NCBI GenBank assembly: GCA_027686065.1
Contig: JAQCTH010000030.1
Location: forward strand, 1 to 43,021
Direction of reading: 5' to 3'
Length of the DNA: 43,021 nt
From: Clostridiaceae bacterium AF10-41
GTDB taxonomy: Bacteria; Bacillota; Clostridia; Clostridiales; Clostridiaceae
Part shown: in pieces, positions 1 through 43,021 of the stretch
Layout of the letters: every line of letters begins with the position of its first letter
How positions within the stretch are numbered: the first letter of the stretch is position 1
Translations under genes and position numbers: made by a program
The notes under the pieces: model-generated
Told to the model about the DNA's origin: nothing
The model's database searches: none
What the model saw: only the letters and a program-made list of their open reading frames with translations

Positions 1-36
1 AGCTGACTGATACTAATAGGTCGAGGGCTTGACCAA
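1..36 (+). rRNA. 23S ribosomal RNA, 3' end only
   Basis: The first bases match the highly conserved 3' terminus of bacterial 23S rRNA (the GACTGATACTAATAGGTCGA block followed by GGGCTTGACC). The gene starts outside the window. The exact 3' end is estimated from where conservation normally stops. The following 100 bases contain two stem-loops (about 67-94 and 109-126) that look like rRNA/tRNA processing signals, and no 5S gene. Confidence 0.93.
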
Positions 37-137
37 TAAAACAAAACAAAGAAGGTTTGTAAAATAGAGAGCAAAATCAAAGATTTTGATTCTCATTTAT
101 GTGCAATTTTCAGAGAACACTCTGAAATATATAATAT

Positions 138-212
<75 letters not shown>

Positions 213-220
213 TTAAAAAT

Positions 221-270
221 AAGAGTTTTATAAGAGTAGATTAAGTCTATTGTTATAAAACTCTTTTATT
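221..270 (+). terminator. Intrinsic terminator of the rRNA/tRNA operon
   Basis: Perfect 13-base arms (AAGAGTTTTATAA at 221-233 and TTATAAAACTCTT at 253-265) enclose a 19-base loop and are followed by a T-rich tail. It sits 9 bases after tRNA-Asn and ends the rRNA transcript. Confidence 0.85.
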
Positions 271-416
271 ATTATATCGTAAATATAATAAGATGTATAA
301 TAATGTAACTTTTTCGTAACTATTATTTAACAAATTGTAATGATTTGGGGAAAAAACTCCTATATAATTGAATTATAAGGACAAACAATAAATCATAAGT
401 AGGAAGAGTAAAGTTT

Positions 417-1499
417 ATGAGTAAAAAAATTACGGTAAGAAGTAAGAAAAGGTTTATATTATTTATATTTGTATTATTAATATCTATATTTATAATATCC
501 GTTAGGATAAGTGACGTTGGAGAAAATTTAATTTACACTAATGCTCAGACAATAATTAATAAGGTATTTAATAATACGACTGAAGATAGTTCACAAGCTT
601 CTAATGAGGAAAATACTAATGTACAAGGAACTTCTGATATGCAAAATAATCAAGAAAATTCTGAAAATAAAGATAAAGATGAAAATTTTGTATCTTATGG
701 AAAAAATTCAAATGAGGATAAAAAAGATGAAATAGGAAATACAATAGAACAAGAAAAACCAGTTGATGAAGATTCGAATAAAATGGAAAATGTAGAATAT
801 CTTACATTAGAGAATGATCCAAATGCAGATGATGCTTCAGCTGTTCTTCCAGAAACAATGTATAAGTGGAATTTTTATAGATCTGATAACAGAAAAATTG
901 CATATTTAACATTTGATGATGGACCATCTAGACATTCAACAAGAAAAATATTAGATATTTTAAAAGATAACTCTATTAAAGCTACGTTTTTTACATTAGG
1001 TACGTCAATAGAGAATAATGATAAGGCAGCGCATTTATTGAAAAGAATGGCAAAAGAAGGACATTCTATAGCAAATCATGGATATTCACATAATTATTCA
1101 ATACTTTATCCAAATAGAGTAGTAGATGTTGAAGCATTTATGGGAGATATAGAGAAAAATAATAAGATATTAAAAGAGATTCTTGGGAAGAATTTTAGAA
1201 CACGTTTAATAAGAATGCCTGGTGGACATGCTAGTTGGGATGGAACCGCTGAATTGGACAAGGTATTAGATAGTAAAGGGATATATCAAATGGATTGGAA
1301 TTCTTTAAATGGTGATGCGGAAGGAAAAGATTTCCCAAAGGAATATTTATTAGATAAATTAAAAGAAACTGTTGGAGATAAAGATGTTATAATTATATTA
1401 ATGCATGATACTGATTCTAAAAAAGGGACTGTTGAATATTTACAAAGTGCAATAGATCATTTAAAAAAAGAAGGATTTGAGTTTAGGACATTGAAATAA
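417..1499 (+). CDS. Membrane-anchored NodB-family polysaccharide deacetylase (peptidoglycan deacetylase type)
   Basis: The 360-residue protein has an uncleaved-looking N-terminal membrane segment (about residues 12-30), then a long charged Asn/Glu/Lys-rich linker (about 45-135), then a NodB homology domain from about 155. Visible motifs are TFDDGPS (catalytic and metal Asp), NHGYSH (metal His pair), RMPGG and a late LMHD. The family removes acetyl groups from GlcNAc or MurNAc in peptidoglycan or other wall sugars, which often gives lysozyme resistance. The linker would let the enzyme reach the wall from the membrane. The precise sugar substrate cannot be read from the sequence. The gene is monocistronic, between the rRNA terminator and its own terminator. 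Confidence 0.88.
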   Translation: MSKKITVRSKKRFILFIFVLLISIFIISVRISDVGENLIYTNAQTIINKVFNNTTEDSSQASNEENTNVQGTSDMQNNQENSENKDKDENFVSYGKNSNEDKKDEIGNTIEQEKPVDEDSNKMENVEYLTLENDPNADDASAVLPETMYKWNFYRSDNRKIAYLTFDDGPSRHSTRKILDILKDNSIKATFFTLGTSIENNDKAAHLLKRMAKEGHSIANHGYSHNYSILYPNRVVDVEAFMGDIEKNNKILKEILGKNFRTRLIRMPGGHASWDGTAELDKVLDSKGIYQMDWNSLNGDAEGKDFPKEYLLDKLKETVGDKDVIIILMHDTDSKKGTVEYLQSAIDHLKKEGFEFRTLK

Positions 1500-1501
1500 T
1501 A

Positions 1502-1532
1502 AAGGGGCGGGTATCCGTCTCTTATTTGTATT
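1502..1532 (+). terminator. Intrinsic terminator after the deacetylase
   Basis: AAGGGGCGG (1502-1510) pairs with CCGTCTCTT (1515-1523), using two G-U pairs, around a GTAT loop. A T-rich tail follows. It separates the deacetylase from the two-component operon. Confidence 0.75.
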
Positions 1533-1589
1533 TAAAGATTATAAGAAATTAAAATAGTTAATAATACTATTATAGTTAGAGGTGATAAA

Positions 1590-2270
1590 ATGAATAAAAT
1601 ATTATTGGTGGAAGATGAAGATAGTATAAGAGGATTTTTGAAAATAAATTTACAACGCAATAATCTTCAGGTGATAGAGGCATCAACAGGAGAAGAGGGT
1701 TTAAAGCTTGCAGCTATAGAAAAACCTAAAATTGCAATTCTAGATGTTATGCTACCTGGAATAGATGGGTTTAAAGTTTGTAGTAAGTTAAGAGATGAAT
1801 TTCCTAATATAGGAATAATAATGCTAACAGCTAAGGGGCAGGATATGGATAAGATTATGGGGTTAGAGTATGGTGCAGATGATTATATGATAAAGCCATT
1901 TAATCCATTGGAAGTTGTTCTAAGAATAAAGGCGCTTCTTAGAAGACTTGGAGAAGAAGATAAAGAAAAATTAGCATTAGGAGAATTCATAATAGATTTA
2001 TATTCACAAAAAATACTAAAGAATAGTATAGAAATAGATGTAACACCGAAGGAATATTTACTTATGAAGATATTTTTAGAAAATCCTAATAAGGCATTTA
2101 CGAGAGATGAATTATTAGATTTGGTTTGGGGAGAAAATTATTTTGGTGATGCAAAGATAATAGATGTAAACATAAGAAGATTAAGATCTAAAATAGAAGA
2201 AAATGCTTCTGAACCAAAGTATATAGAAACGATATGGGGGATAGGATATAGGTGGAAATCCGAAGAGTAA
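1590..2270 (+). CDS. OmpR/PhoB-family response regulator
   Basis: The 226-residue protein has a receiver domain (1-115) with acidic residues in VEDED, phospho-acceptor Asp52 (LDVMLPG), the Thr of MLTAKG and Lys of MIKPF. It is followed by a winged-helix DNA-binding domain (about 125-225; TPKEYLLM, DVNIRRLRSKIE, GIGYRW). It starts with ATG after AGAGGTGA. The following kinase gene overlaps its end by 19 bases, so the two form a coupled regulator/sensor pair. It is the first gene of a five-gene unit ending with tldE. Its targets are unknown, but autoregulation of this unit is a reasonable inference. Confidence 0.93.
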   Translation: MNKILLVEDEDSIRGFLKINLQRNNLQVIEASTGEEGLKLAAIEKPKIAILDVMLPGIDGFKVCSKLRDEFPNIGIIMLTAKGQDMDKIMGLEYGADDYMIKPFNPLEVVLRIKALLRRLGEEDKEKLALGEFIIDLYSQKILKNSIEIDVTPKEYLLMKIFLENPNKAFTRDELLDLVWGENYFGDAKIIDVNIRRLRSKIEENASEPKYIETIWGIGYRWKSEE

Positions 2271-3655
2271 AAAGTATAAGAAATAAATTGCTTCAAGGGA
2301 TATTTGTAATAATTTTTTCAACAGTAATGTTTTTAAATATTCTTTTGCTTATATTTGTTAGAAAATATTATTATGACAATACAGAAGATTTATTAAAAAA
2401 TCAAATTCAGGTATCTATTAATTTTTATAACAAATATTTTTCATCAAGGTCATTGTCAGAAACTATTTATGATAACATAGATACTTTTTGGAATGAAAAT
2501 AATGTTCAAGTTGAAATTTTTGATTCTGAAGGAAATCTTTTAATGGATTCTATCGGAATTAAAGATAGCAAGTTAATTAGTACTCCAGATATAGCGAAAG
2601 CTTTAAAAGGAGAAGCTGCAAGGTGGATTGGAAAGGTAGATTATTATGATGATAAGGTAATGGCAGTATCATATCCACTAATTATAGATGGAGATATAAT
2701 AGGCTTAATTAGATTCATAACATCATTAGGAGCTATTGATGCTGTAATAACTAACATTATGGCTATTTTCTTAGGTATATCAATAGCTGTTTTAATAGTA
2801 GGAATGATTTTAGGAGTAGTCCTTGCAAATAGTATAATAAATCCTATAAAATATTTAAAAGAGATTGCAGAAAAGATGGGAAGCGGAAATTTAAATATAA
2901 GAAGTAGTATTAGAAGTCAAGATGAAATCGGGCAACTATCAAATACTTTAAATTTTATGGCAAATGAAATATCAAAAAGAGAGCAATTAAAGAATGAATT
3001 TATATCGTCGGTTTCACATGAATTAAGGACTCCATTAACAGCTATAAAGGGATGGACTATAACATTAAATAATGATGAAACAGATAAAGATACATTGAAG
3101 CTTGGCTTTGAAATAATAGAAAAGGAAACAGACAGATTATCGTTAATGGTGGAAGAATTATTAGATTTTTCAAGACTTATTAATGAGAAGGTAACTATAG
3201 ATTTAAAAAGTATTAATATAGTTGATTTCATAAATCACATACAATCTTTTATGGGACCAAGAGCAAAAAAAGAGAAAGTAAATTTGAAGTTTAAAACAGA
3301 AGCTAATGGGAATATGTATGGTGATAGCAATAGATTAAAACAAGTATTCATAAATATATTAGATAATTCATTAAAATTTACAGAAGAAGAAGGAAATATA
3401 AGGTTCACTACTACAAAAATTAATAATAAAGTAAAATTTATAATTGAAGATGATGGATGTGGTATATCAGAAGAAGATTTACCTAGAATAAAAGAAAAGT
3501 TTTTTAAAGGGAAGAATTCTAAATCTCAAAATGGAATAGGCTTATCTATTTGTGATGAAATAATTAAACTACATCAAGGAGTACTTAATATAGAGAGTAA
3601 AATAGGAATAGGAACTAAAGTTGAAATTATTATTCCAATAAATGAGGAGGAATGA
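2252..3655 (+). CDS. Membrane sensor histidine kinase (HAMP, HisKA, HATPase)
   Basis: The 467-residue protein begins at a GTG inside the end of the regulator gene, which indicates translational coupling. Its order is TM1 (about 13-36), an extracytoplasmic sensor of about 125 residues, TM2 (about 165-192), HAMP (about 193-245), and a HisKA domain with phospho-acceptor His256 in SVSHELRTP. The ATPase domain follows, with N box QVFINILDNSLKF, G1 box DDGCGIS and G2 box NGIGLSI. All catalytic boxes are intact. The architecture resembles envelope-sensing kinases, but the signal cannot be read from the sequence. The kinase would phosphorylate the adjacent OmpR-type regulator. Confidence 0.93.
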   Translation: MEIRRVKSIRNKLLQGIFVIIFSTVMFLNILLLIFVRKYYYDNTEDLLKNQIQVSINFYNKYFSSRSLSETIYDNIDTFWNENNVQVEIFDSEGNLLMDSIGIKDSKLISTPDIAKALKGEAARWIGKVDYYDDKVMAVSYPLIIDGDIIGLIRFITSLGAIDAVITNIMAIFLGISIAVLIVGMILGVVLANSIINPIKYLKEIAEKMGSGNLNIRSSIRSQDEIGQLSNTLNFMANEISKREQLKNEFISSVSHELRTPLTAIKGWTITLNNDETDKDTLKLGFEIIEKETDRLSLMVEELLDFSRLINEKVTIDLKSINIVDFINHIQSFMGPRAKKEKVNLKFKTEANGNMYGDSNRLKQVFINILDNSLKFTEEEGNIRFTTTKINNKVKFIIEDDGCGISEEDLPRIKEKFFKGKNSKSQNGIGLSICDEIIKLHQGVLNIESKIGIGTKVEIIIPINEEE

Positions 3656-3656
3656 T

Positions 3657-5138
3657 ATGAATATAATTAGAAAAGTTTTATTATTAGGGATTATATTTAT
3701 ATTTACAATAATTACTGGCTGTAGTAAAGTAAATGGAAAAGATACACAAGCAATAAAAGCACCGTATAACAATGATCTTCAAATAGAAGGTGTATGGAAT
3801 ATTGATTATATTAATATAGTAGATAATGAAATTGAAAATAGGGATGAAGTTCTAGATTTAGAAGATTCACAAATTAATATATCTAATAAAAATATTACTA
3901 TATTAAATAAAACATATATAAATCCTAAATATAAATTAAAGATTGTTGATAAAACATATACTTTATCATATGAATTCAATATAAAATTGGAGGACCTGGT
4001 AGATGAAGAATCTAAGTTTGATGTAATATCTATAATTGACGCCAATACAATAATAGGAGAATTCATTTTAATAGATGAATCAAATGGATATTTATTTTAT
4101 GATGGATTAATATTAAAGTTAATAAAAAAAGATAATAGCCCTAAAAAAAGTGAAATTATAAAAAATGAGGTTAAAGAAGATGAAGTATTAGAGGATTATA
4201 ATAGCTCGGTAGGTGTAATGTTAGGAATGAAAACTCCTAGAAGGTTAATGGATGGTGGAAGTTATACTAATGAGGAATATAAAACATTATGGATATCATT
4301 TAAAAATGGCACATTACAACCTGTAGTAGAAAAAAGTAATATAATTTTTCCAAGAATGAGTGGAATATGGAGTATTAGTAGTGAGTTTGTAAATAATGAT
4401 AGTAATCATATTGAATACTTTACAGCTAAGCCATTAGATGGAAGAGAAGAAGATCAATTATTGGAAAGAGAAAATACGAATGTCTATAAGAATATTAATT
4501 TTATTTCAAATGATTATATATCTATAGAAAAATATGAAGGAAATAATTTTAAAAATAAGTTTCCTATATATCAAATTTTACCTATAGATAATATAAATTC
4601 AAGAAAAGGACTTAATATTGAAGAAATATATACTATTGATTCTAAGGAAAAATATAAAAAAGAATTTAATCAAACTATAGATACCTTACCCGATGAAAAA
4701 AAGGATTTATTAGATATAAATATAAATTATAGTAATTTCGCGATAAAGAGAATCGAAGGAAAATGGAGTTTAGTAGGTAATATTCCAGCTATAGATACTA
4801 ATAATGATGGAATAGAATATAGGATGTCAATAAGTCCAAGTAAAAAAATATTGAATTATGATACTTTATTAGTTTCATGGAGAGATTTGACAGATGACTT
4901 TCCTTTCATAAAAGATGTATATACAGCACCTACTGGAAGAATAGCTATAATAGTATTTAGCGATAAAATATCGGTTTATGAAATGGAAGATAGAAATGTA
5001 AAGGGTAGTCCTCTCATGAATATAAAATTAAGTGAAGGGGAAGAAGTAATAATGGCAGAATGGGCAAGTGGAAGTTATGTAGATTCATGGTCAAAGGCAT
5101 TTAAAGATGGAAAACAAACAAGTATGGAGGATGAATAA
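3657..5138 (+). CDS. Large lipoprotein of unknown function, co-transcribed with a two-component system
   Basis: I chose the ATG at 3657, not the in-frame ATG at 3642, because GAGGAGG (3644-3650) lies between them. The start follows the kinase stop by one base. The 493-residue product has a signal peptide and a lipobox ending ITGCS, so it should be lipid-anchored outside the membrane. The remainder matches no family I recognise. A GxW motif recurs in similar settings (EGVWNID, SGIWSIS, EGKWSLV), which suggests repeated beta-rich units. It may be a signal-input partner for the kinase or a cell-surface binding protein. That is inference from gene order only. Confidence 0.8.
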   Translation: MNIIRKVLLLGIIFIFTIITGCSKVNGKDTQAIKAPYNNDLQIEGVWNIDYINIVDNEIENRDEVLDLEDSQINISNKNITILNKTYINPKYKLKIVDKTYTLSYEFNIKLEDLVDEESKFDVISIIDANTIIGEFILIDESNGYLFYDGLILKLIKKDNSPKKSEIIKNEVKEDEVLEDYNSSVGVMLGMKTPRRLMDGGSYTNEEYKTLWISFKNGTLQPVVEKSNIIFPRMSGIWSISSEFVNNDSNHIEYFTAKPLDGREEDQLLERENTNVYKNINFISNDYISIEKYEGNNFKNKFPIYQILPIDNINSRKGLNIEEIYTIDSKEKYKKEFNQTIDTLPDEKKDLLDININYSNFAIKRIEGKWSLVGNIPAIDTNNDGIEYRMSISPSKKILNYDTLLVSWRDLTDDFPFIKDVYTAPTGRIAIIVFSDKISVYEMEDRNVKGSPLMNIKLSEGEEVIMAEWASGSYVDSWSKAFKDGKQTSMEDE

Positions 5139-5139
5139 T

Positions 5140-6519
5140 ATGTTATCAAAAAATATATTATCTAGTGTGTTAGCTAGATGTTTAATAACAGGCGGGGATT
5201 TTGCAGAAATTTTTGAAGAAGATACTTTAGATACTTCTATAAGTATTTTAAATGGAAAAGTAGAAAATTCTATATCTGGAAGGACTCATGGAATAGGTAT
5301 AAGAATTTTTAAGGGACTAAAAAGTGTGTATGCTTACACAAATAATACTAACCTAGATTCTTTATTAGATACTGCACAAAAGGCTGCATTAGCTCTTGGA
5401 GAATTAAAAGAAGATGTAAGCATAGTTTTGAATGAAAGATCTATATATAACAATAATTCAATAATATATATACCTTCCTCAATTAGTATTGAAAAGAAGA
5501 TAAAGGTGATGAAAACTGGGTATAAAGCAGCAAAAGAATATAATGACGAAATAACTCAAGTATCTGTTGGATATTTAGATAAGGAACAAAATATATTAAT
5601 AGCTAATACAGAAGGGCTACTTACAGAAGATAAAAGAGTTAGAACAAGATTATCCATAAGTTCTGTAGCATCTATAAATGGAGAAAATCAAACAGGTTTT
5701 GAAGGTCCTGGAGCATATAAGGGATTTGAATTATTTAATGATATAGATCCAGAATATTATGGTAGAGAGGCATCTAGAGTCGCACATACTATGTTGCATG
5801 CTAAAAATTGTCCAGCTGGTAAAATGGCTGTAGCAATAGATAATGGCTTTGGTGGAGTTATATTCCATGAAGCTTGTGGACACTCATTAGAAGCAACTGC
5901 TGTAGCTAAAGGAAATTCAGTATTTACTAATATGTTAGGAAAACAAATAGCATCAACAAAGGTTACTGCAATCGATGATGGAACTATACCTAATGCATGG
6001 GGCTCATTAAATATAGATGATGAAGGAAATAAAACTAGAAAGAATGTATTAATAGAAAATGGAATATTAAAGGGATACTTAATAGATAAACTAAATGGTA
6101 GAAGAATGAGAATGGAGGCAACTGGAAGCTCAAGAAGACAAAATTATAAATTTGCACCTACTTCAAGAATGACAAACACATATATTGCAGCAGGAAATGA
6201 TGATGAAGCTGAAATTATTAAATCAATATCAGATGGATTATATGCTAAGAAAATGGGTGGCGGTTCAGTTAACCCTGTAACAGGAGAATTTAATTTTGCA
6301 GTATCAGAAGGATATATAGTAAGGAATGGAGAGATACAAGATCCAGTTAGAGGTGCTAGCCTTATTGGTAAAGGTAGTGAAGTGTTAATGAATATAGATA
6401 TGGTCGGAAAGAACCTAGAACAAGGTCAAGGTATGTGTGGTTCTGTTTCAGGAAGTATTCCAACTAATGTAGGTCAACCTATGATTAGAGTTAAAGAAAT
6501 AACAGTAGGTGGAAGATAA
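5140..6519 (+). CDS. tldD: TldD-type metalloprotease subunit
   Basis: The start is the ATG at 5140 behind GGAGG (5126-5130), one base after the upstream stop. The 459-residue protein contains the HEACGH (HExxxH) zinc motif of the active TldD subunit, within GGVIFHEACGHSLEATA. It also has the family's glycine-rich C-terminal half (MGGGSVNPVTGEFNFAVSEG). TldD and TldE form a heterodimeric protease that unwinds and trims flexible peptides. In enterobacteria it matures microcin B17 and degrades the antitoxin CcdA. The TldE partner follows 14 bases downstream. Linkage to a two-component system and a lipoprotein is the unusual feature. Confidence 0.92.
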   Translation: MLSKNILSSVLARCLITGGDFAEIFEEDTLDTSISILNGKVENSISGRTHGIGIRIFKGLKSVYAYTNNTNLDSLLDTAQKAALALGELKEDVSIVLNERSIYNNNSIIYIPSSISIEKKIKVMKTGYKAAKEYNDEITQVSVGYLDKEQNILIANTEGLLTEDKRVRTRLSISSVASINGENQTGFEGPGAYKGFELFNDIDPEYYGREASRVAHTMLHAKNCPAGKMAVAIDNGFGGVIFHEACGHSLEATAVAKGNSVFTNMLGKQIASTKVTAIDDGTIPNAWGSLNIDDEGNKTRKNVLIENGILKGYLIDKLNGRRMRMEATGSSRRQNYKFAPTSRMTNTYIAAGNDDEAEIIKSISDGLYAKKMGGGSVNPVTGEFNFAVSEGYIVRNGEIQDPVRGASLIGKGSEVLMNIDMVGKNLEQGQGMCGSVSGSIPTNVGQPMIRVKEITVGGR

Positions 6520-6533
6520 GGGGGAGTATAAAG

Positions 6534-7877
6534 GTGGAATTAAATATATTTATAGACAAATTATTTCAAGAAGCTAAAAATAATGAATTTGATGAATACG
6601 AAGTTTATTATGTAGACAGAGAAAGTTTAAGTATAAATGTATATAATGAAGAAGTTGAAAAATATAATTTAACTACTTCTTATGGATTATCATTTAGAGG
6701 AAAAATAAATGGTAAAATAGGATACTCATATACAGAAATATTAGATGAATATGCAATAGAAATGCTTGTAAAAAATGCAAAAGAAAGTGCATTAACTATA
6801 GAAAATGAAGATATTCAATTTATATATGAAGGAGATAAGGAATATTCAGCAGTTAACACTTATTATAAGACCCTAGAAAATATTCCAGCAGACAAACTTA
6901 TAGAATTGGCTTTAAACATGGAAAAAGAATCAAAAACTTTAGATAATAGAGTAGTTAGTTTTGGTGGATGTGGAATAGGCTATAATAAAGCTAAATATGG
7001 AATAATAAATTCCAAAGGATTAAATTTGGAAAACAAATCAAACTTACTAAGTGCTTATGTGGTTCCAATAATAAAAAATCAAGAAGATATGCATGATGGT
7101 ATGGGATACATTATAGCTACTTCATTAGATGAAGTAAATCCAAAAATTTTGGCGCAAGATGGAGTTAATGAAGCTTTATCTAGAATAGGTGGAAAATCAA
7201 TTCCATCAGGAAAATATAATACGATAATAAATAACGAAGCTATGGTTTCATTATTATCAACATTTGCTGGTGTATTTAGTGGGGATGCAGCTCAAAAAGG
7301 ATTGAGTTTGTTAAAAGGAAAAGAAGGAGAAATAATAGCAAATAAAAAAGTAACTTTATTGGATAATCCTCATTTGGAAAATGGTCTAGCATCAGTTTCT
7401 TTTGATGATGAAGGAGTTGCAACAAAGAAAAAAGATATAATACATGAAGGAAAGCTTATAACCTTGTTGCATAACTTAAAAACTGCTCATAAAGGAAATA
7501 CAAAATCAACAGGGAACGGATTTAAAAATTCTTATGCATCACCAGTGGGAGTTTCTCCAACGAATTTATACCTTCAAAAGGGAGAAAAAAGTTTTAATGA
7601 TTTATTAGAAGAAATTGAAGAAGGTTTATTAATAACAGAATTTGCTGGTTTACACTCAGGAGCAAATTCAATAACAGGAGACTTTTCATTAGCAGCGAAG
7701 GGATTCTATATAAAGGAAGGTAAAAAAGAATATCCGGTTGAGCAAATAACAGTTGCTGGGAACTTCTTTGATTTATTAAAGAATATAGAAGAAATAGGAA
7801 GTGACTTGAAGTTTCCAATGAGTAGTGTAGGAAGTCCATCAGTTAAAGTTAATGGATTATCAATAGCAGGAAAGTAA
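6534..7877 (+). CDS. tldE: TldE/PmbA-type protease partner subunit
   Basis: The gene starts at a GTG behind GGGGGAG (6520-6526). The 447-residue protein is a full-length TldE/PmbA homologue. It has the same two-domain fold as TldD but lacks the HExxxH zinc motif, as is normal for this subunit. Recognisable stretches include SFDDEGVATKK and the C-terminal ITVAGNFFDLLKNIEEIGSDL. It would form the substrate chamber with TldD. It is the last gene of the unit that begins at 1590. No clear terminator follows, and the next gene has its own strong ribosome binding site 128 bases on. Confidence 0.9.
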   Translation: MELNIFIDKLFQEAKNNEFDEYEVYYVDRESLSINVYNEEVEKYNLTTSYGLSFRGKINGKIGYSYTEILDEYAIEMLVKNAKESALTIENEDIQFIYEGDKEYSAVNTYYKTLENIPADKLIELALNMEKESKTLDNRVVSFGGCGIGYNKAKYGIINSKGLNLENKSNLLSAYVVPIIKNQEDMHDGMGYIIATSLDEVNPKILAQDGVNEALSRIGGKSIPSGKYNTIINNEAMVSLLSTFAGVFSGDAAQKGLSLLKGKEGEIIANKKVTLLDNPHLENGLASVSFDDEGVATKKKDIIHEGKLITLLHNLKTAHKGNTKSTGNGFKNSYASPVGVSPTNLYLQKGEKSFNDLLEEIEEGLLITEFAGLHSGANSITGDFSLAAKGFYIKEGKKEYPVEQITVAGNFFDLLKNIEEIGSDLKFPMSSVGSPSVKVNGLSIAGK

Positions 7878-8005
7878 ATGGAATTCAATTAATAATGAAT
7901 AATATAAAAATAAAAACAGAAAATAGTACTGTTGAGACATTACTAGAGTTATATACTTTATTTGATTAATTAAAACAAAAGATTAAGCATTATGGAGGTG
8001 CACAT

Positions 8006-8602
8006 ATGAAAACTAAATCACTTTTATTAGCATTAACACTAGCAGTAGCTACCACAGCATTTGTAGCTTGTGGAAATGATAAGAAAACAGATAAAACAAC
8101 AGAAGATAAACCGTCAACAACAGAAGATAAAAAAACTGATGTAGTTACAACAGCTTCAATAGTAAATGATAACTCAGCTTTTGAAAAAGGAATAAGTAAA
8201 GACGGAACTTGGATAGTAGCAATACTAAATGATTTAACTTTTGATAAGGAATTGGTAGTTGATGGAGACTTTAAGAATGGCAAAAAAGATGCAACTACTG
8301 GTGAAGAAACATATCAACGTAAAATTGCTTTATATACTCAAGATGAAAACAAAAAGGTTACAAATAGATTTACTTTAACAGCTCCAAAGATAACTTTCAA
8401 TAGTATAAATGGAAGCCTTGAACATGGAACTTTTAAAGGAGATGTTTATGTTTCAGGTAAAAATTTCAAGTTAGTAAACCAAGTAATTGAAGGAAATATT
8501 TATTTCTTAAACCAAGAAGCTAAAGATACATTTAAAATAGCAGATAAAGAAGATGATACAAAGACAAGTATAACTGGAGTACAGGAATTAAAAGCAGAAT
8601 AA
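8006..8602 (+). CDS. Small lipoprotein of unknown function
   Basis: The ATG follows TGGAGGTG at good spacing. The 198-residue product has a signal peptide with a lipobox ending FVACG, then a Lys/Thr/Asp-rich linker (about 23-45), then a domain of about 145 residues. That domain has alternating polar and hydrophobic residues and many short strand-like stretches (KGDVYVSG, KLVNQVIEGNIYF), suggesting a beta-rich or beta-solenoid fold. No catalytic motif or known family is evident. It appears monocistronic and is closed by a strong terminator. Confidence 0.82.
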   Translation: MKTKSLLLALTLAVATTAFVACGNDKKTDKTTEDKPSTTEDKKTDVVTTASIVNDNSAFEKGISKDGTWIVAILNDLTFDKELVVDGDFKNGKKDATTGEETYQRKIALYTQDENKKVTNRFTLTAPKITFNSINGSLEHGTFKGDVYVSGKNFKLVNQVIEGNIYFLNQEAKDTFKIADKEDDTKTSITGVQELKAE

Positions 8603-8616
8603 TTATTAAAATAAAT

Positions 8617-8650
8617 GGCTAACTGAATTGATCAGTTAGCCTATTTTATT
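8617..8650 (+). terminator. Intrinsic terminator between convergent genes
   Basis: Perfect 10-base arms GGCTAACTGA (8617-8626) and TCAGTTAGCC (8632-8641) with a 5-base loop are followed by TATTTTATT. AT-rich sequence on the other side means it may also serve the minus-strand gene that ends at 8681. Confidence 0.85.
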
Positions 8651-8680
8651 AATAAGTATAAATGTTAAAAATTAGTATCT

Positions 8681-10531
8681 TTAATTATTTTCTAAGTAAT
8701 TACTACGAATCATTTTATCTGATAAATCAATAATATTTTTATACATTTCTTTTTCTTCTTGTGTTAAGTTACCAACAACATCTAAGTTTGTAAGAATAGC
8801 AAAAGATTTATTGGTGTTTAATAAATTTCTACCTAAAGATGTATTTATATACTTATCATTTGGTACTCCCATAAGATATAAAAGCGTTGGCATAATATCT
8901 ATTTGTCCACCTATGGTATCGAAAGTCTTTGCTTCTTTAATATCCTTTGACCAAATTATAAATGGTACAGTATGATTACCATCATCTAAATACCAATCTT
9001 CCTTCTGTGAAAGTTTTTCAATTGAACTATTATAATACTTATGAACACCTTTGTGATCACCTTCAATAACAACAATAGTATTATCGAGAAGTCCTTCCTT
9101 ATCTAATGTCTCTATGAATTCACCAATTTGAGTATCTGTATAATTTACACTTTGGAAATATCCTCCAAGTTCATTGCTATCTAATTCGGAATCTAAAGTT
9201 AATGCTCTTTTTTCTTTCGGTAAATCAAAAGGTCCATGACTTGTTAAAGTAATTGTAAATGCATAAAATGGATTGCTTAATTCCTTTAACATAGGAGTAA
9301 CTTGTCTAAAATAACTTTCATCAGATAATCCAAGTCCTATTTGCTCATCAATATTAAATGAATAATAATCTACAAATTTTTTAAAACCTATGCCTTTTAA
9401 TCCAGCAGCATAATTCCAGAAAGATCCCTTATCAGAATGGATTGCTATAGTATCATAGTTATTTTCTTCTAATAAAAGTGGTAGTGAATTATATTTTGCA
9501 TTTGGATATCTAAAGAAAGTACTGCCTCTTCTTAAAGGAAACATTGAAGTATTAATCATTAAATCTGAGTCAGAACTTGTACCTTCATTTACTTGCTCAT
9601 AAATGTTTGGGAAATATAAACCTGAACTTACTAAATCATTTAATACAGGTGTTATTTTTTGATTGTTTATTTCTCTATTAATTACAAAACTTTCTAAAGA
9701 TTCAACTTGTATAACCAATAAGTTTTTACCTTTAAACATGCCAGCATATTCATTATCAGGTAGATTTTCTTTTTTATTAAAGAATTCCTCGATTTGAGAT
9801 TTATCTTCTTTTGTTAAATCATAAGGCATTGAATCTTTATAAACATTGTATAAATCAAACAAATGATAACCTACAGGAGAAAAGTATCTAGCTGTATTTG
9901 TAGGATCATAATTTGAGAATATGTATCCATTTTTAACATCTTCATTTTTTAGTACATGTAAATTAAAAGGAACATATCCTATGTATAGTATTCCTAATAG
10001 TAATGTAACTATAAAAGTAATAGGGGCTCTCCTTTTAACTCTAGTATAAGATTTTCTAGTAAGGAATACGAATATACCTAATATTATAAAATCAATGAAT
10101 AATAAAAAATCTTTACTACCAAACATTGAAGATATAGTACCACCCATATTATCTAAATTAGCTGTTTGACTTAATAATAATACTGATGGCATTGTTAGGA
10201 ATCCTCTAAAGTATCCTAAATCTAGCAATATTAGTAGAGTTATTATTAAATCTATTACAAATAGATACAAAGCTCGTCCTTTTCCTTTAAACAATAAAGA
10301 AAAACTAATAAAGATTAATGTAAAAGCATAGTAATAATTTATAAATGGTTTTGCTGAATTGTATCCAGCAAGAATATCTAATGAATAAGGATTCTGGTTA
10401 ACGACAAAACCTTGAAATATAATGCTTTTAAAAGTAATTCCTATAAGAGGAATTAAAAATAATATTATTCTCATAATGCTATCAAAGCTAAAGTTATTAT
10501 TATTCTTAAGTTTTCTTAAAAATTTATCCAA
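8681..10531 (-). CDS. LtaS-family phosphoglycerol transferase (lipoteichoic acid synthase-like)
   Basis: The start is a TTG preceded by GAGGTGG. The 616-residue protein has five predicted membrane segments in the first 190 residues. An extracellular sulfatase-fold domain follows from about 265, with metal-ligand motif VESLE, then GTSSDSD, SHGPFDLP and EGDHKGVH. LtaS enzymes transfer glycerol-phosphate from phosphatidylglycerol to build the lipoteichoic acid chain outside the membrane. In classic LtaS the nucleophile is the Thr of GKTSDSE. Here the aligned residue is Ser319, with a Thr one position earlier. It could be an LTA synthase, a primase or a related transferase. The gene stands alone with its own promoter. 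Confidence 0.87.
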   Translation of the reverse strand: MDKFLRKLKNNNNFSFDSIMRIILFLIPLIGITFKSIIFQGFVVNQNPYSLDILAGYNSAKPFINYYYAFTLIFISFSLLFKGKGRALYLFVIDLIITLLILLDLGYFRGFLTMPSVLLLSQTANLDNMGGTISSMFGSKDFLLFIDFIILGIFVFLTRKSYTRVKRRAPITFIVTLLLGILYIGYVPFNLHVLKNEDVKNGYIFSNYDPTNTARYFSPVGYHLFDLYNVYKDSMPYDLTKEDKSQIEEFFNKKENLPDNEYAGMFKGKNLLVIQVESLESFVINREINNQKITPVLNDLVSSGLYFPNIYEQVNEGTSSDSDLMINTSMFPLRRGSTFFRYPNAKYNSLPLLLEENNYDTIAIHSDKGSFWNYAAGLKGIGFKKFVDYYSFNIDEQIGLGLSDESYFRQVTPMLKELSNPFYAFTITLTSHGPFDLPKEKRALTLDSELDSNELGGYFQSVNYTDTQIGEFIETLDKEGLLDNTIVVIEGDHKGVHKYYNSSIEKLSQKEDWYLDDGNHTVPFIIWSKDIKEAKTFDTIGGQIDIMPTLLYLMGVPNDKYINTSLGRNLLNTNKSFAILTNLDVVGNLTQEEKEMYKNIIDLSDKMIRSNYLENN

Positions 10532-10584
10532 TATACCACCTCAAATATATAAAGTAATGTGATAGGGCTTTTTACAATAATTAA

Positions 10585-10613
10585 ATTATAGTATAGGTTT
10601 TTTTATAAAGCAA
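10585..10613 (-). promoter_or_regulatory. Likely sigma-A promoter of the LtaS-like gene
   Basis: On the minus strand, TTGCTT (10613-10608) is followed by a 17-base spacer and a perfect TATAAT (10590-10585). It lies 54 bases upstream of the TTG start at 10531. Confidence 0.6.
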
Positions 10614-10703
10614 ATTAGTTTTTACTAATTTTTAACCCAATGTAAAAATAAATTTCAATAACAGAGATAATTTAACAAATAATAGGCTAAGAAAAATACA
10701 TTA

Positions 10704-10712
10704 TGATATAAT
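10704..10712 (+). promoter_or_regulatory. Extended -10 promoter of the FAD oxidoreductase
   Basis: TGATATAAT (10704-10712) is a perfect extended -10 element (TGnTATAAT) without a good -35. It lies 38 bases upstream of the ATG at 10751. Confidence 0.5.
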
Positions 10713-10750
10713 ATCTATATAGGTTTATTTAAGATTAATGGAGGTTATAT

Positions 10751-11704
10751 ATGCTTCAATATGATTTAATTATAATTGGAGGGGGAGCATCTGGACTTTC
10801 AGCCGGGGTTTCTGCTTTAAAAAATGGAATTAAAAAAGTTTTGATTTTAGAAAGAGAAGATGAATTAGGTGGAAATTTAAATTTATTTATACATAATGGA
10901 TTTGGGCAGTATTATTTGGAAAAAGATGTTACAGGACCAGAACTTAGAAGTAGGCTTATTAAAGACTTTAAAAATTTAGGTGGACTATATAAGCTTAATA
11001 CAGAGGTATTAGAAGTAACTAAGAACAAGATGGTTTCATATGTGAATCCGGTAGAAGGAATACAGGAAATACAAGCAACTGCTATAATACTAGCTTCTGG
11101 TTGCAGAGAAAGATTTACAGGAAATATAAATATACCAGTTCATAAATATACAGGAATATTTACTGTGGTTTCTGCACATAGACTTATTAATTTACAAGGA
11201 TTTCTCCCAGGAAAAGAAGTTGTAATATTAGGAAAAAATATTCATTCGCTGATTCTTGCAAGAAGATTATTAATAGAAGGTGCTAAAGTAAATGCAATAA
11301 TAGAATCTTCTAGTGATATTCCTTTAGAAAAAGATGAACTTGAGATTATAGAGGGTTTTAATATAAACATAATAAAAAATCATCGTATAGTTGAATTAGA
11401 TGGTAATGAGAGAATAGAAAATATAGATATTCAAAATATAAATAGTGGAAGTATAGATAAGATACATTGTGATTCTTTAATATTAACGGTTGGATATTAT
11501 CCTGAAATTTCTTTTATGCGAAAAACAAATATAGAGCTAGGAGAATATGAAATTCCAGTAGTAAAAAATTTTGAAACTTCAGCGAAGGGAATATTTGCTT
11601 GTGGAACGTTATTAACAAGGGATAAGAATATATTTAATAGTGGAGAAAATGGATATATGGTTGGACAAATTGTATCAAATTACTTGAAAAAATATGTGTA
11701 CTAA
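10751..11704 (+). CDS. NAD(P)/FAD-dependent oxidoreductase, function unassigned
   Basis: The ATG follows GGAGG. The 317-residue protein starts with a dinucleotide-binding fold, IIIGGGASGLSAG, and has a second nucleotide-binding stretch around VVILGKNIHSL. Its C-terminal FAD motif is SAKGIFACGTLL. The overall shape is that of the thioredoxin-reductase/pyridine nucleotide-disulfide superfamily, but I see no CxxC redox pair, so it is not a thioredoxin reductase. Similar short proteins accompany glycerol-3-phosphate dehydrogenase in other Firmicutes. No such partner gene is present here, so the substrate stays open. Confidence 0.8.
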   Translation: MLQYDLIIIGGGASGLSAGVSALKNGIKKVLILEREDELGGNLNLFIHNGFGQYYLEKDVTGPELRSRLIKDFKNLGGLYKLNTEVLEVTKNKMVSYVNPVEGIQEIQATAIILASGCRERFTGNINIPVHKYTGIFTVVSAHRLINLQGFLPGKEVVILGKNIHSLILARRLLIEGAKVNAIIESSSDIPLEKDELEIIEGFNINIIKNHRIVELDGNERIENIDIQNINSGSIDKIHCDSLILTVGYYPEISFMRKTNIELGEYEIPVVKNFETSAKGIFACGTLLTRDKNIFNSGENGYMVGQIVSNYLKKYVY

Positions 11705-11732
11705 AAAATATTCAAGTATTACTGTTTGAAAG

Positions 11733-11805
11733 TTAAGAGTGTAAAGTTTAGAGTTATTTATTTAAAAGTATTGAAAATAAATAACTCTAAACTTTACACT
11801 TTTAA
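11733..11805. repeat. Long inverted repeat between convergent genes (bidirectional terminator or dispersed palindrome)
   Basis: Arms of 28 bases (11733-11760 and 11778-11805) match except for one G-U-type position, around a 17-base loop. The right arm includes the stop codon of the minus-strand SGNH gene. Runs of T after the right arm on the plus strand are weak. It probably terminates both convergent genes but is longer than most terminators here. Confidence 0.7.
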
Positions 11806-12392
11806 TTATTATTATCAGAAATTTTCTTTAATATAGTTATAAATTCATTTAATAACAAAGTTTGCCCTCTAGGATTTAAGTGAATACCGTCAATAAAAAT
11901 ATTTGATTTGTAGTTCTCTAAAGTAATTTTATAAAAATCTATAAAATTAACATTATATATAGTGCAGAGATCAATTAAAGATTTTCTTAATAAAGGTAGT
12001 TGATTTTCACAATAATCATATGTAGGAGATGGCATAAAAAGCCTTTTAGCATCTTCTTTTAATATTATTGGGGGGATACCTATAAGTACATCCTTAGTAA
12101 TAGTTAAAGATTCTTTTAACATTAACTCTATATTTTCCAAAACAGAATTCAAGGTTCTATTTGAAAGAAAGTCGTTTGTTCCTCCCATTATAAAAATTTT
12201 CTTTGGATAATAGGATATAACATCCTCTGTAAATCTATTTAACATATTTGTAGTTGTGTCGCCATTAATTCCTTTATTTATTATATTTAATGATTGTAAT
12301 GAGTTCAAATTTTCAACCCAATTATTAGTTTTATTAACCCCATATCCGTAAGTTAAACTATCTCCTATAAAAACAAAGCAATCTTTATTCAA
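11802..12392 (-). CDS. SGNH/GDSL-family hydrolase (esterase/lipase-like)
   Basis: The start is a TTG behind a GGGAGGGG site. The 196-residue protein shows the family blocks: GDSLTYGYG near the N terminus (catalytic Ser), GGTNDF (Gly/Asn of the oxyanion hole) and DGIHLNPRG (catalytic Asp and His). It has no signal peptide, so it is likely cytoplasmic. Such enzymes deacylate lysophospholipids, acylated sugars or thioesters, and the substrate cannot be told. It lies 15 bases downstream of the RusA-like gene on the same strand, so the two are probably one transcript. Confidence 0.88.
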   Translation of the reverse strand: MNKDCFVFIGDSLTYGYGVNKTNNWVENLNSLQSLNIINKGINGDTTTNMLNRFTEDVISYYPKKIFIMGGTNDFLSNRTLNSVLENIELMLKESLTITKDVLIGIPPIILKEDAKRLFMPSPTYDYCENQLPLLRKSLIDLCTIYNVNFIDFYKITLENYKSNIFIDGIHLNPRGQTLLLNEFITILKKISDNNN

Positions 12393-12407
12393 TTTAAATC
12401 CCCTCCC

Positions 12408-13040
12408 TTAAAATAGCTTATTAAAACAAGATCTGCATATGAATGTTTTACCACCATTTGCTTTAATTAAATTAGAATCTTCAATTTTTTTATTACAAAA
12501 TTCACATATTAGCATATTACTAGAATTAATATTTTCATTGCTAACTATTTTATCTTTAATAGTTTTTTGTTTATTAGATTTTCTTATAGGTGAATAAATT
12601 TTTTTATTACTAGATTCTTTTTTAGGTATAACTGAATAAGAAATTTCATATTCACTTTCAGCAAAAAATTCTAATTCAAACCGTGGATTTTCTTTATCAT
12701 AAAACTCTTCTGTTATTATTTTTGTTATTTGAGCATCATTAACAATAAGACCGCTTTTCTCAATTCCATCAAAAATGCTTTTAGTTATGTTTGCTGTATC
12801 AGGATGTCTTTTCTCACTTTTATAATAAACTTTAAGAATAGCTATGAGTGATTCATCTAATATAGTATCTGGATTTTGCAATCTAGCATAATATGCAATT
12901 TCTTCTTCATAAAGAGCATATCTATCGTGAGATTTTCCTGTATTATAAGGAAGGATTGCTCGGCCATCTTTATTATGTAATTTGAAATTAGATTTAGAAA
13001 TTGGTGATCCTGGAACAATTACCTTTGCATAAGTACTCAT
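12408..13040 (-). CDS. RusA-family Holliday junction resolvase-like nuclease with C-terminal zinc ribbon
   Basis: The start is the ATG at 13040 behind AAAGGAG. An upstream in-frame GTG at 13049 overlaps that site. In the 210-residue protein the first 125 residues resemble RusA (VIVPGSPISKSNF; KRHPDTANITKSIFDGIEKSGLIVNDAQI). RusA is a dimeric nuclease that resolves four-way junctions using clustered Asp residues. The usual DxDN is here HPDTAN, so one acidic ligand looks changed. The C-terminal 35 residues hold CEFC and CRSC, a zinc ribbon not found in classic RusA, joined by a Lys/Ser-rich linker. RusA genes are usually in phages, but no phage genes surround it. Confidence 0.78.
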   Translation of the reverse strand: MSTYAKVIVPGSPISKSNFKLHNKDGRAILPYNTGKSHDRYALYEEEIAYYARLQNPDTILDESLIAILKVYYKSEKRHPDTANITKSIFDGIEKSGLIVNDAQITKIITEEFYDKENPRFELEFFAESEYEISYSVIPKKESSNKKIYSPIRKSNKQKTIKDKIVSNENINSSNMLICEFCNKKIEDSNLIKANGGKTFICRSCFNKLF

Positions 13041-13267
13041 TATGAACACTCCTTTAAAATAATATTAATATATCCTTAAAAATCCATTAATTCTAACAAA
13101 AAATAATGAATAATTTTTTCATTCATTATATAATAAACAATGTCAAGAATAAGATATAAATCTTATTTTAATATACAGCAATGAAGTACTTTTAACAAGA
13201 AAACAAAAAATGAAAATAGATTCAAAACAGTTTAGTATAAATATAATTAGATTAAGAGGTAGTTGTA

Positions 13268-14278
13268 ATGGAAAGTAAATTAATATTATCAATAGAATCA
13301 AGTTGTGATGAAACATCTGCAGCTGTAGTTAAAGATGGAAGAGAAGTATTATCTAATATAATAGCATCACAAATAGAGACACATAAAAAATATGGAGGGG
13401 TAGTTCCAGAGGTTGCCTCAAGAATGCATATAGAAGTGGTAAATGGAGTGGTAATGGAAGCTCTAGAAGAGGCAGGAGTAAAGTTAGAAGAAATAGATGC
13501 AATTGGAGTTACATATGGTCCAGGTTTAGTAGGAGCGTTACTGGTAGGCTTACAATATGCTAAAGGACTTTCTTATTCATCAAAGAAACCATTAGTTGGA
13601 GTAAATCATATAGAGGGACATATTTGTGCAAATTATATAGAACATAAAGATTTGAAACCGCCATTTGTATCTTTGGTAGTTTCAGGTGGGCATACTTTTA
13701 TAGTTCATGTTAAAGATTATGGTGAGTATGAAGTCATAGGTCAAACAAGGGATGATGCAGCTGGGGAAGCTTATGATAAAGTTGCTAGGGCTTTAGGTCT
13801 AGGATATCCAGGGGGACCTAAGATAGATAAATTAGCTAAAGAGGGAAATGAAAATGCAATAGAATTTCCAAAAGCTAATTTTCATGATGATACTTTAGAC
13901 TTTTCTTTTAGTGGAGTGAAGTCAGCTGTATTAAATTATATAAATAAATGCAAAATGCAAAACATAGATATAAATAAAGCAGATGTAGCAGCATCATTCC
14001 AAAAAGCTGTTATTGATGTATTAAAGCAAAATGTTTTAAAGACTTGCAAGCAAAAGAATATTAATAAAATTGCAATAGCTGGAGGAGTAGCATCAAATTC
14101 AGCACTTAGAAAATCTCTTATTGAAGATGCTGCAAAAAAAGGAATAGATGTATTATTCCCTTCACCAATATTGTGTACAGATAATGCAGCTATGATAGGT
14201 AGTGCAGCATATTTTAATTATATAAGGGGACTAGAATCATCATTAAATATAAATGCGAAACCAAATCTAAAGCTATAA
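13268..14278 (+). CDS. tsaD: tRNA N6-threonylcarbamoyladenosine transferase TsaD
   Basis: The 336-residue protein is full length. It starts [14 protein letters not shown] (ATPase core) and has the metal-ligand motif [36 protein letters not shown] and FSFSGVKSA, all hallmarks of TsaD/Gcp/Kae1. It transfers the threonylcarbamoyl group to A37 of tRNAs that read ANN codons, working with TsaB, TsaE and TsaC. None of these partners is in the window. The ribosome binding site is AAGAGGTAG. It is divergent from the RusA-like gene across 227 AT-rich bases that hold a perfect 8-base hairpin (AATAAGAT/ATCTTATT) but no clear promoter. Confidence 0.96.
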
Positions 14279-14341
14279 AATAATAAATCATATAAAGTAA
14301 TAAATAGTATAAAGCTATAACAGGTAGGGGGAAGGGTCAAA

Positions 14342-15370
14342 GTGAAGCTTTTACCACATTCAAATGGATTTTATAAAGTAAATATGAAAAATAAATTGAA
14401 ACCTAAAGATATTATTAAAAATATATTCATAGCATTAATAATATTAGTTGCTATAGGTTTTATATATCAAAGAATAAGTAATTTTATAGCAAAGGAAACA
14501 TTAAAACAAAGAGTTGATTATGTCAGAGTAGATGATAAGAGATTAGATTATAAGACAAATGGAGAAGGCAAATATACTTTAATATTTGATGGAAATATAG
14601 GAAGCAATTTAAATCAATGGAACATGATATCAGATAAGTTAGCTTTAGAGTATGATGATATAACAACTTTTGTATATAACAGAAGAGGCTATGGATACAG
14701 TGATAGTGGATCATTAAGAACTCCTAAAGAACAGGCTGAGGACTTAAGGTTATTACTAAGAAAATCTGCGGTATCAGCTCCGTATATATTGGTTGGAGAA
14801 GAATATGGAAGTTTAGTACTTACTGAATTTGCAAAAGAATATCCTGATTTAGTAGCAGGTGTTGTTTTAGTAAATCCATTGGTGGAAGATAATATTAATA
14901 CAAAAGAATTTAAAAATAGTCTTATAATAGAAAAAGCTAGAAGAAACATTGAAAAATTTGGATCAAGTATAGGTATAACTACATTAATGGATAAATTAAA
15001 TTTATCTTGTGATACAGATGACTTTAAAAATAAGTTAGATGATATTAATTTAAATGAATTTAATGTACATAGGACGAAAAGTAATTACACAAGCGCTGTA
15101 TACAATGAGTTACAAAATATAACAAGCGGAGAAAATAATAGTCAAGAAGATGGTGCACTTAGTGGTAAACCATATTATCTAATAGCAAAAGAAGGACAAG
15201 AAAAATTAGCATCACTTGGAGATGAGGAACTGACAAAAGTTCATACCATAAACTCTGATAGTAAAATAATTGCGATGTATGAACCTGATTCAGTAATAAG
15301 CGGTATAAGACAAGTCATAAAACAGGCTAATGAGATTGAAAGAGTACAGAAAAAAGCAAATAAGAATTAA
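14342..15370 (+). CDS. Membrane-anchored alpha/beta-hydrolase-fold protein lacking the catalytic nucleophile
   Basis: The start is a GTG behind GGGGGAAGGG. The 342-residue protein has one membrane segment (about 27-43) and then an alpha/beta-hydrolase fold facing outside. Landmarks are FVYNRRGYGYSD, a degenerate nucleophile elbow, EYPDLVAGVVLVNP and a C-terminal EPDSVISGIRQVI helix. The elbow reads G152-E-E-Y-G156, where active relatives have GHSxG, so the nucleophile Ser is replaced by Glu154. At the usual catalytic His position I read Lys308. It is therefore probably not a hydrolase and may bind or scaffold something. It lies just upstream of htrA, 82 bases apart. Confidence 0.82.
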   Translation: MKLLPHSNGFYKVNMKNKLKPKDIIKNIFIALIILVAIGFIYQRISNFIAKETLKQRVDYVRVDDKRLDYKTNGEGKYTLIFDGNIGSNLNQWNMISDKLALEYDDITTFVYNRRGYGYSDSGSLRTPKEQAEDLRLLLRKSAVSAPYILVGEEYGSLVLTEFAKEYPDLVAGVVLVNPLVEDNINTKEFKNSLIIEKARRNIEKFGSSIGITTLMDKLNLSCDTDDFKNKLDDINLNEFNVHRTKSNYTSAVYNELQNITSGENNSQEDGALSGKPYYLIAKEGQEKLASLGDEELTKVHTINSDSKIIAMYEPDSVISGIRQVIKQANEIERVQKKANKN

Positions 15371-15452
15371 TGTCTATATGTCATATAATTGTCACATAAA
15401 AGGGGTATATTAATAACTGTAAAAAGGAATTATAAATGCTTAGGAGGATTTT

Positions 15453-16712
15453 ATGATGAGTGATGATAATATATATGATGTAGAAAATTATGAGGATGTA
15501 GGTAGTGAAGAAACTGAAGGGTTAAGAAATTCAGTTGAAGAAAATACAAAGGAAGATTATACAGAAGAACATAGATTTATAGAAGCAAATAATAATTTCA
15601 ATCCTGATAAAAATATCAAGGTTGCAAAAAAGAAAAAAAGTGGTGGATTTAAATTTATAGTAATAGCACTTATAACTGGTCTTCTTGGAGGAGGCATAGG
15701 GGGAGGAAGTGTGTATTATGTTATGAGGGATATTAATGCAAACCAAAATGCGAATAATATTACACCAAATCCACAAACTTTTAATACAGCAGGAGAAGCA
15801 TTAACAAAGAGCGAAGCTTTTGAAAAAGTTGCTCCAGCAGTTGTAATAGTATCAGCAAATGGGGTAACAGATTATAGTGGAATAATTCCAAAGCAAGTGG
15901 ATGGAATGGGTTCAGGATTTATTATAAATGAAGAAGGATATATACTAACCAACTATCATGTTATAGAAGGAGCAAAAGAAGTTATTGTTACTTTATCAGA
16001 TGGTAGAGATGTAAAAGCAAAAGTTGTAAACTATGATCAAAATCAAGATATAGCTATGTTAAAATTAACTGACGATAGTATTAAAGTACCTGCTATAGTT
16101 GAATTAGGAAACTCTGATGCTTTAAAACCAGGAGAAGAAGTTCTAGCAATAGGAACACCGCTTTCTAAGGATTTTAATCAAACTGTGACAGGTGGATTAG
16201 TAAGTGCAGTTAATAGAGCAGTAGAAACAAGTACTGGTGTTAAATTAAATTTAATACAAACTGATGCAGCAATTAATCCAGGAAATAGTGGAGGACCACT
16301 TATTAATACAAAAGGCGAAGTAGTAGGAATAAATACATTAAAAATGTCAGGTGAAGCAGAGGGAATTGGATTTTCAATTCCTATAAATGAAGTAAAGGAT
16401 AGAATAGATTCATTATCAAAGCCTATATTAAATTTAGGTGTATCAATAAGAGAAATTACTGCGCAACTTGCGAAACAATATGATATGGAAGAAGGATTAT
16501 ATGTAATTGAGGTAACAGAATTTTCACCAGCAGAAAAAGCAGGGCTAAAAAGTGGAGATTTGATTGTTAAGTTTGATGGGCAAAGAATTAAGACATTTGA
16601 TGAATTAAGAGCTATTAGAGATACAAAAAAAGAAGGCGATGTAGTTAAAGTAGAGGCAATTAGAAATGGTCAAACTAAAAGTTTTGATATTCAATTGGAA
16701 GTAAAGCAATAA
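15453..16712 (+). CDS. htrA: HtrA/DegP-like membrane serine protease (S1C) with PDZ domain
   Basis: The ATG at 15453 follows AGGAGG. A second ATG directly behind is also possible. The 419-residue protein has an acidic cytoplasmic N terminus (1-60), one membrane segment (about 66-90, glycine-rich end), and a trypsin-like domain with His169 (NYHV), Asp199 (QDIAML) and Ser279 (GNSGGPL). A single PDZ domain follows (about 330-415). HtrA proteases degrade or refold misfolded proteins at the cell surface. The catalytic triad is intact. A strong terminator follows, and the upstream pseudo-hydrolase gene may share its transcript. Confidence 0.94.
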   Translation: MMSDDNIYDVENYEDVGSEETEGLRNSVEENTKEDYTEEHRFIEANNNFNPDKNIKVAKKKKSGGFKFIVIALITGLLGGGIGGGSVYYVMRDINANQNANNITPNPQTFNTAGEALTKSEAFEKVAPAVVIVSANGVTDYSGIIPKQVDGMGSGFIINEEGYILTNYHVIEGAKEVIVTLSDGRDVKAKVVNYDQNQDIAMLKLTDDSIKVPAIVELGNSDALKPGEEVLAIGTPLSKDFNQTVTGGLVSAVNRAVETSTGVKLNLIQTDAAINPGNSGGPLINTKGEVVGINTLKMSGEAEGIGFSIPINEVKDRIDSLSKPILNLGVSIREITAQLAKQYDMEEGLYVIEVTEFSPAEKAGLKSGDLIVKFDGQRIKTFDELRAIRDTKKEGDVVKVEAIRNGQTKSFDIQLEVKQ

Positions 16713-16753
16713 TATATATTATTTCAAGATAAATATTTAAATTTAAATTGTAG

Positions 16754-16808
16754 AGACTAGTTATAAGTATATTTTAATAAGATATATTTATATAACTAGT
16801 CTTTTTTT
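16754..16808 (+). terminator. Intrinsic terminator of htrA
   Basis: AGACTAGTTATA (16754-16765) pairs perfectly with TATAACTAGTCT (16791-16802) and is followed by a run of T residues. Confidence 0.85.
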
Positions 16809-16897
16809 GTCAAAAGCAATCAACAGAAAGAACATTTTATAAATAACGGAATACATTATACTATACGAATTTAATTTTAAACTTAGGAGGCAAAGTT

Positions 16898-17308
16898 ATG
16901 AGCGGAAGAATAACATCATGCGAACTAAAGACAGGATGCAACGAACAAATTGAAGCAGTCGTTAGATTACCAGAAGAAAAGAGATCAGTTATATTTGGAA
17001 CAGTTTTGGATTGTAATAGAATGCCTGTAGTAGATGCAGTAGTAAAATTATTACAAGTAGTAGATGGATGCAGATATCCTTATCCATTAACTCATACTTT
17101 TACAGATTGTCATGGACAATTTTTATTAGGACCTTTATGTCCAAATACAAAGTATATGCTAAAAATTTATAAAGACAATATAGTAATAAAATACTCTGAA
17201 CTAGAAACTTCATCTTATAATGGAAAATGTATAGGAAAACCTGAAAATAATTGTAATCCAGCTCCAAAACCATTTCCAGATAAACCATCATGTGGATGCG
17301 ATTGCTAA
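16898..17308 (+). CDS. Cys-rich protein with carboxypeptidase-regulatory-like (Ig-type) domain
   Basis: The ATG follows AGGAGG. The 136-residue protein has no signal peptide. Its middle (about 30-105) looks like a carboxypeptidase-regulatory-like beta-sandwich: FGTVLDCNRMPVVDAVVKLLQV, then TFTDCHGQFLLGPLCPNTKYMLKIY. It has eleven or so Cys residues and a Pro-rich tail ending CGCDC. Small Cys-rich proteins of this sort in clostridia are often structural or spore-associated, but nothing in the sequence proves that here. The gene is flanked by terminators on both sides, so it is a single-gene unit. Confidence 0.8.
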   Translation: MSGRITSCELKTGCNEQIEAVVRLPEEKRSVIFGTVLDCNRMPVVDAVVKLLQVVDGCRYPYPLTHTFTDCHGQFLLGPLCPNTKYMLKIYKDNIVIKYSELETSSYNGKCIGKPENNCNPAPKPFPDKPSCGCDC

Positions 17309-17326
17309 TTTAACTGAATGATTAAT

Positions 17327-17376
17327 AATCAAAAAAGCTTCTTAATTAAATATTAAGGGGCTTTTTTGATTGAGTA
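17327..17376 (+). terminator. Intrinsic terminator after the Cys-rich gene
   Basis: Arms 17327-17345 and 17353-17371 pair over 19 bases apart from one internal two-base mismatch (AATCAAAAAAGC…CTTAA with TTAAG…GCTTTTTTGATT). The T run is part of the 3' arm, so it can work in either direction. Confidence 0.8.
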
Positions 17377-17427
17377 AAGTTTGATAGAATTAATTTGACT
17401 TTATGAAAATAAAAATGGAGATATGAT

Positions 17428-18516
17428 ATGGAAAAGATAATGCTTTACATAGTAGGTGGATTTTTTTTAGTAGGAATAGTAGATTACATTATTGGAGGAA
17501 GGTTTAACTTATATAAAGGGATAGAGAGTGGAATTAAAAGTATGGGATCTCTTGCTTTATCAATGATAGGGATATTTTCAATAACACCAATTATTTCAGA
17601 TATTATAATTAAATATATTTTGCCAGTATTTGAAAATAGTTTTGTAAACCCATCAGTAATAATTTCTTCTTTTATTGCAGTTGATATGGGAGGATATAAA
17701 ATTACTGAAGCTATAGCTACAAATCATAATATGATGTACTTTTCTGGAATACTAATAGCATCAATGTTAGGATGTACTATGAGTTTTACAGTACCACTAG
17801 CTCTGGGTATAATTAATAGAAATAATATTGATATATTTTGTAAAGGAATTTTATGTGGAATAATAGCATTACCAATAGGATTGTTTATTGGGGGAGTACT
17901 ATTACAAATTAACTTATACAATATTATAATTAGTATTTTACCAATTATAATAATATCTATAATTATTTCAGTAGTTCTGAATAAAGCACCTAATGCTATG
18001 ATATCATTTTTTAAATATATAGCTAAAATAATAGTTATGATAGGGGTTATAGGGTTGGGCTTGCAAGGTTTTACATCCATAACAGGAATAGAAATAGTAG
18101 AAAATCTACTTCCTTTGGAAGAGATATTAACCATAGTTGGAAAGATAGCTATTTTCTTGGGTGGTGCTAATGTTATGTTAGAGGTAATAGGAAGAGTATT
18201 AAAAAAGGAAATAAGCATGTTAGGAAATGTATTACATATTAATTCAATATCTGTTACATCTCTTATTGGGAGCTTAGCTTCAGCAGTAATAATTTTCACT
18301 AATTTTGATGAACTAGATGATAGAGGAAAATTGATATGTTCAGCTTTCTCTGTTGCTGGTGCATATGTATTTGGTGGACAACTAGGATATGTTTCTATAG
18401 AAGCAAAAGAGATTATTCCAATTTATATATTAGTAAAATTAATATCAGGAATAATAGGAGTAATTATTGCTATTAAACTAAATAATAAAGAGCTGCCAAA
18501 TAGGCAGCTCAATTAA
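17428..18516 (+). CDS. eutH: EutH-family ethanolamine permease, orphan
   Basis: The 362-residue protein is almost wholly hydrophobic, with about ten membrane segments. Family signatures are MGSLALSMIGIFSITPII, the central SSFIAVDMGGYK and FSVAGAYVFGGQLGYVS. EutH carries ethanolamine into the cell when it is protonated and diffusion is poor. No ethanolamine lyase, microcompartment or regulatory eut genes lie nearby, so either the rest of the pathway is elsewhere or this copy has another substrate. It converges with the flavin transferase gene, whose terminator hairpin lies inside the last 30 bases of this gene. Confidence 0.88.
   Translation: MEKIMLYIVGGFFLVGIVDYIIGGRFNLYKGIESGIKSMGSLALSMIGIFSITPIISDIIIKYILPVFENSFVNPSVIISSFIAVDMGGYKITEAIATNHNMMYFSGILIASMLGCTMSFTVPLALGIINRNNIDIFCKGILCGIIALPIGLFIGGVLLQINLYNIIISILPIIIISIIISVVLNKAPNAMISFFKYIAKIIVMIGVIGLGLQGFTSITGIEIVENLLPLEEILTIVGKIAIFLGGANVMLEVIGRVLKKEISMLGNVLHINSISVTSLIGSLASAVIIFTNFDELDDRGKLICSAFSVAGAYVFGGQLGYVSIEAKEIIPIYILVKLISGIIGVIIAIKLNNKELPNRQLN
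18479..18510 (-). terminator. Terminator for the minus-strand apbE/fmnB gene, inside the end of eutH
   Basis: GAGCTGCC (18490-18497) and GGCAGCTC (18503-18510) form a perfect 8-base stem with a 5-base loop. Read on the minus strand it is followed by TTTATTATT. On the plus strand no T run follows. It lies 45 bases beyond the apbE stop and overlaps eutH codons. Confidence 0.65.
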
Positions 18517-18554
18517 GAACTCTAATCTTTTTATTGTGTGACATCTTCTTCAAA

Positions 18555-19598
18555 TTAATTAGCTAAAGTGAAATCAGTATTTGTTAGTTTAAAAATATCT
18601 CTTATTCCATCGGTTATATAAACTTTATTATCTTTTGTTACAAAGATAGCGTCTATACCCTCTAGATTATGAACAAATTCAAGGCCTTTTTCAACACCCA
18701 TGGAGAAGACTGATGTAGAAAAGCCATCACCATCTGTAGATGTATCACTTATTATAGTTAATCCAGCAACTTCATTATCATAAGGATAACCTGTTTTAGG
18801 ATTTAGGATATGATGATATTTAATACCATCTTTTTCAATATATCTTTCATATATCCCAGAAGTTACAATGGACTTATTTTTTACAGTAATAGTTCCAACT
18901 ATAGCTCCACGGTCAGAAAATGGATTTTGTATTCCTATTTTCCAATTATCGCCATTAACCTTTTCTCCATGAGCAAATATATTTCCACCTAAATCAATTA
19001 TAGCACTTTTTACTCCTTCATTAGTAAGAATGTCAGATATAACATCAGCTGTAAATCCTTTTGCAACTCCTCCAAGGTCTAGCATCATATCTTTTCTCTT
19101 TAAAAATACTGTTTTATCATCATCGTTAAGATCAACATCACTAAAGTCTATTAAAGGTAATTTTGAATTAATTTCATCTTGAGTAGGAACTTTAGCTTCT
19201 GGTAATCCGATACTCCAAAGCTTAACTAAAGGACCTATGGTAATATCAAAAAATCCATTAGATATTTCAGAATATTCTATTCCTTGTTTTATAACTTTAT
19301 ATGTATCATCATCTACTTTTACTGGTTGAACCCCAGCAGATTCATTAATCTTATCCACCAACGTACCATTTTCGTTTATACTTAAATTATCTTCTAATTC
19401 TTTTACCTTATCAAATACTTTATCTAATATTTTCTCGTCACTGCTATCATAAAGAGATACGCTTATTACCGTTCCCATCATTAATTCAGTTTTAGAAATA
19501 GGTTCACTTACTTTGTTATCTTTTGAACAACCAGTCAAAATACTAAGAAAAAAAATTAACAAAAGGGAAGAAGTAAGAATTTTAAAATATTTTTTCAT
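18555..19598 (-). CDS. fmnB: ApbE/FmnB-type FAD:protein FMN transferase, lipoprotein
   Basis: The start is an ATG behind AGGAGG. The 347-residue product has a signal peptide and lipobox ending LTGCS, so it acts outside the membrane. ApbE landmarks are MMGTVISVSLYD, LDLGGVAKGFTAD, AIIDLGGNIFAHG, HHILNPKTGYP and DGFSTSVFSMG. The enzyme splits FAD and attaches FMN to Thr or Ser in flavinylation motifs of extracytoplasmic proteins. Its obvious substrate is the FMN-binding lipoprotein encoded just upstream on the same strand (19703-20131). In Listeria the equivalent, FmnB, loads PplA for extracellular electron transfer. The symbol is given by analogy, and the family assignment is firm. Confidence 0.93.
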   Translation of the reverse strand: MKKYFKILTSSLLLIFFLSILTGCSKDNKVSEPISKTELMMGTVISVSLYDSSDEKILDKVFDKVKELEDNLSINENGTLVDKINESAGVQPVKVDDDTYKVIKQGIEYSEISNGFFDITIGPLVKLWSIGLPEAKVPTQDEINSKLPLIDFSDVDLNDDDKTVFLKRKDMMLDLGGVAKGFTADVISDILTNEGVKSAIIDLGGNIFAHGEKVNGDNWKIGIQNPFSDRGAIVGTITVKNKSIVTSGIYERYIEKDGIKYHHILNPKTGYPYDNEVAGLTIISDTSTDGDGFSTSVFSMGVEKGLEFVHNLEGIDAIFVTKDNKVYITDGIRDIFKLTNTDFTLAN

Positions 19599-19654
19599 AT
19601 AATAATCCTCCTAAATAATATGTCAATATTTATTATAGGTAAAAAAGTTATAAA

Positions 19655-19695
19655 TAAAAAGGACTTTAGGCTAAAAAACCTAAAATCCTTTTGTA
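19655..19695 (-). terminator. Terminator or attenuator after the FMN-binding lipoprotein
   Basis: On the minus strand AAAGGATTTTAGG (19691-19679) pairs with CCTAAAGTCCTTT (19670-19658), with one G-U pair, followed by T-rich sequence. It lies between pplA-like and fmnB-like genes, so fmnB may be transcribed partly by read-through or from its own promoter. Confidence 0.75.
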
Positions 19696-19702
19696 GGTGA
19701 TG

Positions 19703-20131
19703 TTATTTAGCACCTTCTAAAGCTTTTTCAGCTAAAGCTTTGAATGAATCAACTGAGTGAGTAGCACCAGTTATTACATCAACTTTAGAAGCATCTTGCT
19801 TTTCAACTAAAGCAGCTTCTAATTTAGGATAAACTTCGATTGGATTAGTACCACTCTTAGCTTTCATGTTAGTGTTATAGTCAGCATCGTCTAACTTACT
19901 GCCTTTTTCACCTTTTTCATCATATTTAACTGTAGCTATTTTTCCATCTTTAACTTCGATTTCTATAGATGCAACATAGCCTCTTTCATCTTTTTCAGAT
20001 TCAGCTTTGTATGTACCAGCTTTTAATCCAGTTTCCTTAGCAGAACCAGAATCTTTACTTCCACATCCAACAAATACTGTAGTAGCTATTGCAGCAACAG
20101 CTACTAAACTTAAAAATCTTTTTGATTTCAT
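19703..20131 (-). CDS. PplA-like FMN-binding lipoprotein with one flavinylation site
   Basis: The start is the ATG at 20131 behind AAGGGGGA. An earlier in-frame ATG at 20152 overlaps that site. The 142-residue protein has a signal peptide and lipobox with Cys23 (FVGCGS), then one FMN-binding domain (about 35-142). The motif D118-x-x-T-G-A-T-H-S126 fits the ApbE flavinylation consensus, with Ser126 the likely FMN attachment residue. In Listeria PplA, a related lipoprotein with two such domains, passes electrons to flavins or iron outside the cell. This one has a single site. It is followed by the flavin transferase and is divergent from ndh2. Confidence 0.9.
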   Translation of the reverse strand: MKSKRFLSLVAVAAIATTVFVGCGSKDSGSAKETGLKAGTYKAESEKDERGYVASIEIEVKDGKIATVKYDEKGEKGSKLDDADYNTNMKAKSGTNPIEVYPKLEAALVEKQDASKVDVITGATHSVDSFKALAEKALEGAK

Positions 20132-20182
20132 AACAAAATCCCCCTTAAACATATTTAAATATTAAATTAAGTACTTTAAACT

Positions 20183-20213
20183 ACTAAATTATTATACACA
20201 ATAATAATTTAGT
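20183..20213. promoter_or_regulatory. Dyad overlapping a -10 element upstream of the FMN-binding lipoprotein
   Basis: ACTAAATTATTA (20183-20194) and its exact complement TAATAATTTAGT (20202-20213) flank 7 bases. On the minus strand a perfect TATAAT (20196-20191) lies inside it, 60 bases upstream of the ATG at 20131. It has the geometry of an operator over a promoter. The rest of the 318-base divergent gap up to ndh2 is AT-rich with no other clear structure apart from a TATAAT at 20427-20432 near the ndh2 ribosome binding site. Confidence 0.45.
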
Positions 20214-20449
20214 TTGATATTCGATTTTCTTATGGTATATAAGTAAAAATTATCGTGTTAAAAAATAGACAATACAGTAAAAACATGATATTATAAGGCA
20301 TGAAGAAGAGTTTTCAGATTATTAACAGAGAAAAATTTGTTAAAAAAGCCACAAAAAAATAATGCGATGTATATAGACATATATTAAAATAGTGTATAGA
20401 ATTAAATATGCTATTTTAGAATTATTTATAATGAAGGGAAGGGTGTAAC

Positions 20450-22339
20450 ATGTCAAAAAATAAGATACTTGTTCTTGGTGCTGGATACGGTGGTGTTCAT
20501 GCTGCTAAGAAATTAGCAAAGAAATATAAAAAAAATAACGATGTGGAAATTACATTAATAGATAAAAATCCATTCCATACTTTAATGACCGAATTACATG
20601 AAGTTGCTGGGGGGAGAGTTCATCCAGAGTCTGTACAAGTTGAACTAGCTAAAATTTTTGGGAAATCAAAAGTTAATTTAGTTACAGATTTCATAGAAAA
20701 TGTGGATACAGATAAAAAAGTAGTAAAAACTAAATGTGGAGAATATGCATATGACTACTTAGTAATTGGAACTGGTAGTGAACCAGCATTTTTTGGAGTA
20801 CCAGGAGTAAAAGAAAATGGATTTACTTTATGGTCATTTGAAGATGCTCTAAAAATAAGAAAGCATATACAAGATATGTTTGCTAAAGCAAGTTTTGAAA
20901 GAGATGCAGCTAAAAGAAAAGAAATGCTTACTTTTATAGTAGCTGGATCAGGTTTTACTGGTATAGAAATGGCAGGAGAACTTTTAGAGTGGAAAACTAA
21001 ATTATCAAAAGTATATAATGTTGATGAAAGTGAAGTTACTTTAAAAGTTGTCGAAGCTATGGGAACTATCTTAAATATGTTAGATAGAAAGCAAGCTGAT
21101 AAAGCAGAAAGATATATGGCTAAGCATGGAGTTGAGATATTAAAGAATTCTCCTATTACAGAAGTAGCCGATGATAAAATAGTACTTAAGAGTGGAAAAG
21201 AAATAAAGACAAAAACATTAATATGGACTTGTGGAATACAAGCAAACCAAGATGCTAAAGAATATGGATTAGAAACAGCTAGAGCAGGAAGATTACAAAC
21301 TAATGAATATATGCAAGCTGTAGGAAAGAAAGATGTATTTGTTGTTGGAGATATGGCTTATTTTGAAGAAGAAGCTGGTAAGGGTACTCCACAAATAGTT
21401 GAAGCTGCAGAACAAACAGCTAATACAGCAGTTAAAAATATAGTTGCTTCAATAGAAAATAAGGAAATGGAAAAATTCCAAGGAAAGTACCATGGATTTA
21501 TGGTTTCAATTGGTGGAAGATATTGCGTTGCTAACTTAATGGGAATGAAATTATCAGGATTCTTTGCAATGATAATGAAACATTTTGTTAATATGTACTA
21601 CTTATGGGGAGTAAATAATATTAACGCTGTATATAATTATTTACAACATGAATTCTTTACAATGGAAGATAGAAGATCTGTAATGAGAGGTCATGTATCA
21701 TCTAAAGCAAATAGATTATGGTTAGTACCTTTAAGATTATATATCGGATGCTTATGGTTAATCGAAGGAATAAAGAAGCTATTAGGTGAAGGTACATGGG
21801 ATGCTATGTGGAAAGCTGACAGCATAAGCGATTTCTTTAAGAAAATAACTATTGGTGCTGATAGCTGGACTAAAGCAGGTAACGTTAAAATGCCATTTAC
21901 TTGGTTACAAGATGCAACATCAGGTGCATCAGCAGCAACAGGAGCTTCAAATGCAGAAGCAGCAACAGAATGGGCTACTCCAATTATTAAAGAGATTCCA
22001 GGTTGGTATGCATCAATAATGCAAATAATGATGCCAAACCCAGAAGTAGCTGTATGGTTCCAAAGAATTGTTGTATTAATGGAAATAGGAATGGGATTAT
22101 GTTTAATAGCAGGATTATTTACATTTATATTTAGTGCTGTTTCAGCAGGTATGGTAGTAAACTTTATTTTATGTGCTATGGCTGGTTGGGATATACTTTG
22201 GTATTTCTTTGGCTCAATTGCATTAATGGGTGGTGCAGGTAGAGTATTTGGATTAGATTATTATATAATGCCATGGATTACTAGGCTTGTGGATAATTTC
22301 TGGCATGGAAAGAAGCAACCAACTTACAAAAATGTATAG
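20450..22339 (+). CDS. ndh2: Membrane-fused type II NADH dehydrogenase (Ndh2 of the extracellular electron transfer locus)
   Basis: The ATG follows GAAGGGAAGGGTG. The 629-residue protein has an NDH-2 domain (1 to about 415) with FAD motif VLGAGYGGVHAA, NAD-binding FIVAGSGFTGIEMAGEL and VFVVGDMAYFEE. A C-terminal part of about 200 residues follows with several membrane segments (LWLVPLRLYIGCLWL; VVLMEIGMGLCLIAGLF; DILWYFFGSIALMGG), DoxX-like. Ordinary NDH-2 stops near 400 residues. The same long fusion is the Listeria Ndh2 used for extracellular electron transfer. It would oxidise NADH and reduce a membrane quinone. The eetA, eetB and dmkB homologues follow on the same strand. Confidence 0.92.
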   Translation: MSKNKILVLGAGYGGVHAAKKLAKKYKKNNDVEITLIDKNPFHTLMTELHEVAGGRVHPESVQVELAKIFGKSKVNLVTDFIENVDTDKKVVKTKCGEYAYDYLVIGTGSEPAFFGVPGVKENGFTLWSFEDALKIRKHIQDMFAKASFERDAAKRKEMLTFIVAGSGFTGIEMAGELLEWKTKLSKVYNVDESEVTLKVVEAMGTILNMLDRKQADKAERYMAKHGVEILKNSPITEVADDKIVLKSGKEIKTKTLIWTCGIQANQDAKEYGLETARAGRLQTNEYMQAVGKKDVFVVGDMAYFEEEAGKGTPQIVEAAEQTANTAVKNIVASIENKEMEKFQGKYHGFMVSIGGRYCVANLMGMKLSGFFAMIMKHFVNMYYLWGVNNINAVYNYLQHEFFTMEDRRSVMRGHVSSKANRLWLVPLRLYIGCLWLIEGIKKLLGEGTWDAMWKADSISDFFKKITIGADSWTKAGNVKMPFTWLQDATSGASAATGASNAEAATEWATPIIKEIPGWYASIMQIMMPNPEVAVWFQRIVVLMEIGMGLCLIAGLFTFIFSAVSAGMVVNFILCAMAGWDILWYFFGSIALMGGAGRVFGLDYYIMPWITRLVDNFWHGKKQPTYKNV

Positions 22340-22380
22340 AAATTAAAGCAGGATATAATTTTCATATTGCATAATAATTA

Positions 22381-22410
22381 TATAAGGTAGGGTTTTTGCT
22401 CTACCTTATA
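22381..22410 (+). other. Hairpin between ndh2 and eetA
   Basis: TATAAGGTAG (22381-22390) pairs with CTACCTTATA (22401-22410) around a T-rich loop. No T run follows, so it may be a processing or partial-termination site, not a full terminator. Confidence 0.5.
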
Positions 22411-22471
22411 TACATATGTAGTGTTTAAATTGTGAATTCATCCAATTATTTATAATGGAGATGATAATTTT

Positions 22472-22852
22472 ATGTTTAAAAAACTAGATTTTGTTATAAT
22501 AGCAGTGTTAATGTTATTATCCTTTTTACCAGAGATTATTTTAGGTGCATCATTAGGAAAAGGATTTAACAATACATATGCAGAAATAACAGTTTCAGGA
22601 AAACTATATAAAACAATACCTTTATCAGAAAATAAGGGTGAAGAAACTATAGAAATAAAAACTAAAGAAGGAACAAATATTATAAAGGTAAAGGATAATA
22701 AAATAGGTATAATAGAAGCAGACTGTCCAGATAAAGTATGTATGAATCCAGCTTATATAGAGAAACCTGGGCAAAGTTTAGTATGTCTTCCTCATAAAGT
22801 TATGATACAAATAAAAGGAACGAGTGAAGATGATATTATACTATCTTATTAA
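22472..22852 (+). CDS. eetA: EetA-like membrane protein with NusG domain II
   Basis: The ATG follows GGAGATG. The 126-residue protein has an N-terminal membrane segment (about 8-28) and an extracytoplasmic NusG domain II-like beta domain. The Cys residues lie in DCPDKVCM and CLPHKV, typical of this stand-alone family (CPDKxC…CLPH). Despite the name it has nothing to do with transcription factor NusG itself. In Listeria, EetA and EetB are membrane proteins required for extracellular electron transfer, of unknown biochemical role. It is 9 bases upstream of eetB, so the pair is co-translated. Confidence 0.87.
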   Translation: MFKKLDFVIIAVLMLLSFLPEIILGASLGKGFNNTYAEITVSGKLYKTIPLSENKGEETIEIKTKEGTNIIKVKDNKIGIIEADCPDKVCMNPAYIEKPGQSLVCLPHKVMIQIKGTSEDDIILSY

Positions 22853-22861
22853 GGAGGAGCT

Positions 22862-23374
22862 ATGAAAAAAACTAATAAAATAGTATATATAGGATTATTA
22901 GTGGCTCAAGCCTTAGTTTTACATATTATTGAGCGAATGATTCCTGTCCCATTTATAACACCGGGTGCTAAATTAGGATTAGCGAATTTAATTACTGTTA
23001 TTGCTTTATATACGTTAGACAGCAAGAAGGATGCTTTTTTAGTATTATTCTTAAGACTTACATTATCAACAATGTTCGGTGGTAACTTATCATCTTTTAT
23101 GTATAGCGCAACAGGTGGAATTTTAAGTTTTGGTGCAATGACTATTGTAAAAGATTTATTTAAAGATAAAGTTAGTATCATAGGTGTAAGCTCAGCAGGG
23201 GCGATATTTCATAATGTTGGGCAATTATTAATAGCTTCTTTAATAGTCAAGAATATAGGGGTTATGCTATATTTACCTATATTATCAAGTGTAGGAATTA
23301 TTACTGGGATTTTTATTGGTATAACTGCAAACTATGTAGTAGCGCATTTAAAGAAGTTACCAATGTTTAGATAA
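22862..23374 (+). CDS. eetB: EetB-like Gx transporter family membrane protein
   Basis: The ATG follows AGGAGG. The 170-residue protein has about five membrane segments and the family motif ERMIPVPFITPGAKLGLANLITVIALY. It is often annotated heptaprenyl diphosphate synthase component I, a name from gene neighbourhood and not from shown activity. The fold resembles the S components of ECF transporters. The order NusG-II protein, Gx protein, polyprenyl synthase matches Listeria eetA-eetB-dmkB. Confidence 0.88.
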   Translation: MKKTNKIVYIGLLVAQALVLHIIERMIPVPFITPGAKLGLANLITVIALYTLDSKKDAFLVLFLRLTLSTMFGGNLSSFMYSATGGILSFGAMTIVKDLFKDKVSIIGVSSAGAIFHNVGQLLIASLIVKNIGVMLYLPILSSVGIITGIFIGITANYVVAHLKKLPMFR

Positions 23375-23501
23375 TATAAAAAGATAAATATACTATACTT
23401 GTAGCATATTTATTATTTAAACTATTAATTGAAACATATATATTAACAAGGTGAAAATACTAAATTTATGATTTAGATTATCACTAAGAAGGTGGATTAT
23501 A

Positions 23502-24467
23502 ATGGACAAAATTTGGAATAAGTATCCTGATATAAAGCAAGAACTTGTTGATGTATTAAATCTTATGAAAAATAATGTTAAATGCAAAGACAAGAAAATT
23601 GAAAATTCGATAATAGAACTAATAGAATCCGGTGGGAAGTTATTGAGACCAGCTTTTGTTTTAATAGGATCAAAGTTTGGAGAGTATGATAAAGAAAAGT
23701 CTATTCCAACAGCTGCGGTAATTGAAATGTTACATATGGCTACATTAGTACATGATGATGTAATAGATGATTCAAAACTTAGAAGAGGTAAAGAAACTAT
23801 TCAATCAAAGTATGGAAAGGATTATGCTGTTTACATAGGTGATTATCTTTTTTGTGTATGTTTTAAAATATTAGCAACGAATGCCTCATTGCAAGCCATA
23901 AAAGTTGATTCAAGAGCAATGTCTAAAATATGTATGGGCGAAGTAAATCAATTAAATTCTAGATTTTCAATGAATTTCTCTGTTAAAGATTATTTAAGTA
24001 GAATATCAGGTAAAACTGCTGAATTATTCTCAATTTCATTGTACTTGGGTGCAGCAGAATGTAATGCAAGCACAAAGGTTAGTAGAGAACTTAGAAATAT
24101 AGGACACAATTTAGGCATGGCTTTTCAAATAATAGATGATATATTAGATTACGAAGGAAATGATGAAAGTATTAAAAAGTCTGCGGCTAATGATTTAAAA
24201 CAAGGTATATATACGCTGCCATTAATTTATGCTTACAAAAAGGATAAAAGTGCATTTAATGATATTCTAGAGAAGGATTTTTATACAGAAGAAGAAGTAA
24301 GCAAGATAATAGATTTGGTTAAGAAAAATAATGGAATAGAAAATGCTAAGGAATTAGCAGAAAAATATATGAAGAAATGTTTTAAAGGAATAGATAGGCT
24401 TCCAGAAAATGAATATAAGTATATTTTAAGAGAAATAGCGCAATGGTTATTATTGAGAACATATTAA
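23502..24467 (+). CDS. dmkB: Polyprenyl diphosphate synthase (DmkB-like, quinone side chain)
   Basis: The ATG follows AGAAGGTGG. The 321-residue trans-prenyltransferase has both aspartate-rich motifs: HDDVIDDSKLRRG (first) and IIDDILDYEG (second), plus GGKLLRPA near the N terminus. It would make the long prenyl tail of demethylmenaquinone. Chain length cannot be set from sequence alone. Context with ndh2-eetA-eetB supports the DmkB role. The naphthoate prenyltransferase DmkA, the next step, is not encoded in the window. Confidence 0.88.
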   Translation: MDKIWNKYPDIKQELVDVLNLMKNNVKCKDKKIENSIIELIESGGKLLRPAFVLIGSKFGEYDKEKSIPTAAVIEMLHMATLVHDDVIDDSKLRRGKETIQSKYGKDYAVYIGDYLFCVCFKILATNASLQAIKVDSRAMSKICMGEVNQLNSRFSMNFSVKDYLSRISGKTAELFSISLYLGAAECNASTKVSRELRNIGHNLGMAFQIIDDILDYEGNDESIKKSAANDLKQGIYTLPLIYAYKKDKSAFNDILEKDFYTEEEVSKIIDLVKKNNGIENAKELAEKYMKKCFKGIDRLPENEYKYILREIAQWLLLRTY

Positions 24468-24494
24468 AAGGATACTTAGCTTAAGTATCCTTTT
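24466..24494. terminator. Compact bidirectional terminator overlapping both stop codons
   Basis: AAAAGGATACTTA (24466-24478) pairs perfectly with TAAGTATCCTTTT (24482-24494) with a 3-base loop. It contains part of the dmkB stop codon and the whole stop codon of the convergent LysR gene. Confidence 0.85.
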
Positions 24495-25363
24495 AACATA
24501 TTTTTTAAGGATTTTATAAAATCAGAATTAGTTTTATAGAAAGCTTCAGAATAATTTATATAAATTGGAATTGAAATAGAGAAGTCTTCTATTTTAATTT
24601 TTTTTATATTAGTAGTAGAACAATAGTTGTCATACATACTCATTGGTATAAATGTAACAGCTTTAGTCGACAAAACTCCATTTAGTGCAGAAAAATAAGA
24701 ATTAGTTCGATAAAGAATATTTGAGCTATCTAAATCTTTTTCATCACAATTTAATTCTGAACATAAAAAATGCTTTAAGCAATTTTTATCTGAAGCTAAA
24801 ATTAAGGGCAATTCAAAAAGTTGCTCTTTTTTTATACTATTGATATGAAAGTTTTTATCTGCAACCAAAACTATTTCATCAGTTCCTAGTTGCTTTGTAA
24901 TAATACTATCATTATGCTCTGGTTTTCTATAGCATATATAAATATCACAAATATTATTTAATAAATTTGAATTAGAACAGCAATCTATAGTATTAAGATT
25001 TATAGTATATGAGTTATATACCTTTTTTAGCTTAGAAACTAAAGATGGTAAAATAGTTAAGCTTATAGATTCTGCAGCTTCAATTGATATAAATGTCTTT
25101 TTATGAATTGAATTAGATAATTCTTCTTGCATTTTATTATAAGCATTAAGAATAGATTCACAATATTTAAATAAAATTTCTCCTTCTGGAGTTAGGGTAA
25201 CACCTTTATTACTTCTATTTAATAATTTTACATTTAATTTATCTTCTAATTTAAGCATTTGTTGACTTAGTGCAGATTGTGATATATGAGTATTCTTAGC
25301 CACTGTTGAAATACTTTTCGACTTAGCAACCTTAAAAAAATAATTTAAACTATCTATATGCAT
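24476..25363 (-). CDS. LysR-family transcriptional regulator
   Basis: The ATG follows AGGAG. The 295-residue protein has the standard N-terminal winged helix-turn-helix (1-60: SLNYFFKVAKSKSISTVAKNTHISQSALSQQMLKLEDKL) and a C-terminal periplasmic-binding-like effector domain (about 90-290). LysR proteins usually control a divergent neighbour. The divergent gene here is the anchored solute-binding protein at 25567. It also sits against the end of the electron transfer locus. Either could be a target. The effector is unknown. Confidence 0.9.
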   Translation of the reverse strand: MHIDSLNYFFKVAKSKSISTVAKNTHISQSALSQQMLKLEDKLNVKLLNRSNKGVTLTPEGEILFKYCESILNAYNKMQEELSNSIHKKTFISIEAAESISLTILPSLVSKLKKVYNSYTINLNTIDCCSNSNLLNNICDIYICYRKPEHNDSIITKQLGTDEIVLVADKNFHINSIKKEQLFELPLILASDKNCLKHFLCSELNCDEKDLDSSNILYRTNSYFSALNGVLSTKAVTFIPMSMYDNYCSTTNIKKIKIEDFSISIPIYINYSEAFYKTNSDFIKSLKNMLKGYLS

Positions 25364-25566
25364 AATAGTCTCCTATCTAATAATCTATATGTTTAAATAT
25401 TATAGTATAATAATATAGAAAAATCAAAATTATTTGATATTAGATATCTTTAAATACTATAAGCCTTAACAATAATTTAGTTTAGTCTAGGTATTTAGAT
25501 ACAAATTATGCAATAAAACTATTTAATAGTGTATAATTTTATAATATGGATGAGGATGTGATTGAT

Positions 25567-26679
25567 ATGAAAATAAGAAAGAAATTAATAATATATTTAT
25601 TAATAGCTATATTTATTATAATAACTATTAATATGTTTTTTGCTAAACCAAATAGTGGAATGTTAAAGGGAAATATAGTTATATGGTCAGAAGAGAAGTA
25701 CTATTTATATTTCAATTCTATTGCAAAGGAGTTTGAAGAAAACAACAAAAAGGTTAAAGTGCAAGTTGTTAAAGTAAATGAGGAAAATTATTTAGAAAAG
25801 ATTTTGAATGCAAATTCTAAAGAATTACCTAATATAGTTTATTTAGATTTTATAAAATTAAACCAAATTAAGGATAAGCTGAATTTTAAGGAAGAAAATA
25901 AAGAAATAATTGAAACCTATAGTAAGAATTTTAATGAAAACAGGCTTCAAGAAGTTAGAATAAATAAAGATTATAATGCAGTTCCATTTACATCTAATCC
26001 TATAGGCTTATTTTTGAGAAGTGATGTTTTAAGTAATTATGGACATAAAGTAGAGGATATAAATACCTGGAAAGAATTAATAAGTATAGGGAGAGATATA
26101 TATAACAAAAGTAATGGAGAAATAAATATCTTTTCAAGTAAGGATAAAGATAATATAAATCTTTTAATAACTGCACAATTAGTTGATTTAGAAGGTAAAG
26201 AGTATTCTGAAGCAGAAATTAAAGATACAATAAATGAGGTATATAATAATAACTTTACAAATGATAATAATTATATTTGTAGAATAGATTCTATAGATTT
26301 TTATAAAGACATAAATATGAATGAAATAGATGGAGCTTGGGAGTGTAAGAATCCTCCGAGTTTTAATATTGGTGAAAATAGATTTTATGATTTAGGTGGA
26401 GAAAACTTGGTGGCTTTAAAAGTTGATGATAATAAAGAAGCTATCAAAAGCTTTATTGCTTATTCAGCAACTCATAAAGAGTTATTATCTAAAGAGTTAT
26501 TAAATTACAATTTTGTACCTAGTTCATTATATTCTTTAAGAATAAAATATGATGGTAAAAGTACCAAAACATCAGAGGGTAGTAGCCCCTTCTTAATATT
26601 AAGTAATATAGTTGAAAGGGCTCCTAAAATAAAGAATTATAATAAATTTAATTATATAATATACGATTTATATAATTAG
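25567..26679 (+). CDS. Membrane-anchored extracellular solute-binding protein (family 1), orphan
   Basis: I prefer the ATG at 25567, behind GAGGATG (25553-25559), to the ATG at 25546, which has no site. The 370-residue product has an N-terminal membrane segment (about 5-25) but no lipobox Cys, so it looks anchored by an uncleaved signal. The rest is like sugar- or polyamine-type ABC substrate-binding proteins (GNIVIWSEEKYYLYFNSIAKEFEE; YNAVPFTSNPIGLFLRSDVL; INTWKELISIGRDI). No permease or ATPase genes lie nearby. It ends by overlapping the convergent glycosyltransferase by 4 bases with no terminator hairpin between. Confidence 0.78.
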   Translation: MKIRKKLIIYLLIAIFIIITINMFFAKPNSGMLKGNIVIWSEEKYYLYFNSIAKEFEENNKKVKVQVVKVNEENYLEKILNANSKELPNIVYLDFIKLNQIKDKLNFKEENKEIIETYSKNFNENRLQEVRINKDYNAVPFTSNPIGLFLRSDVLSNYGHKVEDINTWKELISIGRDIYNKSNGEINIFSSKDKDNINLLITAQLVDLEGKEYSEAEIKDTINEVYNNNFTNDNNYICRIDSIDFYKDINMNEIDGAWECKNPPSFNIGENRFYDLGGENLVALKVDDNKEAIKSFIAYSATHKELLSKELLNYNFVPSSLYSLRIKYDGKSTKTSEGSSPFLILSNIVERAPKIKNYNKFNYIIYDLYN

Positions 26680-27797
26680 AGTTGATATATTTTCTCATAA
26701 GCAGACAGGGTTTTTATTGCTGTTTCTCTCCAAGAAAATTTAAGACTTCTTTCATAGCCTTTTTTTGATAAAGTTTCTTTTAAACTATTATTATTCAATA
26801 AGTTTACTAAGGATTCTTCTAGTTCTTCCCTCATAGAAGGATCTATTAATATACAAGCATCTCCAGTGACTTCAGGAATAGAAGTGATATTTGATGTTAT
26901 AACTGGAGTCATGCAACTCATAGCCTCTAAAGGGGGAAGCCCAAAACCTTCATAGAAAGAAGGATATACAAAAGCTTCAGCTCCGTTATATAAGACAGGA
27001 AGAAGAGAGTCTTCTATAAATCCAGTAAAAATTATATTATTCTTATTAGGTAAATTTTCTACCATTTGAGCAAGTTTCTTACCTTCATCTTTAAGGGATC
27101 CAGCTAAAAGTAATGTATGAGGCTCTTTCAGGTCTTTAAAAATTTTATCAAAAGCCAAAATAAGTTCTTTAGCGTTTTTACGTACACTAAATCCACCTAT
27201 GTAGAGTATATAGGGAGTAGTTATATTAAACCTTTCTTTAATATAACCTTTGCAATAGTTTTTATCTAAAGGTTTAAAATTTGAATTAGCAGCTAAAGGT
27301 GTAACAAAAACTTTTTCTTCAGGTATATGATTAAAAAATTTTAAAATATCCCTCTTAGAATATTCAGAAACGGTAAGTATCCCTTTAGCGTTATCTATTA
27401 TAGAAGGCATATTTTTTAAAAATCTTTCAAGATATCCTCTCCCAGTGGTATCTGGTAAAATATATGGAATTAAATCGTGTATAGTTACTATACAGTTATT
27501 TTTATAGTTATCACAAAGACCCATTCCGTTTTGTGGAATATGATGGATATCAATACTATTATTATTTATAAAATTAGGAAAATAATAATTCTCATAAAAT
27601 CCACCATGCTTTCTAGAGGTGAAAATTATCTTGCTATTGTGTTTTTTAAACCGTTCATAATCAGTTCCTGTCCAAAATAATGAATATTCATTTTGCTTAT
27701 CTATATTAAGAAGTTCAATAACAAGGTTTTCAGTATAAGTACCAATACCAGTACCATTATATAAGTTTATACCTCTTGCATCTATAGATATTTTCAT
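26676..27797 (-). CDS. GT4-family glycosyltransferase, spore coat (CotSA-like)
   Basis: The ATG follows AGGAGG. The 373-residue GT-B protein has an N-terminal acceptor domain (MKISIDARGINLYNGTGIGTYT) and a C-terminal nucleotide-sugar domain. The retaining-enzyme motif is PSFYEGFGLPPLEAM (E-x7-E). YIGGFSVRKN marks the start of the donor domain. In Bacillus, cotSA encodes such an enzyme beside the kinase-like cotS. Here it is divergent from a cotS-family gene, so a role in decorating the spore surface is a good inference. The donor sugar and acceptor are unknown. A paralogue lies at 30828-31946. Confidence 0.88.
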   Translation of the reverse strand: MKISIDARGINLYNGTGIGTYTENLVIELLNIDKQNEYSLFWTGTDYERFKKHNSKIIFTSRKHGGFYENYYFPNFINNNSIDIHHIPQNGMGLCDNYKNNCIVTIHDLIPYILPDTTGRGYLERFLKNMPSIIDNAKGILTVSEYSKRDILKFFNHIPEEKVFVTPLAANSNFKPLDKNYCKGYIKERFNITTPYILYIGGFSVRKNAKELILAFDKIFKDLKEPHTLLLAGSLKDEGKKLAQMVENLPNKNNIIFTGFIEDSLLPVLYNGAEAFVYPSFYEGFGLPPLEAMSCMTPVITSNITSIPEVTGDACILIDPSMREELEESLVNLLNNNSLKETLSKKGYERSLKFSWRETAIKTLSAYEKIYQL

Positions 27798-27906
27798 ATT
27801 AATCCTCCTAAACTTATCCTATATATTATAAATATTAGGATTTTTTATTTATATAACAAAATATTATTAATAATTTAATTCTGTGATAATAAACACAATA
27901 AAATAT

Positions 27907-27932
27907 ACATTTTCATATAATGACATAGAATA
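27907..27932 (+). promoter_or_regulatory. Possible sigma-K promoter of the first cotS gene
   Basis: AC (27907-27908), 15 bases, then CATAGAATA (27924-27932), fitting the sigma-K pattern AC-N16-CATANNNTA. It lies 18 bases before the ATG. The leader would be very short, and the motif is weakly specific in AT-rich DNA. Confidence 0.3.
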
Positions 27933-27950
27933 AGTCTTAAGGAGAATTCT

Positions 27951-28943
27951 ATGGATATTTCATATATAAAGAAAGAAATTGAATCTAAGTATTCCTTAAA
28001 TATATTAAGTATAGAAAAGGTTAAAAATAGCTATAAGATTAGAACTGATGATGAGGATTATGGTATTAAAGTTATTAAATATCAATTTCCTCATTTTTAT
28101 TTTATATTTTCAGCCATTAATCATCTGCAAAAACAGGGATTTAATAAGATACCAACAATTATAGAGACTAAAGATAATTGTGGGTATATAAAGCTTGGAA
28201 ATTGCTATGCATATTTAAATAAATGGATAGATTGTAGAAATTGTAATTATAAAAGCTTATATGAACTGGAGTTAGCAGCAACTAAATTAGGCGAACTTCA
28301 TAAATGTAGCGAGGGTTTTACACTTAGTAGAAATATGAAACCAAGAATAGCTTGGTATTCTTGGATAAAGGTTTTTGAAACAAGATGTGAAGAAATATTA
28401 GATTTTAAAAAAAGAATTTACCAAAAAGCATATAAATCTAAATTTGATGAAATATATCTAGAGGTTATGGAAGATGAACTACAAAGAGGAAGAAAATCAA
28501 TAGAGGAATTAAAATTAAATAAATATATAGAAATTATGGATAGAGAAGTTATGAAAAGAGGGTTTTGTCACCATGATTATGCTAATCACAATGTATTAAT
28601 AGATAAAAGCGGAGAGTTAAATATAATAGATTTTGATTATTGCATATTAGATTCTCATATACATGATTTATCATCACTACTAATTAGAAGTATGAAAGAT
28701 GGAAATTGGAGCAATGCCAAAGCTACCTTAGTACTAGATAGTTATTCTAAAGCTCATTCAATATATGATGATGAACTAGAACTTATAAAAGGGTTTATTA
28801 GGTTTCCACAGGGATTTTGGCAAATTGGACTTCAATACTATTGGGAGCAGCAGCCTTGGGGAGAAGAATTTTTAGTTAATAAGCTCAATAAATATCTAAG
28901 GGATAGGAATAATAGAGAAAAGTTTGTTGATAGCTTTTTTTAA
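27951..28943 (+). CDS. cotS: CotS-family spore coat protein (kinase-like fold), copy 1
   Basis: The ATG follows AAGGAG. The 330-residue protein has the aminoglycoside-phosphotransferase/choline-kinase-like fold of CotS. The catalytic loop is CHHDYANHN and the metal loop is IIDFDY, both with the residues needed for phosphotransfer. CotS proteins sit in the inner spore coat of Bacillus. Whether they phosphorylate anything is not established. It starts a three-gene run (cotS, unknown, cotS) and faces away from the glycosyltransferase at 26676-27797. Confidence 0.9.
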   Translation: MDISYIKKEIESKYSLNILSIEKVKNSYKIRTDDEDYGIKVIKYQFPHFYFIFSAINHLQKQGFNKIPTIIETKDNCGYIKLGNCYAYLNKWIDCRNCNYKSLYELELAATKLGELHKCSEGFTLSRNMKPRIAWYSWIKVFETRCEEILDFKKRIYQKAYKSKFDEIYLEVMEDELQRGRKSIEELKLNKYIEIMDREVMKRGFCHHDYANHNVLIDKSGELNIIDFDYCILDSHIHDLSSLLIRSMKDGNWSNAKATLVLDSYSKAHSIYDDELELIKGFIRFPQGFWQIGLQYYWEQQPWGEEFLVNKLNKYLRDRNNREKFVDSFF

Positions 28944-28956
28944 TAGAGGTGATAAT

Positions 28957-29709
28957 ATGGGAAAGTTTGAATTAAAATCATATTTAGAAGAAAGAGAGAT
29001 TTATATACTAAATGAAAAAGTAAGCAAAACAATAGATAAGAATTGGGAAAGTATATTTACTCAAATTGAAAATATAGTTCTATTTCAAAGTAAAGTTAGT
29101 TCTTATAAAGAAAACTTACTACCTAGAATTGGAGGATCTATTGGGAGAGAGATCAATAACTATAATTCTCAAATAATCTTACTAGGGAGGTATCTTAAAG
29201 AAATAGAAAATAAAAGCAACTTAAGTTTAATTGATTTTTATTTAATAAAGAATGGTGAATATCTATTAAATAAAGGTAAAAAAGCTTTAAATAATTTATA
29301 TTCAAGTAATTATAGAAGTTTAATTGAGAGAAGCATGAAAAACTATGAGATTTGTTTAGGTAGAGTTGATGAAAATAATTTAATTGTATCTAGAGATAAT
29401 AAAATTTTTATAGGAACAATAAAATATCTAACATATAACATTAAGGAACATGATATATATTCATATATAAAGAAAATAAAAAGAAAAGATACAAATATAG
29501 ATATAGAAGAGATAATAAATTTTTATGTTGCTAAATCAAATTTGGAAGAGGATAGTAAGGAATATTTAAAGTCACTAAGTGCGTATCCAAATGAAGAATT
29601 TAAGGTTATGGAGAGATATATATTAGGAAAATTAAATTTAAAAGAAGAGGAAATTATAGAAAATCTATATAAGGCAAGAAAAATGGATAGTGGATGTTTA
29701 ATAATTTAG
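28957..29709 (+). CDS. Unknown helical protein between two cotS genes
   Basis: The start is the ATG at 28957 behind AGAGGTGA, not the in-frame TTG-region start at 28924 inside cotS. The 250-residue protein is charged and mostly helical (ELKSYLEEREIYILNEKVSKTIDKNW; LERYILGKL-like stretches), with no signal peptide, membrane segment or catalytic motif that I recognise. It is tightly packed between two cotS genes (13 and 15 bases apart), so it is surely part of the same transcript and probably a spore coat or coat-assembly protein. That function is inferred only from position. Confidence 0.8.
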   Translation: MGKFELKSYLEEREIYILNEKVSKTIDKNWESIFTQIENIVLFQSKVSSYKENLLPRIGGSIGREINNYNSQIILLGRYLKEIENKSNLSLIDFYLIKNGEYLLNKGKKALNNLYSSNYRSLIERSMKNYEICLGRVDENNLIVSRDNKIFIGTIKYLTYNIKEHDIYSYIKKIKRKDTNIDIEEIINFYVAKSNLEEDSKEYLKSLSAYPNEEFKVMERYILGKLNLKEEEIIENLYKARKMDSGCLII

Positions 29710-29724
29710 TGGGGGAGTTCAAAG

Positions 29725-30771
29725 ATGAATAAATTCAGATACATTGATAGAGATATATTGTGCAAGTATGACTTAAGTGAAGAGTTTTTTACAAAGTTGT
29801 CTCTAGAAATTGAAGATATAATACCATTGCGAAAAGTTTTTGTTTTATTAACAAATGAAGGGAAGAAAATATTAAAGCTTACAGATTCAAGTGAAGAAAG
29901 AATATCATTTATAAATGAAGCTTTAAATTATATATGCAAAGAATATAATGATGTTCTTAGTTATTATGTAAATAAAGATGGTAAAGTAGTTCATCGTTTT
30001 AGGGGAAATACCTATGTATTGCTAGATATGATAGAAGGAAGAGAAGTAACATTTACTAATCCTATAGAAATTGAGATATGTGCTAAAAGTATAGCTAATA
30101 TGCATAAAGCATCAAAGGGTATATTTAATAAGCTTAATGGAGATATAGTAAAAGGAAACCTAGGTGAATACTTACCGTATCAATTTAATAAGGCTAAAGA
30201 AGATTTAGATAATATTAAAGAATATGTAAAAAGATTCAGGCATAAAGATGAATTTGACAAAATATTCTTAGAGAATGTGGATAATAATATATATCAAATA
30301 CAAAAGTCTATAGAACTTTTAGCTATGTGTGAATATAATTCAATGCTTGAAGATTTCGATAAAAGGGTTTTATGTCATAATGATTTGGCACATCATAATT
30401 TTATTATTGATGGAGATAAAGTGAAAATAATAGATTTTGATTACTGTAAAATAGATACTAGAGCTGTAGATGTGGCTAACTATGCTATAAGAGTAATAAA
30501 GAATAGCTATTATGATATTAGTAAATTTAAGTTAGTATTAGATTCTTATAATTCAATAGAAAAATTAAGTAAACAAGAAATAAAATTTATATATTCAATA
30601 ATAAGTTTTCCAAGAGATTTTGTTACAATAACGAGAGATTATTATTATAAACAAAAGAAATGGGATTACGAAGTATTTCTAAATAGGTTAAATGATAAAA
30701 TAAGCAATGAGAATTACAGAAAAGATCTTATAGAGAATTTTATAGTAGAAATGAATGAATATTTCTACTAA
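29725..30771 (+). CDS. CotS-family spore coat protein (kinase-like fold), copy 2
   Basis: The ATG follows GTGGGGGAG. The 348-residue protein belongs to the same family as copies 1 and 3. Its catalytic loop is CHNDLAHHN and metal loop IIDFDY, both intact. The N-terminal lobe (FVLLTNEGKKILKL) is divergent from copy 1, so this is an old duplication. It is the last gene of the cotS-unknown-cotS run and is followed by a terminator shared with the convergent glycosyltransferase. Confidence 0.88.
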   Translation: MNKFRYIDRDILCKYDLSEEFFTKLSLEIEDIIPLRKVFVLLTNEGKKILKLTDSSEERISFINEALNYICKEYNDVLSYYVNKDGKVVHRFRGNTYVLLDMIEGREVTFTNPIEIEICAKSIANMHKASKGIFNKLNGDIVKGNLGEYLPYQFNKAKEDLDNIKEYVKRFRHKDEFDKIFLENVDNNIYQIQKSIELLAMCEYNSMLEDFDKRVLCHNDLAHHNFIIDGDKVKIIDFDYCKIDTRAVDVANYAIRVIKNSYYDISKFKLVLDSYNSIEKLSKQEIKFIYSIISFPRDFVTITRDYYYKQKKWDYEVFLNRLNDKISNENYRKDLIENFIVEMNEYFY

Positions 30772-30774
30772 ATA

Positions 30775-30824
30775 AATAAAAGGGCATCTATTTATTTAAT
30801 AATGATGTCCTTTTATTTTTTTTT
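30775..30824. terminator. Bidirectional terminator between cotS copy 2 and the second glycosyltransferase
   Basis: AATAAAAGGGCATC (30775-30788) pairs with GATGTCCTTTTATT (30804-30817) with one G-U pair. A run of T residues follows on the plus strand and A/T-rich sequence on the other side. Confidence 0.85.
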
Positions 30825-30827
30825 ATA

Positions 30828-31946
30828 TTAATTTTGTATAATTTTCTCATAAGCCGTTAAAGTTGATTTAGCAGTTATATTCCATGAATAATTAGAACTG
30901 TTTATTATTCCTTGATTAATCATATTTAACCTAAGAGAATTGTCATTTAAAACTCTATCTATAGCACAGGTTAATTCATCTATACTATAAGGATTAATTA
31001 ATAAAGCAGAATCATAACAGATTTCAGGGAGAGATGTAACATTAGAAGTTATTACAGGAGTACCACATGCCATTGCCTCTAATGGGGGTAAACCAAATCC
31101 TTCATAAAATGATGGATACGCTAATAATTCACATGCATTATAAAAAATAGGTAATTTTTCAAGAGGAATAAAATCTGTGAAAATAACATCATTTTCAATA
31201 TTAAGATCTACAGTACGTTTTTTATAAATATCATATGAAATACCTTTTTTTCCTGTTATAACTAGCTTAAGATTTTTCTTTGCATTTTTAGGAAGACGAG
31301 AAAAAGACTCTATTAAGCCTACTATATTTTTTCTAGGGCTAAAGCCACCTACATATAATATAAAGTCCTCTTTTATACTATATTCGTCTTCAATAATTTT
31401 TTTGCATTGACTCTTATTCAAAGGTCTATATATATCCTCAGCAGCAAGATGAGTAACAAAAATTTTATCCTTAGGAAAATTAAATTCTTTTGATATATCT
31501 TGCTTTGAAAATTCAGAAACTGTTAAAATACCATCACAACTATTTATTATTTTAGGAAGTTCGTTGTTAAATATATATAAATAACGATCACTAACGGTTT
31601 CTGGCATTCTCAATGGGATTATATCATGCAAAGTAATGGTTTTATGACAATTTATACTGGTGGAAAGACCGACGCCATTCTGAGGGACATGATAGATATC
31701 TATATTAGTATCATCTAAAATATTAGGAATTCTAACTTCATCCCAAAAACTAGAATTCGAAGAGGCCTTAACTGATTCAACATTAAAATTGCCACTTAAA
31801 TCTAGAGCTGAGTTTTCAGGTAGAAAAACTAAGTAGTCATTAAGTTTATCAACTTTGTTTATACTATTTATGAGTTGATAAGTATATGTGCCAATTCCAG
31901 TTCCCCTATACCATTTTGCAGCTCTGCCATCTATGCCTATCTTCAT
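30828..31946 (-). CDS. GT4-family glycosyltransferase, spore coat (CotSA-like), paralogue
   Basis: The ATG follows AAAGGA. The 372-residue protein has the same architecture as the 26676-27797 enzyme: MKIGIDGRAAKWYRGTGIGTYT at the N terminus, YVGGFSPRKN at the domain junction and PSFYEGFGLPPLEAM (E-x7-E). The two are clear paralogues, and they share the invariant GTGIGTYT and GVGL/GMGL blocks. It is divergent from cotS copy 3, which repeats the glycosyltransferase/CotS arrangement seen upstream. It likely adds sugars to a spore surface component. Confidence 0.88.
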   Translation of the reverse strand: MKIGIDGRAAKWYRGTGIGTYTYQLINSINKVDKLNDYLVFLPENSALDLSGNFNVESVKASSNSSFWDEVRIPNILDDTNIDIYHVPQNGVGLSTSINCHKTITLHDIIPLRMPETVSDRYLYIFNNELPKIINSCDGILTVSEFSKQDISKEFNFPKDKIFVTHLAAEDIYRPLNKSQCKKIIEDEYSIKEDFILYVGGFSPRKNIVGLIESFSRLPKNAKKNLKLVITGKKGISYDIYKKRTVDLNIENDVIFTDFIPLEKLPIFYNACELLAYPSFYEGFGLPPLEAMACGTPVITSNVTSLPEICYDSALLINPYSIDELTCAIDRVLNDNSLRLNMINQGIINSSNYSWNITAKSTLTAYEKIIQN

Positions 31947-32051
31947 GATTTAATCCTTTCATATTGTTTTTAATTTATTATATTAAAGATAGGAATAAAA
32001 TGTTAATAAAAGAATACATATAGTCATATAAATATAAAGGAGGTGAGAGTT

Positions 32052-33053
32052 ATGATGAGAGAATTTGAAATAGAAAGACAATTTAACGTTAAAATCGAAG
32101 TTTTAAAAGCAAATAAAGGAGTGTATTATTTAAAAACTAATAAGGGAGAAAGATGTTTAAAGAAGATAAATTATGGCCCTCAAAAGCTATTATTTGTTTA
32201 TGGAGCCAAGGAACATCTGATAAACAATGGTTTTAAAGGTGTAGATAAGTATTTTTTAAACATAGATGGGGAGCCATACGCCCTAGTTAATGAAGATCTT
32301 TATACATTATCAGAATGGATAGAGGGAAGAGAATGTGATTTTCATAATATAGAAGAGGTGAAATTAGCAGCAAGAACTCTTGCTAGATTGCATGAAGCAT
32401 CAAAAGGATATGACCCTCCAGAAAATTCTAAATTAAAAAGTGATTTAGGCAGATGGACTCACCTTATGAATAAAAGAATAAAATCCTTTGATAAAATGAG
32501 AGATATGGTAAGAAAAAAAAATAATAAAAATAATTTTGATTTACTATATTTAAAATCAATGGAGTTTTATAAAGAAATAGGTAAGAAAGCTTTAAAAACT
32601 TTAGAAGAATCAGAGTATATGAAATTATGTGAGATAGCAGAAAATGAAAAAAGTTTTTGCCATCATGATTTTACCTATCACAATATAATTTTAGATGAAA
32701 ACAATAATTGCAATGTAATTGATTTTGATTATTGTAAAAGAGAAGTAAGAACATTTGATATATCTAATTTTATGATAAAGGTTTTAAAGAGAGTAGACTG
32801 GGACATAAATTTTGCTAAAGCAATAATAGAGTCATACAATGAGGTTTCACCATTTTTAGATAGTGAATATAAAGTTCTATATGCATACCTACAATTTCCA
32901 CAGAGGTATTGGAGACTTGCTAATAGATATTATTATAATGAAGTTAACTGGGGACAAAATACTTTTGGAAACAAAATTGAATCAATAATAAATGAGCAAG
33001 AATCTATGTTAGAGTTTTTAGGAGAATTTAAAAATCTATATAATTTAGAATGA
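32052..33053 (+). CDS. CotS-family spore coat protein (kinase-like fold), copy 3
   Basis: The start is the ATG at 32052 (or 32055) behind GGAGG at 32039-32043. The in-frame GTG at 32043 overlaps that site. The 333-residue protein has catalytic loop CHHDFTYHN and metal loop VIDFDY, intact as in the other two copies. It also has LSEWIEGRECDF, matching LNKWIDCRNCNY of copy 1. It is closed by a strong terminator and followed by yabG. Confidence 0.9.
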   Translation: MMREFEIERQFNVKIEVLKANKGVYYLKTNKGERCLKKINYGPQKLLFVYGAKEHLINNGFKGVDKYFLNIDGEPYALVNEDLYTLSEWIEGRECDFHNIEEVKLAARTLARLHEASKGYDPPENSKLKSDLGRWTHLMNKRIKSFDKMRDMVRKKNNKNNFDLLYLKSMEFYKEIGKKALKTLEESEYMKLCEIAENEKSFCHHDFTYHNIILDENNNCNVIDFDYCKREVRTFDISNFMIKVLKRVDWDINFAKAIIESYNEVSPFLDSEYKVLYAYLQFPQRYWRLANRYYYNEVNWGQNTFGNKIESIINEQESMLEFLGEFKNLYNLE

Positions 33054-33079
33054 AAAAAGTGCTATGAGCACTTTTTTTA
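33053..33079 (+). terminator. Intrinsic terminator of cotS copy 3
   Basis: AAAAAAGTGCT (33053-33063 region) pairs with AGCACTTTTTT (33067-33077) around a three-base loop, ending in a T run. The remaining gap to yabG (33080-33281) has a good GGAGG at 33185-33189 with no convincing ORF behind it. Confidence 0.85.
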
Positions 33080-33225
33080 TTCTTTAGATCGGTTATAAAA
33101 AGTTTATCATATGGATAACTATTTATAATTTCTTCCTTAAGCTGGCAAAATATCATATATAAGTTTACGATGACTTGGAGTGAAAGGAGGGGATAAGAAA
33201 ATTTACATATGAACTTTTTTTATGT

Positions 33226-33253
33226 ACAAATGCTTAAAATTCGACATAAGATA
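33226..33253 (+). promoter_or_regulatory. Probable sigma-K promoter of yabG
   Basis: AC (33226-33227), 17 bases, then CATAAGATA (33245-33253), close to the sigma-K consensus. It lies 28 bases before the yabG ATG. In Bacillus subtilis yabG is a sigma-K gene, which fits. Confidence 0.45.
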
Positions 33254-33281
33254 ATATAAAATAATTAACTAAGAGGGAAAA

Positions 33282-34172
33282 ATGGAAATAGGTGATTTAG
33301 TAGTTAGGAAATCATATGATAAAGATATTACCTTTAGAATAATAGATATTAAAGACGATGAAAATGGAAATCCTATTTATGTGCTAAAAGGAATTAGTAT
33401 TAGAATAATAGCAGATTCTCAAAAAGAGGATTTAGAAGAAGTTGACGGTGAATATGTAGGAACAAAAGAAAAGATATTAAATACAAGAGTTGATGAGGCA
33501 ATAAAGAAGGCTGTATCTATGAGAGGGGATATTGAAGCTCTTAGTAAATTGAGTAGTTTATCAAGGGGGAGTAAATCCTCTAAAGCACAACAAAATAAAG
33601 AATTGATGTTTGGAAGGCCAGGAAAAATATTGCATATAGATGGTGATAAAGAATATTTAGAGATGTGCCTTAAGGTGTATAAACAGTTGTCTTTAGAGGC
33701 AGTAGGAAGAGCTGTAGCAGAAAAAAATCAACCAGAAGTTATAGTTGATTTAGTTAAAGAAATAAAGCCTGATATAGTAGTTTTAACTGGACACGATAGT
33801 GTTCTAAGAATAACAGACGATTTTTTAAACCTAGATAATTATAGAAATTCCAAATATTATATAGATGCAGTTAAAGCTTTAAGAAATTATAATTCAAGTT
33901 ATGATGAGTTAGTTATCTTTGCAGGAGCCTGCCAAAGCTGTTACGAATGTATGTTAGATGCAGGAGCTAATTTTGCGAGTTCTCCTAATAGAGTATTAAT
34001 TCACTGTTTAGATCCTGTATTTGTATGTGAAAAGATAGCTTATACAAGAATTGATAAGGTTGTATCTATAACAGAAGTTATAGATAATACAATAACAGGA
34101 ACAAAAGGAATAGGTGGTTTACAAACAAGAGGAAAATATAGAGAAGGATATCCAAGATCACCATATATATAA
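33282..34172 (+). CDS. yabG: YabG, sporulation-specific protease
   Basis: The ATG follows AGAGGGA. The 296-residue protein is a full-length YabG (peptidase U57): MEIGDLVVRKSYDKDITFRI at the start, GKILHIDGDKEYLEMCL in the middle, then IVVLTGHDSV and IFAGACQSCYECMLDAGANFASSP. YabG cleaves spore coat and cortex proteins during late sporulation. In C. difficile it also processes pre-proteins needed for germination signalling. Its place between coat genes and sipL matches other clostridia. Confidence 0.95.
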   Translation: MEIGDLVVRKSYDKDITFRIIDIKDDENGNPIYVLKGISIRIIADSQKEDLEEVDGEYVGTKEKILNTRVDEAIKKAVSMRGDIEALSKLSSLSRGSKSSKAQQNKELMFGRPGKILHIDGDKEYLEMCLKVYKQLSLEAVGRAVAEKNQPEVIVDLVKEIKPDIVVLTGHDSVLRITDDFLNLDNYRNSKYYIDAVKALRNYNSSYDELVIFAGACQSCYECMLDAGANFASSPNRVLIHCLDPVFVCEKIAYTRIDKVVSITEVIDNTITGTKGIGGLQTRGKYREGYPRSPYI

Positions 34173-34191
34173 ATTGGGAATTAAGATTTTT

Positions 34192-34356
34192 AGTTCACAG
34201 TTAATAAGGGACAGGCCATAGTTATGGAAATAATTCAGCTCTACTGAATTAAGAAATTGTTATATCAAAAATAAAGGAGTTAAAATAACTTAAAATTCAG
34301 AAACTACGAAGTAGTTTCATCATAAACTGGCAATTGTCAATTGTGTGCTGTGAACT
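34192..34356. repeat. Hairpin-rich, repeat-like element with short terminal inverted repeats
   Basis: This accounts for most of the 34173-34578 gap. Termini AGTTCACAG (34192-34200) and CTGTGAACT (34348-34356) are exact complements. Between them lie small perfect hairpins: CCAT/ATGG (34216-34227), AATTCAG/CTGAATT (34232-34250), AGTTA/TAACT (34278-34290), GAAACTAC/GTAGTTTC (34300-34318), and the palindromic CAATTGTCAATTG (34331-34343). No ORF is present. It may be a miniature mobile or insertion-sequence-derived repeat, or a structured RNA. Confidence 0.5.
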
Positions 34357-34486
34357 GAATAAATTTCTTTGCAAAATTCTACAAATGTTACTAATTTATT
34401 AAATATATAAACAAAATGTATAAAAAAACAATATATAGGCATAATAATAAATGTATATTATATCGTTAAAAAGGTAAAAGTTTACA

Positions 34487-34515
34487 TTGACATCTGATAT
34501 TAAAGGTGATAAAAT
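34487..34515 (+). promoter_or_regulatory. Upstream sigma-A promoter of veg
   Basis: TTGACA (34487-34492), 17-base spacer, TAAAAT (34510-34515). This matches the consensus except for one -10 base. Confidence 0.65.
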
Positions 34516-34526
34516 ATAAATTTTAC

Positions 34527-34555
34527 TTGACAAAAAGTGGGTATGAGAGTATAAT
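34527..34555 (+). promoter_or_regulatory. Main sigma-A promoter of veg
   Basis: TTGACA (34527-34532), 17-base spacer, TATAAT (34550-34555): a perfect consensus promoter. The leader before the GTG start would be under 20 bases. Confidence 0.88.
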
Positions 34556-34578
34556 ATAAGGAGAAAGAAGGTGTTTAT

Positions 34579-34815
34579 GTGGAAAAAGTAAAGACTATCG
34601 CCGCTATAAAGAGGGATATAGAAGATCATATAGGAGATAAAGTAACTCTAAAGGCAAATGGTGGAAGAAAAAAGATCCTAGTAAACAACGGAGTTATAGA
34701 AAGTGCTCATCCAAGCATTTTTGTAGTAAGGCTAGAGAATGATATTCAAAGGACAGTAACATACAGCTATTCAGATGTATTAACAAAGACAGTACAGTTA
34801 TATTTTGCTTTATAG
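34579..34815 (+). CDS. veg: Veg family protein
   Basis: The start is a GTG behind AGAAGGTG. The 78-residue protein matches Veg throughout: IAAIKRDIEDHIGDKVTLKANGGRKK, then VIESAHPSIFVVRL and TYSYSDVLTKTVQLYF. It is a small SH3-like beta protein. In Bacillus subtilis veg is very strongly transcribed and the protein affects biofilm regulation, and its molecular role is unsettled. The two consensus promoters upstream suggest similarly strong expression here. yabG followed by veg is the order in Bacillus too. Confidence 0.93.
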   Translation: MEKVKTIAAIKRDIEDHIGDKVTLKANGGRKKILVNNGVIESAHPSIFVVRLENDIQRTVTYSYSDVLTKTVQLYFAL

Positions 34816-34818
34816 AGA

Positions 34819-34855
34819 ATAGAGCTTCGAACAAACGAGGCTCTATATTTTTTTG
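34819..34855 (+). terminator. Intrinsic terminator of veg
   Basis: ATAGAGCTTCG (34819-34829) pairs with CGAGGCTCTAT (34836-34846) with one wobble pair, followed by a T run. Confidence 0.88.
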
Positions 34856-34865
34856 TATTTTTTTA

Positions 34866-34898
34866 TAAAAAAAGAAAGATGGTGGGTTTCCATCTTTC
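34866..34898 (-). terminator. Terminator of the candidate small RNA
   Basis: On the minus strand GAAAGATGG (34898-34890), a 7-base loop, CCATCTTTC (34882-34874), then seven T residues (34873-34867, ending at A66). On the plus strand no T run follows, so the orientation is clear. Confidence 0.8.
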
Positions 34899-34953
34899 AA
34901 CTATGGTATAAAAGGGTATTGAGAATTTATGAGAGGTTATATGGTCAATAACC
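34866..34953 (-). ncRNA. Candidate small RNA convergent with veg
   Basis: The minus strand of the veg-sipL gap has a consensus promoter (34988-34960), a predicted start near 34953 and an intrinsic terminator ending about 34866, giving an RNA of about 88 bases. The 5' end folds as AGGTTAT/ATAACCT (34954-34948 with 34940-34934). The middle (34933-34899) is unpaired and AT-rich. There is no ORF longer than 9 codons. I recognise no known RNA family. Confidence 0.6.
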
Positions 34954-34959
34954 TTCTTT

Positions 34960-34988
34960 ATAATACGACATATTTTATTGTATGTCAA
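34960..34988 (-). promoter_or_regulatory. Sigma-A promoter of the candidate small RNA
   Basis: On the minus strand, TTGACA (34988-34983), 17-base spacer, TATTAT (34965-34960). No minus-strand gene follows other than the small RNA unit. The remaining 34989-35192 stretch before sipL is AT-rich and holds only the sipL ribosome binding site. Confidence 0.7.
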
Positions 34989-35192
34989 CATATTATTTAA
35001 AAAAAACATAAAAAACTTTAGGAGAAAATTAAAATTCGACATTTTTTTAGATATTACATCCTATATTGTAAATAAGAGTAATAAATTTGTTGAAATTTAA
35101 CCTTTTTATTTTAGAAACATTACAAAGTAATATGAATAAATATATACAGTTAGAAATATATTTAGTAATAGGTATTGTATGGGAGGGGTTAT

Positions 35193-36776
35193 ATGTCACA
35201 GATAGATGTAATAAAAGAAGTGGTTCGGTATGAACAATTACTTAGGGAAAATTCAACTAATCATGTACTAAAGGGAGAATACTTAATAAGAGATTCACAA
35301 TATCCTGATATGAAAGAGGTATTGGGAGTAGATTCTAAAGCTACTATAACAAATAAAGAAGTACTTGGTGATAAGGTTATGGTAGAAGGTCAGCTAGTTT
35401 ATATAGTATTTTATTTACCTAAAGATGAGGTTATAACAGATTCACCAACAAATAAAATACATTCAGTTATTTTTACTGATAAATTTGCTAACTATCTTGA
35501 TCTTAATAGTGATGAACATAATATAATATGCGATGTTGAGTGCGAGATAGAACATATTGAAGCTAATTGGATGAATGAAAGAAAAGTTGGCATTGATGGA
35601 GTAATTACATTAAAATGGGAAATGTATAAAAATGGCGAATTCGAGTATGTAAAAGATATTGAAGGTAAAGAGGACATACAAATAAAGAAGAAAGATGAAA
35701 TGTTAAATAGTGTAAAAGGTGAAAAAGAGATAGACTTAATGGGCAAATCTATGCTTAAGGTAACTATGGATAAACCTGAAATAGAAGAAATATTAAAGTG
35801 CTCTATGAACGTTCATAAGAAGGAAATAAAACTTGTAGAAGATAAAGTTTATATAGGTTGCTATTGCAAAATAGAGATTTTATATAAAGGTAAAGAAAAT
35901 AAAGAACTTATAACATTACAAGATGATATCTATCTTTCAAAAGAAGAAGAAATGCCAGGAATTTCAGGAGATATGATTAGTTCATTAAATCTTAGTATTA
36001 AGGATCAGCAGTGTGCAATTAATTTAGATGACTTAGGTGAAAATAGAGTAGTAGATGTAGAATTTGTAATAAGAGGAGACGTTAAAGTGTACTCTAAAGA
36101 TAGAATAGAAATGTTAAAAGACGCATATTCACCTACTATGAATATTGATATTTCAAAGGATGAAAAGGAATTTGGAGCTATTCATTCGGTAAACAATGTA
36201 GAAGCCATGGCAAAAGACAATATTGAATTAAAAAATGCAGACGAAAGAATAGAGCAAATAATATCAGTAATGGGAAATCCTATGATAACAGATAAAATGG
36301 TTGATGATGAAAAAGTTAAAGTTGAAGGTGTAGTTAAAACATCAATGATTTATAAGATTGCAGGAGAAGATTCAGGATATGGAATTATAACAGGTGAAAT
36401 TCCATTTATTACAGCAGCTGATGTAAAGGGTGCTAAAAAGGGTATGAATGCATTAGTTAAAGCTTCTTTAGAAAGTATAGATGCAAGTTTAGAAGGTAAT
36501 TCTATATCGGTGAAAGCTAATGTGGGACTTACTATAAAAGTTTGCTATAAAGTGAAAAAAGAATGTGTAACAGATGTGATAGAAGGACCTTCAGAAGTTA
36601 AAGAAAAGAAATCATCAGTAACTATATATGTTGTTGGACAAGATGATACATTATGGGATTTAGCTAAAAAATATAATACTACAATGGATGAACTGAATAG
36701 ATTAAATGAATTAGAGGGAAATGAAAACATAAAATCAGGAGATAAATTAATAATACCAGGTAGAGCATTATTCTAA
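35193..36776 (+). CDS. sipL: SipL, SpoIVA-interacting spore coat morphogenetic protein (SPOCS + LysM)
   Basis: The start is the ATG at 35193 behind GGGAGGGG. A TTG at 35175 in frame lies before that site. The 527-residue protein has SPOCS/DUF3794-type segments through most of its length (KGEYLIRDSQYPDMKEVLGV; VEGQLVYIVFY; VEGVVKTSMIYKI). A C-terminal LysM follows (about 480-525: YVVGQDDTLWDLAKKYNTTMDELNRLN). This domain order is that of C. difficile SipL, which binds SpoIVA and joins coat to forespore, the counterpart of Bacillus SpoVID. The yabG…sipL…spoIIR order also agrees. Confidence 0.9.
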   Translation: MSQIDVIKEVVRYEQLLRENSTNHVLKGEYLIRDSQYPDMKEVLGVDSKATITNKEVLGDKVMVEGQLVYIVFYLPKDEVITDSPTNKIHSVIFTDKFANYLDLNSDEHNIICDVECEIEHIEANWMNERKVGIDGVITLKWEMYKNGEFEYVKDIEGKEDIQIKKKDEMLNSVKGEKEIDLMGKSMLKVTMDKPEIEEILKCSMNVHKKEIKLVEDKVYIGCYCKIEILYKGKENKELITLQDDIYLSKEEEMPGISGDMISSLNLSIKDQQCAINLDDLGENRVVDVEFVIRGDVKVYSKDRIEMLKDAYSPTMNIDISKDEKEFGAIHSVNNVEAMAKDNIELKNADERIEQIISVMGNPMITDKMVDDEKVKVEGVVKTSMIYKIAGEDSGYGIITGEIPFITAADVKGAKKGMNALVKASLESIDASLEGNSISVKANVGLTIKVCYKVKKECVTDVIEGPSEVKEKKSSVTIYVVGQDDTLWDLAKKYNTTMDELNRLNELEGNENIKSGDKLIIPGRALF

Positions 36777-36781
36777 TTTTC

Positions 36782-36833
36782 TAGCGGCTATAGAATAGAT
36801 TCTTTGAATTTATTCTATAGCCGCTATATTTTT
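36782..36833 (+). terminator. Intrinsic terminator of sipL
   Basis: Perfect 16-base arms (36782-36797 and 36811-36826; TAGCGGCTATAGAATA with its complement) are followed by TATTTTT. It is one of the strongest hairpins in the window. Confidence 0.9.
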
Positions 36834-36928
36834 GGGTATTTTATTAGAGGCGGTTTCATTTGGGGTTTTTGTGAATAATATTAAGGAAGGTTGGATAAAA
36901 TAAGAAATGCATGATAAGAGGTGAGAAA

Positions 36929-37765
36929 ATGTCAGAAAAAATTAAAGGCGACTTAATAATAATTGGAGGAGCAGAGGATAAAGAAGGAGATAAGGAGATT
37001 CTAAAAAAAGTTTGTAATTCAATAAATAAAGAGAAGGATAATATTTTAATAGCTACAATAGCAACAGAATATCCAAAGGAAGCACTAGAAAAATATACTG
37101 GAATATTCAATAAATTAGGAGTTAATAAAATTAAAGGACTAAATATAAAAGAAAGATCAGACTCTTTAAATAAAGAAAATATAAAACTTGTAGAAGAAGC
37201 ATCACTTATATTTTTTACAGGAGGAGACCAATTAAGGATAACTAGCCTAATAGGAGGAACACCTATTTATGATGCTATTAAAGAAGCAAGTTCAAATGGG
37301 TGTATAATAGTTGGAACATCAGCAGGAGCTTCAGTTATGAGTGATACTATGGTGGTTAAAGGAGAAGATGATGAATCTCCAAGAAAATGTACCTTAAAAA
37401 TGGCACCTGGATTAGGTTTAGTAAAAGGCATAATGATAGATCAACATTTTGCTCAAAGAGGAAGAATTGGAAGGCTTCTTACAGGGATAGCTCAAAACCC
37501 AGAAGTTTTAGGAATTGGAATCGATGAAGATACTGCTATAGTAGTTAAAGACAGTGGAGAAGCTCAAGTTGTAGGAAGTGGAGCTGTCTATTTTTTGGAT
37601 GCAAGAAATATAACCCATAGCAATGCATCTGAGCAATATTATGATGAAGTATTAAGTATGTTTAATGTTAGCTTACATGTATTAAAAGAAGGAGATAGAT
37701 TTAATCTTCTTACTAAGGTACCTTTTGAGGAGGAAAGCAATAGAAATGAAAATAATAGAGACTAA
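36929..37765 (+). CDS. cphB: Cyanophycinase CphB
   Basis: The start is the ATG at 36929 behind AAGAGGTGAG, not the ATG at 36911. The 278-residue peptidase S51 family protein has GDLIIIGGAEDKEGD, FFTGGDQLR and the nucleophile elbow GTSAGASVM. Cyanophycinase hydrolyses the Asp-Arg polymer cyanophycin to beta-Asp-Arg dipeptides. It overlaps cphA by 20 bases, so synthesis and breakdown enzymes are co-translated. The pair sits within sporulation genes. Cyanophycin has been implicated in spore assembly in C. perfringens, which would explain the location. Confidence 0.93.
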   Translation: MSEKIKGDLIIIGGAEDKEGDKEILKKVCNSINKEKDNILIATIATEYPKEALEKYTGIFNKLGVNKIKGLNIKERSDSLNKENIKLVEEASLIFFTGGDQLRITSLIGGTPIYDAIKEASSNGCIIVGTSAGASVMSDTMVVKGEDDESPRKCTLKMAPGLGLVKGIMIDQHFAQRGRIGRLLTGIAQNPEVLGIGIDEDTAIVVKDSGEAQVVGSGAVYFLDARNITHSNASEQYYDEVLSMFNVSLHVLKEGDRFNLLTKVPFEEESNRNENNRD

Positions 37766-40373
37766 AGTCTTTAAAGGGAAAAATATCTATTCTCATAAAA
37801 TGTGTATAAGGATGGATGTAGATTTAGAAGGATATAGTGAAACTCCAAGTAAAGATATAGAAGATTTTAATGATAATCTTATTAATATGATTCCTGAATT
37901 AAACACTCATAGATGTGGAATTGATGAAGAAAGAGGATTTGTAAAAAGATTAATTGAAGGAACTTATTTAGCTCATATATGCGAGCATATAACTATAGCA
38001 ATACAAAATAAATTAGGTATCGATATACATTATGGGAAATCTAGAGAAGTTAAAGGAAATCATTATTATATAATTTATCAATATTTATACGAAAATGTGG
38101 CTATTGAAAGTGCAAAGCTTGCAGTAGATATAATAAATGCGCTAATAAATAAAATCCCAATAAATTATGATGAAAGAATAGAATATTTAAAAAGTATTTT
38201 AAAAGACGAAATTATGGGACCAAGCACAAAGGCAATATGTGATTATGCTCAAAAAGTTGGTTTGCCAATTATTAAAATAGGAAATGGAGATTTTTATCAA
38301 ATAGGATATGGAAAGCAAGGAAAGATAATAGAGTCATCAATAGGTACCAATACAAGATGTGTATCTGTAGATATTTCTTGCGATAAAATGTTAACAAAAG
38401 AACTTCTAAGAACACAAAGTATTCCTGTTGCACTAGGATTTAAGGTTAAAAATATAATAGATATATTAAAAAGTGCTGAGGAAATAGGATATCCAGTTGT
38501 TTTAAAACCTCAATATGGTAATAAAGGAAAGGGAGTAATATTAAATATAAAAAATGAAAAAGAGCTACTAATGGCATATAAATCTTTAAAGGATAAGTTT
38601 AAGGACATAATTATAGAAAAATATTATACTGGAAATGACTTTAGAGTTTGTGTAATTAATTATAAGGTAGTAGCAGTATCTCTTAGAAGACCTCCATATA
38701 TTGAAGGAAATGGAGTTAACACAATATTAGAGCTAATAGATAAGGTAAATGAAAACCCAGAAAGAGGAGAAGACCATGAAAGGTCTTTAACTAAGATTAA
38801 GATAGACAATGAAGTTATAAAATATATAAATGAACAAGGAAAAGAAATAAATGATATTTTAAAAGGAAAAGAAAAAGTATATTTAAGAAAGAATGCTAAT
38901 TTATCTACTGGAGGGGAAGCTGTAGATTATACTGATAAAATATGTGATGAAAATATAAATTTATGTATAAGGGCAGCTAAGATGCTAGGACTGGATATTT
39001 GTGGTATAGATATATGCACAGAAGATATATCAAAGCCTATAATACATAATAATGGTATAGTAATGGAGATAAATGCAGCACCGGGGCTAAGAATGCATTT
39101 AAATCCAAGTGAAGGAACTCCGAGAGATTTAGGAAAAGAAATAGTGAATATGCTATATAATAATAATCCATGCAATATACCAGTTATATCAATAACAGGA
39201 ACCAATGGAAAAACGACTATTACAAGAGTTATAAGTCATACTTTATCTAAAATGGGTTACTGTGTGGGAATGACTAGCACCAGTGGTATATATATAAATG
39301 ATGAGTGCATTGATTCAGGAGATGATACTGGATTTGAAAGTGCTAAAGCAATATTAATGAATAAAGATGTAGATGTAGCGGTTTTAGAAACTGCAAGAGG
39401 TGGAATGATAAAGAAAGGGCTGGCATATGATTTAGCTGATGTGGCAGTAATAACTAATATAACACAAGATCACCTAGGAATTGATGGAATAAATTCTATG
39501 GAAGAGTTATGCTATGTAAAATCTTTAGTTGGAGAAGCAGTTAAAGAAGAGGGGTATGTAGTATTAAATGCTGATGATTATTGGAGTAAATCTATTTTGG
39601 ATAGAATAAAAGCTAATATAATACTTTTTAGTAAAGATATCAATAATCCTTTACTAAAACAAAATAAGCTAAGCAATATATGTGTTTACTTAGATAATAA
39701 TAATATAGTAGTGGTTAATGAAGGAAAGAAACATATTATATGTAATGTAGATGAAGTACCAATAACTTTAGATGGAAAATTAATGTTCAATGTTGAAAAT
39801 ATACTTGCAACATGTGGAGCTTTAGTGGGGATGAAAATAGATTATTGTATGATAAAAAATGGAATAACAAGCTATTTATTAAATTCAGATAAAAATGCTG
39901 GAAGATTTAATTGTTATAATGTTAATGGAGTGAAGGTTATTTTAGATTATGGCCACAATATAGATGGATATAATGCTGTTCTTTCAGCTGTAAAGCATAT
40001 AAACAAAGGTAAGTTATATGGAATAGTTGGAATACCTGGGGACAGAAGTAATGATATGGCACTAGAAATAGGAAAAATATCATCACAGCATCTAGATTAT
40101 ATAATAGTAAAGGAAGATAAAGATTTAAGGGGAAGAAATCAAGGAGAAATTGCACAATTAATAGTTGATGGAGCGAAAAAAATAAATGCTAAGAAAAAAT
40201 GTGAAGTTGTATTAAAAGAAGAGGAAGCATTAATAAGAGCTCTGAATATTTCTCAAAAAGGAGACACTATAGTAATGTTTTTTGAAGATATGGCCCCATT
40301 AGTTAATATAATAAATGAGTTCTCTATATACAAAGAAGACAACAGTTATATAGAGAAAAGTATTTCAAATTAA
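37746..40373 (+). CDS. cphA: Cyanophycin synthetase CphA
   Basis: The start is the ATG at 37746 behind GAGGAGG. The TTG at 37725 lies at the ribosome binding site. The 875-residue protein is full length. It has an N-terminal domain (1-160), an ATP-grasp domain (about 215-470; GYPVVLKPQYGNKGKGV, NAAPGLRMHLNPSEG) and a Mur-ligase-like domain with P-loop GTNGKTT (485-491), ETARGGM and LDYGHN. The ATP-grasp half adds Asp to the backbone and the Mur half adds Arg side chains, storing nitrogen as a polymer. It is coupled to cphB and followed by a terminator. Clostridia are not diazotrophic storage specialists, so a sporulation role is likely. Confidence 0.95.
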   Translation: MKIIETKVFKGKNIYSHKMCIRMDVDLEGYSETPSKDIEDFNDNLINMIPELNTHRCGIDEERGFVKRLIEGTYLAHICEHITIAIQNKLGIDIHYGKSREVKGNHYYIIYQYLYENVAIESAKLAVDIINALINKIPINYDERIEYLKSILKDEIMGPSTKAICDYAQKVGLPIIKIGNGDFYQIGYGKQGKIIESSIGTNTRCVSVDISCDKMLTKELLRTQSIPVALGFKVKNIIDILKSAEEIGYPVVLKPQYGNKGKGVILNIKNEKELLMAYKSLKDKFKDIIIEKYYTGNDFRVCVINYKVVAVSLRRPPYIEGNGVNTILELIDKVNENPERGEDHERSLTKIKIDNEVIKYINEQGKEINDILKGKEKVYLRKNANLSTGGEAVDYTDKICDENINLCIRAAKMLGLDICGIDICTEDISKPIIHNNGIVMEINAAPGLRMHLNPSEGTPRDLGKEIVNMLYNNNPCNIPVISITGTNGKTTITRVISHTLSKMGYCVGMTSTSGIYINDECIDSGDDTGFESAKAILMNKDVDVAVLETARGGMIKKGLAYDLADVAVITNITQDHLGIDGINSMEELCYVKSLVGEAVKEEGYVVLNADDYWSKSILDRIKANIILFSKDINNPLLKQNKLSNICVYLDNNNIVVVNEGKKHIICNVDEVPITLDGKLMFNVENILATCGALVGMKIDYCMIKNGITSYLLNSDKNAGRFNCYNVNGVKVILDYGHNIDGYNAVLSAVKHINKGKLYGIVGIPGDRSNDMALEIGKISSQHLDYIIVKEDKDLRGRNQGEIAQLIVDGAKKINAKKKCEVVLKEEEALIRALNISQKGDTIVMFFEDMAPLVNIINEFSIYKEDNSYIEKSISN

Positions 40374-40420
40374 GCTTTGGATATTCCTAGTTTACTATAT
40401 AAGTAAAAAAATATATAATA

Positions 40421-40458
40421 AAATAAACTTCAGAGTTAAACTCTGAAGTTTATTTTGA
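40421..40458 (+). terminator. Intrinsic terminator of cphBA
   Basis: Perfect 15-base arms AAATAAACTTCAGAG (40421-40435) and CTCTGAAGTTTATTT (40441-40455) with a 5-base loop and T-rich 3' arm. Confidence 0.88.
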
Positions 40459-40491
40459 AATATTTGAACTATAGTGAAAGGAAATAAAAGT

Positions 40492-41334
40492 ATGAGAAGT
40501 AAAGCTTATGCTAAGATTAATATATCATTAGATATAATAGGAAAAAGAGAAGATGGATATCATTTATTACAAATGATTATGCAATCAATAGACTTATATG
40601 ATGAAATCACAATAGAAAAACAAAAAAAAGATATTACTATAAAGTGTAACAAACAATATGTACCTACTGATGAAAAAAATCTAGCTTATAAAGCAGCTAA
40701 ATTATTTAAGGAAAAATATAATATAAATGATGGAGTATATATATATATAAAGAAAAATATACCTGTTTGTGCAGGTTTGGCAGGTGGAAGTACAGATGGG
40801 GCTGCTGTTCTGAAGATAATGAATTCATTATTTAATGTAAATGCTTCAAATGAAGAATTAATGGAATTAGGTCTAAAATTAGGAGCGGACGTTCCTTACT
40901 GTATTAAGGGTGGAACTGCTTTATGTGAAGGAGTTGGAGAAAAAGTAACTGAATTAAAGAATTTTAAAGATAAAATTTTAGTTCTAGTTAAACCTCCTTT
41001 TGGAGTATCAACCAAGGGGGTATATCAAGAATTTAATATTGAAAAAGCAAGAAATCATCCTGATACAAATGCAATAATTGAAGCTATGGAAAAAGACGAC
41101 TTAAAGCTAGTCTGTAGTAATATGAAGAATTTATTAGAAAATGTGACATTAAGAAAACACAAAATTCTTATAAATATAAAAGAAGAAATGAGGTATTATG
41201 GTTCTATGGGAACTATGATGAGTGGGAGCGGACCTACTGTCTTTGCATTTTTTGATGATATGTTAAAGGCTCAAAGATGCTTTGAAAAAATGAAAGAAAA
41301 ATATAATGATGTATTTATTACAAGAACAGTTTAA
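40492..41334 (+). CDS. ispE: 4-diphosphocytidyl-2-C-methyl-D-erythritol kinase IspE
   Basis: The start is the ATG at 40492 behind GAAAGGAA. The GTG at 40474 is at the ribosome binding site. The 280-residue GHMP kinase has RSKAYAKINISLDIIGKREDGYH at the N terminus and the ATP loop PVCAGLAGGSTDGAAVL. It also has GADVPYCIKGGTALCEGVGE and MMSGSGPTVFAFF at the C terminus. It phosphorylates CDP-methylerythritol in the MEP isoprenoid pathway, which supplies the precursors used by the prenyl synthase at 23502. spoIIR follows 58 bases on. Confidence 0.96.
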   Translation: MRSKAYAKINISLDIIGKREDGYHLLQMIMQSIDLYDEITIEKQKKDITIKCNKQYVPTDEKNLAYKAAKLFKEKYNINDGVYIYIKKNIPVCAGLAGGSTDGAAVLKIMNSLFNVNASNEELMELGLKLGADVPYCIKGGTALCEGVGEKVTELKNFKDKILVLVKPPFGVSTKGVYQEFNIEKARNHPDTNAIIEAMEKDDLKLVCSNMKNLLENVTLRKHKILINIKEEMRYYGSMGTMMSGSGPTVFAFFDDMLKAQRCFEKMKEKYNDVFITRTV

Positions 41335-41342
41335 AATGTAAG

Positions 41343-41390
41343 TATAAACCTCCTAAATTTGGCAATAATTTAGCTATAAGGGGGTTTATA
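41343..41390 (+). promoter_or_regulatory. Hairpin that encloses the spoIIR ribosome binding site
   Basis: TATAAACCTCCT (41343-41354) pairs with AGGGGGTTTATA (41379-41390) with one wobble pair. The 24-base loop can form a small inner AAATT/AATTT stem. The AGGGGG at 41379-41384 is the Shine-Dalgarno sequence of spoIIR (ATG at 41393). No T run follows, so it is not a terminator. Confidence 0.6.
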
Positions 41391-41392
41391 GT

Positions 41393-42055
41393 ATGAAAAG
41401 AATTATTATTGGTTTTTTTATGGTTATTTTATCTATTAATATAGCGGGTTGTTCAAGCTATTATGGAGGACAAGTCTTTCAAGAAAATGACGAGTTAGTT
41501 TATGAAGATATAGTTAATAAAATAATAAGATTTCATGTAATAGCTAACAGTGATAGTGAAGAGGATCAAAATTTAAAGTTAAAAGTAAGAGATAAAGTTA
41601 TAGAGTATGTATCAGATCAATTAAAAGAGTGTAAGGATTTAAATGAAGCTAGAGATTTCATAATTCAAAATAAGTCTGCAGTAGAAAAAATTGCAGAAGA
41701 TGTTATTAAGGAAAATGGGTATTCATATAATATAACAAGTATGCTTTCAAAAGAAAATTTCCCTGATAAAGTATATGGAGATTTAGTTTTTCCTCAAGGA
41801 GAGTATGAAGCTTATAGAATACTTATAGGGAATGCAGAAGGACAAAATTGGTGGTGTGTAATGTTTCCTCCATTATGTTTTGTAGATGAAACTAAAGAAG
41901 CTGTTGACTCTGATAATATTAAAGAAAATCTTACAAAAGAATCAAAGAATATTAAGGAAAATCTTAAAAAAGAAAAAGATGATAAAAAATCAAAAAGTGA
42001 TATTAAATTTAAATTTAAATTTATGGAATTGCTATTTGGAGATAAGGAGAAATAA
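41393..42055 (+). CDS. spoIIR: Stage II sporulation protein R (SpoIIR)
   Basis: The 220-residue protein has the SpoIIR core (IIRFHVIANSDSEEDQNLKLKVRDKVIEYV, then YGDLVFPQGEYEAYRILIGNAEGQNWWCVMFPPLCFVDE). SpoIIR is secreted from the forespore and triggers SpoIIGA to process pro-sigma-E in the mother cell. The N terminus looks like a lipoprotein signal (SINIAGCSS), so it may be lipid-anchored in the intermembrane space. The C-terminal 45 residues are Lys/Glu-rich and low in complexity. The start is in a hairpin that covers the ribosome binding site. Confidence 0.95.
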   Translation: MKRIIIGFFMVILSINIAGCSSYYGGQVFQENDELVYEDIVNKIIRFHVIANSDSEEDQNLKLKVRDKVIEYVSDQLKECKDLNEARDFIIQNKSAVEKIAEDVIKENGYSYNITSMLSKENFPDKVYGDLVFPQGEYEAYRILIGNAEGQNWWCVMFPPLCFVDETKEAVDSDNIKENLTKESKNIKENLKKEKDDKKSKSDIKFKFKFMELLFGDKEK

Positions 42056-42139
42056 ACTATAAAAGTAAAAATATAAAACTTGATAATTTTTATTAATAAA
42101 TTTAAACTATATGATATAAAGAAAAATATATAAATTTAA

Positions 42140-42250
42140 AATATAATAAAAGCTGTAATCGGACAAGCTAAACCCAAAAATATAAAAATATTGGTAGCAG
42201 TAGATATAAGAGGATTTAAAAGATTTATTATAGAGAAAATGGAGGCATAA
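42140..42250 (+). other. Open stretch without a start codon, possible gene remnant
   Basis: Between spoIIR and the DUF1934 gene, a frame open for 36 codons ends at TAA (42248-42250). Its translation contains the gene-like stretch KPKNIKILVAVDIRGF, but there is no ATG/GTG and a stop at 42137 closes it upstream. Base use from about 42152 is less AT-rich than its surroundings. The stretch could be a decayed 3' gene fragment or chance. Confidence 0.2.
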
Positions 42251-42251
42251 T

Positions 42252-42668
42252 ATGAAGAAAAAGGCAATTATATCATTAAAGAGTTTTAATGACTTAGATG
42301 AGCAAGATGTAATTGAAGTAGTAACACCTGGAGAATTTCTTGTAACAGAAAATGGTTTTAAAGCTATTTATGAAGAAACAGAGATATCAGGAATGAGCGG
42401 TACAACAACTACATTAACAATGTTAGATGATGCGTTATTACTTGAGAGAGAAGGTAGTACAAGCGCAAAAATGGACTTTAAAAAAGGAGAAACATCCATA
42501 TCTTTATACAATACCCCATATGGAGTTTTGGATTTACAAATACATACTGAGTATTTAGAGGTAGATATTGATGAAAATGGTGGAGACATTGTTGCTAAAT
42601 ATTCAATGGAACTTGCAGGTCAACCGCCTATAACAACTAAGTTAGCGGTGAATGTAAAAATAAATTAA
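42252..42668 (+). CDS. DUF1934 (YwiB-like) beta-barrel protein
   Basis: The ATG follows TGGAGG. The 138-residue protein fits DUF1934: KKKAIISLKSFNDLDEQDVIEVVTPGEF at the start, AIYEETEISGMSGTTTTLTML in the middle and YNTPYGVLDLQIHTEYLEVDIDENGGDIVAKYSMEL near the end. The family folds as a small lipocalin-like barrel. Its function is not known. In many Firmicutes it precedes argS. The gene that follows here begins with an unrelated sequence. Confidence 0.88.
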   Translation: MKKKAIISLKSFNDLDEQDVIEVVTPGEFLVTENGFKAIYEETEISGMSGTTTTLTMLDDALLLEREGSTSAKMDFKKGETSISLYNTPYGVLDLQIHTEYLEVDIDENGGDIVAKYSMELAGQPPITTKLAVNVKIN

Positions 42669-42674
42669 AATTTT

Positions 42675-42717
42675 AATCTTAGTAAAGGGTAAAAAAACTT
42701 TTTACTAGGATTTTTTT
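42675..42717 (+). terminator. Intrinsic terminator after DUF1934
   Basis: AATCTTAGTAAA (42675-42686) pairs with TTTACTAGGATT (42701-42712), one wobble pair, followed by a T run. The TAATCTTAGTA half recurs at about 42762-42772 downstream. Confidence 0.75.
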
Positions 42718-42864
42718 GATGTTTTTATTTATTTAGCCTTAAGTTTACATGTAAATTTACTTTAATCTTAGTAGGGAGATTAGAATAATTAAGAGTATAT
42801 ATGACTACTGTCTGAATATGTATCATAAATATTGGTAATAATATAAGGAATAAGAGGTGATATA

Positions 42865-43021
42865 ATGATTAATACAAATAATTTAGATAAAACAGCAATA
42901 GTAATAAATGTTTTATGCACACATTTAGGAATTGATGCAAGCGATATAAATAAAAAATTAAAAAAAAGAGAAAATAAATATATGTTTTTATTATTATTGA
43001 AAAATTATAAATGTTTAGATA
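42865..43021 (+). CDS. Partial CDS of unknown function, runs off the window
   Basis: The ATG follows AGAGGTGA (42853-42860). Fifty-two codons are visible before the window ends, with no stop. The protein starts INTNNLDKTAIVINVLCTH and continues LGIDASDINKKLKKRENKYM, a hydrophilic, helical-looking N terminus. It does not match the start of ArgS, which often follows DUF1934. The short helical pattern resembles a helix-turn-helix, but I cannot assign a family. Confidence 0.7.
   Translation, partial: MINTNNLDKTAIVINVLCTHLGIDASDINKKLKKRENKYMFLLLLKNYKCLD

Follow-up and report, generated by a model that had tools for sequence, protein, structure and literature searches.

Why would a fermentative, spore-forming clostridium carry a locus for the quinone-linked export of electrons, and where would the quinone come from? 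The window, a stretch of 43,021 nucleotides of contig JAQCTH010000030.1 from Clostridiaceae bacterium AF10-41, has six complete open reading frames at positions 18555 to 24467, in which a sequence-only reading had recognized the flavin-based extracellular electron transfer (EET) locus of Listeria, here called FLEET. Our comparisons confirm the placement of the six genes and their Pfam domains, and support this interpretation. We consider it probable that the locus serves a pathway in which electrons from NADH would pass through Ndh2 to demethylmenaquinone made from a salvaged precursor, and from there via the FMN of a PplA-like lipoprotein to an acceptor outside the cell. If this is right, clostridia that ferment and form spores are able to dispose of NADH electrons outside the cell, and whether they can do so depends on quinone precursors from neighboring organisms.

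The minus strand encodes FmnB (18555 to 19598, 347 amino acids; Pfam ApbE, E-value of 2.8e−88), a FAD:protein FMN transferase with an LTGC lipobox identified by eye, and a PplA-like lipoprotein with one FMN-binding domain (19703 to 20152, 149 amino acids; FMN_bind, 2.8e−8). On the plus strand lie ndh2, for a type II NADH:quinone oxidoreductase with a C-terminal extension (20450 to 22339, 629 amino acids; Pyr_redox_2, 3.5e−45), eetA, for a NusG_II protein (22472 to 22852, 126 amino acids; NusG_II, 2.2e−34), eetB (22862 to 23374, 170 amino acids; PF07456, Hpre_diP_synt_I, 8e−51), and dmkB, for a polyprenyl diphosphate synthase (23502 to 24467, 321 amino acids; polyprenyl_synt, 2.9e−68). In profile and alignment checks all six match their counterparts in Listeria goaensis (L106), in the same order and orientation, with identities of 50% for FmnB, 54% for Ndh2 (over residues 1 to 628), 39% for EetA, 55% for EetB, and 48% for DmkB; the PplA-like protein is 37% and 40% identical to the two domains of L. 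goaensis PplA. The genes do form two divergent units, but this is no departure from the Listeria locus, as L. goaensis has the same divergence. This arrangement recurs in 11 of the 22 Ndh2-bearing genomes of the genus, and in two more (G016 and G045) without a PplA recognized by BLAST.

The individual proteins fit these assignments. The best match of FmnB among solved structures is 7esa, annotated as "FAD:protein FMN transferase" (E-value of 1.3e−108), which we take to be Listeria FmnB. The N-terminal part of Ndh2 folds as an NDH-2 (4nwz_A, TM score of 0.95 by target length; mean pLDDT of the model, 84.5). Its C-terminal part, claimed earlier to be akin to the Listeria fusion, is indeed homologous to that of L. 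goaensis Ndh2, with 97 of 216 residues identical (45%); its matches to the DoxX and DoxD families of Pfam are weak and below their cutoffs, and none of the 50 solved structures listed matched it separately. The description of the lipoprotein as PplA-like stands with regard to the FMN_bind domain and the flavinylation motif, DVITGATHS, in which G129, A130, T131, and S133 are invariant in 8 aligned proteins, and needs amending with regard to architecture, with a single domain in place of the two in L. goaensis. It covers about one-half of the NCBIfam PplA model, at 107.7 bits and below the cutoff of 325.

The locus thus combines an Ndh2 carrying the homologous C-terminal extension, a lipoprotein FmnB of the ApbE family, a PplA with the motif, and eetA, eetB, and dmkB downstream of ndh2. 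It shares six of the eight genes of the L. goaensis locus. The other two, dmkA and fmnA, were not found in the window's locus, where eutH adjoins fmnB in their place, and a LysR gene lies beside dmkB, unlike in L. goaensis. We did not treat dmkA and fmnA as defining FLEET because the Enterococcus loci show dmkA but, within the region viewed, nothing that matches fmnA. A dedicated fmnA elsewhere in the genome was considered and rejected: the sole close homologue (39 to 44% identity) is an EcfT that 64 of 68 genomes of the genus have in a single copy, with or without Ndh2, and an EcfT-like protein at 41% is the only one in the nearest compared genome (G001). EetB proved unsuitable as a specific FLEET marker, as it scores above the cutoff in 43 of the 68 genomes, 21 of which lack Ndh2.

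How would such a locus work? Ndh2 would take electrons from NADH at the membrane's inner face and reduce with them a prenylated naphthoquinone of the demethylmenaquinone type. EetB, reported to be a subunit of an ECF-type FAD exporter (PMC9973259), would export FAD together with the housekeeping ECF complex, and FmnB would use this FAD to attach FMN to the PplA-like lipoprotein, which may carry electrons from the quinol to free flavins, ferric iron, or electrodes. DmkB would provide the prenyl tail, and DmkA, whose gene lies away from the cluster in the nearest genome, would join it to a head group, probably 1,4-dihydroxy-2-naphthoate (DHNA). Part of the gene set may be dispensable, because Lactiplantibacillus plantarum mutants in dmkA, eetB/dmkB, or eetA are reported to keep a somewhat reduced DHNA-dependent EET (PMC10746273).

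The genome survey connects Ndh2 to quinone prenylation; absences refer to G001 (97% complete) and its relatives rather than to the window's own assembly. Full-length Ndh2 occurs in 22 of 68 genomes of the genus, and a prenyltransferase of the DmkA, MqnP, or UbiA309 type in all 22 of these and in none of the other 46 (Fisher's exact test, 2.5e−18, uncorrected for kinship among genomes that are not independent). These types were assigned with a UbiA profile built from seven seeds, which left untyped 8 UbiA matches in Ndh2-negative genomes and 2 in Ndh2-positive ones (G005 and G012); the set typed did not include one subthreshold match in G064. The dmkA gene of G001 lies on another contig, outside the FLEET cluster. 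Its product passes the NCBIfam model for DHNA polyprenyltransferase (NF009926; 337.7 over 316) and groups in a single clade with the DmkA proteins of Listeria, Enterococcus, and other clostridial loci (support of 95/93, with a long-branch warning). No prenyltransferase was seen in the flanks of the loci of Clostridium polynesiense (L104) and Anaeromonas (L127).

Synthesis of the head group presents a different picture. Neither MenB nor MenD scored above the cutoff in any of the 22 Ndh2-bearing genomes of the genus, including G001; both pass only in G029 and G031, which lack Ndh2, and classical menaquinone synthesis was rejected for the Ndh2-bearing genomes. Among 11 named Ndh2-bearing genomes, MenB passes its cutoff in all four nonclostridial ones (L. 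goaensis, two Enterococcus, and Oceanobacillus) and in none of the seven clostridial ones. The MqnA/MqnD family (PF02621) exceeded its cutoff in 3 of the 22 genomes (G016, G030, and G056), but every one of these proteins is a solute-binding lipoprotein whose gene lies next to that of an ABC permease, and not MqnA, so that a futalosine route through them was also discarded. Our search, which comprised MenB, MenD, and the MqnA/MqnD family, hence found no synthesis of (demethyl)menaquinone by the Ndh2-bearing genomes themselves. As they seem unable to build the quinone that they need, the head group is most likely scavenged and its precursors probably taken from neighbors. L. plantarum offers a parallel, likened here by description and not by sequence: it reportedly has FLEET genes and DmkA but lacks a DHNA pathway (PMC8837199, PMC10746273), and its FLEET requires exogenous DHNA (PMC8837199). 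The clostridial relatives of the window differ from it in also having mqnPLM or UbiA309 modules.

Could the head group instead come from a strongly diverged or unknown pathway, with no need for salvage? The search covered MenB, MenD, and the MqnA/MqnD family, and in several relatives mqnPLM is found together with genes for a UbiU/TrhP-like U32 protein and a class III aminotransferase. However, no MenB, MenD, or true MqnA/MqnD was found in the Ndh2-bearing genomes, and in G016 and G043 mqnL does not have the U32/aminotransferase pair next to it; we regard such a pathway as quite unlikely. It is also unlikely, if slightly less so, that FLEET is real but that Ndh2 directly reduces free DHNA or riboflavin from the environment, which then serves as a soluble shuttle, the prenylated quinone not being what matters. 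L. plantarum is described as forming MK-6 and MK-7 yet requiring an exogenous shuttle, and the activity of its dmkA and dmkB mutants points the same way (PMC10746273), but the co-occurrence of Ndh2 with prenyltransferases and the presence of dmkB within the locus argue for the prenylated form.

We find it improbable, more than either of these, that the locus flavinylates its lipoprotein for a cell surface reductase or a redox stress function, with extracellular acceptors being incidental. ApbE-flavinylated proteins are reported to serve many systems (PMC8238504), and 21 of the 46 Ndh2-negative genomes have an EetB; against this stands the complete set of Ndh2, PplA, and FmnB in the layout of L. 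goaensis. A NosR-ApbE system proposed for iron reduction in Clostridium (PMC13134045) has ApbE flavinylation and a proposed quinone oxidation in common with the electron export that we favor, but, as described there, employs a multi-FMN NosR membrane protein, unlike FLEET; the main text of that paper mentions neither ndh2 nor pplA nor FLEET.

Relatives of the window suggest how a precursor might be acquired. Clostridium celatum and C. saudiense-like genomes have genes for MqnL, MqnP, and MqnM together with an ABC importer in the cluster, and the MqnA/MqnD family was not found in the mqnPLM-bearing relatives. In G006, MqnL passes TIGR03701 (672.2 over 495.9) and the UbiX-type MqnM exceeds the cutoff of the general UbiX model TIGR00421; MqnP scores 304.7 on MqnP_DT, below the cutoff of 430. 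Because MqnL alone is common (above the cutoff in 77 of 299 genomes in a sample of the phylum), the information lies solely in its association with FLEET and in the missing MqnA/MqnD. MqnL and a UbiX-type MqnM are shared with the late futalosine pathway (PMC4746308), where mqnPLM is described as occurring only with the Mqn pathway in the 254 genomes of that study; here it accompanies an ABC importer and, in some genomes, sits within FLEET. In the Clostridiales metagenome-assembled genome GPF-1 (L147), ndh2-eetA-eetB-dmkB-mqnL-mqnP-mqnM and, by eye, genes for an ABC ATPase and a permease line up in a single row on one strand.

The SsuA-type transporter may import riboflavin, but in G012 and G016, too, whose mqnPLM sits away from FLEET, its gene follows mqnM; the tie between importer and mqnPLM rests on five inspected genomes of the genus. 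The transporter has 523 homologues at an E-value of 1e−30 or better, with Clostridium baratii and [Clostridium] dakarense among the 120 listed. We tentatively propose, as a possibility that we rate at somewhat below even, that clostridia with FLEET are auxotrophic for the quinone head group and have modules dedicated to its salvage. The module of C. celatum, of C. saudiense-like and C. gasigenes-like genomes, and of their relatives would consist of MqnL-MqnP-MqnM and the SsuA/NMT1-type ABC importer; it may import 1,4-dihydroxy-6-naphthoate or a similar aromatic acid, which after prenylation and decarboxylation would yield demethylmenaquinone for use in electron export. This would be the first quinone-precursor importer; papers from 2016 and 2017 describe such importers as still to be annotated or not described (PMC4746308, PMC5738691). 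The importer linked to mqnPLM is a concrete candidate that can be deleted.

The LysR-type gene (24476 to 25363, minus strand; HTH_1 and LysR_substrate) converges on dmkB and is a candidate regulator of the locus. Relatives of it (41 to 94% identity) converge on dmkB in 13 of the 22 Ndh2-bearing genomes of the genus, and G025, G063, and G065 have a LysR gene at 30 to 38% inside the cluster. A candidate LysR operator is the palindrome CTTAT-N5-ATAAG (20229 to 20243), which matches nowhere else in the window (0.24 matches expected; one is present in 23 of 100 shuffles). By eye, 12 of 13 aligned intergenic regions keep the inverted repeat perfect, one of these 12 with both arms changed. TTGTTAA-N7-ACAA (20337 to 20354), likewise with a single match in the window (0.07 expected) and kept in 9 of the 13 regions by eye, was compared with what we take to be the Rex consensus and is a weak candidate operator for this NADH-sensing regulator. 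A candidate ndh2 promoter, TAGACA-N17-TAGAAT (20374 to 20402, plus strand), falls into a conserved block of the alignment and comes from a consensus scan whose 49 matches are no excess over chance (47.3 in shuffles). Terminator-like hairpins follow pplA (19657 to 19692, minus strand) and dmkB (24464 to 24496).

The locus at 18555 to 24467 is, as judged from its sequence, a genuine and probably working flavin-based extracellular electron transfer (FLEET) locus. The six genes proposed by the sequence-only reading are all complete and have exactly the coordinates claimed. The ApbE-type fmnB and the adjacent gene for a PplA-like FMN_bind lipoprotein are on the minus strand. Divergent from this pair, a second unit begins with ndh2, encoding a type II NADH dehydrogenase of 629 amino acids, includes the genes for a NusG_II protein and a PF07456 membrane protein, and ends with a polyprenyl diphosphate synthase gene, convergent with that for a LysR-type regulator. 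We chose Listeria goaensis as the comparator through Ndh2 protein alignment in the named genome collection, and all six proteins match their counterparts there (37 to 55% identity); the solved structure nearest to FmnB is 7esa (E value of 1.3e−108). The proposed relationship of the Ndh2 C terminus to the Listeria fusion also held, as it is homologous to L. goaensis Ndh2, with 45% identity over residues 411 to 629 and 59% over residues 1 to 410. A structure model of Ndh2 built from a 51-row alignment (A2; mean pLDDT 84.5, pTM 0.70) contains the NDH-2 fold in approximately the first 400 residues (4nwz_A; TM score of 0.95 by target length, 34% identity), followed by helices with weak similarity to DoxX/DoxD in Pfam, under the cut-offs.

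The split into two divergent units is present but not peculiar to this strain, because fmnA-dmkA-fmnB-pplA and ndh2-eetA-eetB-dmkB likewise lie on opposite strands in L. goaensis. However, its PplA has two FMN-binding domains and that of the window only one, and dmkA and fmnA adjoin fmnB in L. goaensis, whereas neither does here. Eleven of the 22 Ndh2-bearing genomes of the genus share the gene order and orientation of the locus, as do two more (G016 and G045) in which the BLAST rule applied recognized no PplA. On its far side, fmnB adjoins eutH, an ethanolamine permease gene (17428 to 18516), as it does in 7 of these 22 genomes (G001, G011, G020, G026, G044, G048, and G064). A paper (PMC8547011) reportedly ties ethanolamine use to extracellular electron transfer in Listeria.

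An alignment of 13 regions shows blocks of conservation between pplA and ndh2, one of them a promoter-like TAGACA-N17-TAGAAT ahead of ndh2. By eye, a perfect palindrome, CTTAT-N5-ATAAG, is kept in 12 of the 13 regions; in Clostridium polynesiense both arms are altered together and the repeat is still perfect, and in G021 it is gone. LysR-type regulators have the site pattern T-N11-A, and the palindrome fits as a candidate site for the adjacent regulator. A weaker motif, TTGTTAA-N7-ACAA (9 of 13 regions, by eye), is perhaps a candidate Rex site.

We do not claim the mere presence of a FLEET locus in the genus Clostridium as new, because the founding paper by Light et al. from 2018 reportedly lists such genes in many Firmicutes. 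Judged by titles and abstract openings, none of the matches listed dealt with a Clostridium locus of the Ndh2/PplA type; a 2026 Clostridium iron-plaque paper puts forward NosR-ApbE (PMC13134045). The wider interest lies in an apparent dependence of clostridial electron export on scavenged quinone precursors and in a candidate importer.

Where does the quinone come from? Presence and absence were counted in 68 genomes of the genus, which include G001, the closest of those compared (Ndh2 98% identical), and its relatives, the window's own assembly being outside the set. Full-length Ndh2 occurs in 22 of them, and UbiA-family prenyltransferases in 36, namely, in all 22 with Ndh2 and in 14 of the 46 without. 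With types assigned by BLAST against seeds, the DmkA type was found in 16, the MqnP type in 6, and the MenA-like UbiA309 in 9 of the 22 Ndh2-bearing genomes (at least one of the three in 22/22), versus 0/46 in each case. A tree of 52 selected proteins sets these three types apart, with long-branch warnings. The MenA-like UbiA303 (at least 69% identity; e.g., stretch L039, 9299 to 10210) occurs in nine genomes, all with Ndh2, and G001 carries DmkA and UbiA303. UbiA309 is the sole UbiA match in G025, G063, and G065. In nine Ndh2-bearing genomes it is paired with a solute-binding-fold protein with no visible signal peptide (stretches L044, 3088 to 7823, L045, L046, L056, L057, L183, L187, L191, and L193); in L044 the pair sits behind sugar-type ABC genes.

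MenB and MenD exceeded the cut-offs in only 2 of the 68 genomes (G029 and G031), both without Ndh2, and hence in none of the 22. Among 11 named Ndh2-bearing genomes, MenB passed in L. goaensis, two Enterococcus genomes, and Oceanobacillus and in none of the seven clostridial ones. Clostridial FLEET therefore resembles that of Lactiplantibacillus plantarum, described in PMC8837199 and PMC10746273 as dependent on exogenous 1,4-dihydroxy-2-naphthoate, and clostridial electron export apparently depends on scavenged quinone precursors.

A candidate importer lies inside the FLEET cluster of G006 and the C. saudiense-like G010 and G040, where genes for MqnL, MqnP, and MqnM are followed by an SsuA/NMT1-type ABC importer; in G006 its binding protein has the same sequence as one from C. 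celatum. The assignments come from family models for the G006 proteins and, for the other genomes, from BLAST matches to G006 or from reading by eye. In G012 (C. gasigenes-like) and G016, this row is found away from the FLEET genes; in G043 the contig stops shortly past mqnM, and an importer would fall outside the visible stretch. MqnL exceeded its cut-off in 6 of the 68 genomes, all with Ndh2, and a futalosine-pathway search covering the MqnA/MqnD family (PF02621) matched only a binding lipoprotein in G016 among these six. In Fonticella tunisiensis (mqnL running into the end of the stretch examined) and the metagenome-assembled genome GPF-1, mqnPLM likewise adjoins FLEET genes, and an apparent ABC ATPase and permease follow mqnM; PF02621 had no match in the former and one of 26.6 bits, a binding lipoprotein, in the latter. 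From this arrangement we infer that the module would salvage a quinone precursor. Against salvage, importer homologues occur in species beyond those whose gene context was compared. In addition, a UbiU/TrhP-like U32 protein (~641 amino acids) and a class III aminotransferase, a pair that might point to additional reactions, adjoin the module in G006, G010, G040, and G012 and lie ~10 kb from mqnL in GPF-1 (identities from family scans on G006 and GPF-1). The pair was seen near the module in stretches L041, L042, L237, L047, and L147.

Six contigs from other families of the phylum (G217:C7, G294:C7, G183:C5, G113:C24, G069:C94, and G346:C17) carry an Ndh2 relative no more than ~5 kb from MqnL; thus, this Ndh2 type accompanies Mqn-type genes elsewhere too. 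The mqnL frame of G045 (stretch L275, 13513 to 14571) is short (352 amino acids) and, with 469.1 bits, just under the cut-off.

The description of the host as a spore-former agrees with genes for YabG, the CotS family, and SpoIIR elsewhere in the window. CotS-family proteins and YabG form a spore coat cluster (26676 to 34172) together with two glycosyltransferase-like genes that, by eye, resemble each other (at 26676 and 30828). This spore-former also carries a cyanophycinase and cyanophycin synthetase pair (36911 to 40373), both above the NCBIfam cut-offs.
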